The notes beneath the pieces are model-generated. The model searched no databases, was not told where the DNA came from, and saw only the letters and a program-made list of their open reading frames with translations. DNA of 64,000 bases from Primulina eburnea (Eukaryota; Streptophyta; Magnoliopsida; Lamiales; Gesneriaceae), in contig NC_133101.1 in the NCBI RefSeq assembly GCF_022965805.1, forward strand, positions 17,827,054-17,891,053, read 5' to 3'. The position numbers were made by a program, and so were the translations under genes. Every line of letters begins with the position of its first letter. Position 1 is the first letter of the stretch. This document shows, one piece after another, positions 1 through 64,000 of the stretch.

Positions 1-242
1 GCTCGGATGCTTTGGATACAACAACAATTAAAAGATTATGGCATCCAAGCTACAGAATCACCTATTTTTTGCGACAATACCAGTGCGATAGCCATCACCT
101 ACAATCTAGTCATGCACTCTCGGACCAAACATATTGATATTAGACACCATTTCATTCGAGAACACGTCATGAAGAAAGAAATACGGCTCGAATATGTTCA
201 TACAGATCAACAAACAGCCGATATTTTCACAAAACCATTGAC
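1..242 (+). pseudogene. Ty1/copia pol, C-terminal RNase H, first part
   Basis: The reading frame from base 7 encodes the end of a copia-type ribonuclease H, the activity that removes RNA from the RNA-DNA hybrid during reverse transcription. Visible landmarks are CDNTSAI, the SRTKHIDIRHHFIRE stretch and the closing QTADIFTKPL motif typical of the last domain of copia polyproteins. The 5' part of the gene lies outside the window. The frame is cut after the Leu-Thr codons at 238-243 by the Athila block and resumes in the same frame at 39131. The apparent continuation to base 297 is LTR sequence. The gene was readable up to the insertion; it is now split by about 39 kb. Confidence 0.93.
238..242. 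repeat. Target-site duplication TTGAC, left copy
   Basis: TTGAC directly precedes the TG of the first Athila LTR at 243. The same five bases follow the CA that ends the third LTR (39131-39135). Removing the block and one copy of TTGAC restores the copia reading frame, which independently confirms both ends. Confidence 0.92.
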
Positions 243-1820
243 TGTTGTCACTTTGATTGTTGCACTCCCAAGAGCAGGTTGTCCAGAAGTAGTATAATTC
301 GGTGAGTCCGATATCGTATCCACAGGGAAGCTAAGGTAATTACAAGTCCACTACAATATCTTTTTGTTTTGTTTTTGTTTTTGTTTCTTTTTAATTTTAA
401 TTGTTTGAATCTTTAATGGGTAAATTTTAATTGTTCAAATTTTAATTTAAATAGTTGAGATTAAAGGATCCACTCTTGGTATTTTAATAAAGTTAACATT
501 AACGAGCAATATTGAAATCCACTTAATAAAATGGTTCCAATATATTAAATAATCATATTTATATTATTGTTATATATTATTATCTTATAAGTATATAATA
601 TAAACCCAAACTTATAAATGTGGTCAAGTATTTATTGTGCTATATATATTTGTAAACACTAAATCAAGGTTCCCACTTTAAATGGTTGGTAAAACCAAAC
701 AAACATTTAAATGGTACCAATAAATTAATACTATAATATATTCATATATAATAAATCAAGGAATCCAAGTTAAATGGTTGGTAAAACCAAACTAACATTT
801 AAATGGTTCCAAGAATTTAATATTATAATATATTTATATATAATAAATCAAGGCATCCACTTTAAATGGTTGGTAATACCAAACTAACATTTAAATGGTT
901 CCAAGAATTTAGTGTAACATATAGCAACAATAAATCAAAACTCCCACTTATAAGTATGGTATAAAAATGCTTAAAGAAATAAATATAACATAAACAATAA
1001 ATAATGATTAAATAATATAAAACATAGATTCTTACCTTTTAATAACCTTATTATCATGTCAAAAGTTTCACCTTATCATCTCAACTTTAGGAAGTTAGCT
1101 ATTCATTATTCAAAGTGTAAAACTTTGAATATGAAATTAACATGCTAATTGTACTTAAATGAAGAAATAAAGAGAAAATATAGAGAGAAATATTATGAAC
1201 TCAAAGATTTGTTCATAGAATGAGGGATATCTCAATACATTACAATGCACCCCTATTTATAGCCAAATTTGGGGAGACAACCACAGATAAAATATTATTT
1301 TTTTATACATAAGTCTTCATTGGTGTTCCAAGATATTATATTATATTACACATCACTTTTGAAAATCTTCTTCTCAGAATTTGCTTCTTCACATAAAAAG
1401 AAACATGTGGATAATTGAGTTGTCTAGTTCTGGTATTTTTTCAGATTATTTGACTAAGTAATTTCAGAGATATGGTCAAAATACTAGAGCATGGTAAAAC
1501 TGCCATTCCTTCGGTAACTTTATTTGTTGCTTAATTTGATCCCAATTGTGAGAGGATTTTTATCTCATGCTCTTCATCAATATTGTAGATATTATCATCA
1601 ACTTTCTACAGGTCCAAGAATCATCTTAATCTCATTTGCAACGCCAAAGTTATTCTTGTTTTATCGAACCTGTAAAAATAGTAAAAACTTATAATTACAC
1701 AACAACTTATTTTTTATACAATTTATTATAAAACATATAATATTTAAACATTTAATAAAACAAAAACTATAAATTTATATTATAAAACATTTAATTAATG
1801 GACAATTTTTATGTTTATCA
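243..1820 (-). repeat. Athila LTR 1 (3' LTR of copy A)
   Basis: This long terminal repeat starts TGTTGTCACTTTG and ends TTTATCA on the plus strand (TG...CA). It is repeated with few differences at 18558-20136 and 37554-39130. In element orientation it begins TGATAAACAT. It is very AT-rich. It contains a locally repeated unit around AAATGGTTGGTAAAACCAAAC at about 670-910, three diverged copies spaced roughly 90 bases apart. A CTATTTATAG box near 1253-1262, seen from the minus strand as CTATAAATAG, is a plausible TATA box for the element promoter. Confidence 0.93.
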
Positions 1821-3065
1821 CACCCCCCAACCAGCTTATTGCTAGTCCCTAGCAATTTAAACGTTAATAACAATACAAAACATATTGATTAATTTAAATA
1901 GAAATATAATCAGAACTATCTAAGTGTTTAAATTAAATTTGAAAATAGTCAAAGTTATATCAAGATCATAATAATTATAATTTATGAAATAATCTGAGAT
2001 GATCAATTCAAAGCTTATTTTCAGGTAGTTAAATGTACATGGCCTTCAGAAATTCCTAGTAAGAGTCTCAACTCCATATCCTCACAGGTTTAATAAATGT
2101 TTCAATTTATGGGAACGATTTCTCTCATGGAGTTGGAATACAGATAAATGCTCAGGAAAATGGTTTACAGAATGCAGACAGACAAACGAGCCAAACTAAT
2201 CAAAAGATAGAAAATCCATTGATTCAAAATCTAGTTGTTCTAATTATATATTTTTTCCTGATCTTTTTTTTTTCACAACATCATGGAATCAGAATAAGTT
2301 TATGCTTCTTGACCACATATTTATTTAATTTCTACAATAAATTTCTCTCGTTCTTTTTTTTTCTTTTTTTTTTATGAGAGATAAATGGGTCGTAGCATAT
2401 AACTTAAAAATTACATAGATATTCAATATCTTTCTTTTTGTATTTTTCTCTCTTTTTTTTTAATAATTTTTTTTTCAGGAAATATCATTTATTTTTTTCA
2501 AAATAAGAACTCAAGATCTAAATAACAGATAGTCTCTCTCATGATCAATAAAGGCTCGAAAGCTGTTTTCTCATTCCTCTTCACTCACTCACAAAATATG
2601 TGTGAGTTTAAAATTTTAGGCACTCTTATAAGGTATATATTGGGCCATATACTTTAATATCTGATTTTATCACAATGGTTAATCACTCAAAAAGATTTCA
2701 TAAATCATATTTTTATATTGATCAGAATATTAAAATTGACTTTTTTTCCAAATAAAAATTAAACATCCTTAGTTAGATTAATACATTTTCTAATTTAAAC
2801 CTTTCAAATATGTAATGTATGATATTTTTGCAAAAATTACAAAGATACAAACAATAAACATGATTTTATTTTAAAATAACATATTTTTTTAATTTTTATT
2901 AATTTTTTTTTTTATGAAAGTTTGTTCTCCCCCAGTCAGAATATGACTTTGTCCCTAATGTCAAAATAGCTATTAATAAAGAGTACATAATGAAAGAGAT
3001 ATCATTTGGAATTTTATTGAAGATAACAAACTGAAACAAACGCAAACCAATCCACGACTTTTGAA
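1821..3065 (-). other. Athila copy A 3' noncoding region with polypurine tract
   Basis: No coding region is visible. The bases next to the LTR (1821-1833) read, on the minus strand, GGTTGGGGGGTG: the polypurine tract that primes plus-strand DNA synthesis. The remainder is AT-rich with many T runs (for example around 2265 and 2450). It matches 20137-21126 plus 30271-30527 of copy B. Confidence 0.75.
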
Positions 3066-3706
3066 TCAATGATCCAACTTTCTTTTTTTACTGCTTGATT
3101 GCGACCAATTGATCTTTGCTATCATCGGATCAAGCTTATGAACAAAAGCTTCCAAATCATCAATTAATTGGTCGGCAGTCGAAGCAGAGATGAGCATCCG
3201 TCGTGAATTTTCTGAAATAAAATTCTGTTCCACAGCTTTATCAAAAAATGTCAACAAACTGTCATAATAATTATTTATATTCAACAAGCCCACAGGTTTA
3301 TTATGGATATTAAGTTGTGCCCAAGAAATAGTGTGAAAAATTTCTTCTAATGTACCAAAACCACCTGGTAGTGCGATAAAAGCATCAGAATTTTTTCAAT
3401 CATTTTTGTGATTCTTTCATACATAGAAGCAACTTTTTATTCCTCCCCAATCGTAACACCTGTAATATTTTCTTCAGCTAAAGCTGTAGGAATAATACCC
3501 AAAACCTGACTACCTCCAAGATGAGCAGATGTTGAAACAGATCTCATTAACCCAATATTACCTCCTTCATATACCAAGTGAATTTTTCTCTCAGCCAATA
3601 TCTTTCCAAGATTATTCGTTGCTTCTACAAACACTTCATTCTTTCCAGGACTCGACCCACAAAATACACAAATATTTTTCAATGATTGTGTAGAGGATCC
3701 AGCCAT
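3066..3706 (-). pseudogene. LOG-like: LOG-like cytokinin riboside 5'-monophosphate phosphoribohydrolase, copy A (broken)
   Basis: This is a second copy of the LOG-like gene at 30528-31172, at the same place in the element. LOG enzymes convert cytokinin riboside monophosphates directly into active free-base cytokinins in the cytosol and nucleus. The start is ATG at 3704-3706 and the N-terminal half reads through CGSSPGKNE and NIGLM. The frame then stops at 3437-3439 (GEE followed by TAA) and has two extra T bases near 3395. The C-terminal part remains recognisable: a proline-glycine-glycine catalytic loop (read on the minus strand near 3356-3375), VGLLNINNYY-like sequence and a basic KKRKLDH tail. 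Copy A keeps the family Gly in CGSS and the Pro in PGG that copy B has lost, but shows Glu in place of one Gly of the YGGG motif. No introns are present. Confidence 0.85.
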
Positions 3707-3710
3707 GTTT

Positions 3711-3908
3711 TTACTTTCTTTTTGGTCTACGAAAATAGAGAGAAAGATGAGAGATTTTATAGGCGTAATATGTTATCATGACAAAACAATGGGTCACAAC
3801 TGTAAACAGAATAAACAGTAAAAACAATAATGACACACATGCATATAAACAGTAGTGTGATTGTGGCTCACGATTTTCCTCTGGTTTTACGTCCAGAAAC
3901 GGCTTCAA
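3711..3908 (-). CDS. Short membrane-segment ORF, copy A
   Basis: About 65 codons lie directly upstream of the LOG-like ATG, with only four bases between the stop and the ATG. A hydrophobic stretch of about 25 residues (CLYACVSLLFLLFILF onward) looks like one transmembrane helix. It is followed by a basic end, YFRRPKRK. No ATG opens this frame; the frame is shared with the cysteine-rich ORF upstream and separated from it only by the TAG at 3915-3917. It may therefore be the C-terminal part of the same protein. I do not recognise a family. A membrane segment in this position recalls the env-like ORF of Athila elements, but no sequence match supports that. Confidence 0.45.
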   Translation of the reverse strand: MKPFLDVKPEENREPQSHYCLYACVSLLFLLFILFTVVTHCFVMITYYAYKISHLSLYFRRPKRK

Positions 3909-3914
3909 CGCCTT

Positions 3915-4465
3915 CTATGAGTCGATGATATGCTTCCCATCCAATTTTCTTATAAATTGGCAAACAGGGTCTTTTTTAGTCGGATTCCCAAGACTATTAA
4001 GATGACGCTCATCTTGGAATTGTTTCCATAAACGGAGAAGTTCAATATGCACGTGTCCACTAGAATGCGTCTCAAGAGTCAATAAGATGTTATCTAAAGA
4101 CTCCTTACTCAGCCCATTCTTAATGAAATAAATTTTATCTTCTCTGTTATTGGAAACACATCCCAAAGATCTGCATCGTGTGTCACAAGTCCATCTTGCA
4201 CACTTATGACAAACCCCTAACCTTTTGGCCCTTCGTTTTTTTGCATAGTGTTTTTTCCTAATCCAGGCAAATACCGAATGAGCAATAATTGTGGAACTTC
4301 TCCTCCTAATCGGACCTTAGCTTCTATTACAAGACGAATATCTTCTGGAATTCCTTTTTGCATTAGCAATCTCAATCTTTCACACCTTCCTGCATAAATT
4401 TTTCTTAGAACATTTTCAGAAACAGGGGGAAAATATATACAAATTTTTGAGAGAATTTCATTCAT
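3915..4465 (-). pseudogene. Cysteine-rich, basic nucleic-acid-binding-like ORF, copy A (frameshifted)
   Basis: Two overlapping frames appear to be one gene. The first opens with ATG at 4463-4465 (MNEILSKIC) and runs through IPEDIRLVIEAKVRLGG. The second carries a run of Lys/Arg residues (YAKKRRAKR), then a Cys-x2-Cys pair with further cysteines, then about 85 residues without recognisable features. A basic Ser/Tyr-Ala-Lys-Arg cluster just ahead of a Cys-x2-Cys finger is the hallmark of the small nucleic-acid-binding proteins of carlaviruses and some relatives. Compared with copy B, one extra C near 4266 disturbs the basic segment. The link to viral proteins is motif-level inference only. Confidence 0.5.
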
Positions 4466-4640
4466 TTTGAAAAGAAAAGAAATGAATTTATTTTTTTTAT
4501 TTTTGTATCAGTAATTGTGGGAAACTGATTAAACCGACTATGAGAGCCACGGAGTACCGTTATCCGCCATTTAACCCAGAAAATAAAATATTAAGGAAAC
4601 CTGAAATAAAAACAAACAAAATTAAATTCAACACAAAAAA

Positions 4641-5260
4641 TCAGGGATCGGAAAGGGAAATAAACTCTTCTTTAAAGATTTCATTTTCTAAAAATGGTTT
4701 AAGCCTTTGTCCATTTACTTTAAAAACATCACCATTTTTAGGATTTTCAATTTCCACAGCTCCATAAGGATACACATGTTTTACAATATATGGGCCTGTC
4801 CATCTTGATTGTAATTTTCCTAGGAATATGTGAAGTCGAGAATTATAAAGCAAAACTTTTTTACCATTCTCAAAAGATTTTCTAAAAATTGTTTTATCAT
4901 GAAATGATTTGATTTTTGCTTTATAAATCCTTGAATTCTCATACGCGTCATTTATGAGTTCATCAAGTTCATTAAGTTGCAATTTACGCAATTTGCTGGC
5001 CTCATCCAAGCTTGAATTAAAAGTTTTGATCTCCCAATAAGCTTTATGTTCAAATTCCATAGGCAAATGACAATGTTTTCCATAAACCAACCTATAGGGA
5101 GACATATTCAATGATGTTTTAAAAGCTGTTCGATATGCCCAAAGTGCATCATTAAGTCGCAGAGACCAATCTTTTCTATTTGAGTTAACAGTTTTTTCCA
5201 AAATTTGCTTTATCTCCCTATTAGCTAATTCAACTTGTCCATTTGTTTGAGGATGATAAG
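4641..5260 (-). pseudogene. Athila copy A pol, integrase C-terminal part
   Basis: This is the downstream piece of the integrase whose upstream piece is at 13734 and beyond. It includes [19 protein letters not shown] sequence, [25 protein letters not shown] and a C-terminal domain with [19 protein letters not shown], ending FISLSDP. Integrase inserts the element cDNA into chromosomes. The gene is interrupted at 5260 by a nested gypsy element and continues without loss at 13729. Close to the interruption one Lys-like change distinguishes it from copy B. After its stop, 4466-4640 is a noncoding spacer before the cysteine-rich ORF. Confidence 0.9.
5256..5260. repeat. Target-site duplication ATAAG, left copy
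   Basis: ATAAG borders the nested element on the left and is repeated at 13729-13733. The undisturbed site is visible in copy B (GATGATAAGGAGTAG near 32720-32734), so the empty-site sequence is known. Confidence 0.93.
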
Positions 5261-7049
5261 TGTGGGGACCCGGGTTCTAAATCGATTCTAATTGGGGTTA
5301 AATGGATCTGTGAGAAACTGCGGGTCAAAATTTTTGCTTTTTAACATTAACTCAAATGTATACTAAAAGCATGAAACATCTAACTTTTATTTAAACAAAC
5401 ATAAGGTACATACACGTCTGTCTAGTACAATCATACAACTGCTGTTTAAAAGTTTAGTACAAGTCTAGTACAACAATAAGTAGTCTTCTGCTACACCCGG
5501 CATCGCCACACTATGAACTCACTCTTCAACGACGTGACCCTGAACCTGCCCCACCTGTTGCCAAGTACACATACAGACAAGACAACAGCTGGATAACTCC
5601 GGTGAGAACAAATCCCAGTATAAAACATGGATGCATGCAATGTCATAAATCATATACAATGCATAACATATATCCATATACATGAAATAAATCTAAAACA
5701 TGTAAAGGAATACAAATCTGTATTCACATCTAGTTCTTGACTCAATTTTTTTCTAATCTAGGGATCCCGATGTGAATAAGACGGTCTGTCACCTACCCAA
5801 CCACTCGGGGTGACAGTACGTCTTATTCCTAGACTTCGGTCAACTCTGTATCGAGGGGCTACACATAGAGAACATCTACTACTATGCGTCGATACACCGA
5901 AACGTCTAGTTTTGGCCGATCTGCCAATATCTCCTATCTCAGGACTTGAATATAAATCAATAAACAAGACATTACATAATCAAATGTAATAACAATATAG
6001 TATGTGATTTATGGGAAACCCGAATCAAATCTTATTCAAGTCGCATCTCCCAATTCACATGTATTTATACCTTTCTTTGTCGAATAATCGGTGTCGTCGT
6101 CGAAGTCTCGCACTCACATTAGCCAATACAAATTTGAAATGGCATAATCAATGTGCTACATATCAAAAACACAACTCAAACAATCTTGTGTAATTCAATA
6201 ATCAATCTTGGTATAAACATTGACGGCATAACGGCGTACTTCTTCAATACCGATAACTCAACAACACTAAGCTCAATATCAATAACTCATAATCTCATCA
6301 ACACATCAATATACATTCTGAAATCTACTTATACTCGATCCAAAACATGCTGGAAAATCAAAGTACTGTTATACGGTGTCTGAAAATCGATCTGTTAATG
6401 AATATATCATGCTCAAGATATCAAGAACACATAATATAGCTCAAATCTGAATTTCCCCAACACATATATTTCAAAACATGCTGGAATTGCAAGAAACTTA
6501 CATCCTCTTGTAGCCAATGATGCAAGGATCAATAATCTCTACTCGGATTCAAAATCGGATGCACATATCTTCCAAAATCAATGTTCTAATCTATCTTGAA
6601 GCTTGAGGATTCTTTGGAGGAGGAGCTTGGTTCTTGTGTCTGAATGAAAGGGGAAAGGAAGACAACACATGAATATGCATAGCCAAAGATAAGTGTTATC
6701 ATTTTTCACTTGACACGCAAGACCGCGGGTGCGGTAGGTTTGGGAGCGCGGGTGCGCTCTGCCTTCGACATACCTTTTCAATTTTTTAACAACATCGACC
6801 GCGGGTACGGTCCCTGCATGCACCGCGGGTGCGGTCTTGACTCGGTAAAATTTCCTACCCTACTGGCCATGCACCGCGGGTGCGGTGGTTTTTCAACCGC
6901 GGATGCGGTCATGTCTCGGCCCTTCTTTCAAAATTCTATCTTTCATGTCAAACTTCTTCATTCTACTTAAAGCTTCTTATAACATTTCATGCATTCTCAT
7001 ATCTTCCGAGTTTCACCACAATGAAGACTGATAATTCTCGAGCCTTACA
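5261..7049 (-). repeat. Left LTR (3' LTR) of the nested minus-strand gypsy element
   Basis: It matches 11938-13728 with only scattered substitutions and small indels. It lies next to the polypurine tract at 7050-7064, which makes it the 3' LTR in element orientation. ORFs inside it, such as 5758-5967, recur in the other LTR because the LTR is duplicated and are not genes. Confidence 0.95.
6722..6909. repeat. Cluster of GC-rich quasi-palindromic 14-mers in the LTR
   Basis: Variants of ACCGCGGGTGCGGT occur at 6722, 6798, 6822, 6873 and 6896, plus a related GCGCGGGTGCGC at about 6746. The motif is nearly self-complementary. Its GC content contrasts sharply with the AT-rich LTR. The spacing is irregular. 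The same cluster is in the partner LTR and, in variant form, in the unrelated LTR at 58784-60366. Confidence 0.85.
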
Positions 7050-7064
7050 TTTCTCCCCCTCTTA
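7050..7064 (-). other. Polypurine tract of the nested minus-strand gypsy element
   Basis: On the minus strand this reads AAGAGGGGGAGAAA directly before the LTR. That is the expected primer for plus-strand synthesis. Confidence 0.85.
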
Positions 7065-7150
7065 GATAAGAGTTCATCCTCGAACTCATAAATAATTAAT
7101 CATGCAGTATATGCAAAACAGTATAATCGAAACTAAAAGGAAGACTTACA

Positions 7151-8005
7151 TCACATGAATAACTCGGGATGTCTCTGTCTCATCTCTGACTCTGTTTCCC
7201 AAGTCGCTTCCTCAATGCCATGACGATCCCACTGAACCTTCACAAGCGGAATGGTCTTGTTTCTGAGCTGTTTCTCTTTCTGATCAAGAATCTGTATCGG
7301 TCGCTCAACATAGCTCAAAGTCTGATCTAACTCGGCTTCATCAGGCTGAATGACATGAGAATCATCTGGCATATATCTACGCAGCATCGATACATGAAAT
7401 ACGTCATGTATCCCCGACAATGAAGGAGGAAGGGCAAGTCTGTAAGCTCGATCGCCAATCTTCTCCAAAATCTCATACGGACCGACGTATCTAGGAGACA
7501 ATTTCTCTTTCTTGCCAAATCTGACAATGCCTCTGAAAGGAGAAATCTTCAAAAATACTCTTTCTCCCTGCTCAAATACCAACGGTCTACGTCTGATATT
7601 GGCGTATTTCGCTTGTCGATCTTGTGCTGTCTTCATTCTCTTCTGAATGATCTTAACTTTCTCGGTCATTTCACGAATCATATCAGGTCCCAACTCTGGT
7701 ACCTCAGATATATCATCCCAGTACAACGGAGATCTACACTTCTTTCCGTATAAAGCTTCGAATGGTGCCATCTCAATGCTAGTCTGATAGCTATTGTTGT
7801 ATGAGAACTCACACAACGGCAATGAATCTTGCCAACTAGTACCAAAATCTAGTACTACAGCTCTCAGCATTTCTTCTAAAGTCTGGATAGTCCGCTCTGA
7901 CTGTCCGTCCGTCTGTGGATGATAAGCAGTGCTCAGGTGTAAAGTCGTACCCAAAGCCTGCTGCAAGCTATGCCAAAAGTGTGAAGTGAATCGTGGATCA
8001 CGATC
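7151..8005 (-). pseudogene. Gypsy pol: integrase core end and chromodomain-like tail
   Basis: This segment continues the integrase after an in-frame TAA at 8006-8008. It contains the catalytic-core glutamate region ([18 protein letters not shown]), the [19 protein letters not shown] stretch, the GPYEIL domain and the DVFHVSMLR motif. It ends with a short EEATWETESEMRQ sequence like the chromodomain-derived tail of Tekay/Del elements. The stop after HPELFM at 7151-7153 is the natural end of pol. The frame here is open, but the upstream stop makes it inaccessible without readthrough. Confidence 0.92.
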
Positions 8006-9760
8006 TTATACGATCGACTTCGGCACACCGTGCAATCTGACGACTTCTCTGATGTACAACTCTGCCATCTGATCGTGTCTATAGGTCATTCTGTACGGAA
8101 TGAAACAGGCAGATTTGGTCAATCTGTCTATCACAACCCAAATCGCATCACAGCCCCGGGCTGATCGAGGTAACTTCGTCACAAAATCCATAGAAATGTG
8201 GTCCCATTTCCATTCAGGAATGGATAAACTCTGAAGTAGACCTCCGGGCTTCTTTCTTTCTGCCTTCACCTGCTGGCAATTCAGACACTTAGACACAAAT
8301 TCTGCAATATCTGTCTTCATCTGTTTCCACCAGAATTGTGTCTTCAAGTCATTATACATCTTCCTGCCACAAGGATGAATGCTGAACCGACTACAGTGTG
8401 CCTCTGACATGATCTGTCGTCTCAAATCTGGAACATCTGGCACTACTAGACGGTTATTCACATACATAACAAAATCTCTAACCTGATACTTTGATATATG
8501 ACCAGCTCTGACCATATCAATCGATCTTTGAACACTCGGGTCCGCTCTCTGCGCTTCTTTGATCCTCATAATCAAATCTGGCTCAATCTGAATCGCAGCA
8601 AGTCGCAACGGTTTGCTATCTGTATCAAATGTCAATCCAGACAAGCAACAATCTTCTACTAAACTCGATACACCTATAGTCGACAAGGACAAAGAACATA
8701 CCCTCCGACTCAAGGCGTCTGCTGCTGCATTGGACTTCCCTGGATAATACTTGATCTCACAATCAAAATCTTTCAGCAGATCAGGCCATCGTCGCTGCCT
8801 CATGTTCAACTCTGACTGAGAGAACAGATACTTTAAGCTCTTGAGATCTGAGTAGATCTCAAACTTCTCGCCATACAGATAATGACGCCAGATCTTCAAT
8901 GCAAAGACAATAGCCGCCAATTCAAGATCATGAATCGGATAACGGGTCTCGTGCGGCTTCAACTGTCTAGATGCATAAGCAATCACATGCCCACGCTGCA
9001 TAAGAACACATCCTAACCCTCTGTGAGATGCATCACAATATACAAGAAACTCACCTGTACCTGAAGGAATCGTCAAGACAGGCGCACTAGTTAGCCTCTT
9101 CTTCAGCTCAATAAAACTGGCCTCACAATCTTCTGACCATATAAATGGCATGTTCTTCTGTGTCAACTGAGTGATCGGTTTTGCTATACTGGAGAAATCT
9201 CTGATAAATCTGCGATAATAATCTGCCAGACCCATGAAACTGCGTATCTCTGGCACTGAAGTCGGTCTCTGCCAACTGATAACAGTCTCAACTTTACTCG
9301 GATCTACGGCAATACCATCCCCAGATATGATATGACCCAAGAAAACAACCTGTTTCAGCCAGAATTCACACTTGGACAATTTGGCATACAACTGTTCTTT
9401 CCTCAAAGTCTGCAATACAACTCTCAAATGATCTGCATGCTCAGTCAGACTCTTCGAATATACCAAAATGTCATCAATAAACACAATCACAAAATCATCT
9501 AAATATCTCTGAAAGATGCGGTTCATCAAACTCATAAACACCGCTGGTGCATTCGTCAAACCAAAAGGCATAACAATAAACTCGTAGTGTCCATACCTGG
9601 TTCGGAATGTAGTCTTCGGAATATCAACGTCTCTAACTCTGAGCTGATGATACCCTGATCTCAAATCAATCTTCGAGTATACAGAAGATCCCTGTAACTG
9701 ATCAAATAAATCGTTGATGCGAGGCAATGGGTACTTGTTCTTCACTGTCACTTTATTCAA
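8006..9760 (-). pseudogene. Gypsy pol: reverse transcriptase, RNase H, integrase N-terminal half
   Basis: The open frame lies between two in-frame stops (TAG at 9761-9763 and TAA at 8006-8008). The RT palm with the FIDD catalytic motif is near residue 95. RNase H has a CDASHRGLG motif near residue 235. The integrase zinc region ends in CLNCQQVK near residue 500, and the first catalytic Asp sits in MDFVTKLPR. Together these copy the RNA genome into DNA and integrate it. The RT frame opens directly after the IDYR motif of the upstream segment; the stop codon there replaces the glutamine codon seen in the related element at 25430. In the RNase H domain SDLKSLKY shows Leu where relatives have His. 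Confidence 0.93.
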
Positions 9761-11015
9761 CTACCTATAATCAATACACAGTCGCATCGAACCGTCTTTC
9801 TTTCTAACAAATAATACCGGAGCACCCCAAGGAGATACACTAGGTCTGATATATCCCTTGGACAGAAGATCTTCTAACTGTGCTTTCAATTCTTTTAGTT
9901 CTATCGGTGCCATCCTATACGGAGCTCTCAAAATAGGAACACTGCCTGGCACAAGATCTATGCTAAAATCTACCTCTCGAGCTCGAGGTAATCCCGGTAT
10001 CTCGTCGGGGAACACATTGGCAAACTCGCAAACCACTGGCAGATCTGCCAATGCTGGGCTTGACTTCAGTAAATCTACTGAATATATAAGAAAGCCCTCT
10101 GCTCCTCTCTGAAGTAATCTACTCATAGTCAGAGCAGATACCAAGGGAATCCGAGATCTGGAACCCTTGCCAAAGAATTTCCACTCTTCTGTCAGTTCAG
10201 GTCTGAATCTGACAATCTTGTGAAAACAATCTACTATGGCCCTGTACTTGGTTAACATATCTATGCCAACTATACAATCAAAATCGGCTAAACAAAGTAC
10301 TACACAATCAAGATCAATCTCATGCCCCTCAAATTGAAGCATACAATGTCTAACAGTAGTTACAGATATCAAACCACTTCCCAAAGGAGAAGAAATAGAT
10401 ACTACAGTAGACAACGACTCGACTGGCAATGCATGTATCAATGCAAAATGCTCAGAAATGAATGTATGTGATGCACCTGTGTCAATCAACACATATGCAG
10501 GATAACCGCAAAGGAAACAGTTACCTGCGATCACATCATCTGGCGCATCCTGTTCCTGCTCCTCTGTCAAGGCAAACACTCGAGCCTGCTGTCTGGGAGG
10601 TTGGCTCACAGTCTGGCTACCTCCTGCTCTTTGCTGTGTCTGCGTCGGAGGCTGAAATGAGTGTACAGAGGATGCCTGTCTCTCAATCTGTGGCATCACT
10701 GCAGACGACCCTGTATTCTGGAATCGCTGAGAACTCCTCTGCGGGCAGACTCTGGCGAAATGCCCCTGCTGTCTGCAAATGTTGCATCGCCCACTCACTC
10801 CTTGGCACTGATCTGTGGCATGCCTGCCTCCACAAGAACTGCAATATACACTTGTACCCTCTGTACCCTGACCTGGACCTCTCTGTCTCGATCCACTGGA
10901 GCTCGACGAACTGCTCCCAGATCTCTTAAACTGTCTGCCCTTCGCTCTCAACTGATCTTTCTTTCCCCCGCTACTGCTTCCACTCTCAAATCGAGGAAGA
11001 GGTGGTGGAACTGAA
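9761..11015 (-). pseudogene. Gypsy gag C-terminus, protease and RT N-terminus
   Basis: In order this segment holds a Ser-rich basic stretch ([14 protein letters not shown]), a CX2CX4HX4C zinc knuckle ([14 protein letters not shown]), aspartic protease with the active-site motif [10 protein letters not shown], and the RT entry region ([26 protein letters not shown]). It ends at TAG (9761-9763) after CIDYR. It is joined to gag by a frameshift at about 11010-11025. The protease cuts the polyprotein into mature gag and enzymes during particle maturation. Confidence 0.92.
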
Positions 11016-11676
11016 TGGTAGACTGTGGCTGTGGCAGTCTCTGCCCCTGAACACTGTATGAAGCTCCTCGCTGCCTGATCAGGCCAGCCTCTGCTCCCTT
11101 CGCTCTGTTTAGTGCCTCTGAAAAAGTGTTGGGTCTACCTGTGTTCACTAAAGTGAAAATGTCCGGATTCAACCCGTTTATGAACTGATCTGCTACTGCC
11201 TCATCATTCCCTGCCACATGTGGTGCAAATCGAAGTAAAGAAGAAAACTTTGCAACATACTCCTCGATGTTCCACTGTCCCTGTCTCAAGTTAGCAAATT
11301 CTGCTCCTTTATCTTTTCTGTAGGAGACGGGGAAGAAACGCTGATAGAACTCATCTTTAAACACCTTCCAAGTGATATCAATACCTCTGTGGTCCAAGGC
11401 TCTCTTAGTAGTCAACCACCAGCTCTTTGCAACCTCTTGCAGTTGATGTCCTATCAACTTCACACGTCGCTCGTCTGTATATGCCAACGACTCAAATAGC
11501 ATCTCGATATCATCGAGCCAGCTCTCGTACTCCACTGCATTCTCTGTGCCCTTCAGTGTAGGAGGATGGAAAGACTGAAACCTCTTCAGTAAAGTCTCCA
11601 TCGGTGTGGCGGTAACATCCATCTGTGCACCGGAAGTGCTACCCTGCTCTGGCTGTGGTATACGTCTAGGCGGCAT
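10948..11676 (-). pseudogene. Gypsy gag (capsid) of the nested minus-strand element
   Basis: The start is the ATG at 11674-11676 (MPPRRIPQPEQ). The retrotransposon capsid domain is clear: AKSWWLTTKRAL, FYQRFFPVSYRKDKGAEF, EYVAKFSSLLRFAPH and FINGLNPDIF. It forms the cytoplasmic virus-like particle. It loses frame near 11015; the last 22 or so codons to the stop at 10948 are out of frame and the true continuation is the zinc-knuckle segment next to it. It is closely related to the gag at 23504 although the two LTR families differ. Confidence 0.92.
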
Positions 11677-11937
11677 AAATCTGATTATCAAACTGATTAG
11701 TATACAATCAATACCATCTGTCTCAGCCCTCCTCTGATCATATACCTCTGATTGAGAATCGGTTCTGATTCAGGCTTGACAATTATATGCTGTAACTCAA
11801 CTCAGATACAATACAACATATAATAGGGAAAGCAATAAATCATGCTAGCACATCAAAAGCAAGGAAGATGACTCGATCTACCCCGCTCATTCTACTCTAT
11901 CTCAGTCTACAGAACCAACAGCTCTGATACCACCTGT
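11677..11937 (-). other. Leader with Met-tRNA primer binding site
   Basis: This is the untranslated leader between the 5' LTR and gag. At 11921-11932 the minus strand reads TGGTATCAGAGC, complementary to the 3' end of initiator Met-tRNA, five bases from the LTR. Nothing else is recognisable. Confidence 0.88.
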
Positions 11938-13728
11938 TGTGGGGACCCGGGTTCTAAATCGATTCTAATTGGGGTTAAATGGATCTGTGAGAAACTGCGG
12001 GTCAAAATTTTTGCTTTTTAACATTAACTCAAATGTATACTAAAAGCATGAAACATCTCACTTTTATTTAAACAAACATAAGGTACATACACGTCTGTCT
12101 AGTACAATCATACAACTGTTGTTTAAAAGTTTAGTACAAGTCTAGTACAACAATAAGTAGTCTTCTGCTACACCCGGCATCGCCACACTATGAACTCTCT
12201 CTTCAACGACGTGACCCTGAACCTGCCCCACCTGTTGCCAAGTACACATACAGACAAGACAACAGCCGGATAACTCCGGTGAGAACGAATCCCAGTATAA
12301 AACATGGATGCATGCAATGTCATAAATCATATACAATGCATAACATATATCCATATACATGAAATAAATCTAAAACATGTAAAGGAATAAAAATCTGTAT
12401 TCACATCTAGTTCTTGACTCAATTCTTTTCTAATCTAGGGATCCCGGTGTGAATAAGACGGTCTGTCACCTACCCAACCACTCGTGGTGACGGTACGTCT
12501 TATTCCTAGACTTCGGTCAACTCTGTATCGAGGGGCTACACTTAGAGAACATCTACTACTATGCGTCGATACACCGAAACGTCTAGTTTTGGCCGATCTG
12601 CCAATATCTCCTATCTCAGGACTTGAATATAAATCAATAAACAAGACATTACATAATCAATGTAATAACAATATAGTATGTGATTTATGGGAAACCCGAA
12701 TCAAATCTGATTCAAGTCGCATCTCCCAATTCACATGTATTTATACCTTTCTTTGTCGAATAATCGGTGTCGTCGTCGAAGTCTCGCACTCACATTAGCC
12801 AATACAAATCTGAAATGGCATAATCAATTTGCTACATATAAAAAACACAACTCAAACAATCTTGTGTAATTCAATAATCAATCTTGGTATAAACATTGAT
12901 GGCATAACGGCGTACTTCTTCAATACCGATAACTCAACAACATTAAGCTCAATATAAATAACTCATAATCTCATCAACACATCAATATACATTCTGAAAT
13001 CTACTTATACTCGATCCAAAACATGCTGGAAAATCGAAGTACTGTTATACGGTGTCTGAAAATCGATCTGTTAATGAATATATCATGCTCAAGATATCAA
13101 GAACACATAATATAGCTCAAATCTGAATTTCCCCAACACATATATTTCAAAACATGCTGGAATTGCAAGAAACTTACATCCTCTTGTAGCCAATGATGCA
13201 AGGATCAATAATCTCTACTCGGATTCAAAATCGGATGCACATATCTTCCAAAACCAATGTTCTAATCTATCTTGAAGCTTGAGGATTCTTTGGAGGAGGA
13301 GCTCGGTTCTTGTGTCTGAATGAAAGGGGAAAGGAAGACAACACATCAATATGCATGGCCAAAGATAAGTGTTATCATTTTTCACTTGACACGGAAGACC
13401 GTGGGTGCGGTAGGTTTGGGAGCGCGGGTGCGCTCTGCCTTCGACATACATTTTCATTTTTTTTTAACAACATCGACCGCGGGTGCGGTCCCTGCATGCA
13501 CCGCGGGTGCGGTCTTGACTCGGTAAAATTTCCTACCCTACTGGCCATGCACCGCGGGTGCGGTGGTTTTTCAACCTGCGGGTGCGGTCATGTCTCGGCC
13601 CTTCTTTCAAAATTCTATCTTTCATGTCAAACTTCTTCATTCTACTTGAAGCTTCTTATAACATGTCATGCATTCTCATATCTTCCGAAATTCACCATAA
13701 TGAAGATTGATAATTCTCGAGCCTTACA
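11938..13728 (-). repeat. Right LTR (5' LTR) of the nested minus-strand gypsy element
   Basis: It begins TGTGGGGACCCGGG and ends GAGCCTTACA on the plus strand. It is adjacent to the primer site, so it is the promoter-bearing LTR. It differs from 5261-7049 at scattered positions only. Confidence 0.95.
13398..13589. repeat. GC-rich quasi-palindrome cluster, partner LTR copy
   Basis: This is the same cluster as at 6722-6909, with small changes (for example ACCGTGGGTGCGGT at 13398 and an inserted T in the last unit). Confidence 0.85.
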
Positions 13729-13733
13729 ATAAG
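13729..13733. repeat. Target-site duplication ATAAG, right copy
   Basis: It pairs with 5256-5260 and is followed by GAGTAGTTAC, exactly the sequence that follows ATAAG in the uninterrupted copy B. Confidence 0.93.
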
Positions 13734-15504
13734 GAGTAGTTACTTTGGGAGTAATACCATATTTTTTCATTAATGAAGCATATGGTTTATTAACAAAGTG
13801 AGTTCCCCCATCACTTATCATGGCTCGAGGAATTCCAAATCTACTAAAAATATTTTCTTTCAAAAATTTGATGACGATTTTATGATCATTTGTTCGACAT
13901 GGAATTGCCTCTATCCATTTGGAAACATAATCAACTACAACTAAAATATACAAGTATCCAAACGACAGTGGAAAATGTCCCATAAAATCAATTCCCCAAC
14001 AGTCAAATATTTCAATTTCAATGATAGGATTCAAAGGCATCATGTTTCTTTTTGAAATCGCACCCAATTTTTGACAATTTTCACAGATCTTGCAGATTTT
14101 GTGGGTGTCTTTAAACAAAATGGGCCAATAAAATTCACACTGCAGGATTTTTGCAGCTGTTTTCTTTGTAGAAAAATGTCCTCCGCATGCGTCTGAATGA
14201 CAAAATTTAATGACACTACTAACCTCATTGTCGGGTATGCAACGTCGAAAAATTTGATCTGGACAATACTTGAATAGATACGGATCATCCCAATAAAAGT
14301 TTTTTACCTCATTTAGAAATTTTCTTTTATCTTGGGAACTCCATTGCGGTGGCATTTTTCCTGTCACAAGAAAATTTACTATGTTAGCAAACCAAGGTAT
14401 AGTAGTAACTGAAAATAAATGTTCATCAGGAAAATTATCATCAATTGGTGCCATTTCACAAGATGATCCTGTTGCTAGTCTCGATAAATGATCAGCTACG
14501 ACATTCTCGGTTCCTTTTTTATCTTTGATTACAATGTAAAATTCTTGGAGCAACAAAATCCATCGTATCAGTCGTGGCTTTGCATCCTGTTTGGTCAACA
14601 AATATCTAATAGCAGAATGATCAGTAAACACAATAGTTGTTAATCCAATCAAATAAGAACGAAATGTATCTAATGCAAATATTACAGCAAGTAGTTCTTT
14701 TTCAGTTGTGGAATAATTCATTTGAGTATTGTTTAAAGTTCTACTTGCATAATATATCACATAAGGCTTACCGTTTCTTCTTTGACCCAATACTGCACCG
14801 ACTGCATAATCACTCGCATCACACATGATTTCAAATGGTAAAGACCAATCAGGAGGTTGCATGATAGGAGCTGCTGTTAAATGTCGAATGATTTTATCAA
14901 AAGCATTTTGACATTCTTGAGTCCACTCACATGCACTGTCTTTTATTAAGAGGTTACAAATGGGTTTAGAGATTAAACTAAAACCTTTTATAAACCTCCT
15001 ATAAAATCCAGCATGTCCCAAAAATGAGCGAATTTCTTTAATGGTTTTTGGAGGGGGTAAATTGGCAATGACATCAACTTTTGCTTTATCAACTTCAATT
15101 CCATGAGATGACACAATATGTCCCAAAACAATTCCAGAAGTAATCATGTAATGAAATTTTTCCCAATTTAAAATAAGACCTTTTTCCTCACATCTTTTTA
15201 AATTTTTTTCCAAATTTTCAAGACAATTATCAAATGTACTCCCAAAAACAGTTAAATCATCCATGAAAATCTCCAAACAGTTTTCAACCATGTCGCAAAA
15301 AATGCTTAGCATACATCTTTGAAATGTTGCTGGGGCATTGCATAAACCAAATGACATCCTTCTGAATGCAAATGTTCCAAAAGGACATGTGAATGTAGTT
15401 TTTTCTTGATCTTCGAGTGCAATGGAAATTTGATAATAGCCTAAATATCCGTCAAGAAAACAGTAGTAGGAATGACCTGCTACTCTTTCTAAAATTTTAT
15501 CCAA
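13734..15504 (-). pseudogene. Athila copy A pol: RT (part), RNase H and integrase N-terminal part
   Basis: The open frame starts inside RT ([15 protein letters not shown]). It has the catalytic FMDD motif ([11 protein letters not shown]), the RH region ([23 protein letters not shown]) and the HHCC integrase zinc region ([10 protein letters not shown] ... [11 protein letters not shown]). The first integrase core Asp region ([20 protein letters not shown]) follows, then the second Asp ([10 protein letters not shown]). It is cut at 13733 by the nested element and continues at 5260. A one-base deletion near 15510 separates it from the preceding segment. The stop that truncates copy B integrase (TAG at 32947) is absent here. 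Confidence 0.92.
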
Positions 15505-16835
15505 AAATGGTAATGAAAATGATCTTTTCTAGTGGCATCATTTAATTTTCTATAATCAATACACATCCGCCAACTAGATGGGACTCGACTTGTTAACAAT
15601 TCACCTTTTTCATTTTTTATCACTGTGATGCCAGATTTTTTTGGAACTACTTGTGTTGGGCTTACCCACTTACTATCAGAAATAGGGTAGAAAATTCCAA
15701 CATCAAGTAGTTTGAGAACTTCAGTTTTCACAACATCTTTCATGTGTGGATTTAATCTCCTTTGTGGTTGTTGAGATGTTTTAGCATTTTCTTCTAAGTG
15801 AATTTTGTGAGTGCAAATTAGTGGATTAATGCCCTTAAGATCTTTTAGTGTCCAACCAATTGCATTTTTATGTCTTTTAAGCATATCAACTAATTTACCT
15901 TCTTGATTACTTGATAGTTTGGAAGAAATTACCACCGGATATGTTTCATCTTCTCCAAGGAATGCATACTTTAATTCTTCTGGCAATGGTTTTAACTCCA
16001 ATATGGGTGGTTCATCTTTGTTCTCATATTTTGCCTCAAATTCTTTCGCTGATCCTGGTAACGAGTGATACCTGATAAAATCATCAAGGTCAGTTTCACT
16101 TTTTTCTTTAACAGTATCAATTGAACAAATATCTAATTGGTCACGAGTACTCCCTTCTTGAATGTTTTCTTCCACAAGAGTTTCAATAAGATTTTCATCT
16201 TCACTTTCATCTCCTTTTTCATGTGGTTGCTTACAAAGATTAAACACATTAAGCTCCAAAGTCATGTTACCAAATGACAACTTCATTATTCCATTCTTGC
16301 AATTTATAAGAGAATTAGAAGTTGCCAAAAATGGACGACCTAAAATTACAGGAATTGCATTACAAGCTTCAATAGGTTGTGTATCTAAAACTATGAAATC
16401 GACAGGATATACAAAGTTATCAACTTGGACCAACACGTCTTCTACCATACCTCTTGGCACTTTAACAGATCTATCAGCAAGTAAAAGTGTTACCGAAGTA
16501 GGTTTTAACCAGCCTAGATTGAGTTCTTGATAAACTGAATATGGAAGTAAATTCACACTAGCTCCAAGGTCAAGCAATGCTTTTTTAACTTTTCGTTCTC
16601 CAATAATACAAGAAATAGTAGGACAAACTGGGTCTTTATATTTCAAAGCATTATTATTTTGAATGATTGCACTTACTTGTTCGGCTAAAAATGCTTTCTT
16701 TTTCACATTCAATTTTCTTTTCACAGTGCACAAGTCTTTTAAAAATTTGGCATATGATAGTACTTGCTTTATTGCATCTAATAAAGGAATATTAACTTTT
16801 ACTTGTTTAAAAATATCATATATATCAGAATTCAA
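15489..16835 (-). pseudogene. Athila copy A protease and RT N-terminus
   Basis: This segment holds the protease with a DLGASVNLLPYSVYQEL motif (Leu where many relatives have Ser in D-S-G), the spacer region, and the RT entry ([37 protein letters not shown]). It is bounded upstream by a one-base insertion in a T run near 16845 and downstream by a one-base loss near 15510. In copy B the same stretch is interrupted by TAA at 34969-34971; here the equivalent codon is intact (LPEELKYAFLG). The two copies thus have complementary defects. Confidence 0.9.
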
Positions 16836-18360
16836 ATTTGATTTTTTTTGTATTTTTTAATGCATGAGGGAATGGTGGTGGCGCTATCTGTTGATCCTCC
16901 TCTTCGCAAGTTATGGGTTCCACTTCCTTACCCTTTGGAGTTGATTTATCATCATCTTCACAAGGTTCAAGAATGGATTTTTCCACAACCTTACCACTGC
17001 GAAGGGTAATAACAGATTTTACCTGATCCATCGGTTGAGTTCCAGAAGTTCCAGTTTGTGAATGATGATCCTTGGGATTAGGCTGTGGTTGTGAAGGAAA
17101 TTTACCTTTTTCATGAACATTAAGGGCAGATGCAAATTTAGCAAGAGTATCTTTCAAATCTGTCATGGTTTGAGCAGTTTGAGTATTGACAGATTCTTGC
17201 TTTGCAATGAAAGAATTCAATATATCTTCCAAACTCTTTTTAGGTGGAGGAACATAAGGTGCATAATTTTGAAAATTTTGTTGATTTTGGAAATGTGGTT
17301 GTGAAAATTGTGCAGCATTATCATTCCTCCAACTAAAATTTGGATGATTTCGCCAATCTGGATTGTAACTTTGAGAAAATTGTTCAAAATTTGGCCTTTT
17401 GAAATTGTTTAAAACATTGGCTTGTTCATGGAAACATTCTTTAAAAGAAGGCAAAGTGGGACAATCTTTTGTAGAATGATCACTTGTATCACAGATGTGA
17501 CATGCAATTTCATGAACAGATTTTAATTGACCATTCTTTTTCAATTCAAGTGCCTCAACTTTTCTTGCCAAAGAGGGTAAATTTGGCTTGGAGATCATGT
17601 TCATCCTTGAGAGTGTACATACCTCCACCAGATGTGGGAGATTGAATCTTGTTTGATGGTTCAATTGTACCTATCGTGTCCCAATTTTGAGCATTTTCAG
17701 CTAATGAATCGAGATACTCAATTGCCTCGTTTGGATCTTTATCTTCAAATGTTCCATTACATATAAATTCAACCATTTGCCTATCTTTAGGTGTTAAGCC
17801 TTCATAAAATTGAGAAACAACTCTCCAAATTTCAAAACCATGATGAGGACAAAGATTAAGCAATTCTTTATATCTATCCCAACACTGATAAAAAGTTTCT
17901 CCTTGTTTTTGAGTGAAAGTGATGATTTGCCTTTTGAAAGAATTTGTTCTATGAGATGGAAAAAACTTTTTCAAAAATTGTTGTTGCAATTCATCCCAAG
18001 TTCGAATGGATCCTGATCTAAGATTTTGTAGCCAAGTTTTAGCTTTATCTTTTAAAGAAAAATGAAAAAGCTTAAGTCGAATGGTGTTCATGCTACAATT
18101 TAGATCATTATATGTGTTGCACACTTCTTCAAATTCTCGTAAATGCATGTATGGATTTTCAGAATCTAAGCCATGAAAGTTGGGTAAAAGTTGGATAATA
18201 CCAGGCTTAAAATTGAAATGAGATGCATCAGGGGAAAAACTAGACATGAAGGTGCACTAGTACGTGTAGGATTCATGTGATCTCTAAGTGTTCTTCGCCT
18301 ATCATGATCATGTTGAGATTGAATTTCATCTTCATTTTCTTGGATGGGTTCTTCCGCCAT
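16825..18360 (-). pseudogene. Athila copy A gag (frameshifted)
   Basis: The start codon is the ATG at 18358-18360 (MAEEPIQENEDE). The capsid region contains KAKTWLQNLRSGSIRTWDEL, LKKFFPSHRTNSFKRQI and CPHHGFEIW. A zinc knuckle CHICDTSDHSTKDC follows. Relative to copy B there is a one-base loss near 18236 and a one-base gain near 17573. In-frame coding upstream of the ATG has no start and is leader sequence. Confidence 0.9.
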
Positions 18361-18557
18361 GTTTTGTGAAAATAAAGGGTTATTTCGAATTAGTCGACCA
18401 CTAAGTGTACGTGCCCAAATAATGCTCATGCAAATGCAAAAGAAAAGAAGAAAAACACACAAAAGCAATAAAAATTCAAAGAAAAAAAATAAAATATAAA
18501 TAAAATTAAATAGACTTGAAATTAAATTATACTTCCCCGGCAACGGCGCCAAAAACT
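18361..18557 (-). other. Athila copy A leader with tRNA-Asp primer binding site
   Basis: At 18534-18551 the plus strand reads TCCCCGGCAACGGCGCCA, identical to what I know as the 3' end of plant tRNA-Asp including CCA. The minus strand is therefore the matching primer binding site. It lies six bases from the LTR. It is not a tRNA gene. Confidence 0.88.
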
Positions 18558-20136
18558 TGTTGTCACTTTGATTGTTGCACTCCCAAGAGCAGGTTGTCCA
18601 CAAGTAGTATAATTCGGTGAGTCCGATATCGTATCCACAGGGAAGCTAAGGTAATTACAAGTCCACTACAATATCTTTTTGTTTTGTTTTTGTTTTTGTT
18701 TCTTTTTAATTTTAATTGTTTGAATCTTTAATGGATAAATTTTAATTGTTCAAATTTTAATTTAAATAGTTGAGATTAAAAGATCCACTCTTGGTATTTT
18801 AATAAAGTTAACATTAACGAACAATATTGAAATCCACTTAATAAAAAGGCTCCAATATATTAAATAATCATATTTATATTATTGTTATATATTATTATCT
18901 TATAAGTATATAATATAAACCAAAACTTATAAATGTGGTCAAGTATTTATTGTGTTATATATATTTGTAAACACTAAATCAAGGTTCCCACTTTAAATGG
19001 TTGGTAAAACCAAACAAACATTTAAATGGTACCAATAAATTAATACTATAATATATTCATATATAATAAATCAAGGAATCCAAGTTAAATGGTTGGTAAA
19101 ACCAAACTAACATTTAAATGGTTCCAAGAATTTAATATTATAATATATTTATATATACTAAATCAAGGCATCCACTTTAAATGGTTGGTAATACCAAACT
19201 AACATTTAAATGGTTCCAAGAATTTAGTGTAACATATAGCAACAATAAATCAAAACTCCGACTTATAAGTATGGTATAAAAATGCTTAAACAAATAAATA
19301 TAACATAAACAATAAATAATGATTAAATAATATAAAACATAGATTCTTACCTTTTAATAACCTTATTATCATGCCAAGAGTTTCACCTTATCATCTCAAC
19401 TTTAGGAAGTTAGCTATTCATTATTCAAAGTGTAAAACTTTGAATATGAAATTAACATGCTAATTGTATTTAAATGAAGAAATAAAGAGAAAATATAGAG
19501 AGAAATATTATGAACTCAAAGATTTGTTCATAGAATGAGGGATATCTCAATACATTACAATGCACCCCTATTTATAGCCAAATTTGGGGAGACAACCACA
19601 GATAAAATATTATTTTTTTATACATAAGTCTTCATTGGTGTTCCAAGATATTATATTATATTACACATCACTTTTGAAAATCTTCTTCTCCGAATTTGCT
19701 TCTTCACATAAAAAGAAACATGTGGATAATTGAGTTGTCTAGTTGTGGTATTTTTTTCAGATTATTTGACCAAGTAATTTCAGAGATATGGTCAAAATAC
19801 TAGAGCATGGTAAAACTGCCATTCCTTCTGTAACTTTATTTGTTGCTTAATTTGATCCCAATTGTGAGAGAATTTTTATTTCATGCTCTTCATCAATATT
19901 GTAGATATTATCATCAACTTTCTACAGGTCCAAGAATCATCTTAATCCCTTTTGCAACGCCAATGTTATTCTTGTTTTATCGAACCTGTAAAAATAGTAA
20001 AAACTTATAATTACACAACAACTTATTTTTTATACAATTTATTATAAAAAGTATAATATTTAAACATTTAATAAAACAAAAACTATAAATTTATATTATA
20101 AAACATTTAATTAATGTACAATTTTTATGTTTATCA
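18558..20136 (-). repeat. Athila LTR 2, shared by copies A and B
   Basis: It starts TGTTGTCACTTTG and ends TTTATCA. It is simultaneously the 5' LTR of copy A (primer site on its left) and the 3' LTR of copy B (polypurine tract GGTTGGGGGTG on its right, minus strand). No target duplication lies at either side, as expected for an internal LTR of a tandem element. Confidence 0.93.
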
Positions 20137-21126
20137 CACCCCCAACCAGCTTATTGCTAGTCCCTAGCAATTTAAACGTTAATAACAATACAAAACATAT
20201 TGATTAGTTTAAATAGAAATATAATCAGAACTATCTAAGTGTTTAAATTAAATTTGAAAATAGTCAAAGTTATATCAAGATCATCATAATTATAATTTAT
20301 GAAATAATCTGAGATGATCAATTCAAAGCTTATTTCAGGTAGTTAAATGTACATGGCCTTCAGAAATTCCTAGTAAGAGTCTCAACTCCATATCCTCACA
20401 GGTTTAATAAATGTTTCAATTTATGGGAACGATTTCTCTCATGGAGTTGGAATACAGATAAATGCTCAGGAAAATGGTTTACAAAATGAAGATAGACAAA
20501 CGAGCCAAACTAATCAAAAGATAGAAAATCCATTGATTCAAAATCTAGTTGTTCTTATTATATATTTTTTCCTGATCTTTTTTTTCACAACACATGGAAT
20601 CAGAATAAGTTTATGCTTTTTGACCACATATTTATTTAATTTCTACAATAAATTTCTCTCTTTCTATTTTTTTTCTTTTTTTTTATGAGAGATAAATGGG
20701 TCGTAGCATATAACTTAAAAATTACATAGATATTCAATATCTTTTTTTTGTATTTTTCTCTCTTTTTTTTTTAATAATTTTTTTTCAGGAAATATCATTT
20801 ATTTTTTTTCAAAATAAGAACTCAAGATCTAAATAACATATAGTCTCTTTCATGATCAATAAAGGCTCGAAAGCTGTTTTCTCAGTCCTCTCCACTCACT
20901 CACAAAATATGTGTGAGTTTAAAATTTTAGGCACTCTTATAAGATATATCTTGGGCCATATACTTTAATACCTGATTTTATCACAATGGTTAATCACTCA
21001 AAAAGATTTCATAAATCATATTTTTATATTGATCAGAATATTAAAATTGACTTTTTTTCCAAATAAAAATTAAAGATTCTTAGATAGATTAATACATTTT
21101 CTAATTTAAACCTTTCAAATATGTAA
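20137..21126 (-). other. Athila copy B 3' noncoding region (first part)
   Basis: This is the polypurine tract next to the LTR, then AT-rich noncoding DNA matching 1821-2815. It is interrupted at 21126 by the plus-strand gypsy element and resumes at about 30271-30527. No gene is seen. Confidence 0.8.
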
Positions 21127-23244
21127 TGTAATGCCCGAATTTTGATATAATATAGCAGTAGTGTGATGGTTCTTGGCTTTACATTATGATATGAATGGTA
21201 ATGATGTTATAGAATGGAATAGATAATGGATGGGTAGAATCAAAGGTGGAATTTGAGCTAAATAGGTAATGGACGTGCAGAAACGGTATGAAAAATGTGG
21301 CAGTAGTTGTGGTTTTTAGCATAATATTTTGTATATTGATCCAATTGATGTAAGGCCTTTTCCATTAGAAAGATAAGACATAAGGCTATAACTTTTCAGT
21401 TTTGAGTTTTGTTCAAATCATTAGGGAAGATGAGCCAAAAGCGCCCCGAAGTGTGTCGTGCGTACCGTCGTTCCTACAATGACACATGTTGGGAGAATTG
21501 GAATCACTTTTTACTCAGACATCAAAATAAGCTGAAATTTTGGGAGATGAAAGACAAGACATAGGGCTACAACTTTGTAGTTTACCACTTTTCCTAATTC
21601 TGACCGGAAGAGGCGTTTCTGAAGCGATCTTTAAAGTACCTGTGCGGAGAGTGGCGCCCGAGCGGTAAGAATCTACCGCCCGAGCGCCAATGTTTCTGGA
21701 TTTTTGGGTTTCTAACAGCATGGTCCACGCTAGGGCGGTAATATGTGACCGCCCGAGCGCCCAGGAAGTCAAAAAACGTGTTTTGAGGTTTGCATGGTAT
21801 ATTTTAGCTTGGGAAATGATTTTTGTATCATTTCTTTTCATCCTTCTCTTCTCTATATCGGTTTAGAGCTAGGGTTCTTCATTTTTCCTTTCATCTTCTA
21901 ATTGCTTCTTCAATCCATGGGAGATTTGTTCAAGTAAATTATGAAATGAAGTTAGATTTGTGATCCTCTCTCCAAGATCTCCATGATGGTGTAAGTATGT
22001 TATATTTTTATTCAAGTTTGGAAATGGGTTGAAGTTTAGAATTGATATTTGAATTGATATTTGAGATATAGAGATGTTGGAGATGTTGTGATTGTGTTGG
22101 TTTGAATTTAAAATGGAATTGAAGAGGAGCTAACCTTTTAGCACACATGCCATGTGTTTGATGAAATGATCCAATGAATGTTTTTATGGAATATTATGAT
22201 TAAGAAATCTATGGACCTTGATTTGAAGCCGTATTGGATTGATTATGAATTTTGAACAGAAATTACTCTATTTTGATAGATGATCAAAATCCTTGAGTTA
22301 TAGTAGAATTCAAAGGTTCAAGACTTCTCACATACGCATTTCGGTCTTCTGTTGGTAATATTTGAAAGGTATGTTACAGTCGGTAACGTACGTGGTAAAA
22401 GTATCATTTTTATTTTTATATTGAAAATTCTATGGCTCGATGAATTACTTGTGATTTGATGATGATTGTGGCCTTGAGATGAGTTTATTATGATATCGAG
22501 ATGATGATGATATTGATTTGCATCATTACATTGCATATTGAGCCACTTGTCGATTCAGATTTGATATGGTGGAGGTCGCCTTGATATATATTTATTGGAC
22601 GTATGGGGCTATAGTTGAGTTGGCATAGTGTATGCGGAGGTCGCTGCTATGGCCTGAATACTCTCTATAGGCGCACCATAGTCTTGGGATTGTAGAACAC
22701 AACACACCACCTCGAGCGGATGAGTCGGTGGATGTTGTTGGGGGATTCTCTTCCCTTGGGTACCCGATGACCAGATGATTCACTTGATCTTGAGATTTAT
22801 TGATAGCCCACAGCTTCTGATCATGCATTGCATTATATTGCATCGTTATGAATTGTATATGAGATATTTGAAATTTTAATTCTCATATGTTATTGATTGT
22901 ATCATACTGGATTTATACTCACCGGCATGTCGGCTACCTCTTGTTTTCATGTGCTTGACGGTAGGTGAGGCGAGGCTTGGGATGCCAGAGTCCAGTTCTA
23001 GGCGAGAAGATACGAGTTAGAGTGAGATTCTCGGGTCTTAGGAGCTATTTGATGATGTTTGGATTACTTTTGTTCACTAGTTATTTTGACATGTTGAAAA
23101 TTATATTTCAAACATTTGAGACATTTAAATTATTCTGACGATGTTTATGTCAGTTTGTCAACAAGAAATTATGTATTTTATTAAATCGTTTGGTTTGTTA
23201 TATTTATAATTATTGGTATTAGATATCGGACCTGGGGCCCTACA
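21127..23244 (+). repeat. 5' LTR of the nested plus-strand gypsy element
   Basis: It runs from TGTAATGCCCGAATTTTG to GGGGCCCTACA and is followed five bases later by the primer site. ORFs inside it, such as 22592-22843, reappear in the 3' LTR only because the LTR is repeated. Confidence 0.95.
21652..21761. repeat. GC-rich inverted motifs in the LTR
   Basis: GGCGCCCGAGCGGT near 21653 and ACCGCCCGAGCGCC near 21675 face each other and could fold into a hairpin. A second pair, CGCTAGGGCGGT near 21728 and ACCGCCCGAGCGCC near 21748, follows. The 3' LTR holds the same set near 28676-28785. It is similar in style to, but distinct from, the ACCGCGGGTGCGGT clusters of the other LTR families. Confidence 0.75.
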
Positions 23245-23503
23245 ACAGGTGGTATCAGAGCGTAAGATATTTGGGAACAGGGTAGATCGAGTCAGTTTGA
23301 ATTGCTTGATCATGTGATATATTTGCTAGCATTTTCATTGTGCTATGATGTGAAATACATGATCATAATTGAGATACTATATTGTTGAGCTTTATTCTAT
23401 ATTTTGAGATTGTTGAGTCTCAAGAGCCAGAGATGATTGATACAAGATTGAGATGATTATGATATTGTGATTTTATATGTGTTTGATCTATTTTATATCA
23501 GAC
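23245..23503 (+). other. Leader with Met-tRNA primer binding site
   Basis: TGGTATCAGAGC at 23250-23261 is complementary to the 3' end of initiator Met-tRNA. The rest of the leader to the gag ATG is unremarkable AT-rich sequence. Confidence 0.9.
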
Positions 23504-24553
23504 ATGGCTACTCGAGGTAGAGGTCGTGGTAGACCTAGACAGGACATACCAGTGGCACAAGATCAGGGCAGTGCTACTCATACTCAGATGGATATAATTC
23601 CGACTCCGATGGAGATACTATTAGCCAGATTTCAGTCTTTGCACCCACCGATGTTGAAGGGTACCGAGAATGCATTAGAGTGTGAGAACTGGTTGGAGAA
23701 TATGGATCAATTATTTGAATCTCTTGAGTATCCAGATGATCGTAGAATCAAATTAGTTGTTCATCAGTTATTGGATGTTGCTAAGAGTTGGTGGATAATG
23801 ACCAAGAAAGCTTTAGAGGGTCGAGGTACGATTGTTACCTGGGATATTTTTAAATCTGAATTTTATCATCGTTTCTTTCCTACCTCTTACAGGAAAGATA
23901 GGGGAGCCGAGTTTGCAAATTTAAAGCAGGGAAATCTGAATATTGAGGACTATGTTGCTAAGTTCTCGAATTTACTGAGATTTGCTCCTCATGTAGCATC
24001 CGATGAAGAAGCTAAGGCCGATCACTTCATAAATGGTCTTAATCCTGATATCTTTACCCTGGTTAATACTGGAAGACCTAACACTTTTGCTGAGGCTCTT
24101 GATCGAGCCAAGGGAGCTGAAACTGGAATCATTAGGCAGAGAGGTTTTCAGTATTCGCAACGACCCCAACAGCCACAGTTCAGGCAACAGTTCAGACAAG
24201 GTAATAGTGGCGGTAACAGTGGAAACATTAGAGAGGAGTTCAAGGCTAGAGGTAAACAATTTAAGAGGCATGGAAGTAATTTTTCGAGTTCTAGTGGATC
24301 GAGACAGTCTGGTTCAGTTCATAGCACTGGTTATTCAGGCCCGACTTGTGGTCAGTGTGGTGGTAGACATTATACAGATCAGTGTAGAGGAATCTCAGGA
24401 GCTTGCCACTTGTGTAACCAGGTAGGACACTATGCTCGAGTGTGTCATAATCGTGGCATTGAAATATCTCAGAGTGGGGGATCATTGAGACAGACACCTC
24501 ACCAGAATCGTCAGACCCCTACAGTTCATTCTCATCAGCAATCAAACCGGTAA
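23504..24553 (+). pseudogene. Gypsy gag of the plus-strand element
   Basis: It starts at ATG 23504 (MATRGRGRGRPRQD). An upstream in-frame ATG at 23477 lacks support. The capsid domain shows AKSWWIMTKKALEG, FYHRFFPTSYRKDRGAEF and [22 protein letters not shown] Gln/Ser-rich basic linker and the zinc knuckle CHLCNQVGHYARVC for RNA packaging follow. Translation ends at TAA 24551-24553, where the aligned frame simply continues into protease. The stop is therefore best read as a nonsense mutation (CAA to TAA) rather than a natural gag terminus, although a programmed gag stop cannot be excluded. Confidence 0.92.
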
Positions 24554-25051
24554 GATCAGAACAAACAGAGTGGTAACCACAGGGTAGGACAGCCACCTAG
24601 ACAGCAGGCTCGAGTTTTTGCACTCACTGAGGATGAGGCACATAATGCTCCAGATAACGTCATTCCAGGTAATTGTTTTCTCTCAGGTTATCCTGCTTAT
24701 GTTTTGATGGATACGGGTGCATCACATACTTTCATATCTGAGCACTTTGTCACATTGCATTCGTTGCATTCTATACCATTATCATCTACCTTATCTATTT
24801 CTACTCCACTGGGTAAAGTGATGAGGTCAGCTGAAATGATAAGTAGTTGTGAATTTTGTTATGAGGATAATGTTATTGAGCTTGATTGTATTGTATTGGA
24901 GATGTCTGATTTTGACTGCATAGTTGGCATTGACATGTTGACAAGATACAGGGCTACTGTAGATTGTTTTCAGAAGGTTGTTAAGTTTAAGCCTGATATG
25001 ACAGATCACTGGACATTCTATGGTAAGGGTTCTCGAGCTAAGATTCCTTGA
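24554..25051 (+). pseudogene. Gypsy protease segment of the plus-strand element
   Basis: It continues the gag frame after the TAA with [15 protein letters not shown] and then the aspartic protease with active site [11 protein letters not shown] and a second conserved block, [11 protein letters not shown]. There is no ATG near its beginning. It ends out of frame at TGA 25049-25051 because one base is missing around 25048 compared with related elements; the true continuation is the frame starting there. Confidence 0.9.
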
Positions 25052-28044
25052 TATCTGTTTTGTCCATGACTCGTCTGTTGCAGAAAGGAGAAGAATGTTT
25101 CTTGGTTTATGCGATTGATATTTCAAGGTCAGTACCTAAATTGGCAGATATTCCAATTGTTAGTGAATTTTCAGATGTATTTCCAGATGAAATTCCAGGA
25201 TTTTCTCCAGTCCGAGAGGTTGAGTTCAACATTGAGTTGATGCCAGGTACACAGCCTATTTCTAGAGCTTCTTATAGGATGGCGCCGATTGAACTGAAGG
25301 AACTAAAGGAACAACTTGAGGATCTATTGGCTAAAGGATATATAAGACCAAGTGTTTCACCTTGGGGTGCTCCGGTTTTATTTGTGAAGAAGAAAGACGG
25401 GTCTATGAGGCTTTGTGTTGATTATAGACAATTGAATAAAGCCACAGTAAAGAATAAGTATCCTTTGCCAAGGATTGATGATCTTTTTGACCAGTTGCAA
25501 GGTTCTTCAGTATATTCTAAGATTGATTTAAGATCCGGATATCATCAGTTAAGAGTTAGAGAGGCAGATGTGCCTAAGACTGCTTTTCGTACAAGGTATG
25601 GGCATTTTGAATTTTTGGTTATGCCTTTTGGGTTGACCAATGCACCTGCGGTATTTATGGATTTGATGAACCGTGTGTTTCAATGGTATATAGATCAATT
25701 TGTTGTGATCTTCATTGATGATATTCTTATTTATTCAAAGTCTGAAATTGAGCATGCTGAGCACTTGAGAGCTGTTTTGCAAATTTTGAGAACTGAAAAG
25801 TTGTATGCTAAATTATCGAAATGCGAGTTTTGGTTGGATAGAGTGGTTTTCCTTGGACATGTGATTTCAAGTGCAGGTATATCAGTTGATCCGAGTAAAG
25901 TTGAGGCAGTCATCAATTGGTCTAGGCCGACATCAGTTCCTGAGGTACGTAGTTTTATGGGTTTGGTAGGATATTATCGCAGATTTATTGAAGGATTCTC
26001 ACAGATTGCAAGGCCAATTACCCAACTGACACAAAAGAATGCACCATTTATTTGGTCATCGGCATGTGAGAATAGTTTTGTTGAACTTAAGAAAAGATTG
26101 ATTAGTGCTCCAGTTCTGACTATTCCATCAGGTGAAGGAGGATTTACAGTGCACACTGATGCTTCTCATCAAGGATTGGGTTGTGTATTAATGCAGCATG
26201 GCTGTGTTGTTGCCTATGCTTCAAGACAGTTGAAGCCACATGAGTCTAGATACCCAGTGCATGATTTGGAACTAGCAGCAGTGGTTTTTGCGCTAAAGAT
26301 TTGGCGTCACTACTTGTATGGGGAAACATTTGAGATATTCACTGATCATAAGAGTTTGAAATACCTCTTTTCACAAGCGGAGCTGAACATGAGACAGAGA
26401 CGTTGGTTAGATTTGTTGAAAGACTATGATTGCGAGATAAAATATTATCCGGGTAAGTCGAATGCAGCAGCCGATGCTTTGAGCAGAAAAGTATGTAATA
26501 TGTCTTTGATCACTAGCAGTGTATCTGATCTAGTAGAAGAATGTTGTCTTTCTGGTTTGGATTTTGTGGTAAATACTCAACCTGTAAGAGTATTTATGAT
26601 TCAGGCAGAGCCCGAGTTGTTTGTAAAAATTAAAGAGGCACAAAGGTTAGATCAAAGCATTCAGAAATCAGTTGAACTTGTCAAATCAGGACATCAATCA
26701 GAATTTCAGGTCAGTAATGAGGGTATTTTGTTTGTGAATGATCGTATTGTAGTTCCTGATATTTCAGAGTTGAGGATGCAGATTTTGCGTGATGCTCATT
26801 GCAGTAAGTTCAGTGTACACCTTGGAAGTAAAAAGATGTACAATGACTTAAAGAAACAATTTTGGTGGAAAAGAATGAAATCGGACATAGCAGAATTTGT
26901 ATCTCGTTGTTTGAATTGCCAACAAGTGAATGCAGAAAGAAAGCGACCAGGAGGTCTTTTGCATTGCCTTAAAGTTCCAGAATGGAAGTGGGATCATATC
27001 ACCATGGACTTTGTCACGAAATTGCCGAGGTCGTCGAGGGGTTGTGATTCAATTTGGGTTATCGTTGACAGATTAACCAAGTCTTCGTGTTTCATTCCTT
27101 ATCAGATGACATATAGGCATGATCAGATGGCCAGATTGTACATCAGAGAAGTTTTGAGATTGCATGGCATTCCTAAGTCAATTGTATCAGATCATGATCC
27201 CAGATTTTCTTCTCATTTTTGGCAGAGTATACAAGAGGCCCTTGGTACTCGTTTGCACTTGAGTACAGCATATCATCCTCAGACAGACGGACAGTCAGAG
27301 CGTACTATTCAGACATTAGAGGATATGCTGAGAGCTGTAGTTATGGATTTTGGCATTGGTTGGCAGGATTCGTTACCACTTGTTGAGTTTTCTTATAACA
27401 ACAGTTATCAAGTGAGCATTGGAATGTCACCATTTGAAGCATTATATGGCAGGAAGTGTCGATCTCCTCTATATTGGGATGATTTATCTGAAGCACCAAT
27501 TGTAGGACCTGATATGATAAAAGATATGACAGAGAAAGTGAAATTGATTCAAAGTCGTATGAGAGCTGCTCAGGATAGACAGGCTAAGTATGCGAACATC
27601 AGGAGACGACCGTTGATTTTTGAGAAAGGTGACAGAGTTTTTCTGAAAATATCTCCTTTTCGTGGTACAGTTAGATTTGGAAAGAAGGGTAAATTATCAC
27701 CGAGATTCATAGGTCCTTATGAGATTTTGGAACGTGTAGGTGATTTGGCTTATAGATTAGCTCTTCCTCCTGCGTTATCAGGTGTTCATGATGTTTTTCA
27801 TGTGTCCATGTTGAAGAAATATCATCCAGATCCTTCTCATGTACTTCCACCCGATGAGGTTGAGTTAGATCAGAATTTGAGCTACATTGAGAGACCGATT
27901 TAGATTCTAGACAGAAAAGATAAACAACTCAGAAATAAATTGATGCCATTGATTAAAGTACAGTGGAACGGACATGGTGTCGAAGAGGCAACTTGGGAAT
28001 TAGAAGATAAAATGAGACAAAAATATCCAGAATTATTCCAATGA
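25048..28044 (+). pseudogene. Gypsy pol: RT, RNase H, integrase and chromodomain-like tail
   Basis: This long open frame (about 950 codons) runs to TAG 27901-27903 and then in frame to the natural TGA at 28042-28044. RT carries [23 protein letters not shown] and the catalytic FIDDILIYS. RNase H carries [15 protein letters not shown] and [11 protein letters not shown]. Integrase has its HHCC region ending CLNCQQV and core residues in [18 protein letters not shown] and [12 protein letters not shown]. The last part, VEEATWELEDKM, resembles the tail of Tekay/Del chromoviruses. The internal stop replaces a glutamine codon. Apart from these breaks it is the best-preserved pol in the window. Confidence 0.94.
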
Positions 28045-28138
28045 AGTATGCTTCTATTCTTGGTTCTAATTTCAGTATTGATTATTATAAGTTAGACTTG
28101 AAAGAGATGATTGATTTCGAGGACGAAATCTATTTTTA

Positions 28139-28150
28139 GAGGGGAGGAAT
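28139..28150 (+). other. Polypurine tract of the plus-strand gypsy element
   Basis: AGAGGGGAGGAAT lies immediately before the 3' LTR. Upstream is a GAGGACGAAATC stretch that commonly precedes the tract in these elements. Confidence 0.88.
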
Positions 28151-30270
28151 TGTAATGCCCGAATTTTGATATAATATAGCAGTAGTGTGATGGTTCTTGG
28201 CTTTACATTATGATATGAATGGTAATGATGTTATAGAATGGAATAGATAATGGATGAGTAGAATCAAAGGTGGAATTTGAGCTAAATAGGTAATGGACGT
28301 GCAGAAACGGTATGAAAAATGTGGCAGTAGTTGTGGTTTTTAGCATAATGTTTTGTATATTGATCCAATTGATGTAAGGCCTTTTCCATTAGAAAGATAA
28401 GACATAAGGCTATAACTTTTCAGTTTTGAGTTTTGTTCAAATCATTAGGGAAGATGAGCCAAAAGCGCCCCGAAGTGTGTCGTGCGTACCGTCGTTCCTA
28501 CAATGACACATGTTGGGAGAATGGGAATAACGTTTTACTCAGACATCCAAATGAGCTGAAATTTTGGGAGATGAAAGACAAGACATAGGGCTACAACTTT
28601 GTAGTTTACCACTTTTCCTAATTCTGACCGGAAGAGGCGTTTCTGAAGCGATCTTTACAGTACCTGTGCGCAGAGTGGCGCCCGAGCGGTAAGAATCTAC
28701 CGCCCGAGCGCCAATGTTTCTGGATTTTTGGGTTTCTAACAGCATGGTCCGCGCTAGGGCGGTAATATGTGACCGCCCGAGCGCCCAGGAAGTCAAAAAA
28801 CGTGTTTTGAGGTTTGCAGGGTATATTTTAGCTTGGGAAATGATTTTTGTATCATTTCTTTTCATCCTTCTCTTCTCTATATCGGTTTAGAGCTAGGGTT
28901 CTTCATTTTTCCTTTCATCTTCTAATTGCTTCTTCAATCCATGGGAGATTTGTTCAAGTAAATTATGAAATGAAGTTAGATTTGTGATCCTCTCTCCAAG
29001 ATCTCCATGATGGTGTAAGTATGTTATATTTTTATTCAAGTTTGGAAATGGGTTGAAGTTTAGAATTGATATTTGAATTGATATTTGAGATATAGAGATG
29101 TTGGAGATGTTGTGATTGTGTTGGTTTGAATTTAAAATGGAATTGAAGAGGAGCTAACCTTTTAGCACACATGCCATGTGTTTGATGAAATGATCCAATG
29201 AATGTTTTTATGGAATATTATGATTAAGAAATCTATGGACCTTGATTTGAAGCCGTATTGGATTGATTATGAATTTTGAACAGAAATTACTCTATTTTGA
29301 TAGATGATCAAAGTCCTTGAGTTATAGTAGAATTCAAAGGTTCAAGACTTCTCACATACGCATTTCGGTCTTCTGTTGGTAATATTTGAAAGGTATGTTA
29401 CGGTCGGTAACATACGAGGTAAAAGTATCATTTTTATTTTTATATTGAAAATTCTATGGATCGATGAATTACTTGTGATTTGATGATGATTGTGGCCTTG
29501 AGATGAGTTTATTATGATATCGAGATGATGATGATATTGATTTGCATCATTACATTGCATATTGAGCCACTTGTCGATTCAGATTTGATATGGCGGAGGT
29601 CGCCTTGATATATTGATTTATTGGACGTATGGGGCTATAGTTGAGTTGGCATAGTGTATGCGGAGGTCGCTGCTATGGCCTGAATACTCTCTATAGGCGC
29701 ACCATAGTCTTGGGATTGTAGAACACAACACACCACCTCGAGCGGATGAGTCGGTGGATGTTGTTGGGGGATTCTCTTCCCTTGGGTACCCGATGACCAG
29801 ATGATTCACTTGATCTTGAGATTTATTGATAGCCCACAGCTTCTGATCATGCATTGCATTATATTGCATCGTTATGAATTGTATATGAGATATTTGAAAT
29901 TTTAATTCTCATATGTTATTGATTGTATCATACTGGATTTATACTCACCGGCATGTCGGCTACCTCTTGTTTTCATGTGCTTGACGGTAGGTGAGGCGAG
30001 GCTTGGGATGCCAGAGTCCAGTTCTAGGCGAGGAGATACGAGTTAGAGTGGGATTCTCGGGTCTTAGGAGCTATTTGATGATGTTTGGATTACTTTTGTT
30101 CACTAGTTATTTTGACATGTTGAAAATTATATTTCAAACATTTGAGACATTTAAATTATTCTGACGATGTTTATGTCAGTTTGTGAACAAGAAATTATGT
30201 ATTTTATTAAATCGTTTGGTTTGTTATATTTATAATTATTGGTATTAGATATCGGACCCGGGGCCCCACA
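28151..30270 (+). repeat. 3' LTR of the nested plus-strand gypsy element
   Basis: It matches 21127-23244 throughout, with scattered substitutions, and ends GGGGCCCCACA. The following 30271-30527 (ATTAC, then ATGTATGATATTT and so on) is the resumed noncoding part of Athila copy B; it holds nothing else. Confidence 0.95.
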
Positions 30271-30527
30271 ATTACATGTATGATATTTTTGCAAAAATTA
30301 CAAAGATACAAACAATAAACATGATTTTATTTTAAAATAACATTTTTTTTTAATTTTTATTAAAAAATTTTTTTACGAAAGTTTGTTCTCCCCCCAGTCA
30401 GAATATGACATTGTCCCTAATGTCAAAATAGCTATTAATAAAGATTACATAATGAAAGAGATATCATTTGGAATTTTATTGAAGATAACAAACTGAAACA
30501 AACGCAAACCAATCCACGACTTTTGAA

Positions 30528-31172
30528 TCAATGATCCAACTTTCTTTTTTTTTTTTTACTGCTTGATGGCGACCAATTGATCTTTGCTATCATCGGATCA
30601 GGCTTATGAACAAAAGCTTCCAAATCATCAATTAATTGGTCGGCAGTCGAAGCAGAGATGAGCATCCGTCGCGAATTTTCTAAAATGAAATTCTGTTCCA
30701 CAGCTTTATCAAGAAATGTCAACAAACTGTCATAATAATTATTTATATTCAACAAGCCCACATGTTTATTATGGATATTAAGTTGTGCCCAAGAAACAGT
30801 GTGAAAAATTTCTTCTAATGTACCAAAACCACCTTGTAGTGCGATAAAAGCATCAGAATTTTCAATCATTTTTGTGATTCTTTCATACATAGAAGAAACT
30901 TTTAATTTCTCCCCAATCGTAACACCTGTAATATTTCCTTCAGCTAAAGCTGTAGGAATAATACCCAAAACCTGACTACCTCCAAGATGAGCAGATGTTG
31001 AAACAGATCTCATTAACCCAATATTACCTCCCCCATATACCAAGTGAATTTTTCTCTCAGCCAATATCTTTCCAAGATTATTCGCTGCTTCTACAAACAC
31101 TTCATTTTTTCCAGGACTCGACCTACAAAATACACAAATATTTTTCAATGATTGTGTAGAGGATCCAGCCAT
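30528..31172 (-). CDS. LOG-like: LOG-like cytokinin riboside 5'-monophosphate phosphoribohydrolase carried by the Athila element, copy B
   Basis: An intact 214-codon ORF starts at ATG 31170-31172 (MAGSSTQSLKN) and covers the full length of plant LOG proteins. These cleave ribose phosphate from cytokinin nucleotides to release active cytokinin. Visible are CVFC at residues 13-16, LVYGGGNIGLM at 44-54, LGIIP at 69-73, the Arg in YER (98) and the catalytic loop GGFGTLEE (114-121). SWAQLNIH and VGLLNINNYY follow. The C-terminus is a Lys/Arg tail (KKKKRKLDH) resembling a nuclear localisation signal. There are no introns, whereas plant LOG genes normally have several, so it derives from a spliced transcript. 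Two conserved positions differ: Gly to Arg at 17 (CRSS) and Pro to Gln at 113, just before the GG of the loop. Activity is therefore doubtful although the frame is open. It lies on the element's sense strand, downstream of integrase. Confidence 0.9.
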   Translation of the reverse strand: MAGSSTQSLKNICVFCRSSPGKNEVFVEAANNLGKILAERKIHLVYGGGNIGLMRSVSTSAHLGGSQVLGIIPTALAEGNITGVTIGEKLKVSSMYERITKMIENSDAFIALQGGFGTLEEIFHTVSWAQLNIHNKHVGLLNINNYYDSLLTFLDKAVEQNFILENSRRMLISASTADQLIDDLEAFVHKPDPMIAKINWSPSSSKKKKRKLDH

Positions 31173-31176
31173 GTTT

Positions 31177-31374
31177 TTACTTTTTTTTTGGTCTGCGAAA
31201 ATAGAGAGAAAGATGAGAGATTTTATAGGGGTAATATGTTATCATGACAAAACAATGGGTCACAGCTGTAAACAGAATAAACAGTAAAAACAATAATGAC
31301 ACACATGCATATAAACAGTAGTGTGATTGTGGCTCACAATTTTCCTCTGGTTTTACATCCAGAAACGGCTTCAA
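31177..31374 (-). CDS. Short membrane-segment ORF, copy B
   Basis: It is the equivalent of 3711-3908, with a handful of differences. About 65 codons open without an ATG directly after the TAG at 31381-31383, in the same frame as the cysteine-rich ORF. A hydrophobic run (CLYACVSLLFLLFILF...) predicts one membrane helix; the end is basic (YFRRPKKK). Its stop precedes the LOG-like ATG by four bases. It could be expressed by readthrough of the TAG, by reinitiation, or not at all. No family is recognised. Confidence 0.45.
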   Translation of the reverse strand: MKPFLDVKPEENCEPQSHYCLYACVSLLFLLFILFTAVTHCFVMITYYPYKISHLSLYFRRPKKK

Positions 31375-31380
31375 CGCCTT

Positions 31381-31931
31381 CTATGAGTCGAGGATATGCT
31401 TCCCATCCAATTTTCTTATAAATTGGCAAACAGGGTCTTTTTTAGTCGGATTCCCAAGACTATTAAGATGACGCTCATCTTGGAATTGTTTCCATAAACG
31501 GAGAAGTTCAATATGCACGTGTCCACTAGAATGCGTCTCAAGAGTCAATAAGATGTTATCTAAAGACTCCTTACTCAGCCCATTCTTAATGAAATCAATT
31601 TTATCTTCTCTGTTATTGGAAACACAACCCAAAGATCTGCATCGTGTGTCACAAGTCCATCTTGCACACTTATGACAAACCCCTAACCTTTTGACCCTTC
31701 GTTTTTTCGCATAAGTGCTTTTTCCTAATCCAGCAAATACCGAATGAGCAATGATTGTGGAACTTCTCCTCCTAATCGGACCTTAGCTTCTATTACAAGA
31801 CGAATATCTTCTGGAATTCTTTTTTGCATTAGCAATCTCAATCTTTCATACCTTCTTGCATAATTTTTTCTTAGAACATTTTCAGAAATAGGGGGAAAAT
31901 ATTTACAAATTTTTGAGAGAATTTCATTCAT
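31381..31931 (-). pseudogene. Cysteine-rich, basic nucleic-acid-binding-like ORF, copy B
   Basis: The first frame starts at ATG 31929-31931 (MNEILSKICKYFPP) and ends at a TAG near 31725. The overlapping second frame carries the motif GLGKSTYAKKRR, then CHKC, further cysteines and a C-terminal region ending KHILDS before the TAG at 31381-31383. A Gly-x-Gly-Lys/Arg-Ser-Thr-Tyr-Ala-basic run immediately before a Cys-x2-Cys finger is characteristic of the small RNA-binding proteins of carlaviruses and relatives, which are plant-virus proteins linked to silencing suppression. Whether a single base change split one gene or two frames were always used is not resolved; copy A is split at about the same place. 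The viral relationship is inferred from the motif alone. Confidence 0.5.
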
Positions 31932-32109
31932 TTTGAAAAGAAAAGAAATGAATTTATTTTTTTTTTATTTTTGTATCAGCAATTGTGGGAAACTGATTAA
32001 ACCGACTATGAGAGCCACGGAGTACCGTTATCCGCCATTTAACCCGGAAAATAAAAAGATTAAGGAAACCTGAAATAAAAACAAACAAAATTAAATTCAA
32101 CACAAAAAA

Positions 32110-32946
32110 TCATGGATCGGAAAAGGAAATAAACTCTTCTTTAAAGATTTCATTTTCTAAAAATGTTTTAAGCTTTTGTCCATTTACTTTAAAAACATCA
32201 CCATTTTTAGGATTTTCAATTTCCATAGCTCCATAAGGATACACATGTTTTACAATATATGGGCCTGTCCATCTTGATCGTAATTTTCTTGGGAATATGT
32301 GAAGTCGAGAATTATAAAGCAAAACTTTTTTACTATTCTCAAAAGATTTTCTAAAAATTGTTTTATCATGAAATGATTTGATTTTTGCTTTATAAATCCT
32401 TGAATTCTCATACGCGTCATTTCTGAGTTCATCAAGTTCATTAAGTTGCAATTTACGCAATTTGCTGGCCTCATCCAAGCTTGAATTAAAAGTTTTGATC
32501 GCCCAATAAGCTTTATGTTCCAATTCCACAGGCAAATGACAATGTTTTCCATAAACCAACCTATAGGGAGACATATTCAATGATGTTTTAAAAGCTGTTC
32601 GATATGCCCAAAGTGCATCTTTTAGTCGCAGAGACCAATCTTTTCTATTTGAGTTAACAGTTTTTTCCAAAATTTGATTTATCTCCCTATTAGCTAATTC
32701 AACTTGTCCATTTGTTTGAGGATGATAAGGAGTAGTTACTTTGTGAGTAATACCATATTTTTTCATTAATGAAGCAAATGGTTTATTAACAAAGTGAGTT
32801 CCCCCATCACTTATCATGGCTCGAGGAATTCCAAATCTACTAAAAATATTTTCTTTCAAAAATTTGATGACGATTTTATGATCATTTGTTCGACATGGAA
32901 TTGCCTCTATCCATTTGGAAACATAATCAACTGCAACTAAAATATA
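32110..32946 (-). pseudogene. Athila copy B integrase, C-terminal two thirds
   Basis: It continues the integrase after the TAG at 32947-32949. Present are the second catalytic Asp ([10 protein letters not shown]), the Glu region ([16 protein letters not shown]), [13 protein letters not shown] and the C-terminal domain with [19 protein letters not shown], ending FISFSDP. This copy is uninterrupted and shows the empty site of the element nested in copy A. Downstream in element orientation, 31932-32109 is a noncoding spacer. Confidence 0.92.
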
Positions 32947-34968
32947 CTAGTATCCAAACGACAATGAAAAATATCCCATAAAATCAATTACCCAACAGTC
33001 AAAGATTTCAATTTCAATGATAGGATTCAAAGGCATCACGTTTCTTTTTGAAATCGCACCCAATTTTTGACAATTTTCACAGATCTTGCAGATTTCGTGG
33101 GTGTCTTTAAACAAAGTGGGCCAATAAAATTCACACTGCAGGATTTTTGCAGCTGTTTTCTTTGTAGAAAAATGTCCTCCGCATGCGTCTGAATGACAAA
33201 ATTTAATGACACTACTAACCTCATTGTCGGGTATGCAACATCGAAAAATTTGATCTGGACAATACTTGAATAGATACGAATCATCCCAATAAAAGTTTTT
33301 TACCTCATTCAGAAATTTTCTTTTATCTTGGAAACTCCATTGCGGTGGCATTTTTCCTGTCACAAGAAAATTTACTATGTTAGCAAACCAAGGTATAGTA
33401 GTAACTGAAAATAAATGTTCATCAGGAAAATTATCATCAATTGGTGCCATTTCACAAGATGATCCTATTGCTAGTCTCGATAAATGATCATCTACGACAT
33501 TCTCGGTTCCTTTTTTATCTTTGATTACAATGTCAAATTCTTGGAGCAACAAAATCCATCGTATCAGTCGTGGCTTTGCATCCTGTTTGGTCAACAAATA
33601 TCTAATAGCAGAATGATCAGTAAACACAATAGTTGTTGATCCAATCAAATAAGAACGAAATTTATCTAATGCAAATATTACAGCAAGTAGTTCTTTTTCA
33701 GTTGTGGAATAATTCATTTGAGCATTGTTTAAAGTTCTACTTGCATAATATATCACATAAGGCTTACCGTTTCTTCTTTGACCCAATACTGCACCGACTG
33801 CATAATCACTCGCATCGCACATGATTTCAAATGGTAAAGACCAATCAGGAGGTTGCATGATAGGAGCTGATGTTAAATGTCGAATGATTTTATCAAAAGC
33901 ATTTTGACATTCTTGAGTCCACTCCAATGCACTGTCTTTTATTAAGAGGTTACAAATGGGTTTAGAGATTAAACTAAAATCTTTTATAAACCTCCTATAA
34001 AATCCAGCATGTCCCAAAAATGAGCGAATTTCTTTAATGGTTTTTGGAGGGGGTAAATTGGCAATGACATCAACTTTTGCTTTATCAACTTCAATTCCAT
34101 GAGATGACACAATATGTCCCAAAACAATTCCAGAAGTAATCATGTAATGACATTTTTCCCAATTTAAAATAAGACCTTTTTCCTCACATCTTTTTAAAAC
34201 TTTTTCCAAATTTACAAGACAATTATCAAATGTACTCCCAAAAACAATTAAATCATCCATGAAAATCTCCAAAAAGTTTTCAACCATGTCGCAAAAAATG
34301 CTTAGCATACATCTTTGAAATGTTGCTGGGGCATTGCATAAACCAAATGGCATCCTTCTGAATGCAAATGTTCCAAAAGGACATGTGAATGTAGTTTTTT
34401 CTTGATCTTCGAGTGCAATGGGAATTTGATAATAGCCTGAATATACGTCAAGAAAACAGTAGTAGGAATGACCTGCTACTCTTTCTAAAATTTTATCCAA
34501 AAATGGTAATGGAAAATGATCTTTTCTAGTGGCATCATTTAATTTTCTATAATCAATACACATCCGCCAACTAGATGGGACTCGACTTGTTAACAATTCA
34601 CCTTTTTCATTTTTTATCACTGTGATGCCAGATTTTTTTGGAACTACTTGTGTTGGGCTTACCCACTTACTATCAGAAATAGGGTAGATAATTCGAACAC
34701 CAAGTAGTTTGAGAACTTCAGTTTTCACAACATCTTTCATGTGTGGATTTAATCTACTTTGTGGTTGTTGAGATGTTTTAGCATTTTCTTCTAAGTGATT
34801 TTTGTGAGTGCAAATTAGTGGATTAATGCCCTTAAGATCTTTTAGTGTCCAACCAATTGCATTTTTATGTCTTTTAAGCATATCAACTAATTTACCTTCT
34901 TGATTACTTGATAGTTTGGAAGAAATTACCACCGGATATGTTTCATCTTCTCCAAGGAATGCATACTT
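32947..34968 (-). pseudogene. Athila copy B RT, RNase H and integrase N-terminus
   Basis: The open frame of 661 codons lies between TAA (34969-34971) and TAG (32947-32949), both in frame with their neighbours. The RT domain includes [51 protein letters not shown] and the FMDD catalytic motif. RNase H includes [14 protein letters not shown] and [11 protein letters not shown]. The integrase zinc region holds [10 protein letters not shown] and [11 protein letters not shown]. Copy B has no frameshift here, unlike copy A. Confidence 0.93.
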
Positions 34969-37356
34969 TTATTCTTCTGGCAATGGTTTTAACTCCAATA
35001 TGGGTGGTTCATCTTTGTTCTCATATTTTGCCTCAAATTCTTTCGCTGATCCTGGTAACGAGTGATACCTGATAAAATCATCAAGATCAGTTTCACTTTT
35101 TTCTTTAACAGTATCAATTGAACAAATATCTAATTGGTCACGAGTACTCCCTTCTTGAATGTTTTCTTCCACAAGAGTTTCAATAAGATTTTCATCTTTA
35201 CTTTCATCTCCTTTGTCATGTGGTTGCTTACAAAGATTAAACACATTAAGCTCCAAAGTCATGTTACCAAATGACAACTTCATTATTCCATTCTTGCAAT
35301 TTATAAGAGCATTAGAAGTTGCCAAAAATGGACGACCTAAAATTACAGGAATTGCATTACAAGCTTCAATAGGTTGTGTATCTAAAACTATGAAATCGAC
35401 AGGATATACAAAGTTATCAACTTGGACCAACACGTCTTCTACCATACCTCTTGGCACTTTAACAGATCTATCAGCAAGTAAAAGTGTTACCGAAGTAGGT
35501 TTTAACTCGCCTAGATTGAGTTCTTGATAAACTGAATATGGAAGTAAATTCACACTAGCTCCAAGGTCAAGCAATGCTTTTTTAACTTTTCGTTCTCGAA
35601 TAATACAAGAAATAGTAGGACAACCTGGGTCTTTGTATTTCAAAGCATTATTATTTTGAATGATTGCACTTACTTGTTCGGCTAAAAATGCTTTCTTTTT
35701 CACATTCAATTTTCTTTTCATAGTGCACAAGTCTTTTAAAAATTTGGCATATGATAGTACCTGCTTTATTGCATCTAATAAAGGAATATTAACTTTTACT
35801 TGTTTAAAAATATCATATATATCAGAATTCAAATTTGATTTTTTTGTATTTTTTAATGCATGAGGGAATGGTGGTGGCGGTATCTGTTGATCCTCCTCTT
35901 CGCAAGTTATGGGTTCCACTTCCTTACCCTTTGGAGTTGATTTATCATCATCTTCACAAGGTTCAAGAATGGATTTTTCCACAACCTTACCACTGCGAAG
36001 GGTAATAACAGATTTTACCTGATCCATCGGTTGAGTTCCAGAAGTTCCAGTTTGTGAATGATGATCCTTGGGATTAGGCTGTGGTTGTGAAGGAAATTTA
36101 CCTTTTTCATGAACATTAAGGGCAGATGCAAATTTAGCAAGAGTATCTTTCAAATCTGTCATGGTTTGAGCAGTTTGAGTATTAACAGATTCTTGCTTTG
36201 CAATGAAAGAATTCAATATATCTTCCAAACTCTTTTTAGGTGGAGGAACATAAGGTGCATAATTTTGAAAATTTTGTTGATTTTGGAAATGTGGTTGTGA
36301 AAATTGTGCAGCATTATCATTCCTCCAACTAAAATTTGGATGATTTCGCCAATCTGGATTGTAACTTTGAGAAAATTGTTCAAAATTTGGCCTTTTGAAA
36401 TTGTTTAAAACATTGGCTTGTTCATGGAGACATTCTTTAAAAGAAGGCAAAGTGGGACAATCTTTTGTAGAATGATCACTTGTATCACAGATGTGACATG
36501 CAATTTCTTGAACAGATTTTAATTGACCATTCTTTTTCAATTCAAGTGCCTCAACTTTTCTTGCCAAAGAGGTAAATTTGGCTTGGAGATCATGTTCATC
36601 CTTGAGAGTGTACATACCTCCACCAGATGTGGGAGATTGAATCTTGTTTGATGGTTCAATTGTACCTATCGTGTCCCAATTTTGAGCATTTTCAGCTAAT
36701 GAATCGAGATACTCAATTGCCTCGTTTGGATCTTTATCTTCAAATGTTCCATTACATATAAATTCAACCATTTGCCTATCTTTAGGTGTTAAGCCTTCAT
36801 AAAATTGAGAAACAACTCTCCAAATTTCAAAACCATGATGAGGACAAAGATTAAGCAATTCTTTATATCTATCCCAACACTGATAAAAAGTTTCTCCTTG
36901 TTTTTGAGTGAAAGTGATGATTTGCCTTTTGAAAGAATTTGTTCTATGAGATGGAAAAAACTTTTTCAAAAATTGTTGTTGCAATTCATCCCAAGTTCGA
37001 ATGGATCCTGATCTAAGATTTTGTAGCCAAGTTTTAGCTTTATCTTTTAAAGAAAAAGGAAAAAGCTTAAGTCGAATGGTGTTCATGCTACAATTTATAT
37101 CATTATATGTGTTGCACAGTTCTTCAAATTCTCGTAAATGCATGTATGGATTTTCAGAATCTAAGCCATGAAAGTTGGGTAAAAGTTGGATAATACCAGG
37201 CTTAAAATTGAAATGAGATGCATCAGGGGGAAAAACTAGACATGAAGGTGCACTAGTACGTGTAGGATTCATGTGATCTCTAAGTGTTCTTCGCCTATCA
37301 TGATCATGTTGAGATTGAATTTCATCTTCATTTTCTTGGATGGGTTCTTCTGCCAT
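34969..37356 (-). pseudogene. Athila copy B gag and protease
   Basis: A continuous frame runs from ATG 37354-37356 (MAEEPIQENEDE) through capsid (YMHLREFEE, KAKTWLQNLRSG, LKKFFPSHRTNSF, CPHHGFEIW) and a zinc knuckle (CHICDTSDHSTKDC). A Gln/Asn-rich linker, the ITLRSGKVV block and the protease (ALLDLGASVNLLPY, PVILGRPFLAT) follow. The TAA at 34969-34971 replaces a leucine codon that copy A retains (LPEELKYAF), so it is a nonsense mutation. Gag packages the element RNA; protease matures the particle. This is the most intact gag of the Athila pair. Confidence 0.93.
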
Positions 37357-37553
37357 GTTTTGTGAAAATAAAGGGTTATTTCGAATTAGTCGACCACTAA
37401 GTGTACGTGACCAAATAATGCTCATGCAAATGCAAAAGAAAAGAAGAAAAACAAACAAAAGCAATAAAAATTCAAAGAAAAAAAATAAAATATAAATAAA
37501 ATTAAATAGACTTGAAATTAAATTATACTTCCCCGACAACGGCGCCAAAAACT
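37357..37553 (-). other. Athila copy B leader with tRNA-Asp primer binding site
   Basis: The primer site is at 37530-37547. It differs from the copy A site by one base (GACAAC instead of GGCAAC), so pairing with tRNA-Asp would have one mismatch. The leader is otherwise A-rich with no gene. Confidence 0.85.
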
Positions 37554-39130
37554 TGTTGTCACTTTGATTGTTGCACTCCCAAGAGCAGGTTGTCCACAAG
37601 TAGTATAATTCGGTGAGTCCGATATCGTATCCACAGGAAGCTAAGGTAATTACAAGTCCACTACAATATCTTTTTGTTTTGTTTTTGTTTTTGTTTCTTT
37701 TTAATTTTAATTGTTTGAATCTTTAATGGGTAAATTTTAATTGTTCAAATTATAATTTAAATAGTTGAGTTTAAAAGATCCACTCTTGGTATTTTAATAA
37801 AGTTAACATTAACGAACAATATTGAAATTCACTTAATAAAATGGTTCAAATATATTAAATAATCATATTTATATTATTGTTATATATTATTATCTTATAA
37901 GTATATAATATAAACCAAACTTATAAATGTGGTCAAGTATTTATTGTGCTATATATATTTGTAAACACTAAATCAAGGTTCTCACTTTAAATGGTTGGTA
38001 AAACCAAACAAACATTTAAATGGTACCAATAAATTAAGACTATAATATATTCATATATAATAAATCAAGGAATCCAAGTTAAATGGTTAGTAAAACCAAA
38101 CTAACATTTAAATGGTTCCAAGAATTTAATACTATAATATATTTATATATAATAAATCAAGGCATCCACTTTAAATGGTTGGTAATACCAAAATAACATT
38201 TAAATGGTTCCAAGAATTTAGTGTAACATATAGCAACAATAAATCAATACTCCCACTTATAAGTATGGTATAAAAATGCTTAAAGAAATAAATATAACAT
38301 AAACAATAAATAATGATTAAATAATATAAAACATATATTCTTACCTTTTAATAACCTTATTATCATGCCAAGAGTTTCACCTTATCATCTCAACTTTAGG
38401 AAGTTAGCTATTCATTATTCAAAGTGTAAAACTTTGAATATGAAATTAACATGCTAATTGTACTTAAATGAAGAAATAAAGAGAAAATATAGAGAGAAAT
38501 ATTATGAACTCAAAGATTTGTTCATAGAATGAGGGATATCTCAATAAATTACAATGCACCCCTATTTATAGCCAAATTTGGGGAGACAACCACAAATAAA
38601 ATATTATTTTTTTATACATAAGTCTTCATTGGTGTTCCAAGATATTATATTATATTACACATCACTTTTGAAAATCTTCTTCTCCGAATTTGCTTCTTCA
38701 CATAAAAAGAAACATGTGGATAATTAAGTTGTCTAGTTGTGGTATTTTTTTCAGATTATTTGACCAAGTAATTTGAGAGATATGGTCAAAATACTAGAGC
38801 ATGATAAAACTGTCATTCCTTCGGTAACTTTATTTGTTGCTTAATTTGATCCCAATTGTGAGAGGATTTTTATTTCATGCTCTTCATCAATATTGTAGAT
38901 ATTATCATCAACTTTCTACAGGTCCAAGAATCATCTTAATCCCATTTGCAACGCCAAGGTTATTCTTTTTTTATCGAACCTGTAAAAATAGTAAAAACTT
39001 ATAATTACACAACAACTTATTTTTTATACAATTTATTATAAAACATATAATATTTAAACATTTAATAAAACAAAAACTATAAATTTATATTATAAAACAT
39101 TTAATTAATGTACAATTTTTATGTTTATCA
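37554..39130 (-). repeat. Athila LTR 3 (5' LTR of copy B)
   Basis: It has the same termini as LTRs 1 and 2 (TGTTGTCAC ... TTTATCA). On the right it is bordered directly by the TTGAC duplication and resumed copia coding sequence. Confidence 0.93.
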
Positions 39131-39135
39131 TTGAC
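39131..39135. repeat. Target-site duplication TTGAC, right copy
   Basis: It pairs with 238-242 and marks the outer end of the tandem Athila block. Confidence 0.92.
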
Positions 39136-39235
39136 CGAGGCTAAGTTCTCTCATTTTCTGAATATGCTTGGTTTATTGACTTATCGTGATAAGGATATTT
39201 CTTGTGTATGCTCAGTTTTACTTTGCAAGAAATGA
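39131..39235 (+). pseudogene. Ty1/copia pol, last residues of RNase H
   Basis: This is the continuation of the frame interrupted at 242. It encodes the usual end after the KPL motif (TEAKFSHFLNMLGLL) and reaches a natural TGA at 39233-39235. It is the true C-terminus of the copia polyprotein. Confidence 0.9.
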
Positions 39236-39303
39236 GAGGAAAAAAATAAATAAAAGACGGTCGGTAATACAAAATAAACCATTTTATTATAATATCAACA
39301 TAA

Positions 39304-39364
39304 GCGGGGCAGTACATCGAGATAGACGGGGCAGTACATCAAGACAGGCGGGGCAGTACACTGG
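39304..39364. repeat. Short tandem repeat, about 22-bp unit, three copies
   Basis: The core CGGGGCAGTACA occurs three times at spacings of about 22 bases (units near 39304, 39325 and 39347), with the intervening bases diverged. Confidence 0.8.
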
Positions 39365-39389
39365 AAACCTTTTGATCCACGTAAACCCT

Positions 39390-39671
39390 TCAGATTGCCA
39401 ACCAGCCGGTCAGCTCTCCAGTAGTGGTACGTAAAAACTCCTCTGAGGTAGCAATCTTCCTCAAAATGTTATGCTCCTTATAAAGCATGAGGAGAAAAAC
39501 GCCGACATCAGAAAATATATCAGCATTATCGTCAACGCAAAGACGTCGCCGATATTTCCTCAGAGCCGCCATCTCAGAGAAGGTAGCACCAAGTCTGCCC
39601 TCGAGGATGGACTGGAGTTTTTGGACCTTAGTCCACACAGCCAAAATCTTCTTCATCACCTTGTTCTCCAT
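39390..39671 (-). CDS. Possible antisense ORF of the copia element
   Basis: Counting from the ATG at 39669-39671 (MENKVMKKILAVW), about 93 codons read on the strand opposite to pol and rich in charged and hydrophobic residues in a helical pattern. It ends GELTGWLAI. Antisense ORFs downstream of pol are known in some plant LTR elements. It faces away from the sense ORF that starts at 40317. I do not recognise the protein, and only its placement and composition argue for it. An overlapping frame at 39628-39897 may be a spliced or frameshifted extension. Confidence 0.3.
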   Translation of the reverse strand: MENKVMKKILAVWTKVQKLQSILEGRLGATFSEMAALRKYRRRLCVDDNADIFSDVGVFLLMLYKEHNILRKIATSEEFLRTTTGELTGWLAI

Positions 39672-40316
39672 TGCCAGTTTGCGGGAATCCACCGCTGCTC
39701 ACATAAATTCCTACGCTAAGTCTAAACTGCTGCTTCTCTCCATTCTTCTTATCTGATTTTCCTATGTGTTTCAAAGTGACTATATCGCTAACTTCTCTTA
39801 TTGTATTTATAGATAAAGAACCAAGTGCCGAAGTGTATGTAATCATGACTGCAGCGGGAAATGTGAAGCGTTCTGTGTTAAGAAACCGACGATTCATTTT
39901 CCAAAAATTGTCATTTATGCATTTATTTAGGAGGAACAGTGGTTAAGAATAATCAACATATTCTTTAACCGGTTCCTTCCTAATCATATTACTTATCCGG
40001 TTCAAATTCTGTGGACACAATACCTCCACGTCATTTTCGTAAACATTACGCAAATTTTTCGACGGCGTCAGTCTGACTTGACGGTTATTTCTTTGAAATT
40101 CGAAAATACTCATTTTACCGCCGCCCAAGTTTTTCAAAATTTACACAAATCTTACCCACTAACAGTCGTCCACGTGGACTGACTGGTGAGTAATTGAACC
40201 GTACATACATACACTACATTTACAACCGCACTGAGCTTACCTTGTTTTTACAACTCGATCGCACTCTCATCTAACTTGCAGGTGTTTAATTCAAACTCAC
40301 TCAGTAAATCAAGACA
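39672..40316. other. Noncoding interval between antisense and sense ORFs of the copia element
   Basis: No convincing gene is visible. The last 50 bases (about 40270-40316) form an A/C-rich leader ending in AAGACAATGG, a good plant start context for the ORF at 40317. If the antisense ORF is real, this interval would be a divergent promoter region. Confidence 0.4.
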
Positions 40317-42965
40317 ATGGCTGCATCTATCACTCAGAACACTGTCGCGGTTAACTTCGCATCCATCTTTGCCATGCCCAACAAATCTATGCAAGCTATG
40401 TTTTGGGATATAGAACGCTCTGGACTTCGCCCATTTCTGAGCTGCAACTATAAATATTCAGACACACTACTCAAGGAGTTCTTCGAATCAGCATACATGA
40501 AGAACGGCGAAATTATCTGTATCGTCCAAAACAAGAAAATTCTGTACACACAGAAGATGTTTGCTGAATTGTTCAGCCTAAATACTGAAGGAGAACTGAT
40601 TTCTCCACACTACCCAATGAAAATATTGATATATGTCGAAGTACTTTCTCAGACTCAGACTCTTCTATCCCCCATCCAACTTGTCAAAAACGGGATTTAA
40701 AGGTTGAATTCAGACTGCTGGCAGATATCGTTCCCGAAGGATTGCTTGCCAAAGCTGGAGCTTTTGATAAAATCACCTTGGAAAAATTTCTTGTGATGGC
40801 CAATATCTCCTCCAGACTGCGAGTGAACTGGTCTGATGTTCTATTCCGGATATTGGTGGCTATGATTAACAAAGAAAATCAATCGCAAGGCTTTGCGGTT
40901 CAAATATGCCATATGCTAGCTACTGCAGGGGTTCAACCAATTGATATGATAGAGGTTGGCAAAACTAAACTCTTTACCTGGGTGTCAGTTGAAAAGTTCA
41001 TCAAAAAGAATCGGCCGACAGATGAAGTGTTGGTCTCTATAGAAACAGAATTAGGGGAAGAATTTGTGAAACAAAAGAAATTATCAAAAATCGGTTCAAC
41101 CGCCAAGGCAACTAAGAGGAAGTTGGTTCTAAAGAACAGCTCTGATGAGGAGTCCACAGATAACGTTTCAGTTGCTCAGGTCTTTAAGAAAAAGGGAACT
41201 GCACAACCAACTACGATCAAACTGGTCAAGCATCTGTCAACACCATTCGTTCCTGCATTACTCCCTGCAATCGCAATCACTAAGCTGAAGGGAATTCAAA
41301 TTCCAGAACAAGAAATTCACTCATCTTATTCTGGAGTTCCAATCATGCTATCCTCAGATAAGGACAAACAGGTCTTGATTGAAAATCCACCGCAGAACAA
41401 TGCAGTTCATACAACCATAGTACTCGCAAGCGAGATGTAAATGAGGCTGTACAGAAAAAGATCAATATGTTTGATAAGTGGGTTCAATATCGGACGGCTG
41501 TAAATTTTGATTCGCTACATGAAACTGGAAAAATAAAAGCAGCCGCTAAGCTTGAACGGTCCATTTTGGAATGGGCAGAAACGACTGATATTCAAACCGC
41601 ACTTCGTCAAAGAGACTTTCTGGAAATTCAAATGAAGGAAAGCACTCTCTGAATCATTATTCAAATGAAACGGAAAAATTTTGATCCTGTAAGTCCTACT
41701 GCCATGGATGAATCCGCAGTAATCTCTCAACTTGAGATGGACGCTTTGGGACTTGCTACAAACGTCGCTCAAATGCGTCAAGACCTCAATCTTCCAGCAG
41801 CTGTAGAATAGGGGAAGTTTGATTCTGTAATGGAAATTAATGAAGATTTGAGTTCAGAAAATCTTCGAACCATCCCCTTCAAAAATAGTTCTTCATCTAT
41901 ATCTGCCGGTACAAAAACCTCTTCACCAAAACCTACAATGACAGCTCAACCAAGTGATGCAACAACCACTGTGCCTCCTTCTGAAAAACCCAAGTCTGAA
42001 GACTTACAAAGCACTGAGTTACAGAGTCATTTGATCAATACTAATAGTCCATCTAATCTCCAACTGTCTCTATCATGGAGATGTCTAACCAACTGCCTTA
42101 GCCTGATTGTTCAGCTGCTCAAACTGTTTCTACTGATGACGTAGAAAAGTTTTTATCTGACTTTGATCAAGTTGTTAATTTTCAAAATCAAACAGTCTCT
42201 CCAACAAGCTCTCCCACCAAAGATGATTCAACAATTCCTCCAGAAAATTTTGTGCCTTCTCCACAAGCTGTACAGGAAAACGAGTTGAGTGTATCTTCAC
42301 TTCCTGCTCTATCTCCTCCAACTTCTCCTTCATCAACGCAACCTGAGGAACCAACTGTGACCAGCGCTAAAACCTCTACTGTCACTGATGATATTGATAA
42401 AATCATTGACAACATCACCGATGAGCTTCATGAGCCTGATCAATCAAACATTGATGAAAAGCGCTCTTCATCTGAACTGGTTCTTCTCAAAAACAGATCA
42501 ATATCCAAAGAAAGACCACTTAAAGAAGAAGAATATTTAGAAGATAAGCGTCAACAACAAATTTTGACTAAGTTGAGTACTATGGATCAATCAATTCTAG
42601 CGCTTACTCAAAACCAACTTGATCTCAAAGAAGATCTTCGATCAGTCAAATTGGCTCTCCGAAATGATATCTCCATCATGGAAACAGGTTTCTCAATAAA
42701 GCAAGCTCAACACAATGCTAAATATATTAATATGTGCCTTGGCCTCTCGGACAAAATGACTAGTCTTCAGAGAAATTTAGAACAACGCCTCGACGCCCAA
42801 GGTGCTCAGCTTGCGGAAATCATGACTTTCCTCGTACATGGTGATGTCAAAAAGGGGGAAAGTGAGCGTCAAAAGGCAATTCAAGATGCGGAAATAGCGG
42901 TATTGAAGGAATTACACAAGTCAAAAGAAAAAGTAGTTGAGGCGAAAAATAGTGAATCAAAGTAA
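40317..42965 (+). pseudogene. Extra ORF downstream of copia pol (env-like position), degenerate
   Basis: It begins MAASITQNTVAVNFASIF at an ATG in good context. The N-terminal part (to about 40620) and the stretch 40690-41440 (VEKFIKKNRPTDEV and so on) are in different frames. Further frame changes occur near 41440, 41655 and 42100, and the last stretch, 42252-42965, is open. The middle is rich in Ser, Pro and Thr. The C-terminal 150 residues are charged and heptad-like (LQRNLEQRLDAQGAQLAEIM, LKELHKSKEKVVEAKN), suggesting a coiled coil. From memory, similar proteins are annotated as dystroglycan-like in a Gesneriaceae genome; that name has no functional meaning here. Its role is unknown; Sirevirus elements carry an env-like ORF at this position. 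Confidence 0.6.
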
Positions 42966-43127
42966 AAGTTCCATAGTAAACTTTCTTGCGAAATTACGAA
43001 TTTCAACAAGTTACTCTGTTCATTGTAATTTCATTCACATAATGAAATACAATTTTTTCGCTCTTATATATCTTTGTCTTTCCTGAGGATTACAGCTAAG
43101 TTTTGTCATCACCAAAAAGGGGCAAAT
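42966..43127 (+). other. Copia 3' untranslated segment with polypurine tract
   Basis: A short noncoding stretch ends in CCAAAAAGGGGCAAAT at 43112-43127, the polypurine tract immediately before the LTR. Confidence 0.82.
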
Positions 43128-44342
43128 TGTTAAGAAAGTATTATTCCCAAGAATTTTGGTGTATGACAAAAACATATATTCAGATGCGGTTCGTATATCA
43201 GATTTGCAACAGTTCAACCGCTCACTTTATCATCTGGTGAATCTTTCTAACTGATCAAAGCTCAAAGAAATTCAACTGCTCACTTCTAACCGTTAGCAGA
43301 TTCAGTTTGGACTTTAATGTTTATCAGAACAGGATCATTAAAGAGAACTAGTTATTGCTCAAAGACATTCTCTGACCGGCTTAAATACATTCAAACATCA
43401 GTTACAAGATTGATCTACATCTGATTATCTTTCCCAGAAAGAGGAAGACCAAGAATAGACTTAAATTTCTGCTATTCAAAACAGTTTCCTTGAAAGGAAT
43501 TCTTCACAAAAGCGATTCAGAACGTTGCTGTGCAAAAGGAACATTAAATGTGTTTATCAAAGACCATTTAATGCTCAACATATCAAAAGCAACACGTCTG
43601 AACAGAGGATCGGGTTAAAGTTTTTATGTCCTTTCCGACCGTTAAGGAAATTGTGTATATTAACGGAAGAATATGCACGCAGAAACTCTCTCGATTCTTA
43701 GCTGCAACATTAGAACTCGCTTGCATATTAAAAAGATCTCAGAGCGCTCATAAAAGTTCATATACACCATCGCTCAATCAGCACACACAAAAAGAGAAAT
43801 TTATCTGATCATTTAAGGATCATTTTCGTGCTACTAAATCAAAACTAGTTACTCATATCATTAAACTTTTGGTTATTTGATTCGGCTTTGATATCTGGTG
43901 AACTAAGTGTTCTTAAATACCCAGAAGTGTAAAGTGATCACTAAGAGTTTCAAAACAGGCAGTGTGATAAGTCCTGATTGGAGTGGGCTGTTGCAAGAAT
44001 TTTGTATAGCCAAAGTCTTTTAGTGGAATCATTCATAAGGAGGAAGAAGGGGTGACGTAGGAGTTGTTAATCTCCGAACATCCATAACAAACATGTGTCT
44101 CTTTACTTTCTGCATTCATTTATCTGTCTAATCTCTGATCATTGGTTTAGCCTGATATTGTGTTTTAAGTTGCTTTAAAGATTGTGAACCGTTTTGCGCA
44201 CTTAATAGTAGTTCACATTCTCAACCGTTTGAGAAGAAGTTTTTCAACCGCCTAAAAACGGTTGAAATCAAACTCTTACATTAGAAAATTTGAAAGAGTT
44301 CATTTAACTCCCCTCCCTCTAAACTCTTTCCCGATCCTAACA
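43128..44342 (+). repeat. 3' LTR of the copia element
   Basis: It starts TGTTAAGAAAG and ends GATCCTAACA, so the ends TGTTA/TAACA are inverted repeats. It contains Pu/Py-balanced sequence with several CAACCGT/ACGGTTG motifs near the end (for example 44222-44262). No partner LTR is in the window, so it could not be aligned. Confidence 0.85.
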
Positions 44343-46323
44343 ATATGAATTTATCAACTTGAACCAACACATCTTCTGCAATACCTTTTAGGTATTTTGA
44401 TTGACATATCCGCTAGTAAGAGAATAACATATGTGAGTTTTAATTCTCCTAAATTAAGTTTTTCATAAACTGAATAAGGAAGTAAATTCACACTTGCTCC
44501 CAAATCTAATAAAGCTTTTTAAATTTTATTTTCTCCAATAATAAATGAAATTGTTGGACAACCAGGATCTTTATATTTTAAACTAGAATTATTTGTAGAA
44601 TAGAATTCACTTGTTCATCCAAGAATGCTTTCTTCTTCACATGCAATTTTCTCTTAACATTACATAAGTCTTTTAAAAATATTTCATAAGAAGGTACTTG
44701 TTTAATAGCATCTAATAATGAAATTTTTTTTTTACTTTTTTAAAAACTTCATAATTATCGGAATCGTTTTTTTATTTTTTATGATTTGTTAATGTGAGGA
44801 AACATGGGAGGTTTATTTGACTCATTTACTATTTCAGATGATTTATCTTTCACCATCTTATTCTTAGAATTTAAGGTATCATCATTTTCAAAAGTATCAA
44901 GATTAACATCCTTACTCTTTGAATTTAAATGATCTTTGTTTTCATTGCTATATGGATCATTAACTATTCTACCACTTCTAAGGGTAATAAAAGATTTTAT
45001 TTGATTAATTTTATTATTATTTAATTCTTGATTTTGATTTTTAAGATTAGGTTGAGGTTGAGATGGAAATTTTTCTTTCTCATTAATATTAAGTGCAGAT
45101 GCAAATTTTGCAAGAGTTTCTTTCAAATCACTTATAAATTGACTGTTTTGAATATTGATAGACTCTTGCTTTTGGATAAATGCATGAATTACATCTTCAA
45201 AGTTTTTTCTTGGAGGTGTAACATAAGGAATATAAACGTGATGATTTTGGTTATTTTGAAAATGTTGTTGTGAAGGTTGTGCATTATTATCATTCCTCCA
45301 ACTAAAATTAGGATGATTTTTCCATCCAAGATTATATGATTTTGAAAAATGATCTAATATTGGTTTTTTTATAATTGTTAACATAATTTGCTTGTTCATG
45401 GAGACATTCCTCAAATAAAGGTAATGTTGAACAATCTTGTGTAGAATGATAATGTGTATCACATATATGACAAATAATTTCTTGAATACTTTTTAATTGA
45501 CCACTCTTTTTCATTTTTAATGACTCAATTTTTCTTGCCAAAGATGCAAGTTTAGCTTGAATATCTGTATCGTCTTTAAGATTATAGATACCACCCTCAT
45601 TTGTTCAATTATTGATTTTAGTTGTTAGTTGTTCTATTTTTCCTATATTATCCCAATTTTGAGCATTTTCTGCTAATGAATCCAAATATCCATAGCTTCA
45701 TTTGGGTTTTTATCTTCAAAAGTTCCATTACACATAAATTCTATCGTTTTCTATTTTTAGGTATTAGACCTTCATAAAATTGAGAAACTGTTCTCCATGT
45801 TTCAAAACCATGATGTGGGAATGTCTTAAGTAATTCTTTATATCTATCCTAATATTGATAAAATGGTTCTCATTGTTTTTGGGAAAAAGTTGTAATTTGT
45901 CTTTTAAAAGAGTTTGTTCTATGGGGAGGGAAATTTTTTTTGAGAAATTGTTGTTGCATTTCTTCCCATGATCTTATTGAATTTGCTAATTTTGTAGTCA
46001 TGTTTAGCTTTATCTTTTAAAGAAAAATGGAAAATCTTTAATCGAACTATATCCATGCGACAATTTTGATCATTATAAGTGTTACAAACTTCCTCAAATT
46101 CTCTAAGATGTAAATATGGATTTTCAGAATCTAAGCCAAGAAAAGTTGGTTAAAGTTGAATAATTTGAGGTTTAAAGTTGAAATTAGATGCATCAGGAGG
46201 AAAAACTAAACAAGAGGGGGCACTAGTTCTAATAGGGTTCATATGGTGCCTAAGTGTCCTTAATTAATCGTGTTCTTGATTATTATTATTATCATTATCT
46301 TGATTATTAGAATTATCATCCAA
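44343..46323 (-). pseudogene. Relic of Athila-type gag and protease
   Basis: It aligns in order with 16405-18250 of Athila copy A. The longest open piece (44779-45462) holds NHPNFSWRNDN, FASALNINEKEKFPSQPQPN and FITLRSGRIV. A zinc knuckle CHICDTHYHSTQDC occurs near 45460-45500. The protease part at the left is cut by the copia LTR. Several small deletions and stops are present. Long Asn runs near the gag start come from AAT repeats. Confidence 0.88.
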
Positions 46324-46881
46324 CCTAAAACTTATTTTTATCAGAGTGGCTGCTACTACTTAAATTATAATTCACCTTACTGTAGGTTGTCTGCAAGTAA
46401 TATATTTCGTAAGTATGAGATCGATCCACAGAGAGGTTATATTAATTTTAAATTTATTAATTTATAAATTACCAAATGCAAGAATGAAGTTTACAAATTA
46501 TAAATTTGTCAAGGCTCAAAGATTTATTCTTTGTTTATGTAATATTATTTAACTAAAAGTAAAACAAAGAAAACCACAATAAATAGTGGTTCCAAGAAAA
46601 TTAAATATTTAAACACATATATAATATAATATAGTTCTCACTATAAAAATACCGAATTAACCGATATTTTATATATGGTACCTATGATTATATATATAAC
46701 TGTATAAATATATAATTGTATAAAGTAAATGTTAAATTAAATTATTATATTTCATTTAGAACAACCGAAAGAGCCATGCTATTGCCTAAATGAAACATAT
46801 GATTTAATAAGTTAGTTGCAGTAAAGTAAAAGTTAGATGCGAAAAATAAAAATTAATTGAGAGAAAGTAAAAGTTAGTTGC
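46160..46881. repeat. Tandem duplication, unit 1
   Basis: About 720 bases covering the gag start, leader and LTR beginning of the old Athila relic are repeated directly at 46882-47588. The plus-strand ORFs at 46270 and 46986 are paired artefacts of this duplication. Confidence 0.88.
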
Positions 46882-47588
46882 ATAATTTGAGGTTTAAAGT
46901 TGAAATTAGATGCATCAGGAGAAAAAACTAAACAAGAGGGGGCACTAATTCTAATAGGGTTCATATGGTACCTAAGTGTCCTTAATTGATCATGTTCTTG
47001 ATTATTATTATTATCATTATCTTGGTTATTAGAATTATCATCCAACCTAAAACTTATTTTTATCAGAGTGGCTGCTACTACTTAAATTATAATTCACCCA
47101 ACTGTAGGTTGTCTGGAAGTAATATATTTCGCAAGTACGAGATCGATCCAAAGAGAGGTTATTTTAATTTTAAATTTATTAATTTTTAAATTACCAAATG
47201 CAAGAATGAAGTTTACAAATTATAAATTTGTCAAGGCTCAAAGATTTATTCTTGGTTTATGTAATATTATTTAACTAAAAGTAAAACAAAGGAAACCACC
47301 ATAAATAATGGTCCCAAGAAAATTAAATATTTAAACACGTATATAATATAATATAGTTCTCAATATAAAAATTACCGAATTAACCGATATTTTATATATG
47401 GTACCTATGATTATATATATAATTGGATAAAGTAAATGTTAAATTAAATCATTATATTTCATTTAGAACAACCGACAGAGCCATGCTATTGCCTAAATGA
47501 AATATATTATTTAATAAGTTAGTTGCAGTAAAGTAAAAGTTAGAAGCGAAAAATAAAAGTTAGTTGCGAGAAAGTAAAAGTTAGTTGC
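46882..47588. repeat. Tandem duplication, unit 2
   Basis: It is a direct copy of unit 1 with scattered substitutions and a short deletion near 47420. A further partial copy of its last segment (TTTAGAACAACCGACAGAGCC) follows at about 47682-47730. The junctions fall in short GTTAGTTGC-type repeats, which suggests slippage or unequal exchange. Confidence 0.87.
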
Positions 47589-48025
47589 GGTAAAGTAAAA
47601 ATTAGATGCGAAAAATAAAAGCTAGTTGCGGGAAAGTAAATGTTAGATTGTTAGATGTTAGTATTAAATCATAATATTATATTTAGAACAACCGACAGAG
47701 CCACTCTATCGTCTAAATGAAATATATGATATAATTATATATATATATATATATAATATATATAATATAACAAAAATAATAATTGATGAAATATTTATTG
47801 TATCAAAATTAAACAACAAATCAAGATAACCAATACAATGGTATCAAGCATTTGATGTAAATTGATAACAACAAATAATTCATTTTTATACCTACAATAA
47901 AAAGAATTAAGCGAAATGAAAAGAAATATAGAAAGAATATACAAAATATAAACAATCTTATTTCACCAAAAATTCATCCTATTCACCTTAACATAATAGA
48001 TTTAGCTTGCCATGAGCTTACTTTT
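47069..48025 (-). repeat. LTR remnant of the old Athila relative
   Basis: The stretch from about 47069 resembles the beginning of the Athila LTR (GTAGGTTGTCTGGAAGTAATATATTTC corresponds to GCAGGTTGTCCACAAGTAGTATAATTC). The end, near 47960-48025, resembles that LTR's TTTCACCTTATC region. An (AT)n run lies at about 47735-47765. It is cut by the next element at 48026. No tRNA-Asp primer site was found between gag and this LTR. Confidence 0.65.
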
Positions 48026-51000
48026 TGTAAGGTCCAAATTTAAGACTACGTAATCCAACGGCATGCGAATCTAGGAAATTATGAAAATGAATTTAATTAA
48101 TTAAGTTTAGTTGCTAATTCATTATGTGTCGTACTTGTTTATTTGCTAAAATAGATTTTCATTGTCATCGTGCATAAAATGGCATTTTTAGGAATATTCA
48201 AGTGACGATCGAGGAACGGGGACCGATGGCCAAAAATGTAAAAGATTTTTATTAAATAATTATTTTTAATTATTTAAAATGCGGTCGATGTTTTTAAGTC
48301 ATTTTTGAAAGTATAGAGTTGTGGGGTGATTTTATACGCCGGAACGTAATTTTTATCGGCATTGGCTTTTCAAATAAAATTCGAGCTTTCGGGCATCCCG
48401 GCTATTAAATTCACATTTTTATTTAAAAGAAAACCTTGTTACTATTTTATTCAAAGTCTAATTAATTTAATTGGGCTTTAATTTATGGCTTAATAGGCCT
48501 AAGCCTAGATATAAAATTAATCTAGTATTTAATATGTTAATTTAATCAAAAACCTATTCTAGACTCCACACAATCGGCCACCCTCTTTTTGAGTTTTTAA
48601 AACTCTCCCAAACCCTTCACCAATCACCACACAGCACACACTCGGCCGCCACAAATTCTGAAATCCCTCGGCTGCTCTTGGGAAGGTTTTGGTTTGAAAA
48701 TCTTGCATCAAGCCAAGTGTGGTCTCCTCCGTTCTTCGTCGTCATCGTTTAGTCGAGCGTTTATAACGCAAAGGCACACCTTAATCTCCTTTTCTCATCC
48801 ATCATGTCATATTATTTACTTAAAATTGTGGATGCATGAAACACTTTAATTCTTCCAAAGAAAAAACTGATTTGCTGCATGTACACCTTCGGTTGTTGTG
48901 TTTTGTGCATACTAAAATTGTTATATTCTTGTATATGGGACTGCCATGATGTAGGTAAGGTTTGGAATTGTGTTTATGAGTCCCACACACCACGTTTAGA
49001 CCAGCCATAACAAAGGAAGAAGGAAGAAAAAGAGACTCATGCAGCAGCCGAGAGCTGTTGTCATGAGGGAAGGGTTCGGGTCTTTCACATGCAGGGTTAG
49101 GGGCTTGGTTGGCTTGTCCAGGGGCTAGCCCTGGGCGTAGGGGAGACCAAAGTAGAGTCCTAGCATAGCTAGGACTCGAGCTGTGAGACGGCGAAGATTC
49201 CTTCACGAGAAGGACTCTACCCGAGAGTCCAGGAAATAGCGCGCAGGGTCTTGCACTTTGCACCTGCTAGGGCGCGCAGTTCAGGGGGTTTAGGCTGGGC
49301 CATGTCTGGTCCTTAGGGTCCTTAGAGGGTGTATAACAGGTGGGTTCAGCGGTTGGGTGCGTGGGGAAGAATCCTACAAGCCAAACAAGAGTCCTAGTCT
49401 AGGTGCAACTCTCGGCCAGCTTGTGTGTGTCTCAAGGGAGGGTTTGTTTTCGAGTTGTATGTGTTGTATTGTCCAACTTAGTGTCCAGTAGGCAACTTTA
49501 ACATGTTGGGCACCTTTCGGCTTGATATGGTTTGGGGGTAACTCGATAAAATTAAGAGATGGCTCGGGGTCAAAGTTTAGGTGTCAAATTGAGTTCTAAA
49601 ACGAAGAAAAATTGGAAAACGACTCACGGGGGTCGAGTCGTGATCCATAAGGGCTAAAATAATATAAAAAGACTAAATTTAGAATTTATGAATTTTATAT
49701 TAAAGTTTGGTATTTTTCGGGATTAAAACACCGTTAAAATAGCTAATAAAAGATAAATTGAAAAAGTCTAATTTGTAAGCCAAATAAAATTACGGAAAAA
49801 TTTACATAAGCTTAAATAATTATTTGGGACATATTAGAATCATGAAATCAAGAAAAAAGTCGAAATCGTAAAATGTCGAGTCTAGGGGTAAAACGGTCTT
49901 TTTACCCCTAGAAATTAGTAAAGGTCATGGCAGTGCCCGAAATGCTGTTTTTATGTTAAATTGAATATTTTTAAATGTTTATGAATTTATCATGATTTAT
50001 TGGTGATTTTAAATGTCTAAGGGATTTTTATTGAATTAAAGAAGACATTTAAAATATACGTTGCATGCGTGGTTTAAAAAGGAAAACGTAAATATTGTTC
50101 ATGATTTTTCTAAGTGATGCAAATGATAATGTTGAAGGACGTGATGTTATTGTGACTAGTTCGTTAATGTTGGCGACGTCGTGAGGGTTATGGTCCCAGT
50201 GGGAGCCCGACGATCGTGTTGCCATCATTGCGAACAGAGGATATGATTTCAAGAGGTTAGAGGTAAGAATGGGAATATCGTGAGGGGAAAAGGCCCCAGA
50301 GGGAGCTCATTTATGGGAAAAGGCCCCAGAGGGAGCCCCGACGATCGTTTTTCTATTCGATAATGTTTGGCCAGGGCCCAGTTGACCGGTGAGAGTGTTG
50401 CTGGTGTCCCCCGCCGCCCAGTACTGTGGTTTTATGTAGATGGATCCATCGAAACAAGAGGTTTGAGGAGTCACAATTAACGATCTGAATTCAACAGAGG
50501 ATAAAGGAAAATGTTATGATTATGTTTAAAGGATTTATGTCATGTTGAGGAAAATGTTAAAGTTTATGCATATCATGAAAAATATTTTTACTTAAAAGTA
50601 TTTTCACTGTTGCATGTGGTTTTATTATGTATTACTCGTTATTAAAGATTATGGTGTGTTGAGTCTTTAGACTCACTAGGTGTGATGGATGCAGGTGGTA
50701 TTGATGGGGTCCTTGACGGATGATTCTACTGGACTGAAGTGCACACAACCCGAGGACCAGCGCTTCATTTTTCCGCATTATGCTTTATGATTTTAATTAA
50801 AGATTTAAAGACTATTTATTTATGCTTTTGAGAGATTTTTGAGAGGTTTAGTATGGGCTTTACTTTTCAAATTATTGCTTTTTAGTTTTGGCAAAACAGT
50901 AGACAAGTTTATTATTTCACTCGAAGTTTTTATACTAGTTGATTGAAGTTTAATTTTAAAGAGGGAAAAATATTTTATGAAAATATTTTCTTGTGTGTAG

Positions 51001-51079
51001 TTGTTATTTTCGAAAATAATAGGATAGCAAAAAGAAAATTCCTAGTACTTTTGAAGAAATAAAAAGGGCAGTCGTTTCA
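48026..51079 (+). repeat. 5' LTR of the plus-strand gypsy element (about 3.05 kb)
   Basis: It begins TGTAAGGTCC and ends GTCGTTTCA two bases before the primer site. It shows GTCTTTAGACTCACTAGGTG near 50661-50680 and CGCCGCCCAGTACTGTGG near 50410-50430. Both recur in the LTRs at 54708-58609 and mark a common LTR superfamily. A repeated GGGAAAAGGCCCCAGAGGGAGC unit occurs twice at about 50284-50336. ORFs such as 48820-49263 are not supported as genes. Confidence 0.82.
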
Positions 51080-51365
51080 GTTGGTATCAGAGCAAAGGTC
51101 CTGTAAAGGGTTGTGCCACCGTCAGCGCCGGGAAGATCAGTCGTCAAGCCTCAAAGTTGTAAGTTTTACTTGCTTTATGTGATTCAGTATGCTATTACCT
51201 GCTTGACGTTATTAATACCATGATCATGCTATATGTTTATTAGCTTTTTGAGTATTACTGCTATTCATGCTTAAATTGCTATTTATGTTAGGATTTATCG
51301 TGATTAGAGAACTTAGATTTAAATGCATGTTGGTTACGTTGGAATTTGGAAAACATTCAGATTTA
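51080..51365 (+). other. Leader with Met-tRNA primer binding site
   Basis: TGGTATCAGAGC lies at 51082-51093. The rest of the leader up to the gag ATG at 51366 holds no recognised signal. Confidence 0.88.
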
Positions 51366-52515
51366 ATGGCTCCTAGGCGTAGACCCGTTCATGAGAACCA
51401 AGCAGAGAACAGTGTTAATCACATTGGGATCAGTCAAAGGAATGCACCACCACCACCACCACCTCCTCCTCCTCCTCCAGGGGATGCTGCTACACGTGCA
51501 TTAGAGGGTATGGCTCGTCTCTTCGAGCAGCAGTTACAGCAGCAGCAGCTTCAGCAGCAACAGTTACAGCAGCAGTTACAGCAGATGCAGCAGCAGCCAC
51601 CTAGGCCACCGCACAATGTTTTTGATCAGTTCCGGAGGCTAGCGCCGAGGGAATTTTCTGGCACCACCAATCCATTCGCTTCTAAGAGTTGGATCCGTTC
51701 CCTAGAAGTACACTTTCGTTATCTAGACATGGGAGATGCCGACCGGGTGAGGTGTACTACTTATCTGCTGAGGGATGACGCTTCACTATGGTGGGAAGGA
51801 GTGGAGCACAGTTTTGACCTTGCTACACTCACATGGGCACAGTTCAAGACCAAATTTTATGAGAAGTACTTTACTGCGGATGTCCGGGGCAGGATTAAGA
51901 GGGAGTTTATGACTCTCCGTCAGGGAGATGTACCTGTTGCGGACTTTGTGAAGAAGTTTGATAGGGGTTGCCACTTTGTACCCCTTATTGCGGGAGATGA
52001 AGAAGAGAAGATGAGGCACTTTATGGATGGCCTACGTCCCACCATTCAGGATAAGGTCATGATGATGCGACCGGGGGATTATGCTACAGCAGTTACTTTT
52101 GCTTATCAGGCTGAGCAATCTTTGAAAGACATTGACTTCGAGTTACAGCGCAAAAGACAGCAGTATCAGAATAATAATCAGCCTAATAAGAAGCCATACA
52201 CGGGTCCTCCTAGACCTCAAGGGCCTCAAAAGCCCCAAGGTCAAGTCAACAAGCCAGCGCCAAAGCCACAGAATCCGGGAGCACCAAAGCCACCGAATCC
52301 GGGAGCACCAAAGCCTGCTGAGAGGCAACCTTGCAAAACGTGCAACCGTGCTCATCTTGGCAAATGTGAATGGGGATCTTTTAAATGTTTCTTCTGCAAG
52401 GAGAATGGACACATAGCCAATGATTGTCTAAAGAGAAAAGCAGCTACCACGGCCCGAGCTTATGTTATGAACGCCGAGGAAGCTGAAGGAGAGGCAGACA
52501 CTACGCTCATCACAG
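51366..52515 (+). pseudogene. Gypsy gag with polyproline and polyglutamine tracts
   Basis: It starts at ATG 51366 (MAPRRRPVHENQ). A run of about 11 prolines and a long Gln-rich segment precede the capsid domain (DQFRRLAPREFSGT, ASLWWEGVEHSF, FYEKYFTADVRGR, EFMTLRQGD). A Pro/Lys-rich linker with a repeated PKPPNPGA unit and a zinc knuckle CFFCKENGHIANDC follow. The exon-like coding ends at 52515 after Leu-Ile-Thr and is continued in frame at 53134. If the intervening segment is not spliced, translation stops shortly after, at 52532. Gag itself has no stop or frameshift; the loss lies in pol. Confidence 0.88.
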
Positions 52516-53133
52516 GTAACCTAGTCATTTAACATTTTTATATTGCCTATCTATGCATGAAATGTTAAATTGGTTATTAAAACTGTATTGGGATCAAATT
52601 TCAACCTAGAATAAAATAGGTTGCATGTTCTATCAAGTTGAATTTAAGTGATAGTTGAATTTAAGTGATGATTTTAGAAACCTTAGAGAAATGATTTAAA
52701 TTTTGTGCCTTATTTTATGTGAAGGATGTAGATTCCAAATAAAAAGTTCTAGGGCCAAAAATTAAAGGAAATCATGATAAGGAATTTTCAAAATTTTGGG
52801 GGGTCAAATTGCAATTTTCGAAATTTAAATGACTTAAATGCAATTATTCGAAACTTAAAGGACCTAAGTGCAATTTATGAATTCTTAAGGGCCAAAATGC
52901 AATTCTCAAGACTTAAAGGACTTAATTGGAATTTCGAAATAAGTTATGGACTAAATTGCAATAATTCAAAAATTTTGGGTCAGATGTGCAAATTTCAAAA
53001 ATTAAGGGACTAAAGTGCAATTTCTCCAAGAAATGTTTAAGCTCAACGCGAAATCTTCTTATAACTTTGGAATTAATGATAGTAAATCCTTAAGATTCCA
53101 CTCGAAAAGATTTAAAAGACATTTTCACCGCAG
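52516..53133 (+). other. Intron-like segment between gag and protease
   Basis: The segment begins GTAACC after ACAG and ends TTTTCACCGCAG. Removing exactly 52516-53133 (618 bases) joins gag and protease codons in frame with no residue lost relative to related elements: Leu-Ile-Thr-Gly runs straight into the strand leading to the LLDSGATHSF active site. The segment is AT-rich and contains 30- to 40-base imperfect repeats of the type GACTAAATGCAATTTTC. This fits a true spliceosomal intron, but an insertion that happens to have such borders is possible. Confidence 0.6.
52780..53035. repeat. Imperfect repeats inside the intron-like segment
   Basis: Units resembling GGACTAAATGCAATTTTCGAAATTTAA recur about seven times with irregular spacing (near 52803, 52832, 52861, 52893, 52918, 52950 and 53008). 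Confidence 0.7.
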
Positions 53134-53881
53134 GGAGGATTGTCATTCTAGGTGTAGCTACCTATGCTTTACTAGATTCAGGGGCTACACACTCTTTCAT
53201 ATCAGAAACCTTCATAAAAAGACTGAAAATTACTCCTCAAGATATGGGTTTGGGTTTCAAAGTTATTATTCCTTCCGGTGAACAAATGCTTACGACTAAG
53301 ATTGTCAAGAATCTGGAGCTTCGTTTATTTAAAGATGTCGTCCGGGCAGATCTTATCGTCCTTCCTTTGCCCGAATTCGATATTATACTTGGGATAGATT
53401 GGTTATCAGCAAATGGAGCTTCGATTGATTTTCGTCAGCGGTCAGTATCTATCAGACCACCTAGTGGTAGATCTTTTGTTTTTGAGGCGGCGAGAAACAA
53501 GCAAATGCCGCACATTATCTCTTGTCTATGTGCGAGGAAGCTTATTAAGCGTGGATGTCCAGCTTATCTAGCTTGTGTCACCACCGCACTTGAACCTATC
53601 AGTCAGAAGCTAGAGGATGTGGACATTGTGAGAAAATTTCCTTGCGTCTTTCCCGAAGACGTTTCTGGCATTCCACCCGACCGAGAAGTGGAATTTCTAT
53701 TGATCTAATGCCGGGCACTGTTCCTATATCTAAAGCGCCTTATCGTCTAGCACCCGCCGAAATGAAAGAATTAAAAGATCAAATTCAAGAATTGCTAGAC
53801 AAGGGTTTCATTCGCCCTAGTTACTCTCCATGGGGCGCTCCGGTTTTATTTGTGAAAAAGAAAGATGGTAGCATGCGTCTT
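53134..53881 (+). pseudogene. Gypsy protease and RT N-terminus (truncated)
   Basis: The protease active site is LLDSGATHSF, followed by PLPEFDIILGIDWLSANGA. The connector to RT is next ([20 protein letters not shown]). A one-base loss near 53697 shifts frame. The other frame continues with [25 protein letters not shown] and [16 protein letters not shown]. The coding stops abruptly at 53881 where the solo LTR begins, just before the expected IDYR motif, so the catalytic RT palm is absent. Confidence 0.9.
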
Positions 53882-54595
53882 TGATCTACACTAAAATCGT
53901 CACTCATAGTTGGGAAAATTAAAAAAAATATATTGGAACTTAGAACTTTTATACACTCACACACGCTATATTTAACAATGGGATATGATGATCCTCAAGC
54001 TAGCACAAGACCTCTATTTATAGGCCAAATGAGAGAAAATGTCAAAATTTTTATTAATGCCATGTAGTTGTAATAGTAGTTTTTGTCTCCTCCAACTTCA
54101 ATTCCATGGCCCTTTTTTAAATGCTATGTTCCACGACTTTAATCTCCGAATTTGGCTTTGCTCAAAACAGCAAACATTTAGGGAATTGTCTGTAGATGAA
54201 TTTGGCCATTTGGTTCACCTCATGTGGTTAAATATTGAAATATTTATGACTTTTTTACTATAAGCTGGTTATAGTAAAAGTAAATCTGTCATCCTTTTGA
54301 TATTTGCACAATTTGATCATCTTAATGAACTTTTTAGGCATTCATGTCTTCTGCAAAGTTGTAGATACTTTCTCAAGGATTCCAAACATGTTTGAATCAC
54401 CTCAATTTGAATCTTGTAGCTTGAGTTATCATTAATTACCAACATGTAGAAAACCTGAAAATAAAATATAGTTAGTAAGACATTTAAATATAAACATACA
54501 ATACTAAAATGACATTATTTTATAATTTTAATGAAACTTAAATTCTAAAATACATTTTTTAACATATAATAAACTATTAATTTTAAGTTTCATCA
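53882..54595 (-). repeat. Solo LTR, Athila-like, inserted in RT
   Basis: The 714 bases begin TGATCTACACT and end AGTTTCATCA. The internal layout resembles the Athila LTR read on the minus strand: TATTTATAGGCC near the middle, a TTGTAGATACTTTC-like stretch and an AACCTGAAAATAAAATATAG region. No partner or internal region is present. The flanking five bases (GTCTT and GTGGC) do not match. Confidence 0.6.
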
Positions 54596-54707
54596 GTGGC
54601 GCAGCGGAGGCGTGGATTATTAGGATACTAGAATTAAGAGTCTAAATTTTTTTATTATCAAGGATAAGCGAATTTCGGTGACGAAATTCAATTTAAAGGG
54701 GGTAGAT
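54596..54707 (+). other. Pre-LTR tail with polypurine tract
   Basis: A short stretch includes TTTCGGTGACGAAATTC and the purine tract AAATTTAAAGGGGGTAGAT directly before the LTR at 54708. This is typical of the 3' end of chromovirus-like gypsy elements. Confidence 0.75.
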
Positions 54708-56262
54708 TGTAACGCCCGAAAATCAGTCCACGTAGACCGCATATGTGGAAATTATTAATTCGCTAAAATATTTTAATTAAATGATTTTGGATGCATGAAT
54801 GATATATTTTGAGTGAATAAATAATTAATTGTGTAATTTTTATTTGATTTCATGATCTAAAGATTTCAGACGAATATCGGTGGTATGTCGGAACCGAGGA
54901 CCGGAGACCATTAAGGTCTTAAAGATTTAAAAGCTAAATTTTTATTTTTACTTAAGAAAATATATATTTTAAATATTTTAAGAATTATTGCATTTTTAAG
55001 GACAAGTTTAAATTAATTGGTGGGACCAAGTAATTTTATGTATTTTATAAAGAGATTTTTGTAAATATGTATTTTTAAACATTTTTAATTTAAGCCTAAT
55101 GATTTTATTAATGTTAATGGGCCTAATTTATTAATTAAAAAACTAGTGTTGATTAAGCCTATTAATTAAAAAGTTAAAAAGCATTTTTGTTTTTTTATTT
55201 ATTTAAACCTAAACCGACACACACACACACATCTAAACACCTACACACCGAAACACACACTAAGTTACGTAAAAGATTTGGAAGAAAACAGCGGCCGAAG
55301 AAGGGAAGGAAGGCAAGGAAGTTTTCGATTTTTTTCTCCTTCGTTCTTCGACTTTCTTCCTCGTTCTTTCTTCCAAAAACAATCACTAGACTCCCTTGCA
55401 TCTCAAGGTGAGTTTTTGGTTGGGTTTTGACAAGAAAAAATTGTAGAAAAAAATATAAATCGTCCTCCGTTCGTCGCCGACTTTCACCGCTACGGTATTC
55501 GTATTTCGAGCGTTTTAAACACAAAGGCACGCATTAATCTTCTTTTTTCTCATCTATCATACCATATTATATGTTTTATGCATGTTTGATTAAAAAATAT
55601 GAAACACTACCTTATATTTTCATTTTATGGCTTATTATGCATAAAACTACAGTTTTTTTTAAAAACAACTATTCATAATGATGCACAAAGGGGCTGCCAT
55701 GGTAGACGATCTTGAAGGGATGTTTTTCCACATGTTTGAAGACCCTTGGGAGCATGTTTAAAGGATGAAAAATATAGGACACCATTATGAACAAAAATTG
55801 TATTTTTTATAGTCCTAGGGTACGGTTGAAGGGCTAAGCATGTTTAGGGCTGGTAGGTTTGGTCCAACAGCATGTCATGGGTTTGTTCTAGGTCTTAGGA
55901 TGGTTGGGTAGAGGCTGGACATGGTGGTTAAAGGCTGGAGTCAAAATTATCCTAAGTTCGAATCATATTAGGACTAGGACTCTTCGTACAGAAAAATTCG
56001 GTAGCTTCCTAGGCATGTTCAAGGGACTTAATGGGCTTGATTTGGGTAGAATATGGTTTAATTAGGTGATATTAATCTTTTGTTAAAGTTTGGTAAAATT
56101 TGGTTAAGTTTCGAGTCCATACGAGTCAAAATCGGGAGATACGTTTAAGTTTAAGAATGAATCAGGAAATCTATCGAAATGATAAGTTTTAAGCCTAAGA
56201 AATATTTATAGGAGTGTTTTATGGTTATATGTTAAGTTTGGAATGATTTGGGACGTCGTTTA
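54708..56262 (+). repeat. Truncated gypsy 3' LTR, left arm of an inverted repeat
   Basis: It begins TGTAACGCCCGAAAATCAG and runs to about 56262, where it abruptly meets reversed LTR sequence. It pairs with 57148-58609 in inverted orientation. It contains a (CA)n stretch near 55216. ORFs inside, such as 55187-55411, have counterparts in the other arm and are not genes. Confidence 0.85.
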
Positions 56263-58609
56263 GAAACTTTAACATCAACTTAAATCATAAACTTATCTTT
56301 TCGATATCATAGTCCTAAAAATCTTTAACATCAACTTAAAACATTAATATCATTCTCACCACTCAAAACATATCATAGTCCTAAAAATCTTTAACATTAA
56401 CTTAAATCATAAACTTAACATAAATGCGGAAAACTAGCGTTGGTCCTCGGGTTATGTGCACCTTCAGTGCAGCAAGATCAACCATCATAGTCTCCTTCAA
56501 CATTAATATCATTCTCACCTGCATCCTACACCTAGTGAGTCTATTGACTCAGCAAGCAATAACCATAATAACGAGTAATACGTATACAATCACATGCAAC
56601 AGTGAAAATACTATTACTTAAAATACATTTCATGAACATGCATGAACATAAACATTTTTCATATCATCATAAACATATTCATTTTCATCATATACGTATA
56701 CGTTTTCCTTTTCGTTGAATTCAGATAGTTAATTGTGACTTTCGTATTATGGGTCGATGGATCCATCTACATGTAACCACAGTACTGGGCGGCGGGGACA
56801 TCAGCGACACTCTCACCAGTCAACTGAGCCTTGACCTTACGTATTAAAATATCATCATATCACGTATTCGTATTAGCCACAATTAATTTACTTCCTTCAA
56901 CATTTTATATTTTCATCACTTTATAAAAACCATGCATTTAAATATCATTTTTATTTTAAAACCAAGCATGCAACATATCTTTTAGATTTAACGTTTTATC
57001 ATAAAATCTCATAAATATTTAAAATAATCATTTTAACGTATAAAACAGCATTCAGAGCACTGCCATGACGTTTACTATTTTTTAGGTGTAAAATGACCGT
57101 TTTACCCCTAGACGTAAAATTTTTCGTATTTATCCTTAGACCTCTAAACGACATCTCAAATCATTCCAAACTTAACATATAACCATAAAACACTCCTATA
57201 AATATTCCTTAGGCTTAAAACTTAGCTTTTCGATAGATTGCTCTATTCGTTTTTAAATTTAGACGTACCCCCAGTTTAAACTCGTATAAACTCGAAACTT
57301 AACCAAATTTTACCAAACTTGAACCAAAGCTTAACAACACCTAATTAAACCATATTCTACCCAAATCAAGCCCATTAAGTCCTTTGAACACGCCTAGGAA
57401 GCTACTGAATTTTTCTACACCAAGAGTCCTAGTCCTAATATGATTCGAACCTAGGCTAATTTCGACTCCAGCCCTTAACCACCATGTCCAGCCTCTACCC
57501 AACCATCCTAGGACCTAGAAAAAACCCATGACATGCTGCTGGACCAAACCTACAAGCCCCAAACATGCCTAGCCCTTTAACCGTATTGTAGGACTCTAAC
57601 ACAAACAATTTTCGTTCATAATGGTATCCTATATTTTTCAACCTTTAAACATGCTCCCAAGGGTCCTCAAACATGTCGAAGATCATCCCTTCAAGTTCCC
57701 CTACCGTGGAAGCCCCTTTGTGCATCATTATGAGAGTTTTTTTTTTAAAAAAAAACTCTAGTTTTATGCATAATAAGCCATAAAAACGAAAATACAAGGT
57801 AGTGTTTCATATTTTTCATGCAAACATGCATCAAACATACAATATGGTGTGATAGATGAGAAAAAAAGAAGATTAAGGCGTGTCTTTGCGTTTAAAACGC
57901 TCGAAATACGAATACCATAGCGGTGAAAGTCGGCGACGAACGGAGGACGATTTCTATTTTTTTCTACCATTTTTTCTTGTCAAAACCCCATTAAAAACTC
58001 ACCTTGGGATGCAAGGGAGTCGAGTGATTGTTGTTGGAAGGAAGAACGAGGAAGAAAGTCGAAGAACGAAGGAGAAAAAAATAAAAACTTTCTTACCTTC
58101 CTTCCCTTCTTCGGCCGCCGGTTTCTTCCAAATCTTTTACGTAACTTAGTGTGTGTTTCGTTGTGTTTGTGTGTGTAGGTGTTTAGGGGTGTGTGTGGGT
58201 TTAGGTTTAAATAAATAAAAAAACAAAAAGGCTTTTTATTTTTTTAATTAATAGGCTTAATCAACACTAGTTTTTTTAATTTATAAATTTGGCCCATTAA
58301 AAATATGAAATCATTAGGCTTAAATTAAAAAGGTTTAAAAATATATATTTCCAAAAATCTCCTTATTAAGTAAAAATAAAAAATTAGCTTTTAAATCTTT
58401 AACACCTTAATCGTCTTCGGTCCTCCGTTCCGACCTACCCACGATATTCGTCTCAAAATCTTTAAATCATGAAATCAAATAAAATTACACAATTAATCAT
58501 TTATTCACTCAATATCATTCATACATCCAAAATCATTTAATTAAAATATTTTATCAATTTAATAATTTCCATACATGCGGTCTACGTGGACTGATTTTCG
58601 GGTGTTACA
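56263..58609 (-). repeat. Gypsy LTR in opposite orientation, right arm of the inverted repeat
   Basis: Read on the minus strand it begins TGTAACACCCGAAAATCAG at 58609. It continues past the length of the left arm into LTR parts similar to 50400-50770 (GGCGGCGGGGACATC near 56790, CACCTAGTGAGTC near 56528 on the plus strand). It is cut off near 56263. A short duplicated piece, CATAGTCCTAAAAATCTTTAACAT, lies at 56308 and 56374. Confidence 0.83.
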
Positions 58610-58783
58610 TCATAGGTGCTATTTTCACAAATACGTGATCACAAACGACAAACTCGAGATCTCGTCTTTTTTTATCAGCGTAGCTTTTCTGTCGACTCTG
58701 AGCAGTCTTCATCTTGTCTCGGATCTTGGCGATTAAATAAACGGTGTGTTGAACTATCTCGGGGCCTATCGTAGCTCTCTCTC
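58610..58783 (-). pseudogene. Gypsy integrase fragment
   Basis: On the minus strand about 58 codons read KMKTAQSRQKSYAD, a DLEF stretch and DHVFVKIAP, the junction between the integrase core and its C-terminal domain as in the element at 60407-61383. It is cut by an LTR on both sides: the inverted LTR at 58609 directly abuts it and the LTR at 58784 follows. It is a remnant of a disrupted element. Confidence 0.88.
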
Positions 58784-60366
58784 TGTGACACCTCGACTCA
58801 ATTTTAAATAAAATACAGCGGAAATTAAAATTTTTCTTTTAAGGGAGGAAGGATTAACATTTTATAACATAAAATCATTTACAAAAGTTTATACATGATC
58901 ATTCAAATGATACAACAAAAATACAAAATATCATTCCTATGATCATGTCTAAAATGCTTGTCAAAATAGCCTTCACTTCCCTCTTCTATGCATATGACTC
59001 CGGCCCACATCAACGTCCCGGCTGGTCGCTCTTATCTGCATCACATGAAAAATAACTGAAATGAGTATAAAACTCAGCAAGTGAAACTCTTATATAACAA
59101 TAAACATAACATACTTTGAAAATCATGACTTTAAAGCATTAAATACCATCAACTCTGAAATATGAATATCATATCAATATAAACAATAAGATGGTATTTC
59201 TCTTTTCTCTGGTATGGATTGACATCTATATAGTAACTCTGTCTCTGAACACCTATATCCCATCGATATAAATCGACAACTCTGAGGGATATAAGCCTAT
59301 GGGCGATGATCATCTAATTGCATGCAATCTCTGACTATGTATCTATCAATCCATAATACACTTTAAACTCTCTCTTGGCATTTAAACAATCACTTTGGAT
59401 ACTCTTTCTTTTCTCTTGTATTCCCTTTCATAGTTGAGACATTAAATTGTCTCCAATATACATAACAATGGAATCAATACATACTCAAGAATCAAATGAA
59501 GAGAATAGCACATTTAAACCTTTGAAACACAATACATATAACATCATGTGAGCAAAAGAATGAAGTTCCACTTACAAACCAATAGAAACCTCCAAACTAT
59601 ACACTTGATACACCACCTACAACAATAATTCATAAATAACACCATTATCAACTCAATATCCAAGAATCCATATCAATAAATCCATTAAACCAACTATAAC
59701 AATCAACCCAAATCATCTCTTCACCAAAACCAATAATAAACCACAATAAAACCTTACCTTAGCTTCCTATCACCAATAAGAACCTCGATCTCAACTCGAA
59801 AATCCAACGAGAAGCTTAAATCGAAGATAGTAAAGAAAAGAAATGAAGAAAACCCTTAGCTTCCATGGGGAAATCTCGAAAATGGAGGAAAAGAATGGGA
59901 AAGATGAAGTCAACCACTCCAAAATGTACTTAAAAATCTCGACCATGCTTGTACTGAACACAACCGCGGGTGCGCTACCTCCAGCACCGCGGGTGCGCTG
60001 ATGTTTCGGCCCTCAAACAGTTCCCAAATAAAATGCTACCGCGGGTGCGCTGCTGCAAACACCGCGGGTGCGGTGTTCTCTCGGCCAAACTCACAAATTC
60101 CAATAATTCAGACCGCGGGTGCGGTCCTTGCAAGAGTGCGGGTGCGGTGCTGCCACGGCAGAAACAAAATCTCAAGCTACTAAAATCGAACCGAAACGCT
60201 GCACAACAACCACATAATCATCTAACAATATCCACCATGCCAAAACACAATAATACCAACTATACTATAACCCAAAACACAACTCTAAACATCTATATCA
60301 TAAAACCCAATAAACAATAATCATACAAAACTTAAACCGTACCGAACACCGGGCTCGGCTATTACA
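58784..60366 (-). repeat. 3' LTR of the rightmost gypsy element
   Basis: On the minus strand it begins TGTAATAGCCGAGC at 60366 and ends GAGGTGTCACA at 58784. The element's other LTR is not visible, so the left boundary rests on the TG...CA ends and on the switch to integrase sequence. Confidence 0.85.
59963..60149. repeat. GC-rich quasi-palindromic 14-mers in the LTR
   Basis: ACCGCGGGTGCGCT or ACCGCGGGTGCGGT occurs at 59963, 59986, 60038, 60061 and 60112, with a decayed unit at about 60136. It is the same motif as in the LTRs at 5261-7049 and 11938-13728, although those LTRs are otherwise different. Confidence 0.87.
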
Positions 60367-60379
60367 ATCTCCCCTCCTT
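60367..60379 (-). other. Polypurine tract of the rightmost gypsy element
   Basis: On the minus strand AAGGAGGGGAGAT precedes the LTR, with GAGGACGAAATTCC just upstream. Confidence 0.88.
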
Positions 60380-60406
60380 ACGGGAATTTCGTCCTCGAAA
60401 TTGACG

Positions 60407-61383
60407 TCACTGCACGAACAACTCAGGATACTTCTCTCCCATCTCATCCTCTGGTTCCCACGTAGCCTCTTAGATCAAATGATTCATCCAAAGGACTTTA
60501 ACGATGCCGATCTCTTTGTTTCTCAACACTTTAACTCTGCGATCCAAAATCTGAACCGGAATCTCTTGGTAAGTCAAACTCGGCGTCAAATCCAATGGCT
60601 CGTGGCGAAGAACATGGGAAGGATTCGCAACATACTTCCTGAGCATCGATACGTGAAAAACATTGTGAACTCTGTCAAGATCTGGCGGCAAGGCTAATCT
60701 GTAGGCTCGATCACCGACTCTATCCAAGATCTCAAACGGGCCAATAAATCTCGGACTCAACTTGCCTTTCCTGCCAAACCGCATTACACCCTTAAGAGGT
60801 GCAATCTTCAAGAACACATGGTCACCAACCTCAAACTGCAAAGGTCTGCGACGAACATCTGCATAACTCTTCTGTCTCGACTGAGCAGTCTTCATTCTCT
60901 CTCGAATGACAGCAACAACATCGGCCGTCTGTTGAACCAACTCTGGACCCAACATCTTTCTCTCGCCAACCTCATCCCAAAACAATGGAGATCGACATTT
61001 TCTGCCATAAAGTGCTTTGTACGGTGCCATGCCAATCGTCGCTTGGTAGCTATTGTTGTACGTAAACTCAACAAGAGGCAACTTGGAATCCCAGCTACCA
61101 GGATAATCAATGGTACAGGCTCTGAGCATGTCCTCTAGAATCTGAATGACTCTCTCTGACTGACCGTCGCTCTGAGGGTGATATGCTGTACTGAATGCTA
61201 ACCGCGAACCCATAGCTCTGTGCAAACTCTTCCAAAACTCTGAAGTAAATCTAGGGTCATGATCAGACACGATCGACACTGGAACACCATGAAGTCTAAC
61301 AATCTCTGCTATGTACTCCTCAGCATACTGGATCATGGAGTACGTCGTCTTGACTGGGAGAAAATGGGCTGACTTGGTCAATC
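60407..61383 (-). pseudogene. Gypsy integrase core end and chromodomain-like tail
   Basis: It contains [14 protein letters not shown], the Glu region AYHPQSDGQSERVIQILE, the C-terminal domain ([25 protein letters not shown]) and HNVFHVSMLRKYV. An in-frame TAA near 60470 (after WMNHLI) interrupts the tail, which otherwise continues EATWEPEDEM to a natural TGA at 60407-60409. The upstream border is a one-base frame change near 61390. Confidence 0.9.
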
Positions 61384-61385
61384 GA

Positions 61386-61907
61386 TCAACAATAACCCAA
61401 ATAGGAATTAAAACCTTTCTGCACTCTGGGTAGACCAGTCACAAAATCCATCGTAATATGCTCCCACTTCCACTGAGGAATCGGCAATGACAACAATGTC
61501 CCAGCAGGTCTCTGATACTCAATCTTCACCTGCTGACAAGTAAGGCACTGAGAAATGAACAAAGCAATATCCTTCTTCATACCTGGCCACCAATAGAGTC
61601 GACGAAGATCCTGATACATCTTGGTGCTGCCTGGATGTATCGAATATGGTGCGGTATGAGCCTCTATCAAAATGTCTCGCCGAATATCATCACCAACAGG
61701 AACACAAATACGGCCTCTGAAAGTCACCAAACCGTCTCCATTCAAACCAAACTCTGAATTCCCTCTTTCCTCGGCTCTAGCTCTCAACTCTGCCAACTGA
61801 ACATCAACAGTCTGCTCTCTACGGATCCTGTCCGTCAAAGTAGATCGAATAACCAATGCTGACAAACGAGCAATGGTCCCCAGAATCACTAAATCAATCT
61901 CCTCTCT
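61386..61907 (-). pseudogene. Gypsy integrase N-terminal part
   Basis: This is the segment after the in-frame TAG at 61908-61910. It holds the HHCC zinc region ([18 protein letters not shown] ... CLTCQQVK) and the first core Asp ([11 protein letters not shown]). It runs out of frame at [11 protein letters not shown] because one base has been gained or lost in the codons just before the [10 protein letters not shown] motif. Confidence 0.9.
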
Positions 61908-64000
61908 CTACAAGTCCATCAACAACGGTCTCTGAATTAAAGAACTCAAGGAAGAACTCGACTTACGACTCAAAGCATCCGCTACAACATTCGCCTTCCC
62001 TGGGTGATAACTGATTGTCACATCATAGTCTTTGACAAGCTCTAACCACCTCCTCTGTCGCATGTTGAGCTCTTTCTGAGAAAACAGATACTTCAAGCTC
62101 TTGTGGTCTGTGAAAATCTCACACTTTTCGCCATATAAGTAGTGTCTCCAAATCTTCAGGGCGAAAACCACAGCTGCCAGCTCCAAATCATGAGTCGGAT
62201 AATTCTTCTCATAATATTTCAACTGGCGAGAAGCATAGGCTATGACCTTATCTTGCTGCATCAGCACTGCACCGAGACCCTTCTTCGACGCATCAGTATA
62301 AACAACAAAATCCTCTGATCCACTGGGCAAAACAAGAACAGGAGCTGTAGACAACTTATCTTTCAACTCTTGAAATCCACTTTGGCAATCAAAGGACCAC
62401 TCGAACTTCACCGTCTTCCTCGTCAGATTGGATAACGGCAGGGCAATCTTGGAGAAATCTGAAATGAAACGACGATAGTAACCCGCCAACCCAAGAAAAC
62501 TGCGAACCTCTGACACAGTAGTAGGAATAGGCCACTTCTGAATCACCTCTATCTTCACTGGATCAACAGCTATGCCATCTTTCGAAACAACATGGCCTAG
62601 AAAAGAAATCTGCTCCAACCAAAACTCACACTTCTTCAACTTGGCAAACAGTCTCCTCTCTCTCAACAACTGAAGGACAGCTCTGAGGTGCTCTGAGTGA
62701 AGCTCTCTGGTCTTGGAATAGATCAGAATGTCGTCGATGAAAACAATGACGAAGCTATCCAAATACGGCTTGAACACGCGGTTCATCATATCCATAAAGA
62801 CTGAAGGAGCATTGGTCAGACCAAAAGACATCACAAGAAACTCATAATGACCGTACCTGGTCCGGAACGCAGTCTTAGGGATATCAGACTCCCTAACCTT
62901 CAACTGATAGTAGCAAGATCGAAGATCAATCTTCGAAAATACAGTAGCACCATGAAGCTGATCAAACAAATCATCTATCCGTGGCAACGGATACTTATTC
63001 TTGACAGTCACTTTGTTGAGCTCCCTATAATCGATACACAGCCGCAAAGATCCATCTTTCTTCTTGACAAACAGAACCGGAGCTCCCCAAGGCGAAGAAC
63101 TCGGCCGAATGAAACCTTTATCTAAAAGATCCTGCAACTGCGCCTTCAATTCTTTCATCTCTGCATGGGCCATTCTGTACGGAGCCTTAGAAATAGGAAC
63201 CGTACCTGGATCTAGATCAATCACAAACTCAACATCTCGGTCTGGCGGCAAACCCGGCACATCATCCTCAAACACATCAGCAAACTCTCTCACAACATCA
63301 ATATCATCAATATTCAACTTAATCAATCTATCCACATCGACAATAGAAGCCAAGAATCCAACACAACCTCTAAACAATAACTTCTCAGCCTCAAGACACG
63401 AAATAAAAGGAAGGACCAGCGAAGTACCTGCACTGGCGAGCATACCTCTCTGGCCATCATCTGCAAAGGTCACCGTCTTAGCAACACAATCAATAACAGC
63501 ACGATAGGTCGATAGCCAATCCATGCCAAGAATAACATCAAAGGCAACCATCGGGATAACAATCAAATCAGCAAAAACAACTCGCTCCTCAATACGAACA
63601 GGGCATGCATAAACAATAGATGTCGGGCACAACACATCCCCCGAAGGCAAAACAACACTAAGCTGGAAGGAAAGAACAGAAGGAACTATACACAAAGATC
63701 TCAAAAACAATTCAGACATAAAAGAATGAGTAGCACCTGTATCAATCAATGTCGTAGCTACCCTGTCTGAAATCAAAATAGTGCTAGAGATCACAGAAGA
63801 ATCATGATTAATACCTTCCTTTGTCATCGTGAAAATGCGTCCCTGAACTTTCTCTTTCCTCACTCCCTTTGGACAATCTCTGGCAATATGGCCTGCAGTG
63901 CCACAACGATAACAAGAATGAGTGCCAAATCTGCACTTTCCTCGATGATGCCTGCCGCATTTAGGACACAAAGGCTTCTCGGAATCAGATGGAACTGCCA
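61908..64000 (-). pseudogene. Gypsy gag end, protease, RT and RNase H (5' end outside the window)
   Basis: The frame is open from the right edge to TAG 61908-61910. It shows two cysteine-rich knuckles ([12 protein letters not shown] and [14 protein letters not shown]), protease ([27 protein letters not shown]) and RT ([45 protein letters not shown]). RNase H follows ([26 protein letters not shown]), then [11 protein letters not shown]. The TAG follows RPLLMDL where relatives continue, so it is a nonsense change. Gag proper begins outside the window. Confidence 0.93.

What the first reader, a model, noticed from the sequence alone, without database searches (positions are those of the whole stretch)
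30528..31172. Intron-free LOG cytokinin-activating gene carried inside an Athila LTR retrotransposon
The sequence shows a full-length LOG-type ORF without introns on the sense strand of an Athila element, downstream of integrase and upstream of the 3' LTR. A second copy sits at the same relative place in the neighbouring internal region (3066-3706). Known: LOG enzymes make active cytokinin in one step, and plant LOG genes are normally split by introns. Inference: a spliced LOG transcript was captured by reverse transcription and has since been replicated with the element. A mobile element carrying a hormone-activating enzyme could affect host development or simply mark a transduplication event.
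Basis: partly seen in the sequence, partly recalled or inferred. Interest (0 to 1): 0.88.

Follow-up and report, generated by a model that had tools for sequence, protein, structure and literature searches.

The report
Retrotransposon carrying cytokinin and virus-like genes
A very abundant plant jumping gene carries an old, still-conserved cytokinin-enzyme gene next to a gene resembling a plant-virus zinc-finger protein, so it may influence the cells it lives in rather than merely copy itself.

Summary
In detail: an intron-free 214-aa LOG-type ORF lies on the minus strand, in sense with gag-pol, between integrase and 3' LTR of an Athila-like Ty3/gypsy element; the second copy, in the tandem neighbour, is broken. 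The implied recent capture from this host does not hold.

(1) LOG belongs to the element family: 1440 candidate sites in the source genome (probably Primulina eburnea); 150 scored, 148 without a stop.
(2) It is old: with LOGs of other eudicots it forms one clade (99/100) apart from host LOGs. Those LOGs bear a basic C-terminal tail, often ending LxLxL, absent in 120 host LOGs (one basic patch).
(3) In copies not chosen by LOG it is about as constrained as integrase (pN/pS 0.66 vs 0.70).
(4) Just upstream lies a second accessory ORF, of the carlavirus cysteine-rich protein family (Pfam Carla_C4, above cut-off), in one open frame in 20 of 26 LOG-chosen loci.
(5) 25 genomic sites show the exact junction left by removing a GT-AG intron (145 nt in the window) that ends 20 nt before the LOG ATG: spliced RNA was re-copied.

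LOG-type domains in Gypsy elements are already in print (Citrus, Populus). Tail, CRP neighbour and splicing I did not find in my searches. The window's own LOG is probably damaged.

The parts
30528..31172 (-). LOG ORF, 214 aa, open; basic tail KKKKRKLDH; departs from the family at R17, R55, Q113, H137
31193..31337 (-). GT-AG leader intron between the CRP-like ORF and LOG; holds TATAAAA and a pyrimidine tract; ends 20 nt before the LOG ATG
   Evidence: junction at 25 sites, control 0; coordinates; alignment with the spliced copy L052
30680..31027 (-). stretch inside LOG that is removed as a GT-AG intron in loci L052 and L067; its loss destroys LOG
31381..31782 (-). ORF B: carlavirus-type cysteine-rich protein part (basic AKKRRVKR, C-X2-C-X8-C-X4-C); broken off from its N-terminal part in this copy
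   Evidence: Carla_C4 25.7 bits, cut-off 20.9
31725..31964 (-). ORF A: N-terminal part of the same accessory protein, in another frame in this copy
32110..32946 (-). integrase part of pol (separated from the rest by an in-frame stop)
32947..34932 (-). RT, RNase H, integrase zinc-binding domain
34969..37599 (-). gag and aspartic protease ORF, 876 aa
37554..39130 (-). 5' LTR of the right-hand unit (LTR C)
18558..20136 (-). middle LTR (B): 3' LTR of the right-hand unit, 5' LTR of the left-hand unit; primer-binding site just inside
243..1820 (-). 3' LTR of the left-hand unit (LTR A)
3066..3706 (-). second LOG copy, broken (stop at codon 90, frameshift near 104)
3915..4316 (-). second copy of the CRP-like ORF B (Carla_C4 18.7 bits, under the cut-off)
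21127..30271 (+). nested Ty3/gypsy element N2, between LOG and the 3' LTR of the right-hand unit
5261..13728 (-). nested Ty3/gypsy element N1, in pol of the left-hand unit

Best explanation
LOG is a long-resident accessory gene of an Athila-like LTR retrotransposon. It forms, with an upstream carlavirus-type cysteine-rich protein (CRP), a two-gene 3' module at the place where retroviruses carry env. Shown here: position, family-wide presence, single old origin, sequence constraint, LOG fold, basic tail, Carla_C4 match, and splicing of element RNA just before the LOG start. Inferred: intact copies make an active LOG that frees cytokinin bases in cells where the element is transcribed, directed to the nucleus by its basic tail. 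The CRP would dampen RNA silencing or alter transcription as its viral relatives do. Together they would keep host cells dividing and permissive, which favours the element. The window's own copy has lost conserved residues and probably does little.
For: LOG family and fold (model pLDDT 89.4; Foldseek best 2a33, TM 0.95 of target). The Arg of the MxxR site (R98) and GTxEE are kept. Copies: 1440 candidates, 150 of 150 scored match, 148 without a stop, on contigs C1-C18 and small ones. Order integrase, CRP, LOG, LTR: CRP part and LOG in 26 of 26 distinct LOG-chosen loci, integrase in 24, LTR in 24. One clade: 100/96, 99/100 without the tail. Constraint, loci chosen by CRP: LOG pN/pS 0.66 (0.56-0.80, n 16), integrase 0.70 (0.52-0.97). 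Basic tail in 33 of 36 cluster representatives, LxLxL in 25 of 36; in host LOGs 1 and 0 of 120. CRP: Carla_C4 24.6-30.5 bits in 5 of 5 natural open frames; 0 of 10 shuffles. Splicing: 25 junction sites, reversed control 0; 16 of 20 fetched keep full-length LOG; two other GT-AG excisions. Viral CRPs as silencing suppressors: PMC8839810, PMC8742542 (passages), PMC12172455 (abstract).
Against: No enzyme, RNA or localisation data. In both window copies and most fetched copies the tail has lost LxLxL. The Lys after the Arg in host LOGs is not kept in many element LOGs. For CRP in CRP-chosen loci pN/pS is 0.85 (0.67-1.03), not clearly below 1, and 7 of 20 have in-frame stops. ranks by LOG likeness, so its intact fraction is biased; only 150 of 1440 were scored. 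2 of 20 CRP-chosen loci have no LOG in the fetched stretch. The 25 junctions may stem from few events. Element carriage in other species rests on clade, copy number and the published Citrus and Populus report, not on context seen here.
Confidence: 0.6

Rival explanations
1. The LOG core is kept as a nucleotide-binding scaffold, not as a cytokinin enzyme: a nuclear adaptor with a basic tail and, in many relatives, an EAR-like LxLxL end that could bind TOPLESS-type corepressors, or a nucleotide-pool enzyme that helps reverse transcription.
For: Tail absent from 120 host LOGs and found in most element LOGs; best NCBIfam cytokinin equivalog far under its cut-off; catalytic-site neighbours vary in element LOGs.
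Against: R98, GTxEE and the glycine loops are kept in nearly all element LOGs of the alignment, as expected if catalysis matters. EAR and nuclear targeting are motif readings only.
Confidence: 0.22
2. LOG is a neutral passenger: a captured host sequence that rides along and decays.
For: Both window copies decay: 14 replacement against 3 silent codon differences between them, one with a stop and frameshift.
Against: pN/pS 0.66 in copies not chosen by LOG, bootstrap 0.56-0.80, like integrase; one clade 55-80% identical with the family motifs intact.
Confidence: 0.1
3. Recent capture of a spliced host LOG transcript in this species.
For: Intron-free ORF; host LOG matches break at an exon edge.
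Against: About 50% identity to any host LOG, 35-41% against host loci of the same genome over the C-terminal piece; single clade across eudicot families.
Confidence: 0.03

Closest known systems
Gypsy elements with a YgdH (LOG-type) domain in Citrus sinensis, C. clementina and Populus trichocarpa (PMC9289625, section 12 read; it cites Steinbauerova et al. 2011, not held)
   Same: LOG-type domain inside Ty3/gypsy consensus sequences
   Different: There a sentence in a domain screen. No tail, clade, CRP neighbour, splicing or constraint in the part I read; the species here is another order.
Plant LOG (LONELY GUY) enzymes, e.g. At2g37210 (2a33) and At5g11950 (1ydh)
   Same: Fold, glycine loops, R98 and GTxEE
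   Different: No introns, about 50% identity, basic and often LxLxL tail, carried by an element
Carlavirus and mandarivirus cysteine-rich proteins (Pfam Carla_C4, Viral_NABP)
   Same: Basic stretch followed at once by a C4 finger; small accessory protein at the 3' side
   Different: C-X2-C-X8-C-X4-C here, C-X2-C-X12-C-X4-C in the carlavirus described in PMC8839810; encoded by a retrotransposon and followed by LOG
Athila lineage elements (OTA superclade, PMC6317226 passages)
   Same: No extra RNase H found, extra ORF after pol, tRNA-Asp-type primer site
   Different: No Pfam ATHILA ORF-1 match; extra ORFs are CRP and LOG
Phalaenopsis Gypsy elements with an AlkB m6A demethylase ORF (PMC9289625, abstract passage)
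   Same: Element with a captured RNA- or host-directed enzyme
   Different: Different enzyme; there activity was assayed

Membership tests
LOG (cytokinin riboside 5'-monophosphate phosphoribohydrolase) | Lysine_decarbox/TIGR00730 family match above the cut-off | tested here: met
LOG (cytokinin riboside 5'-monophosphate phosphoribohydrolase) | GGxGTxxE and the Arg site intact | tested here: met
   QGGFGTLEE and R98 in the window; PGGFGTLEE in its relatives. Window-only changes at R17, Q113, H137, and R55 shared by both window copies
LOG (cytokinin riboside 5'-monophosphate phosphoribohydrolase) | NCBIfam equivalog NF058542 above its cut-off | tested here: not met
   110.4 bits, cut-off 300; host plant LOGs were not scored against it, so the weight of this is unknown
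LOG (cytokinin riboside 5'-monophosphate phosphoribohydrolase) | Release of active cytokinin from its nucleotide | not testable with these tools
   needs an enzyme assay
Athila lineage of Ty3/gypsy | No additional RNase H (which marks Tat) | tested here: met
   no RVT_3 match; H2C2 follows the RNase H after about 100 residues. That RVT_3 would mark it is recalled
Athila lineage of Ty3/gypsy | tRNA-Asp-type primer-binding site | tested here: inconclusive
   TGGCGCCGTTGCCGGGGA next to LTR B; identification with tRNA-Asp and its link to Athila are recalled; PMC6317226 says only that non-chromoviruses use tRNA-Asp among others
Athila lineage of Ty3/gypsy | RT placed in the Athila clade by phylogeny | not tested
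   no named reference RTs at hand
Carlavirus-type CRP (Carla_C4) | Pfam match above the cut-off | tested here: met
   25.7 bits in the window copy, 24.6-30.5 in 5 of 5 natural open frames, cut-off 20.9; window's second copy 18.7, under it
Carlavirus-type CRP (Carla_C4) | Finger spacing C-X2-C-X12-C-X4-C after a basic stretch | tested here: not met
   basic stretch met; spacing is X8, not X12 (sequence; spacing of the viral protein from PMC8839810). So: carlavirus-like, not a standard member
EAR-type repressor tail | LxLxL end | tested here: not met
   absent in the window copy; present in 25 of 36 rows of the element clade

The most novel reading that the evidence does not exclude
An endogenous plant retrotransposon family carries a virus-like host-manipulation module: a carlavirus-type CRP and a nuclear-targeted LOG, expressed with the help of splicing, that lowers silencing and pushes cells towards division, much as some proliferation-inducing viruses do. 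In many eudicot relatives the LOG end has also become an EAR-like repressor motif.
Probability: 0.3. Interest if true: 0.92.

Novelty: new variant of a known kind. Interest (0 to 1): 0.74.

Why it matters
Most LTR retrotransposons are thought to need only gag and pol. A family that has kept a hormone-activating enzyme under constraint, beside a virus-type suppressor-like protein, would show that plant elements can manipulate host cells. It would make testable what the third gene region of Athila-like elements is for. It also shows that many 'LOG' gene models in plant genomes (e.g. Populus LOGL10-like) may be element genes, which matters for counts of LOG gene families.

Tried and rejected
Recent capture from the host: rejected by identity and tree. 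Which host LOG lineage gave rise to the element clade: unresolved; constrained trees joining it with LOG8, LOG7 or LOG1/3 types are not rejected (p 0.386, 0.461, 0.275), nor are hosts as one clade (0.403). Close relatives among viral contigs: none for LOG, ORF B or the element-LOG alignment. PDB relatives of ORF B: none. A deeper dN/dS with the P0019 subfamily and a count of unspliced junctions could not be run (tool busy). Cluster sizes are not proof of repeats: host LOG clusters can be large too. Internal promoter (TATAAAA in the leader, 10 of the 11 loci of 46 whose LOG start my pattern found) stays possible beside splicing.

Full report
What is there. The ORF at 30528-31172 is a 214-aa LOG on the minus strand, with Lysine_decarbox at 119.2 bits. 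The same strand carries gag and protease (34969-37599) and RT, RNase H and integrase (32110-34932). LTRs of about 1578 bp, TG...CA, lie at 243-1820, 18558-20136 and 37554-39130; the outer two share a 5-bp duplication TTGAC. So one insertion was turned into a tandem of two units. Each unit is 11.4 kb once its later nested element is left out of the count. LTR distances are 0.0167-0.0206, roughly three quarters of a million years at a recalled rate of 1.3e-8; this is only an order of magnitude.

State of the two LOG copies. The left copy has a stop at codon 90 and a 2-nt insertion; the copies differ at 14 replacement and 3 silent codons. The right copy is open but departs from the family at R17 (G in 62 of 62 other rows), R55 (59 of 61), Q113 (P in 58 of 62) and H137 (P in 59 of 62). 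R17, Q113 and H137 are not in the left copy, R55 is in both. The window's copies are therefore decaying examples, not the working form. The predicted fold is still a LOG (pLDDT 89.4, residues 205-214 under 50; 2a33, TM 0.95 of target, 50% identity).

Family in the source genome. The window is G000:C1:17827054-17891053 of an 812-Mb assembly. C1 is 65,783,404 bases long, the longest contig given for P0019 'Primulina eburnea', so the source is probably that species (Gesneriaceae). The LOG query gave 1440 first-look candidates; 150 were scored, 150 matched, 148 without a stop, at 93-95% identity apart from the window itself; many rows have the same score, a sign of a recent burst. These are the best by LOG likeness, so intactness is biased upward. 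Of 28 fetched loci two are repeats (L009 = L003, L010 = L004). In the 26 distinct ones the CRP part and LOG are present in 26, integrase in 24 and LTR in 24; the misses include stretches too short to reach the feature.

Age and origin. Element-type LOGs are about 50% identical to host LOGs of any species and about 60-80% to each other. In a 63-row tree the 36 element-type rows are one clade (100/96; 99/100 with the tail region removed). Named members come from Populus, Diplodiscus, Reevesia, Paulownia, Primulina, Xanthoceras, Acer and Parasponia. Copies in Diplodiscus bear locus tags of seven different chromosome prefixes among eight proteins. That these are carried by elements is inferred; PMC9289625 reports the domain in Gypsy consensuses of Citrus and Populus (section 12). 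The donor lineage is unresolved: AU tests reject none of four alternatives. In this genome, 14 host matches at 64-91% identity end at residue 43-49 of the query and one continues in a second exon (C11), while element copies run from 2 to about 60 unbroken.

The tail. LxLxL in the last 15 residues: 104 of 120 hits, 0 of 120 host LOGs; basic patch in the last 25: 110 and 1. After clustering at 82%: 25 and 33 of 36. The host set is rich in LOG1/3 and LOG8 types; eight LOG7-like or related host rows also lack such an end (by eye). The window's lineage keeps the basic part and has lost LxLxL. Nuclear localisation and corepressor binding are inferences from motifs.

Constraint. In 20 loci chosen by the CRP query, pN/pS is 0.66 for LOG (bootstrap 0.56-0.80, n 16), 0.70 for integrase (0.52-0.97, n 17) and 0.85 for CRP (0.67-1.03, n 20). 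In LOG-chosen loci (window left out) it is 0.29 for LOG (biased by the choice), 0.46 for CRP (0.31-0.62) and 0.38 for integrase (0.31-0.48). LOG thus behaves like an element gene. In-frame stops occur in 5 of 16 LOG, 7 of 20 CRP and 5 of 17 integrase rows of the CRP-chosen set.

The second accessory gene. Between integrase and LOG lies a cysteine-rich ORF. In the window it is broken into two frames (31725-31964 and 31381-31782), which I searched apart. The second matches Carla_C4 at 25.7 bits (cut-off 20.9, E 1.1e-5) and Viral_NABP at 20.7 (cut-off 23); the left-hand copy scores 18.7 and 18.8. Ten shuffles gave no such match. In natural open frames of five other loci Carla_C4 scores 24.6-30.5; Viral_NABP scores 20.0-23.9, one of the five above its cut-off. 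Both parts lie in one open frame in 20 of 26 distinct LOG-chosen loci. The query has 1833 first-look candidates, 150 of 150 scored match. Of 20 loci chosen by it, LOG is full length in 15, partial in 3, not seen in 2. Carlavirus CRPs have a basic signal followed by C-X2-C-X12-C-X4-C and are described as silencing suppressors and, in one virus, linked to a transcription factor and cell proliferation (PMC8839810, passages; PMC8742542, passages); mandarivirus CRPs similarly (PMC12172455, abstract). The spacing here is X8, so this is a relative, and function is inferred.

Splicing. Locus L052 lacks two stretches that begin with GT and end with AG in unspliced copies: the leader between CRP and LOG (145 nt in the window, 31193-31337) and 348 nt inside LOG (30680-31027). 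L044 joins the same donor to another acceptor inside LOG. Of 46 distinct loci, 42 keep the leader donor, 1 has the junction and 3 could not be assigned by the pattern, L044 among them. Genome-wide, the leader junction occurs at 25 sites, the reversed control at 0. Of the 20 fetched, 16 have LOG from base 6 or earlier to its end, four show a 212-aa open LOG frame in the script, and two more (L061, L068) are 100% identical in LOG to an intact copy but have a start context that the script did not recognise; L067 also lacks the inner stretch. Three kinds of bases follow the junction, but how many independent events this means was not tested. Element RNA has thus been made, spliced and re-copied. 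Whether splicing serves to express LOG, or an internal promoter (TATAAAA in the leader) does, is open.

What it most likely does. I favour an active accessory LOG that frees cytokinin locally, with the CRP-like protein easing silencing or changing transcription, so that host cells stay dividing and permissive. The structure and the constraint are shown; catalysis, location and benefit are not.

Novelty. LOG-type domains in Gypsy elements are in print (PMC9289625). I did not find CRP-like ORFs with them, the tail or the splicing in my ten literature searches, of which the direct ones are 11, 20 and 85 for LOG and 55 and 57 for CRP; no search was made on the tail or on EAR motifs. The library lacks most subscription papers, including Steinbauerova et al. 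2011.

Noticed in passing
31381-31782 and 31725-31964, minus: Carlavirus-type cysteine-rich ORF beside LOG, in one open frame in 20 of 26 LOG-chosen loci of the genome.
   Followed up: yes
L044, L052, L061-L080: Retro-copied spliced forms of the element; a natural record of its splice sites.
   Followed up: partly
L041, L043: Two copies with the CRP-like ORF but no LOG in the fetched stretch; possibly a LOG-less variant or a deletion.
   Followed up: no
55034-58379: Large inverted repeat, arms up to 484 nt at 79-93% complementarity, spanning about 3.3 kb; nature unknown.
   Followed up: no
5261-13728 and 21127-30271: Two nested gypsy elements in opposite orientation, about 73% alike over 3.5 kb, each in a different unit of the tandem; LTR distances 0.0199 and 0.0105.
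   Followed up: partly
44348-46261: Fragment 76-78% similar to the gag region of this element; no LOG looked for beyond the fragment.
   Followed up: no
P0019 (Primulina eburnea) and P0024: A second element-LOG subfamily in the same species, about 64% identical to the window ORF, tail KKRKFM; its DNA could not be searched.
   Followed up: no
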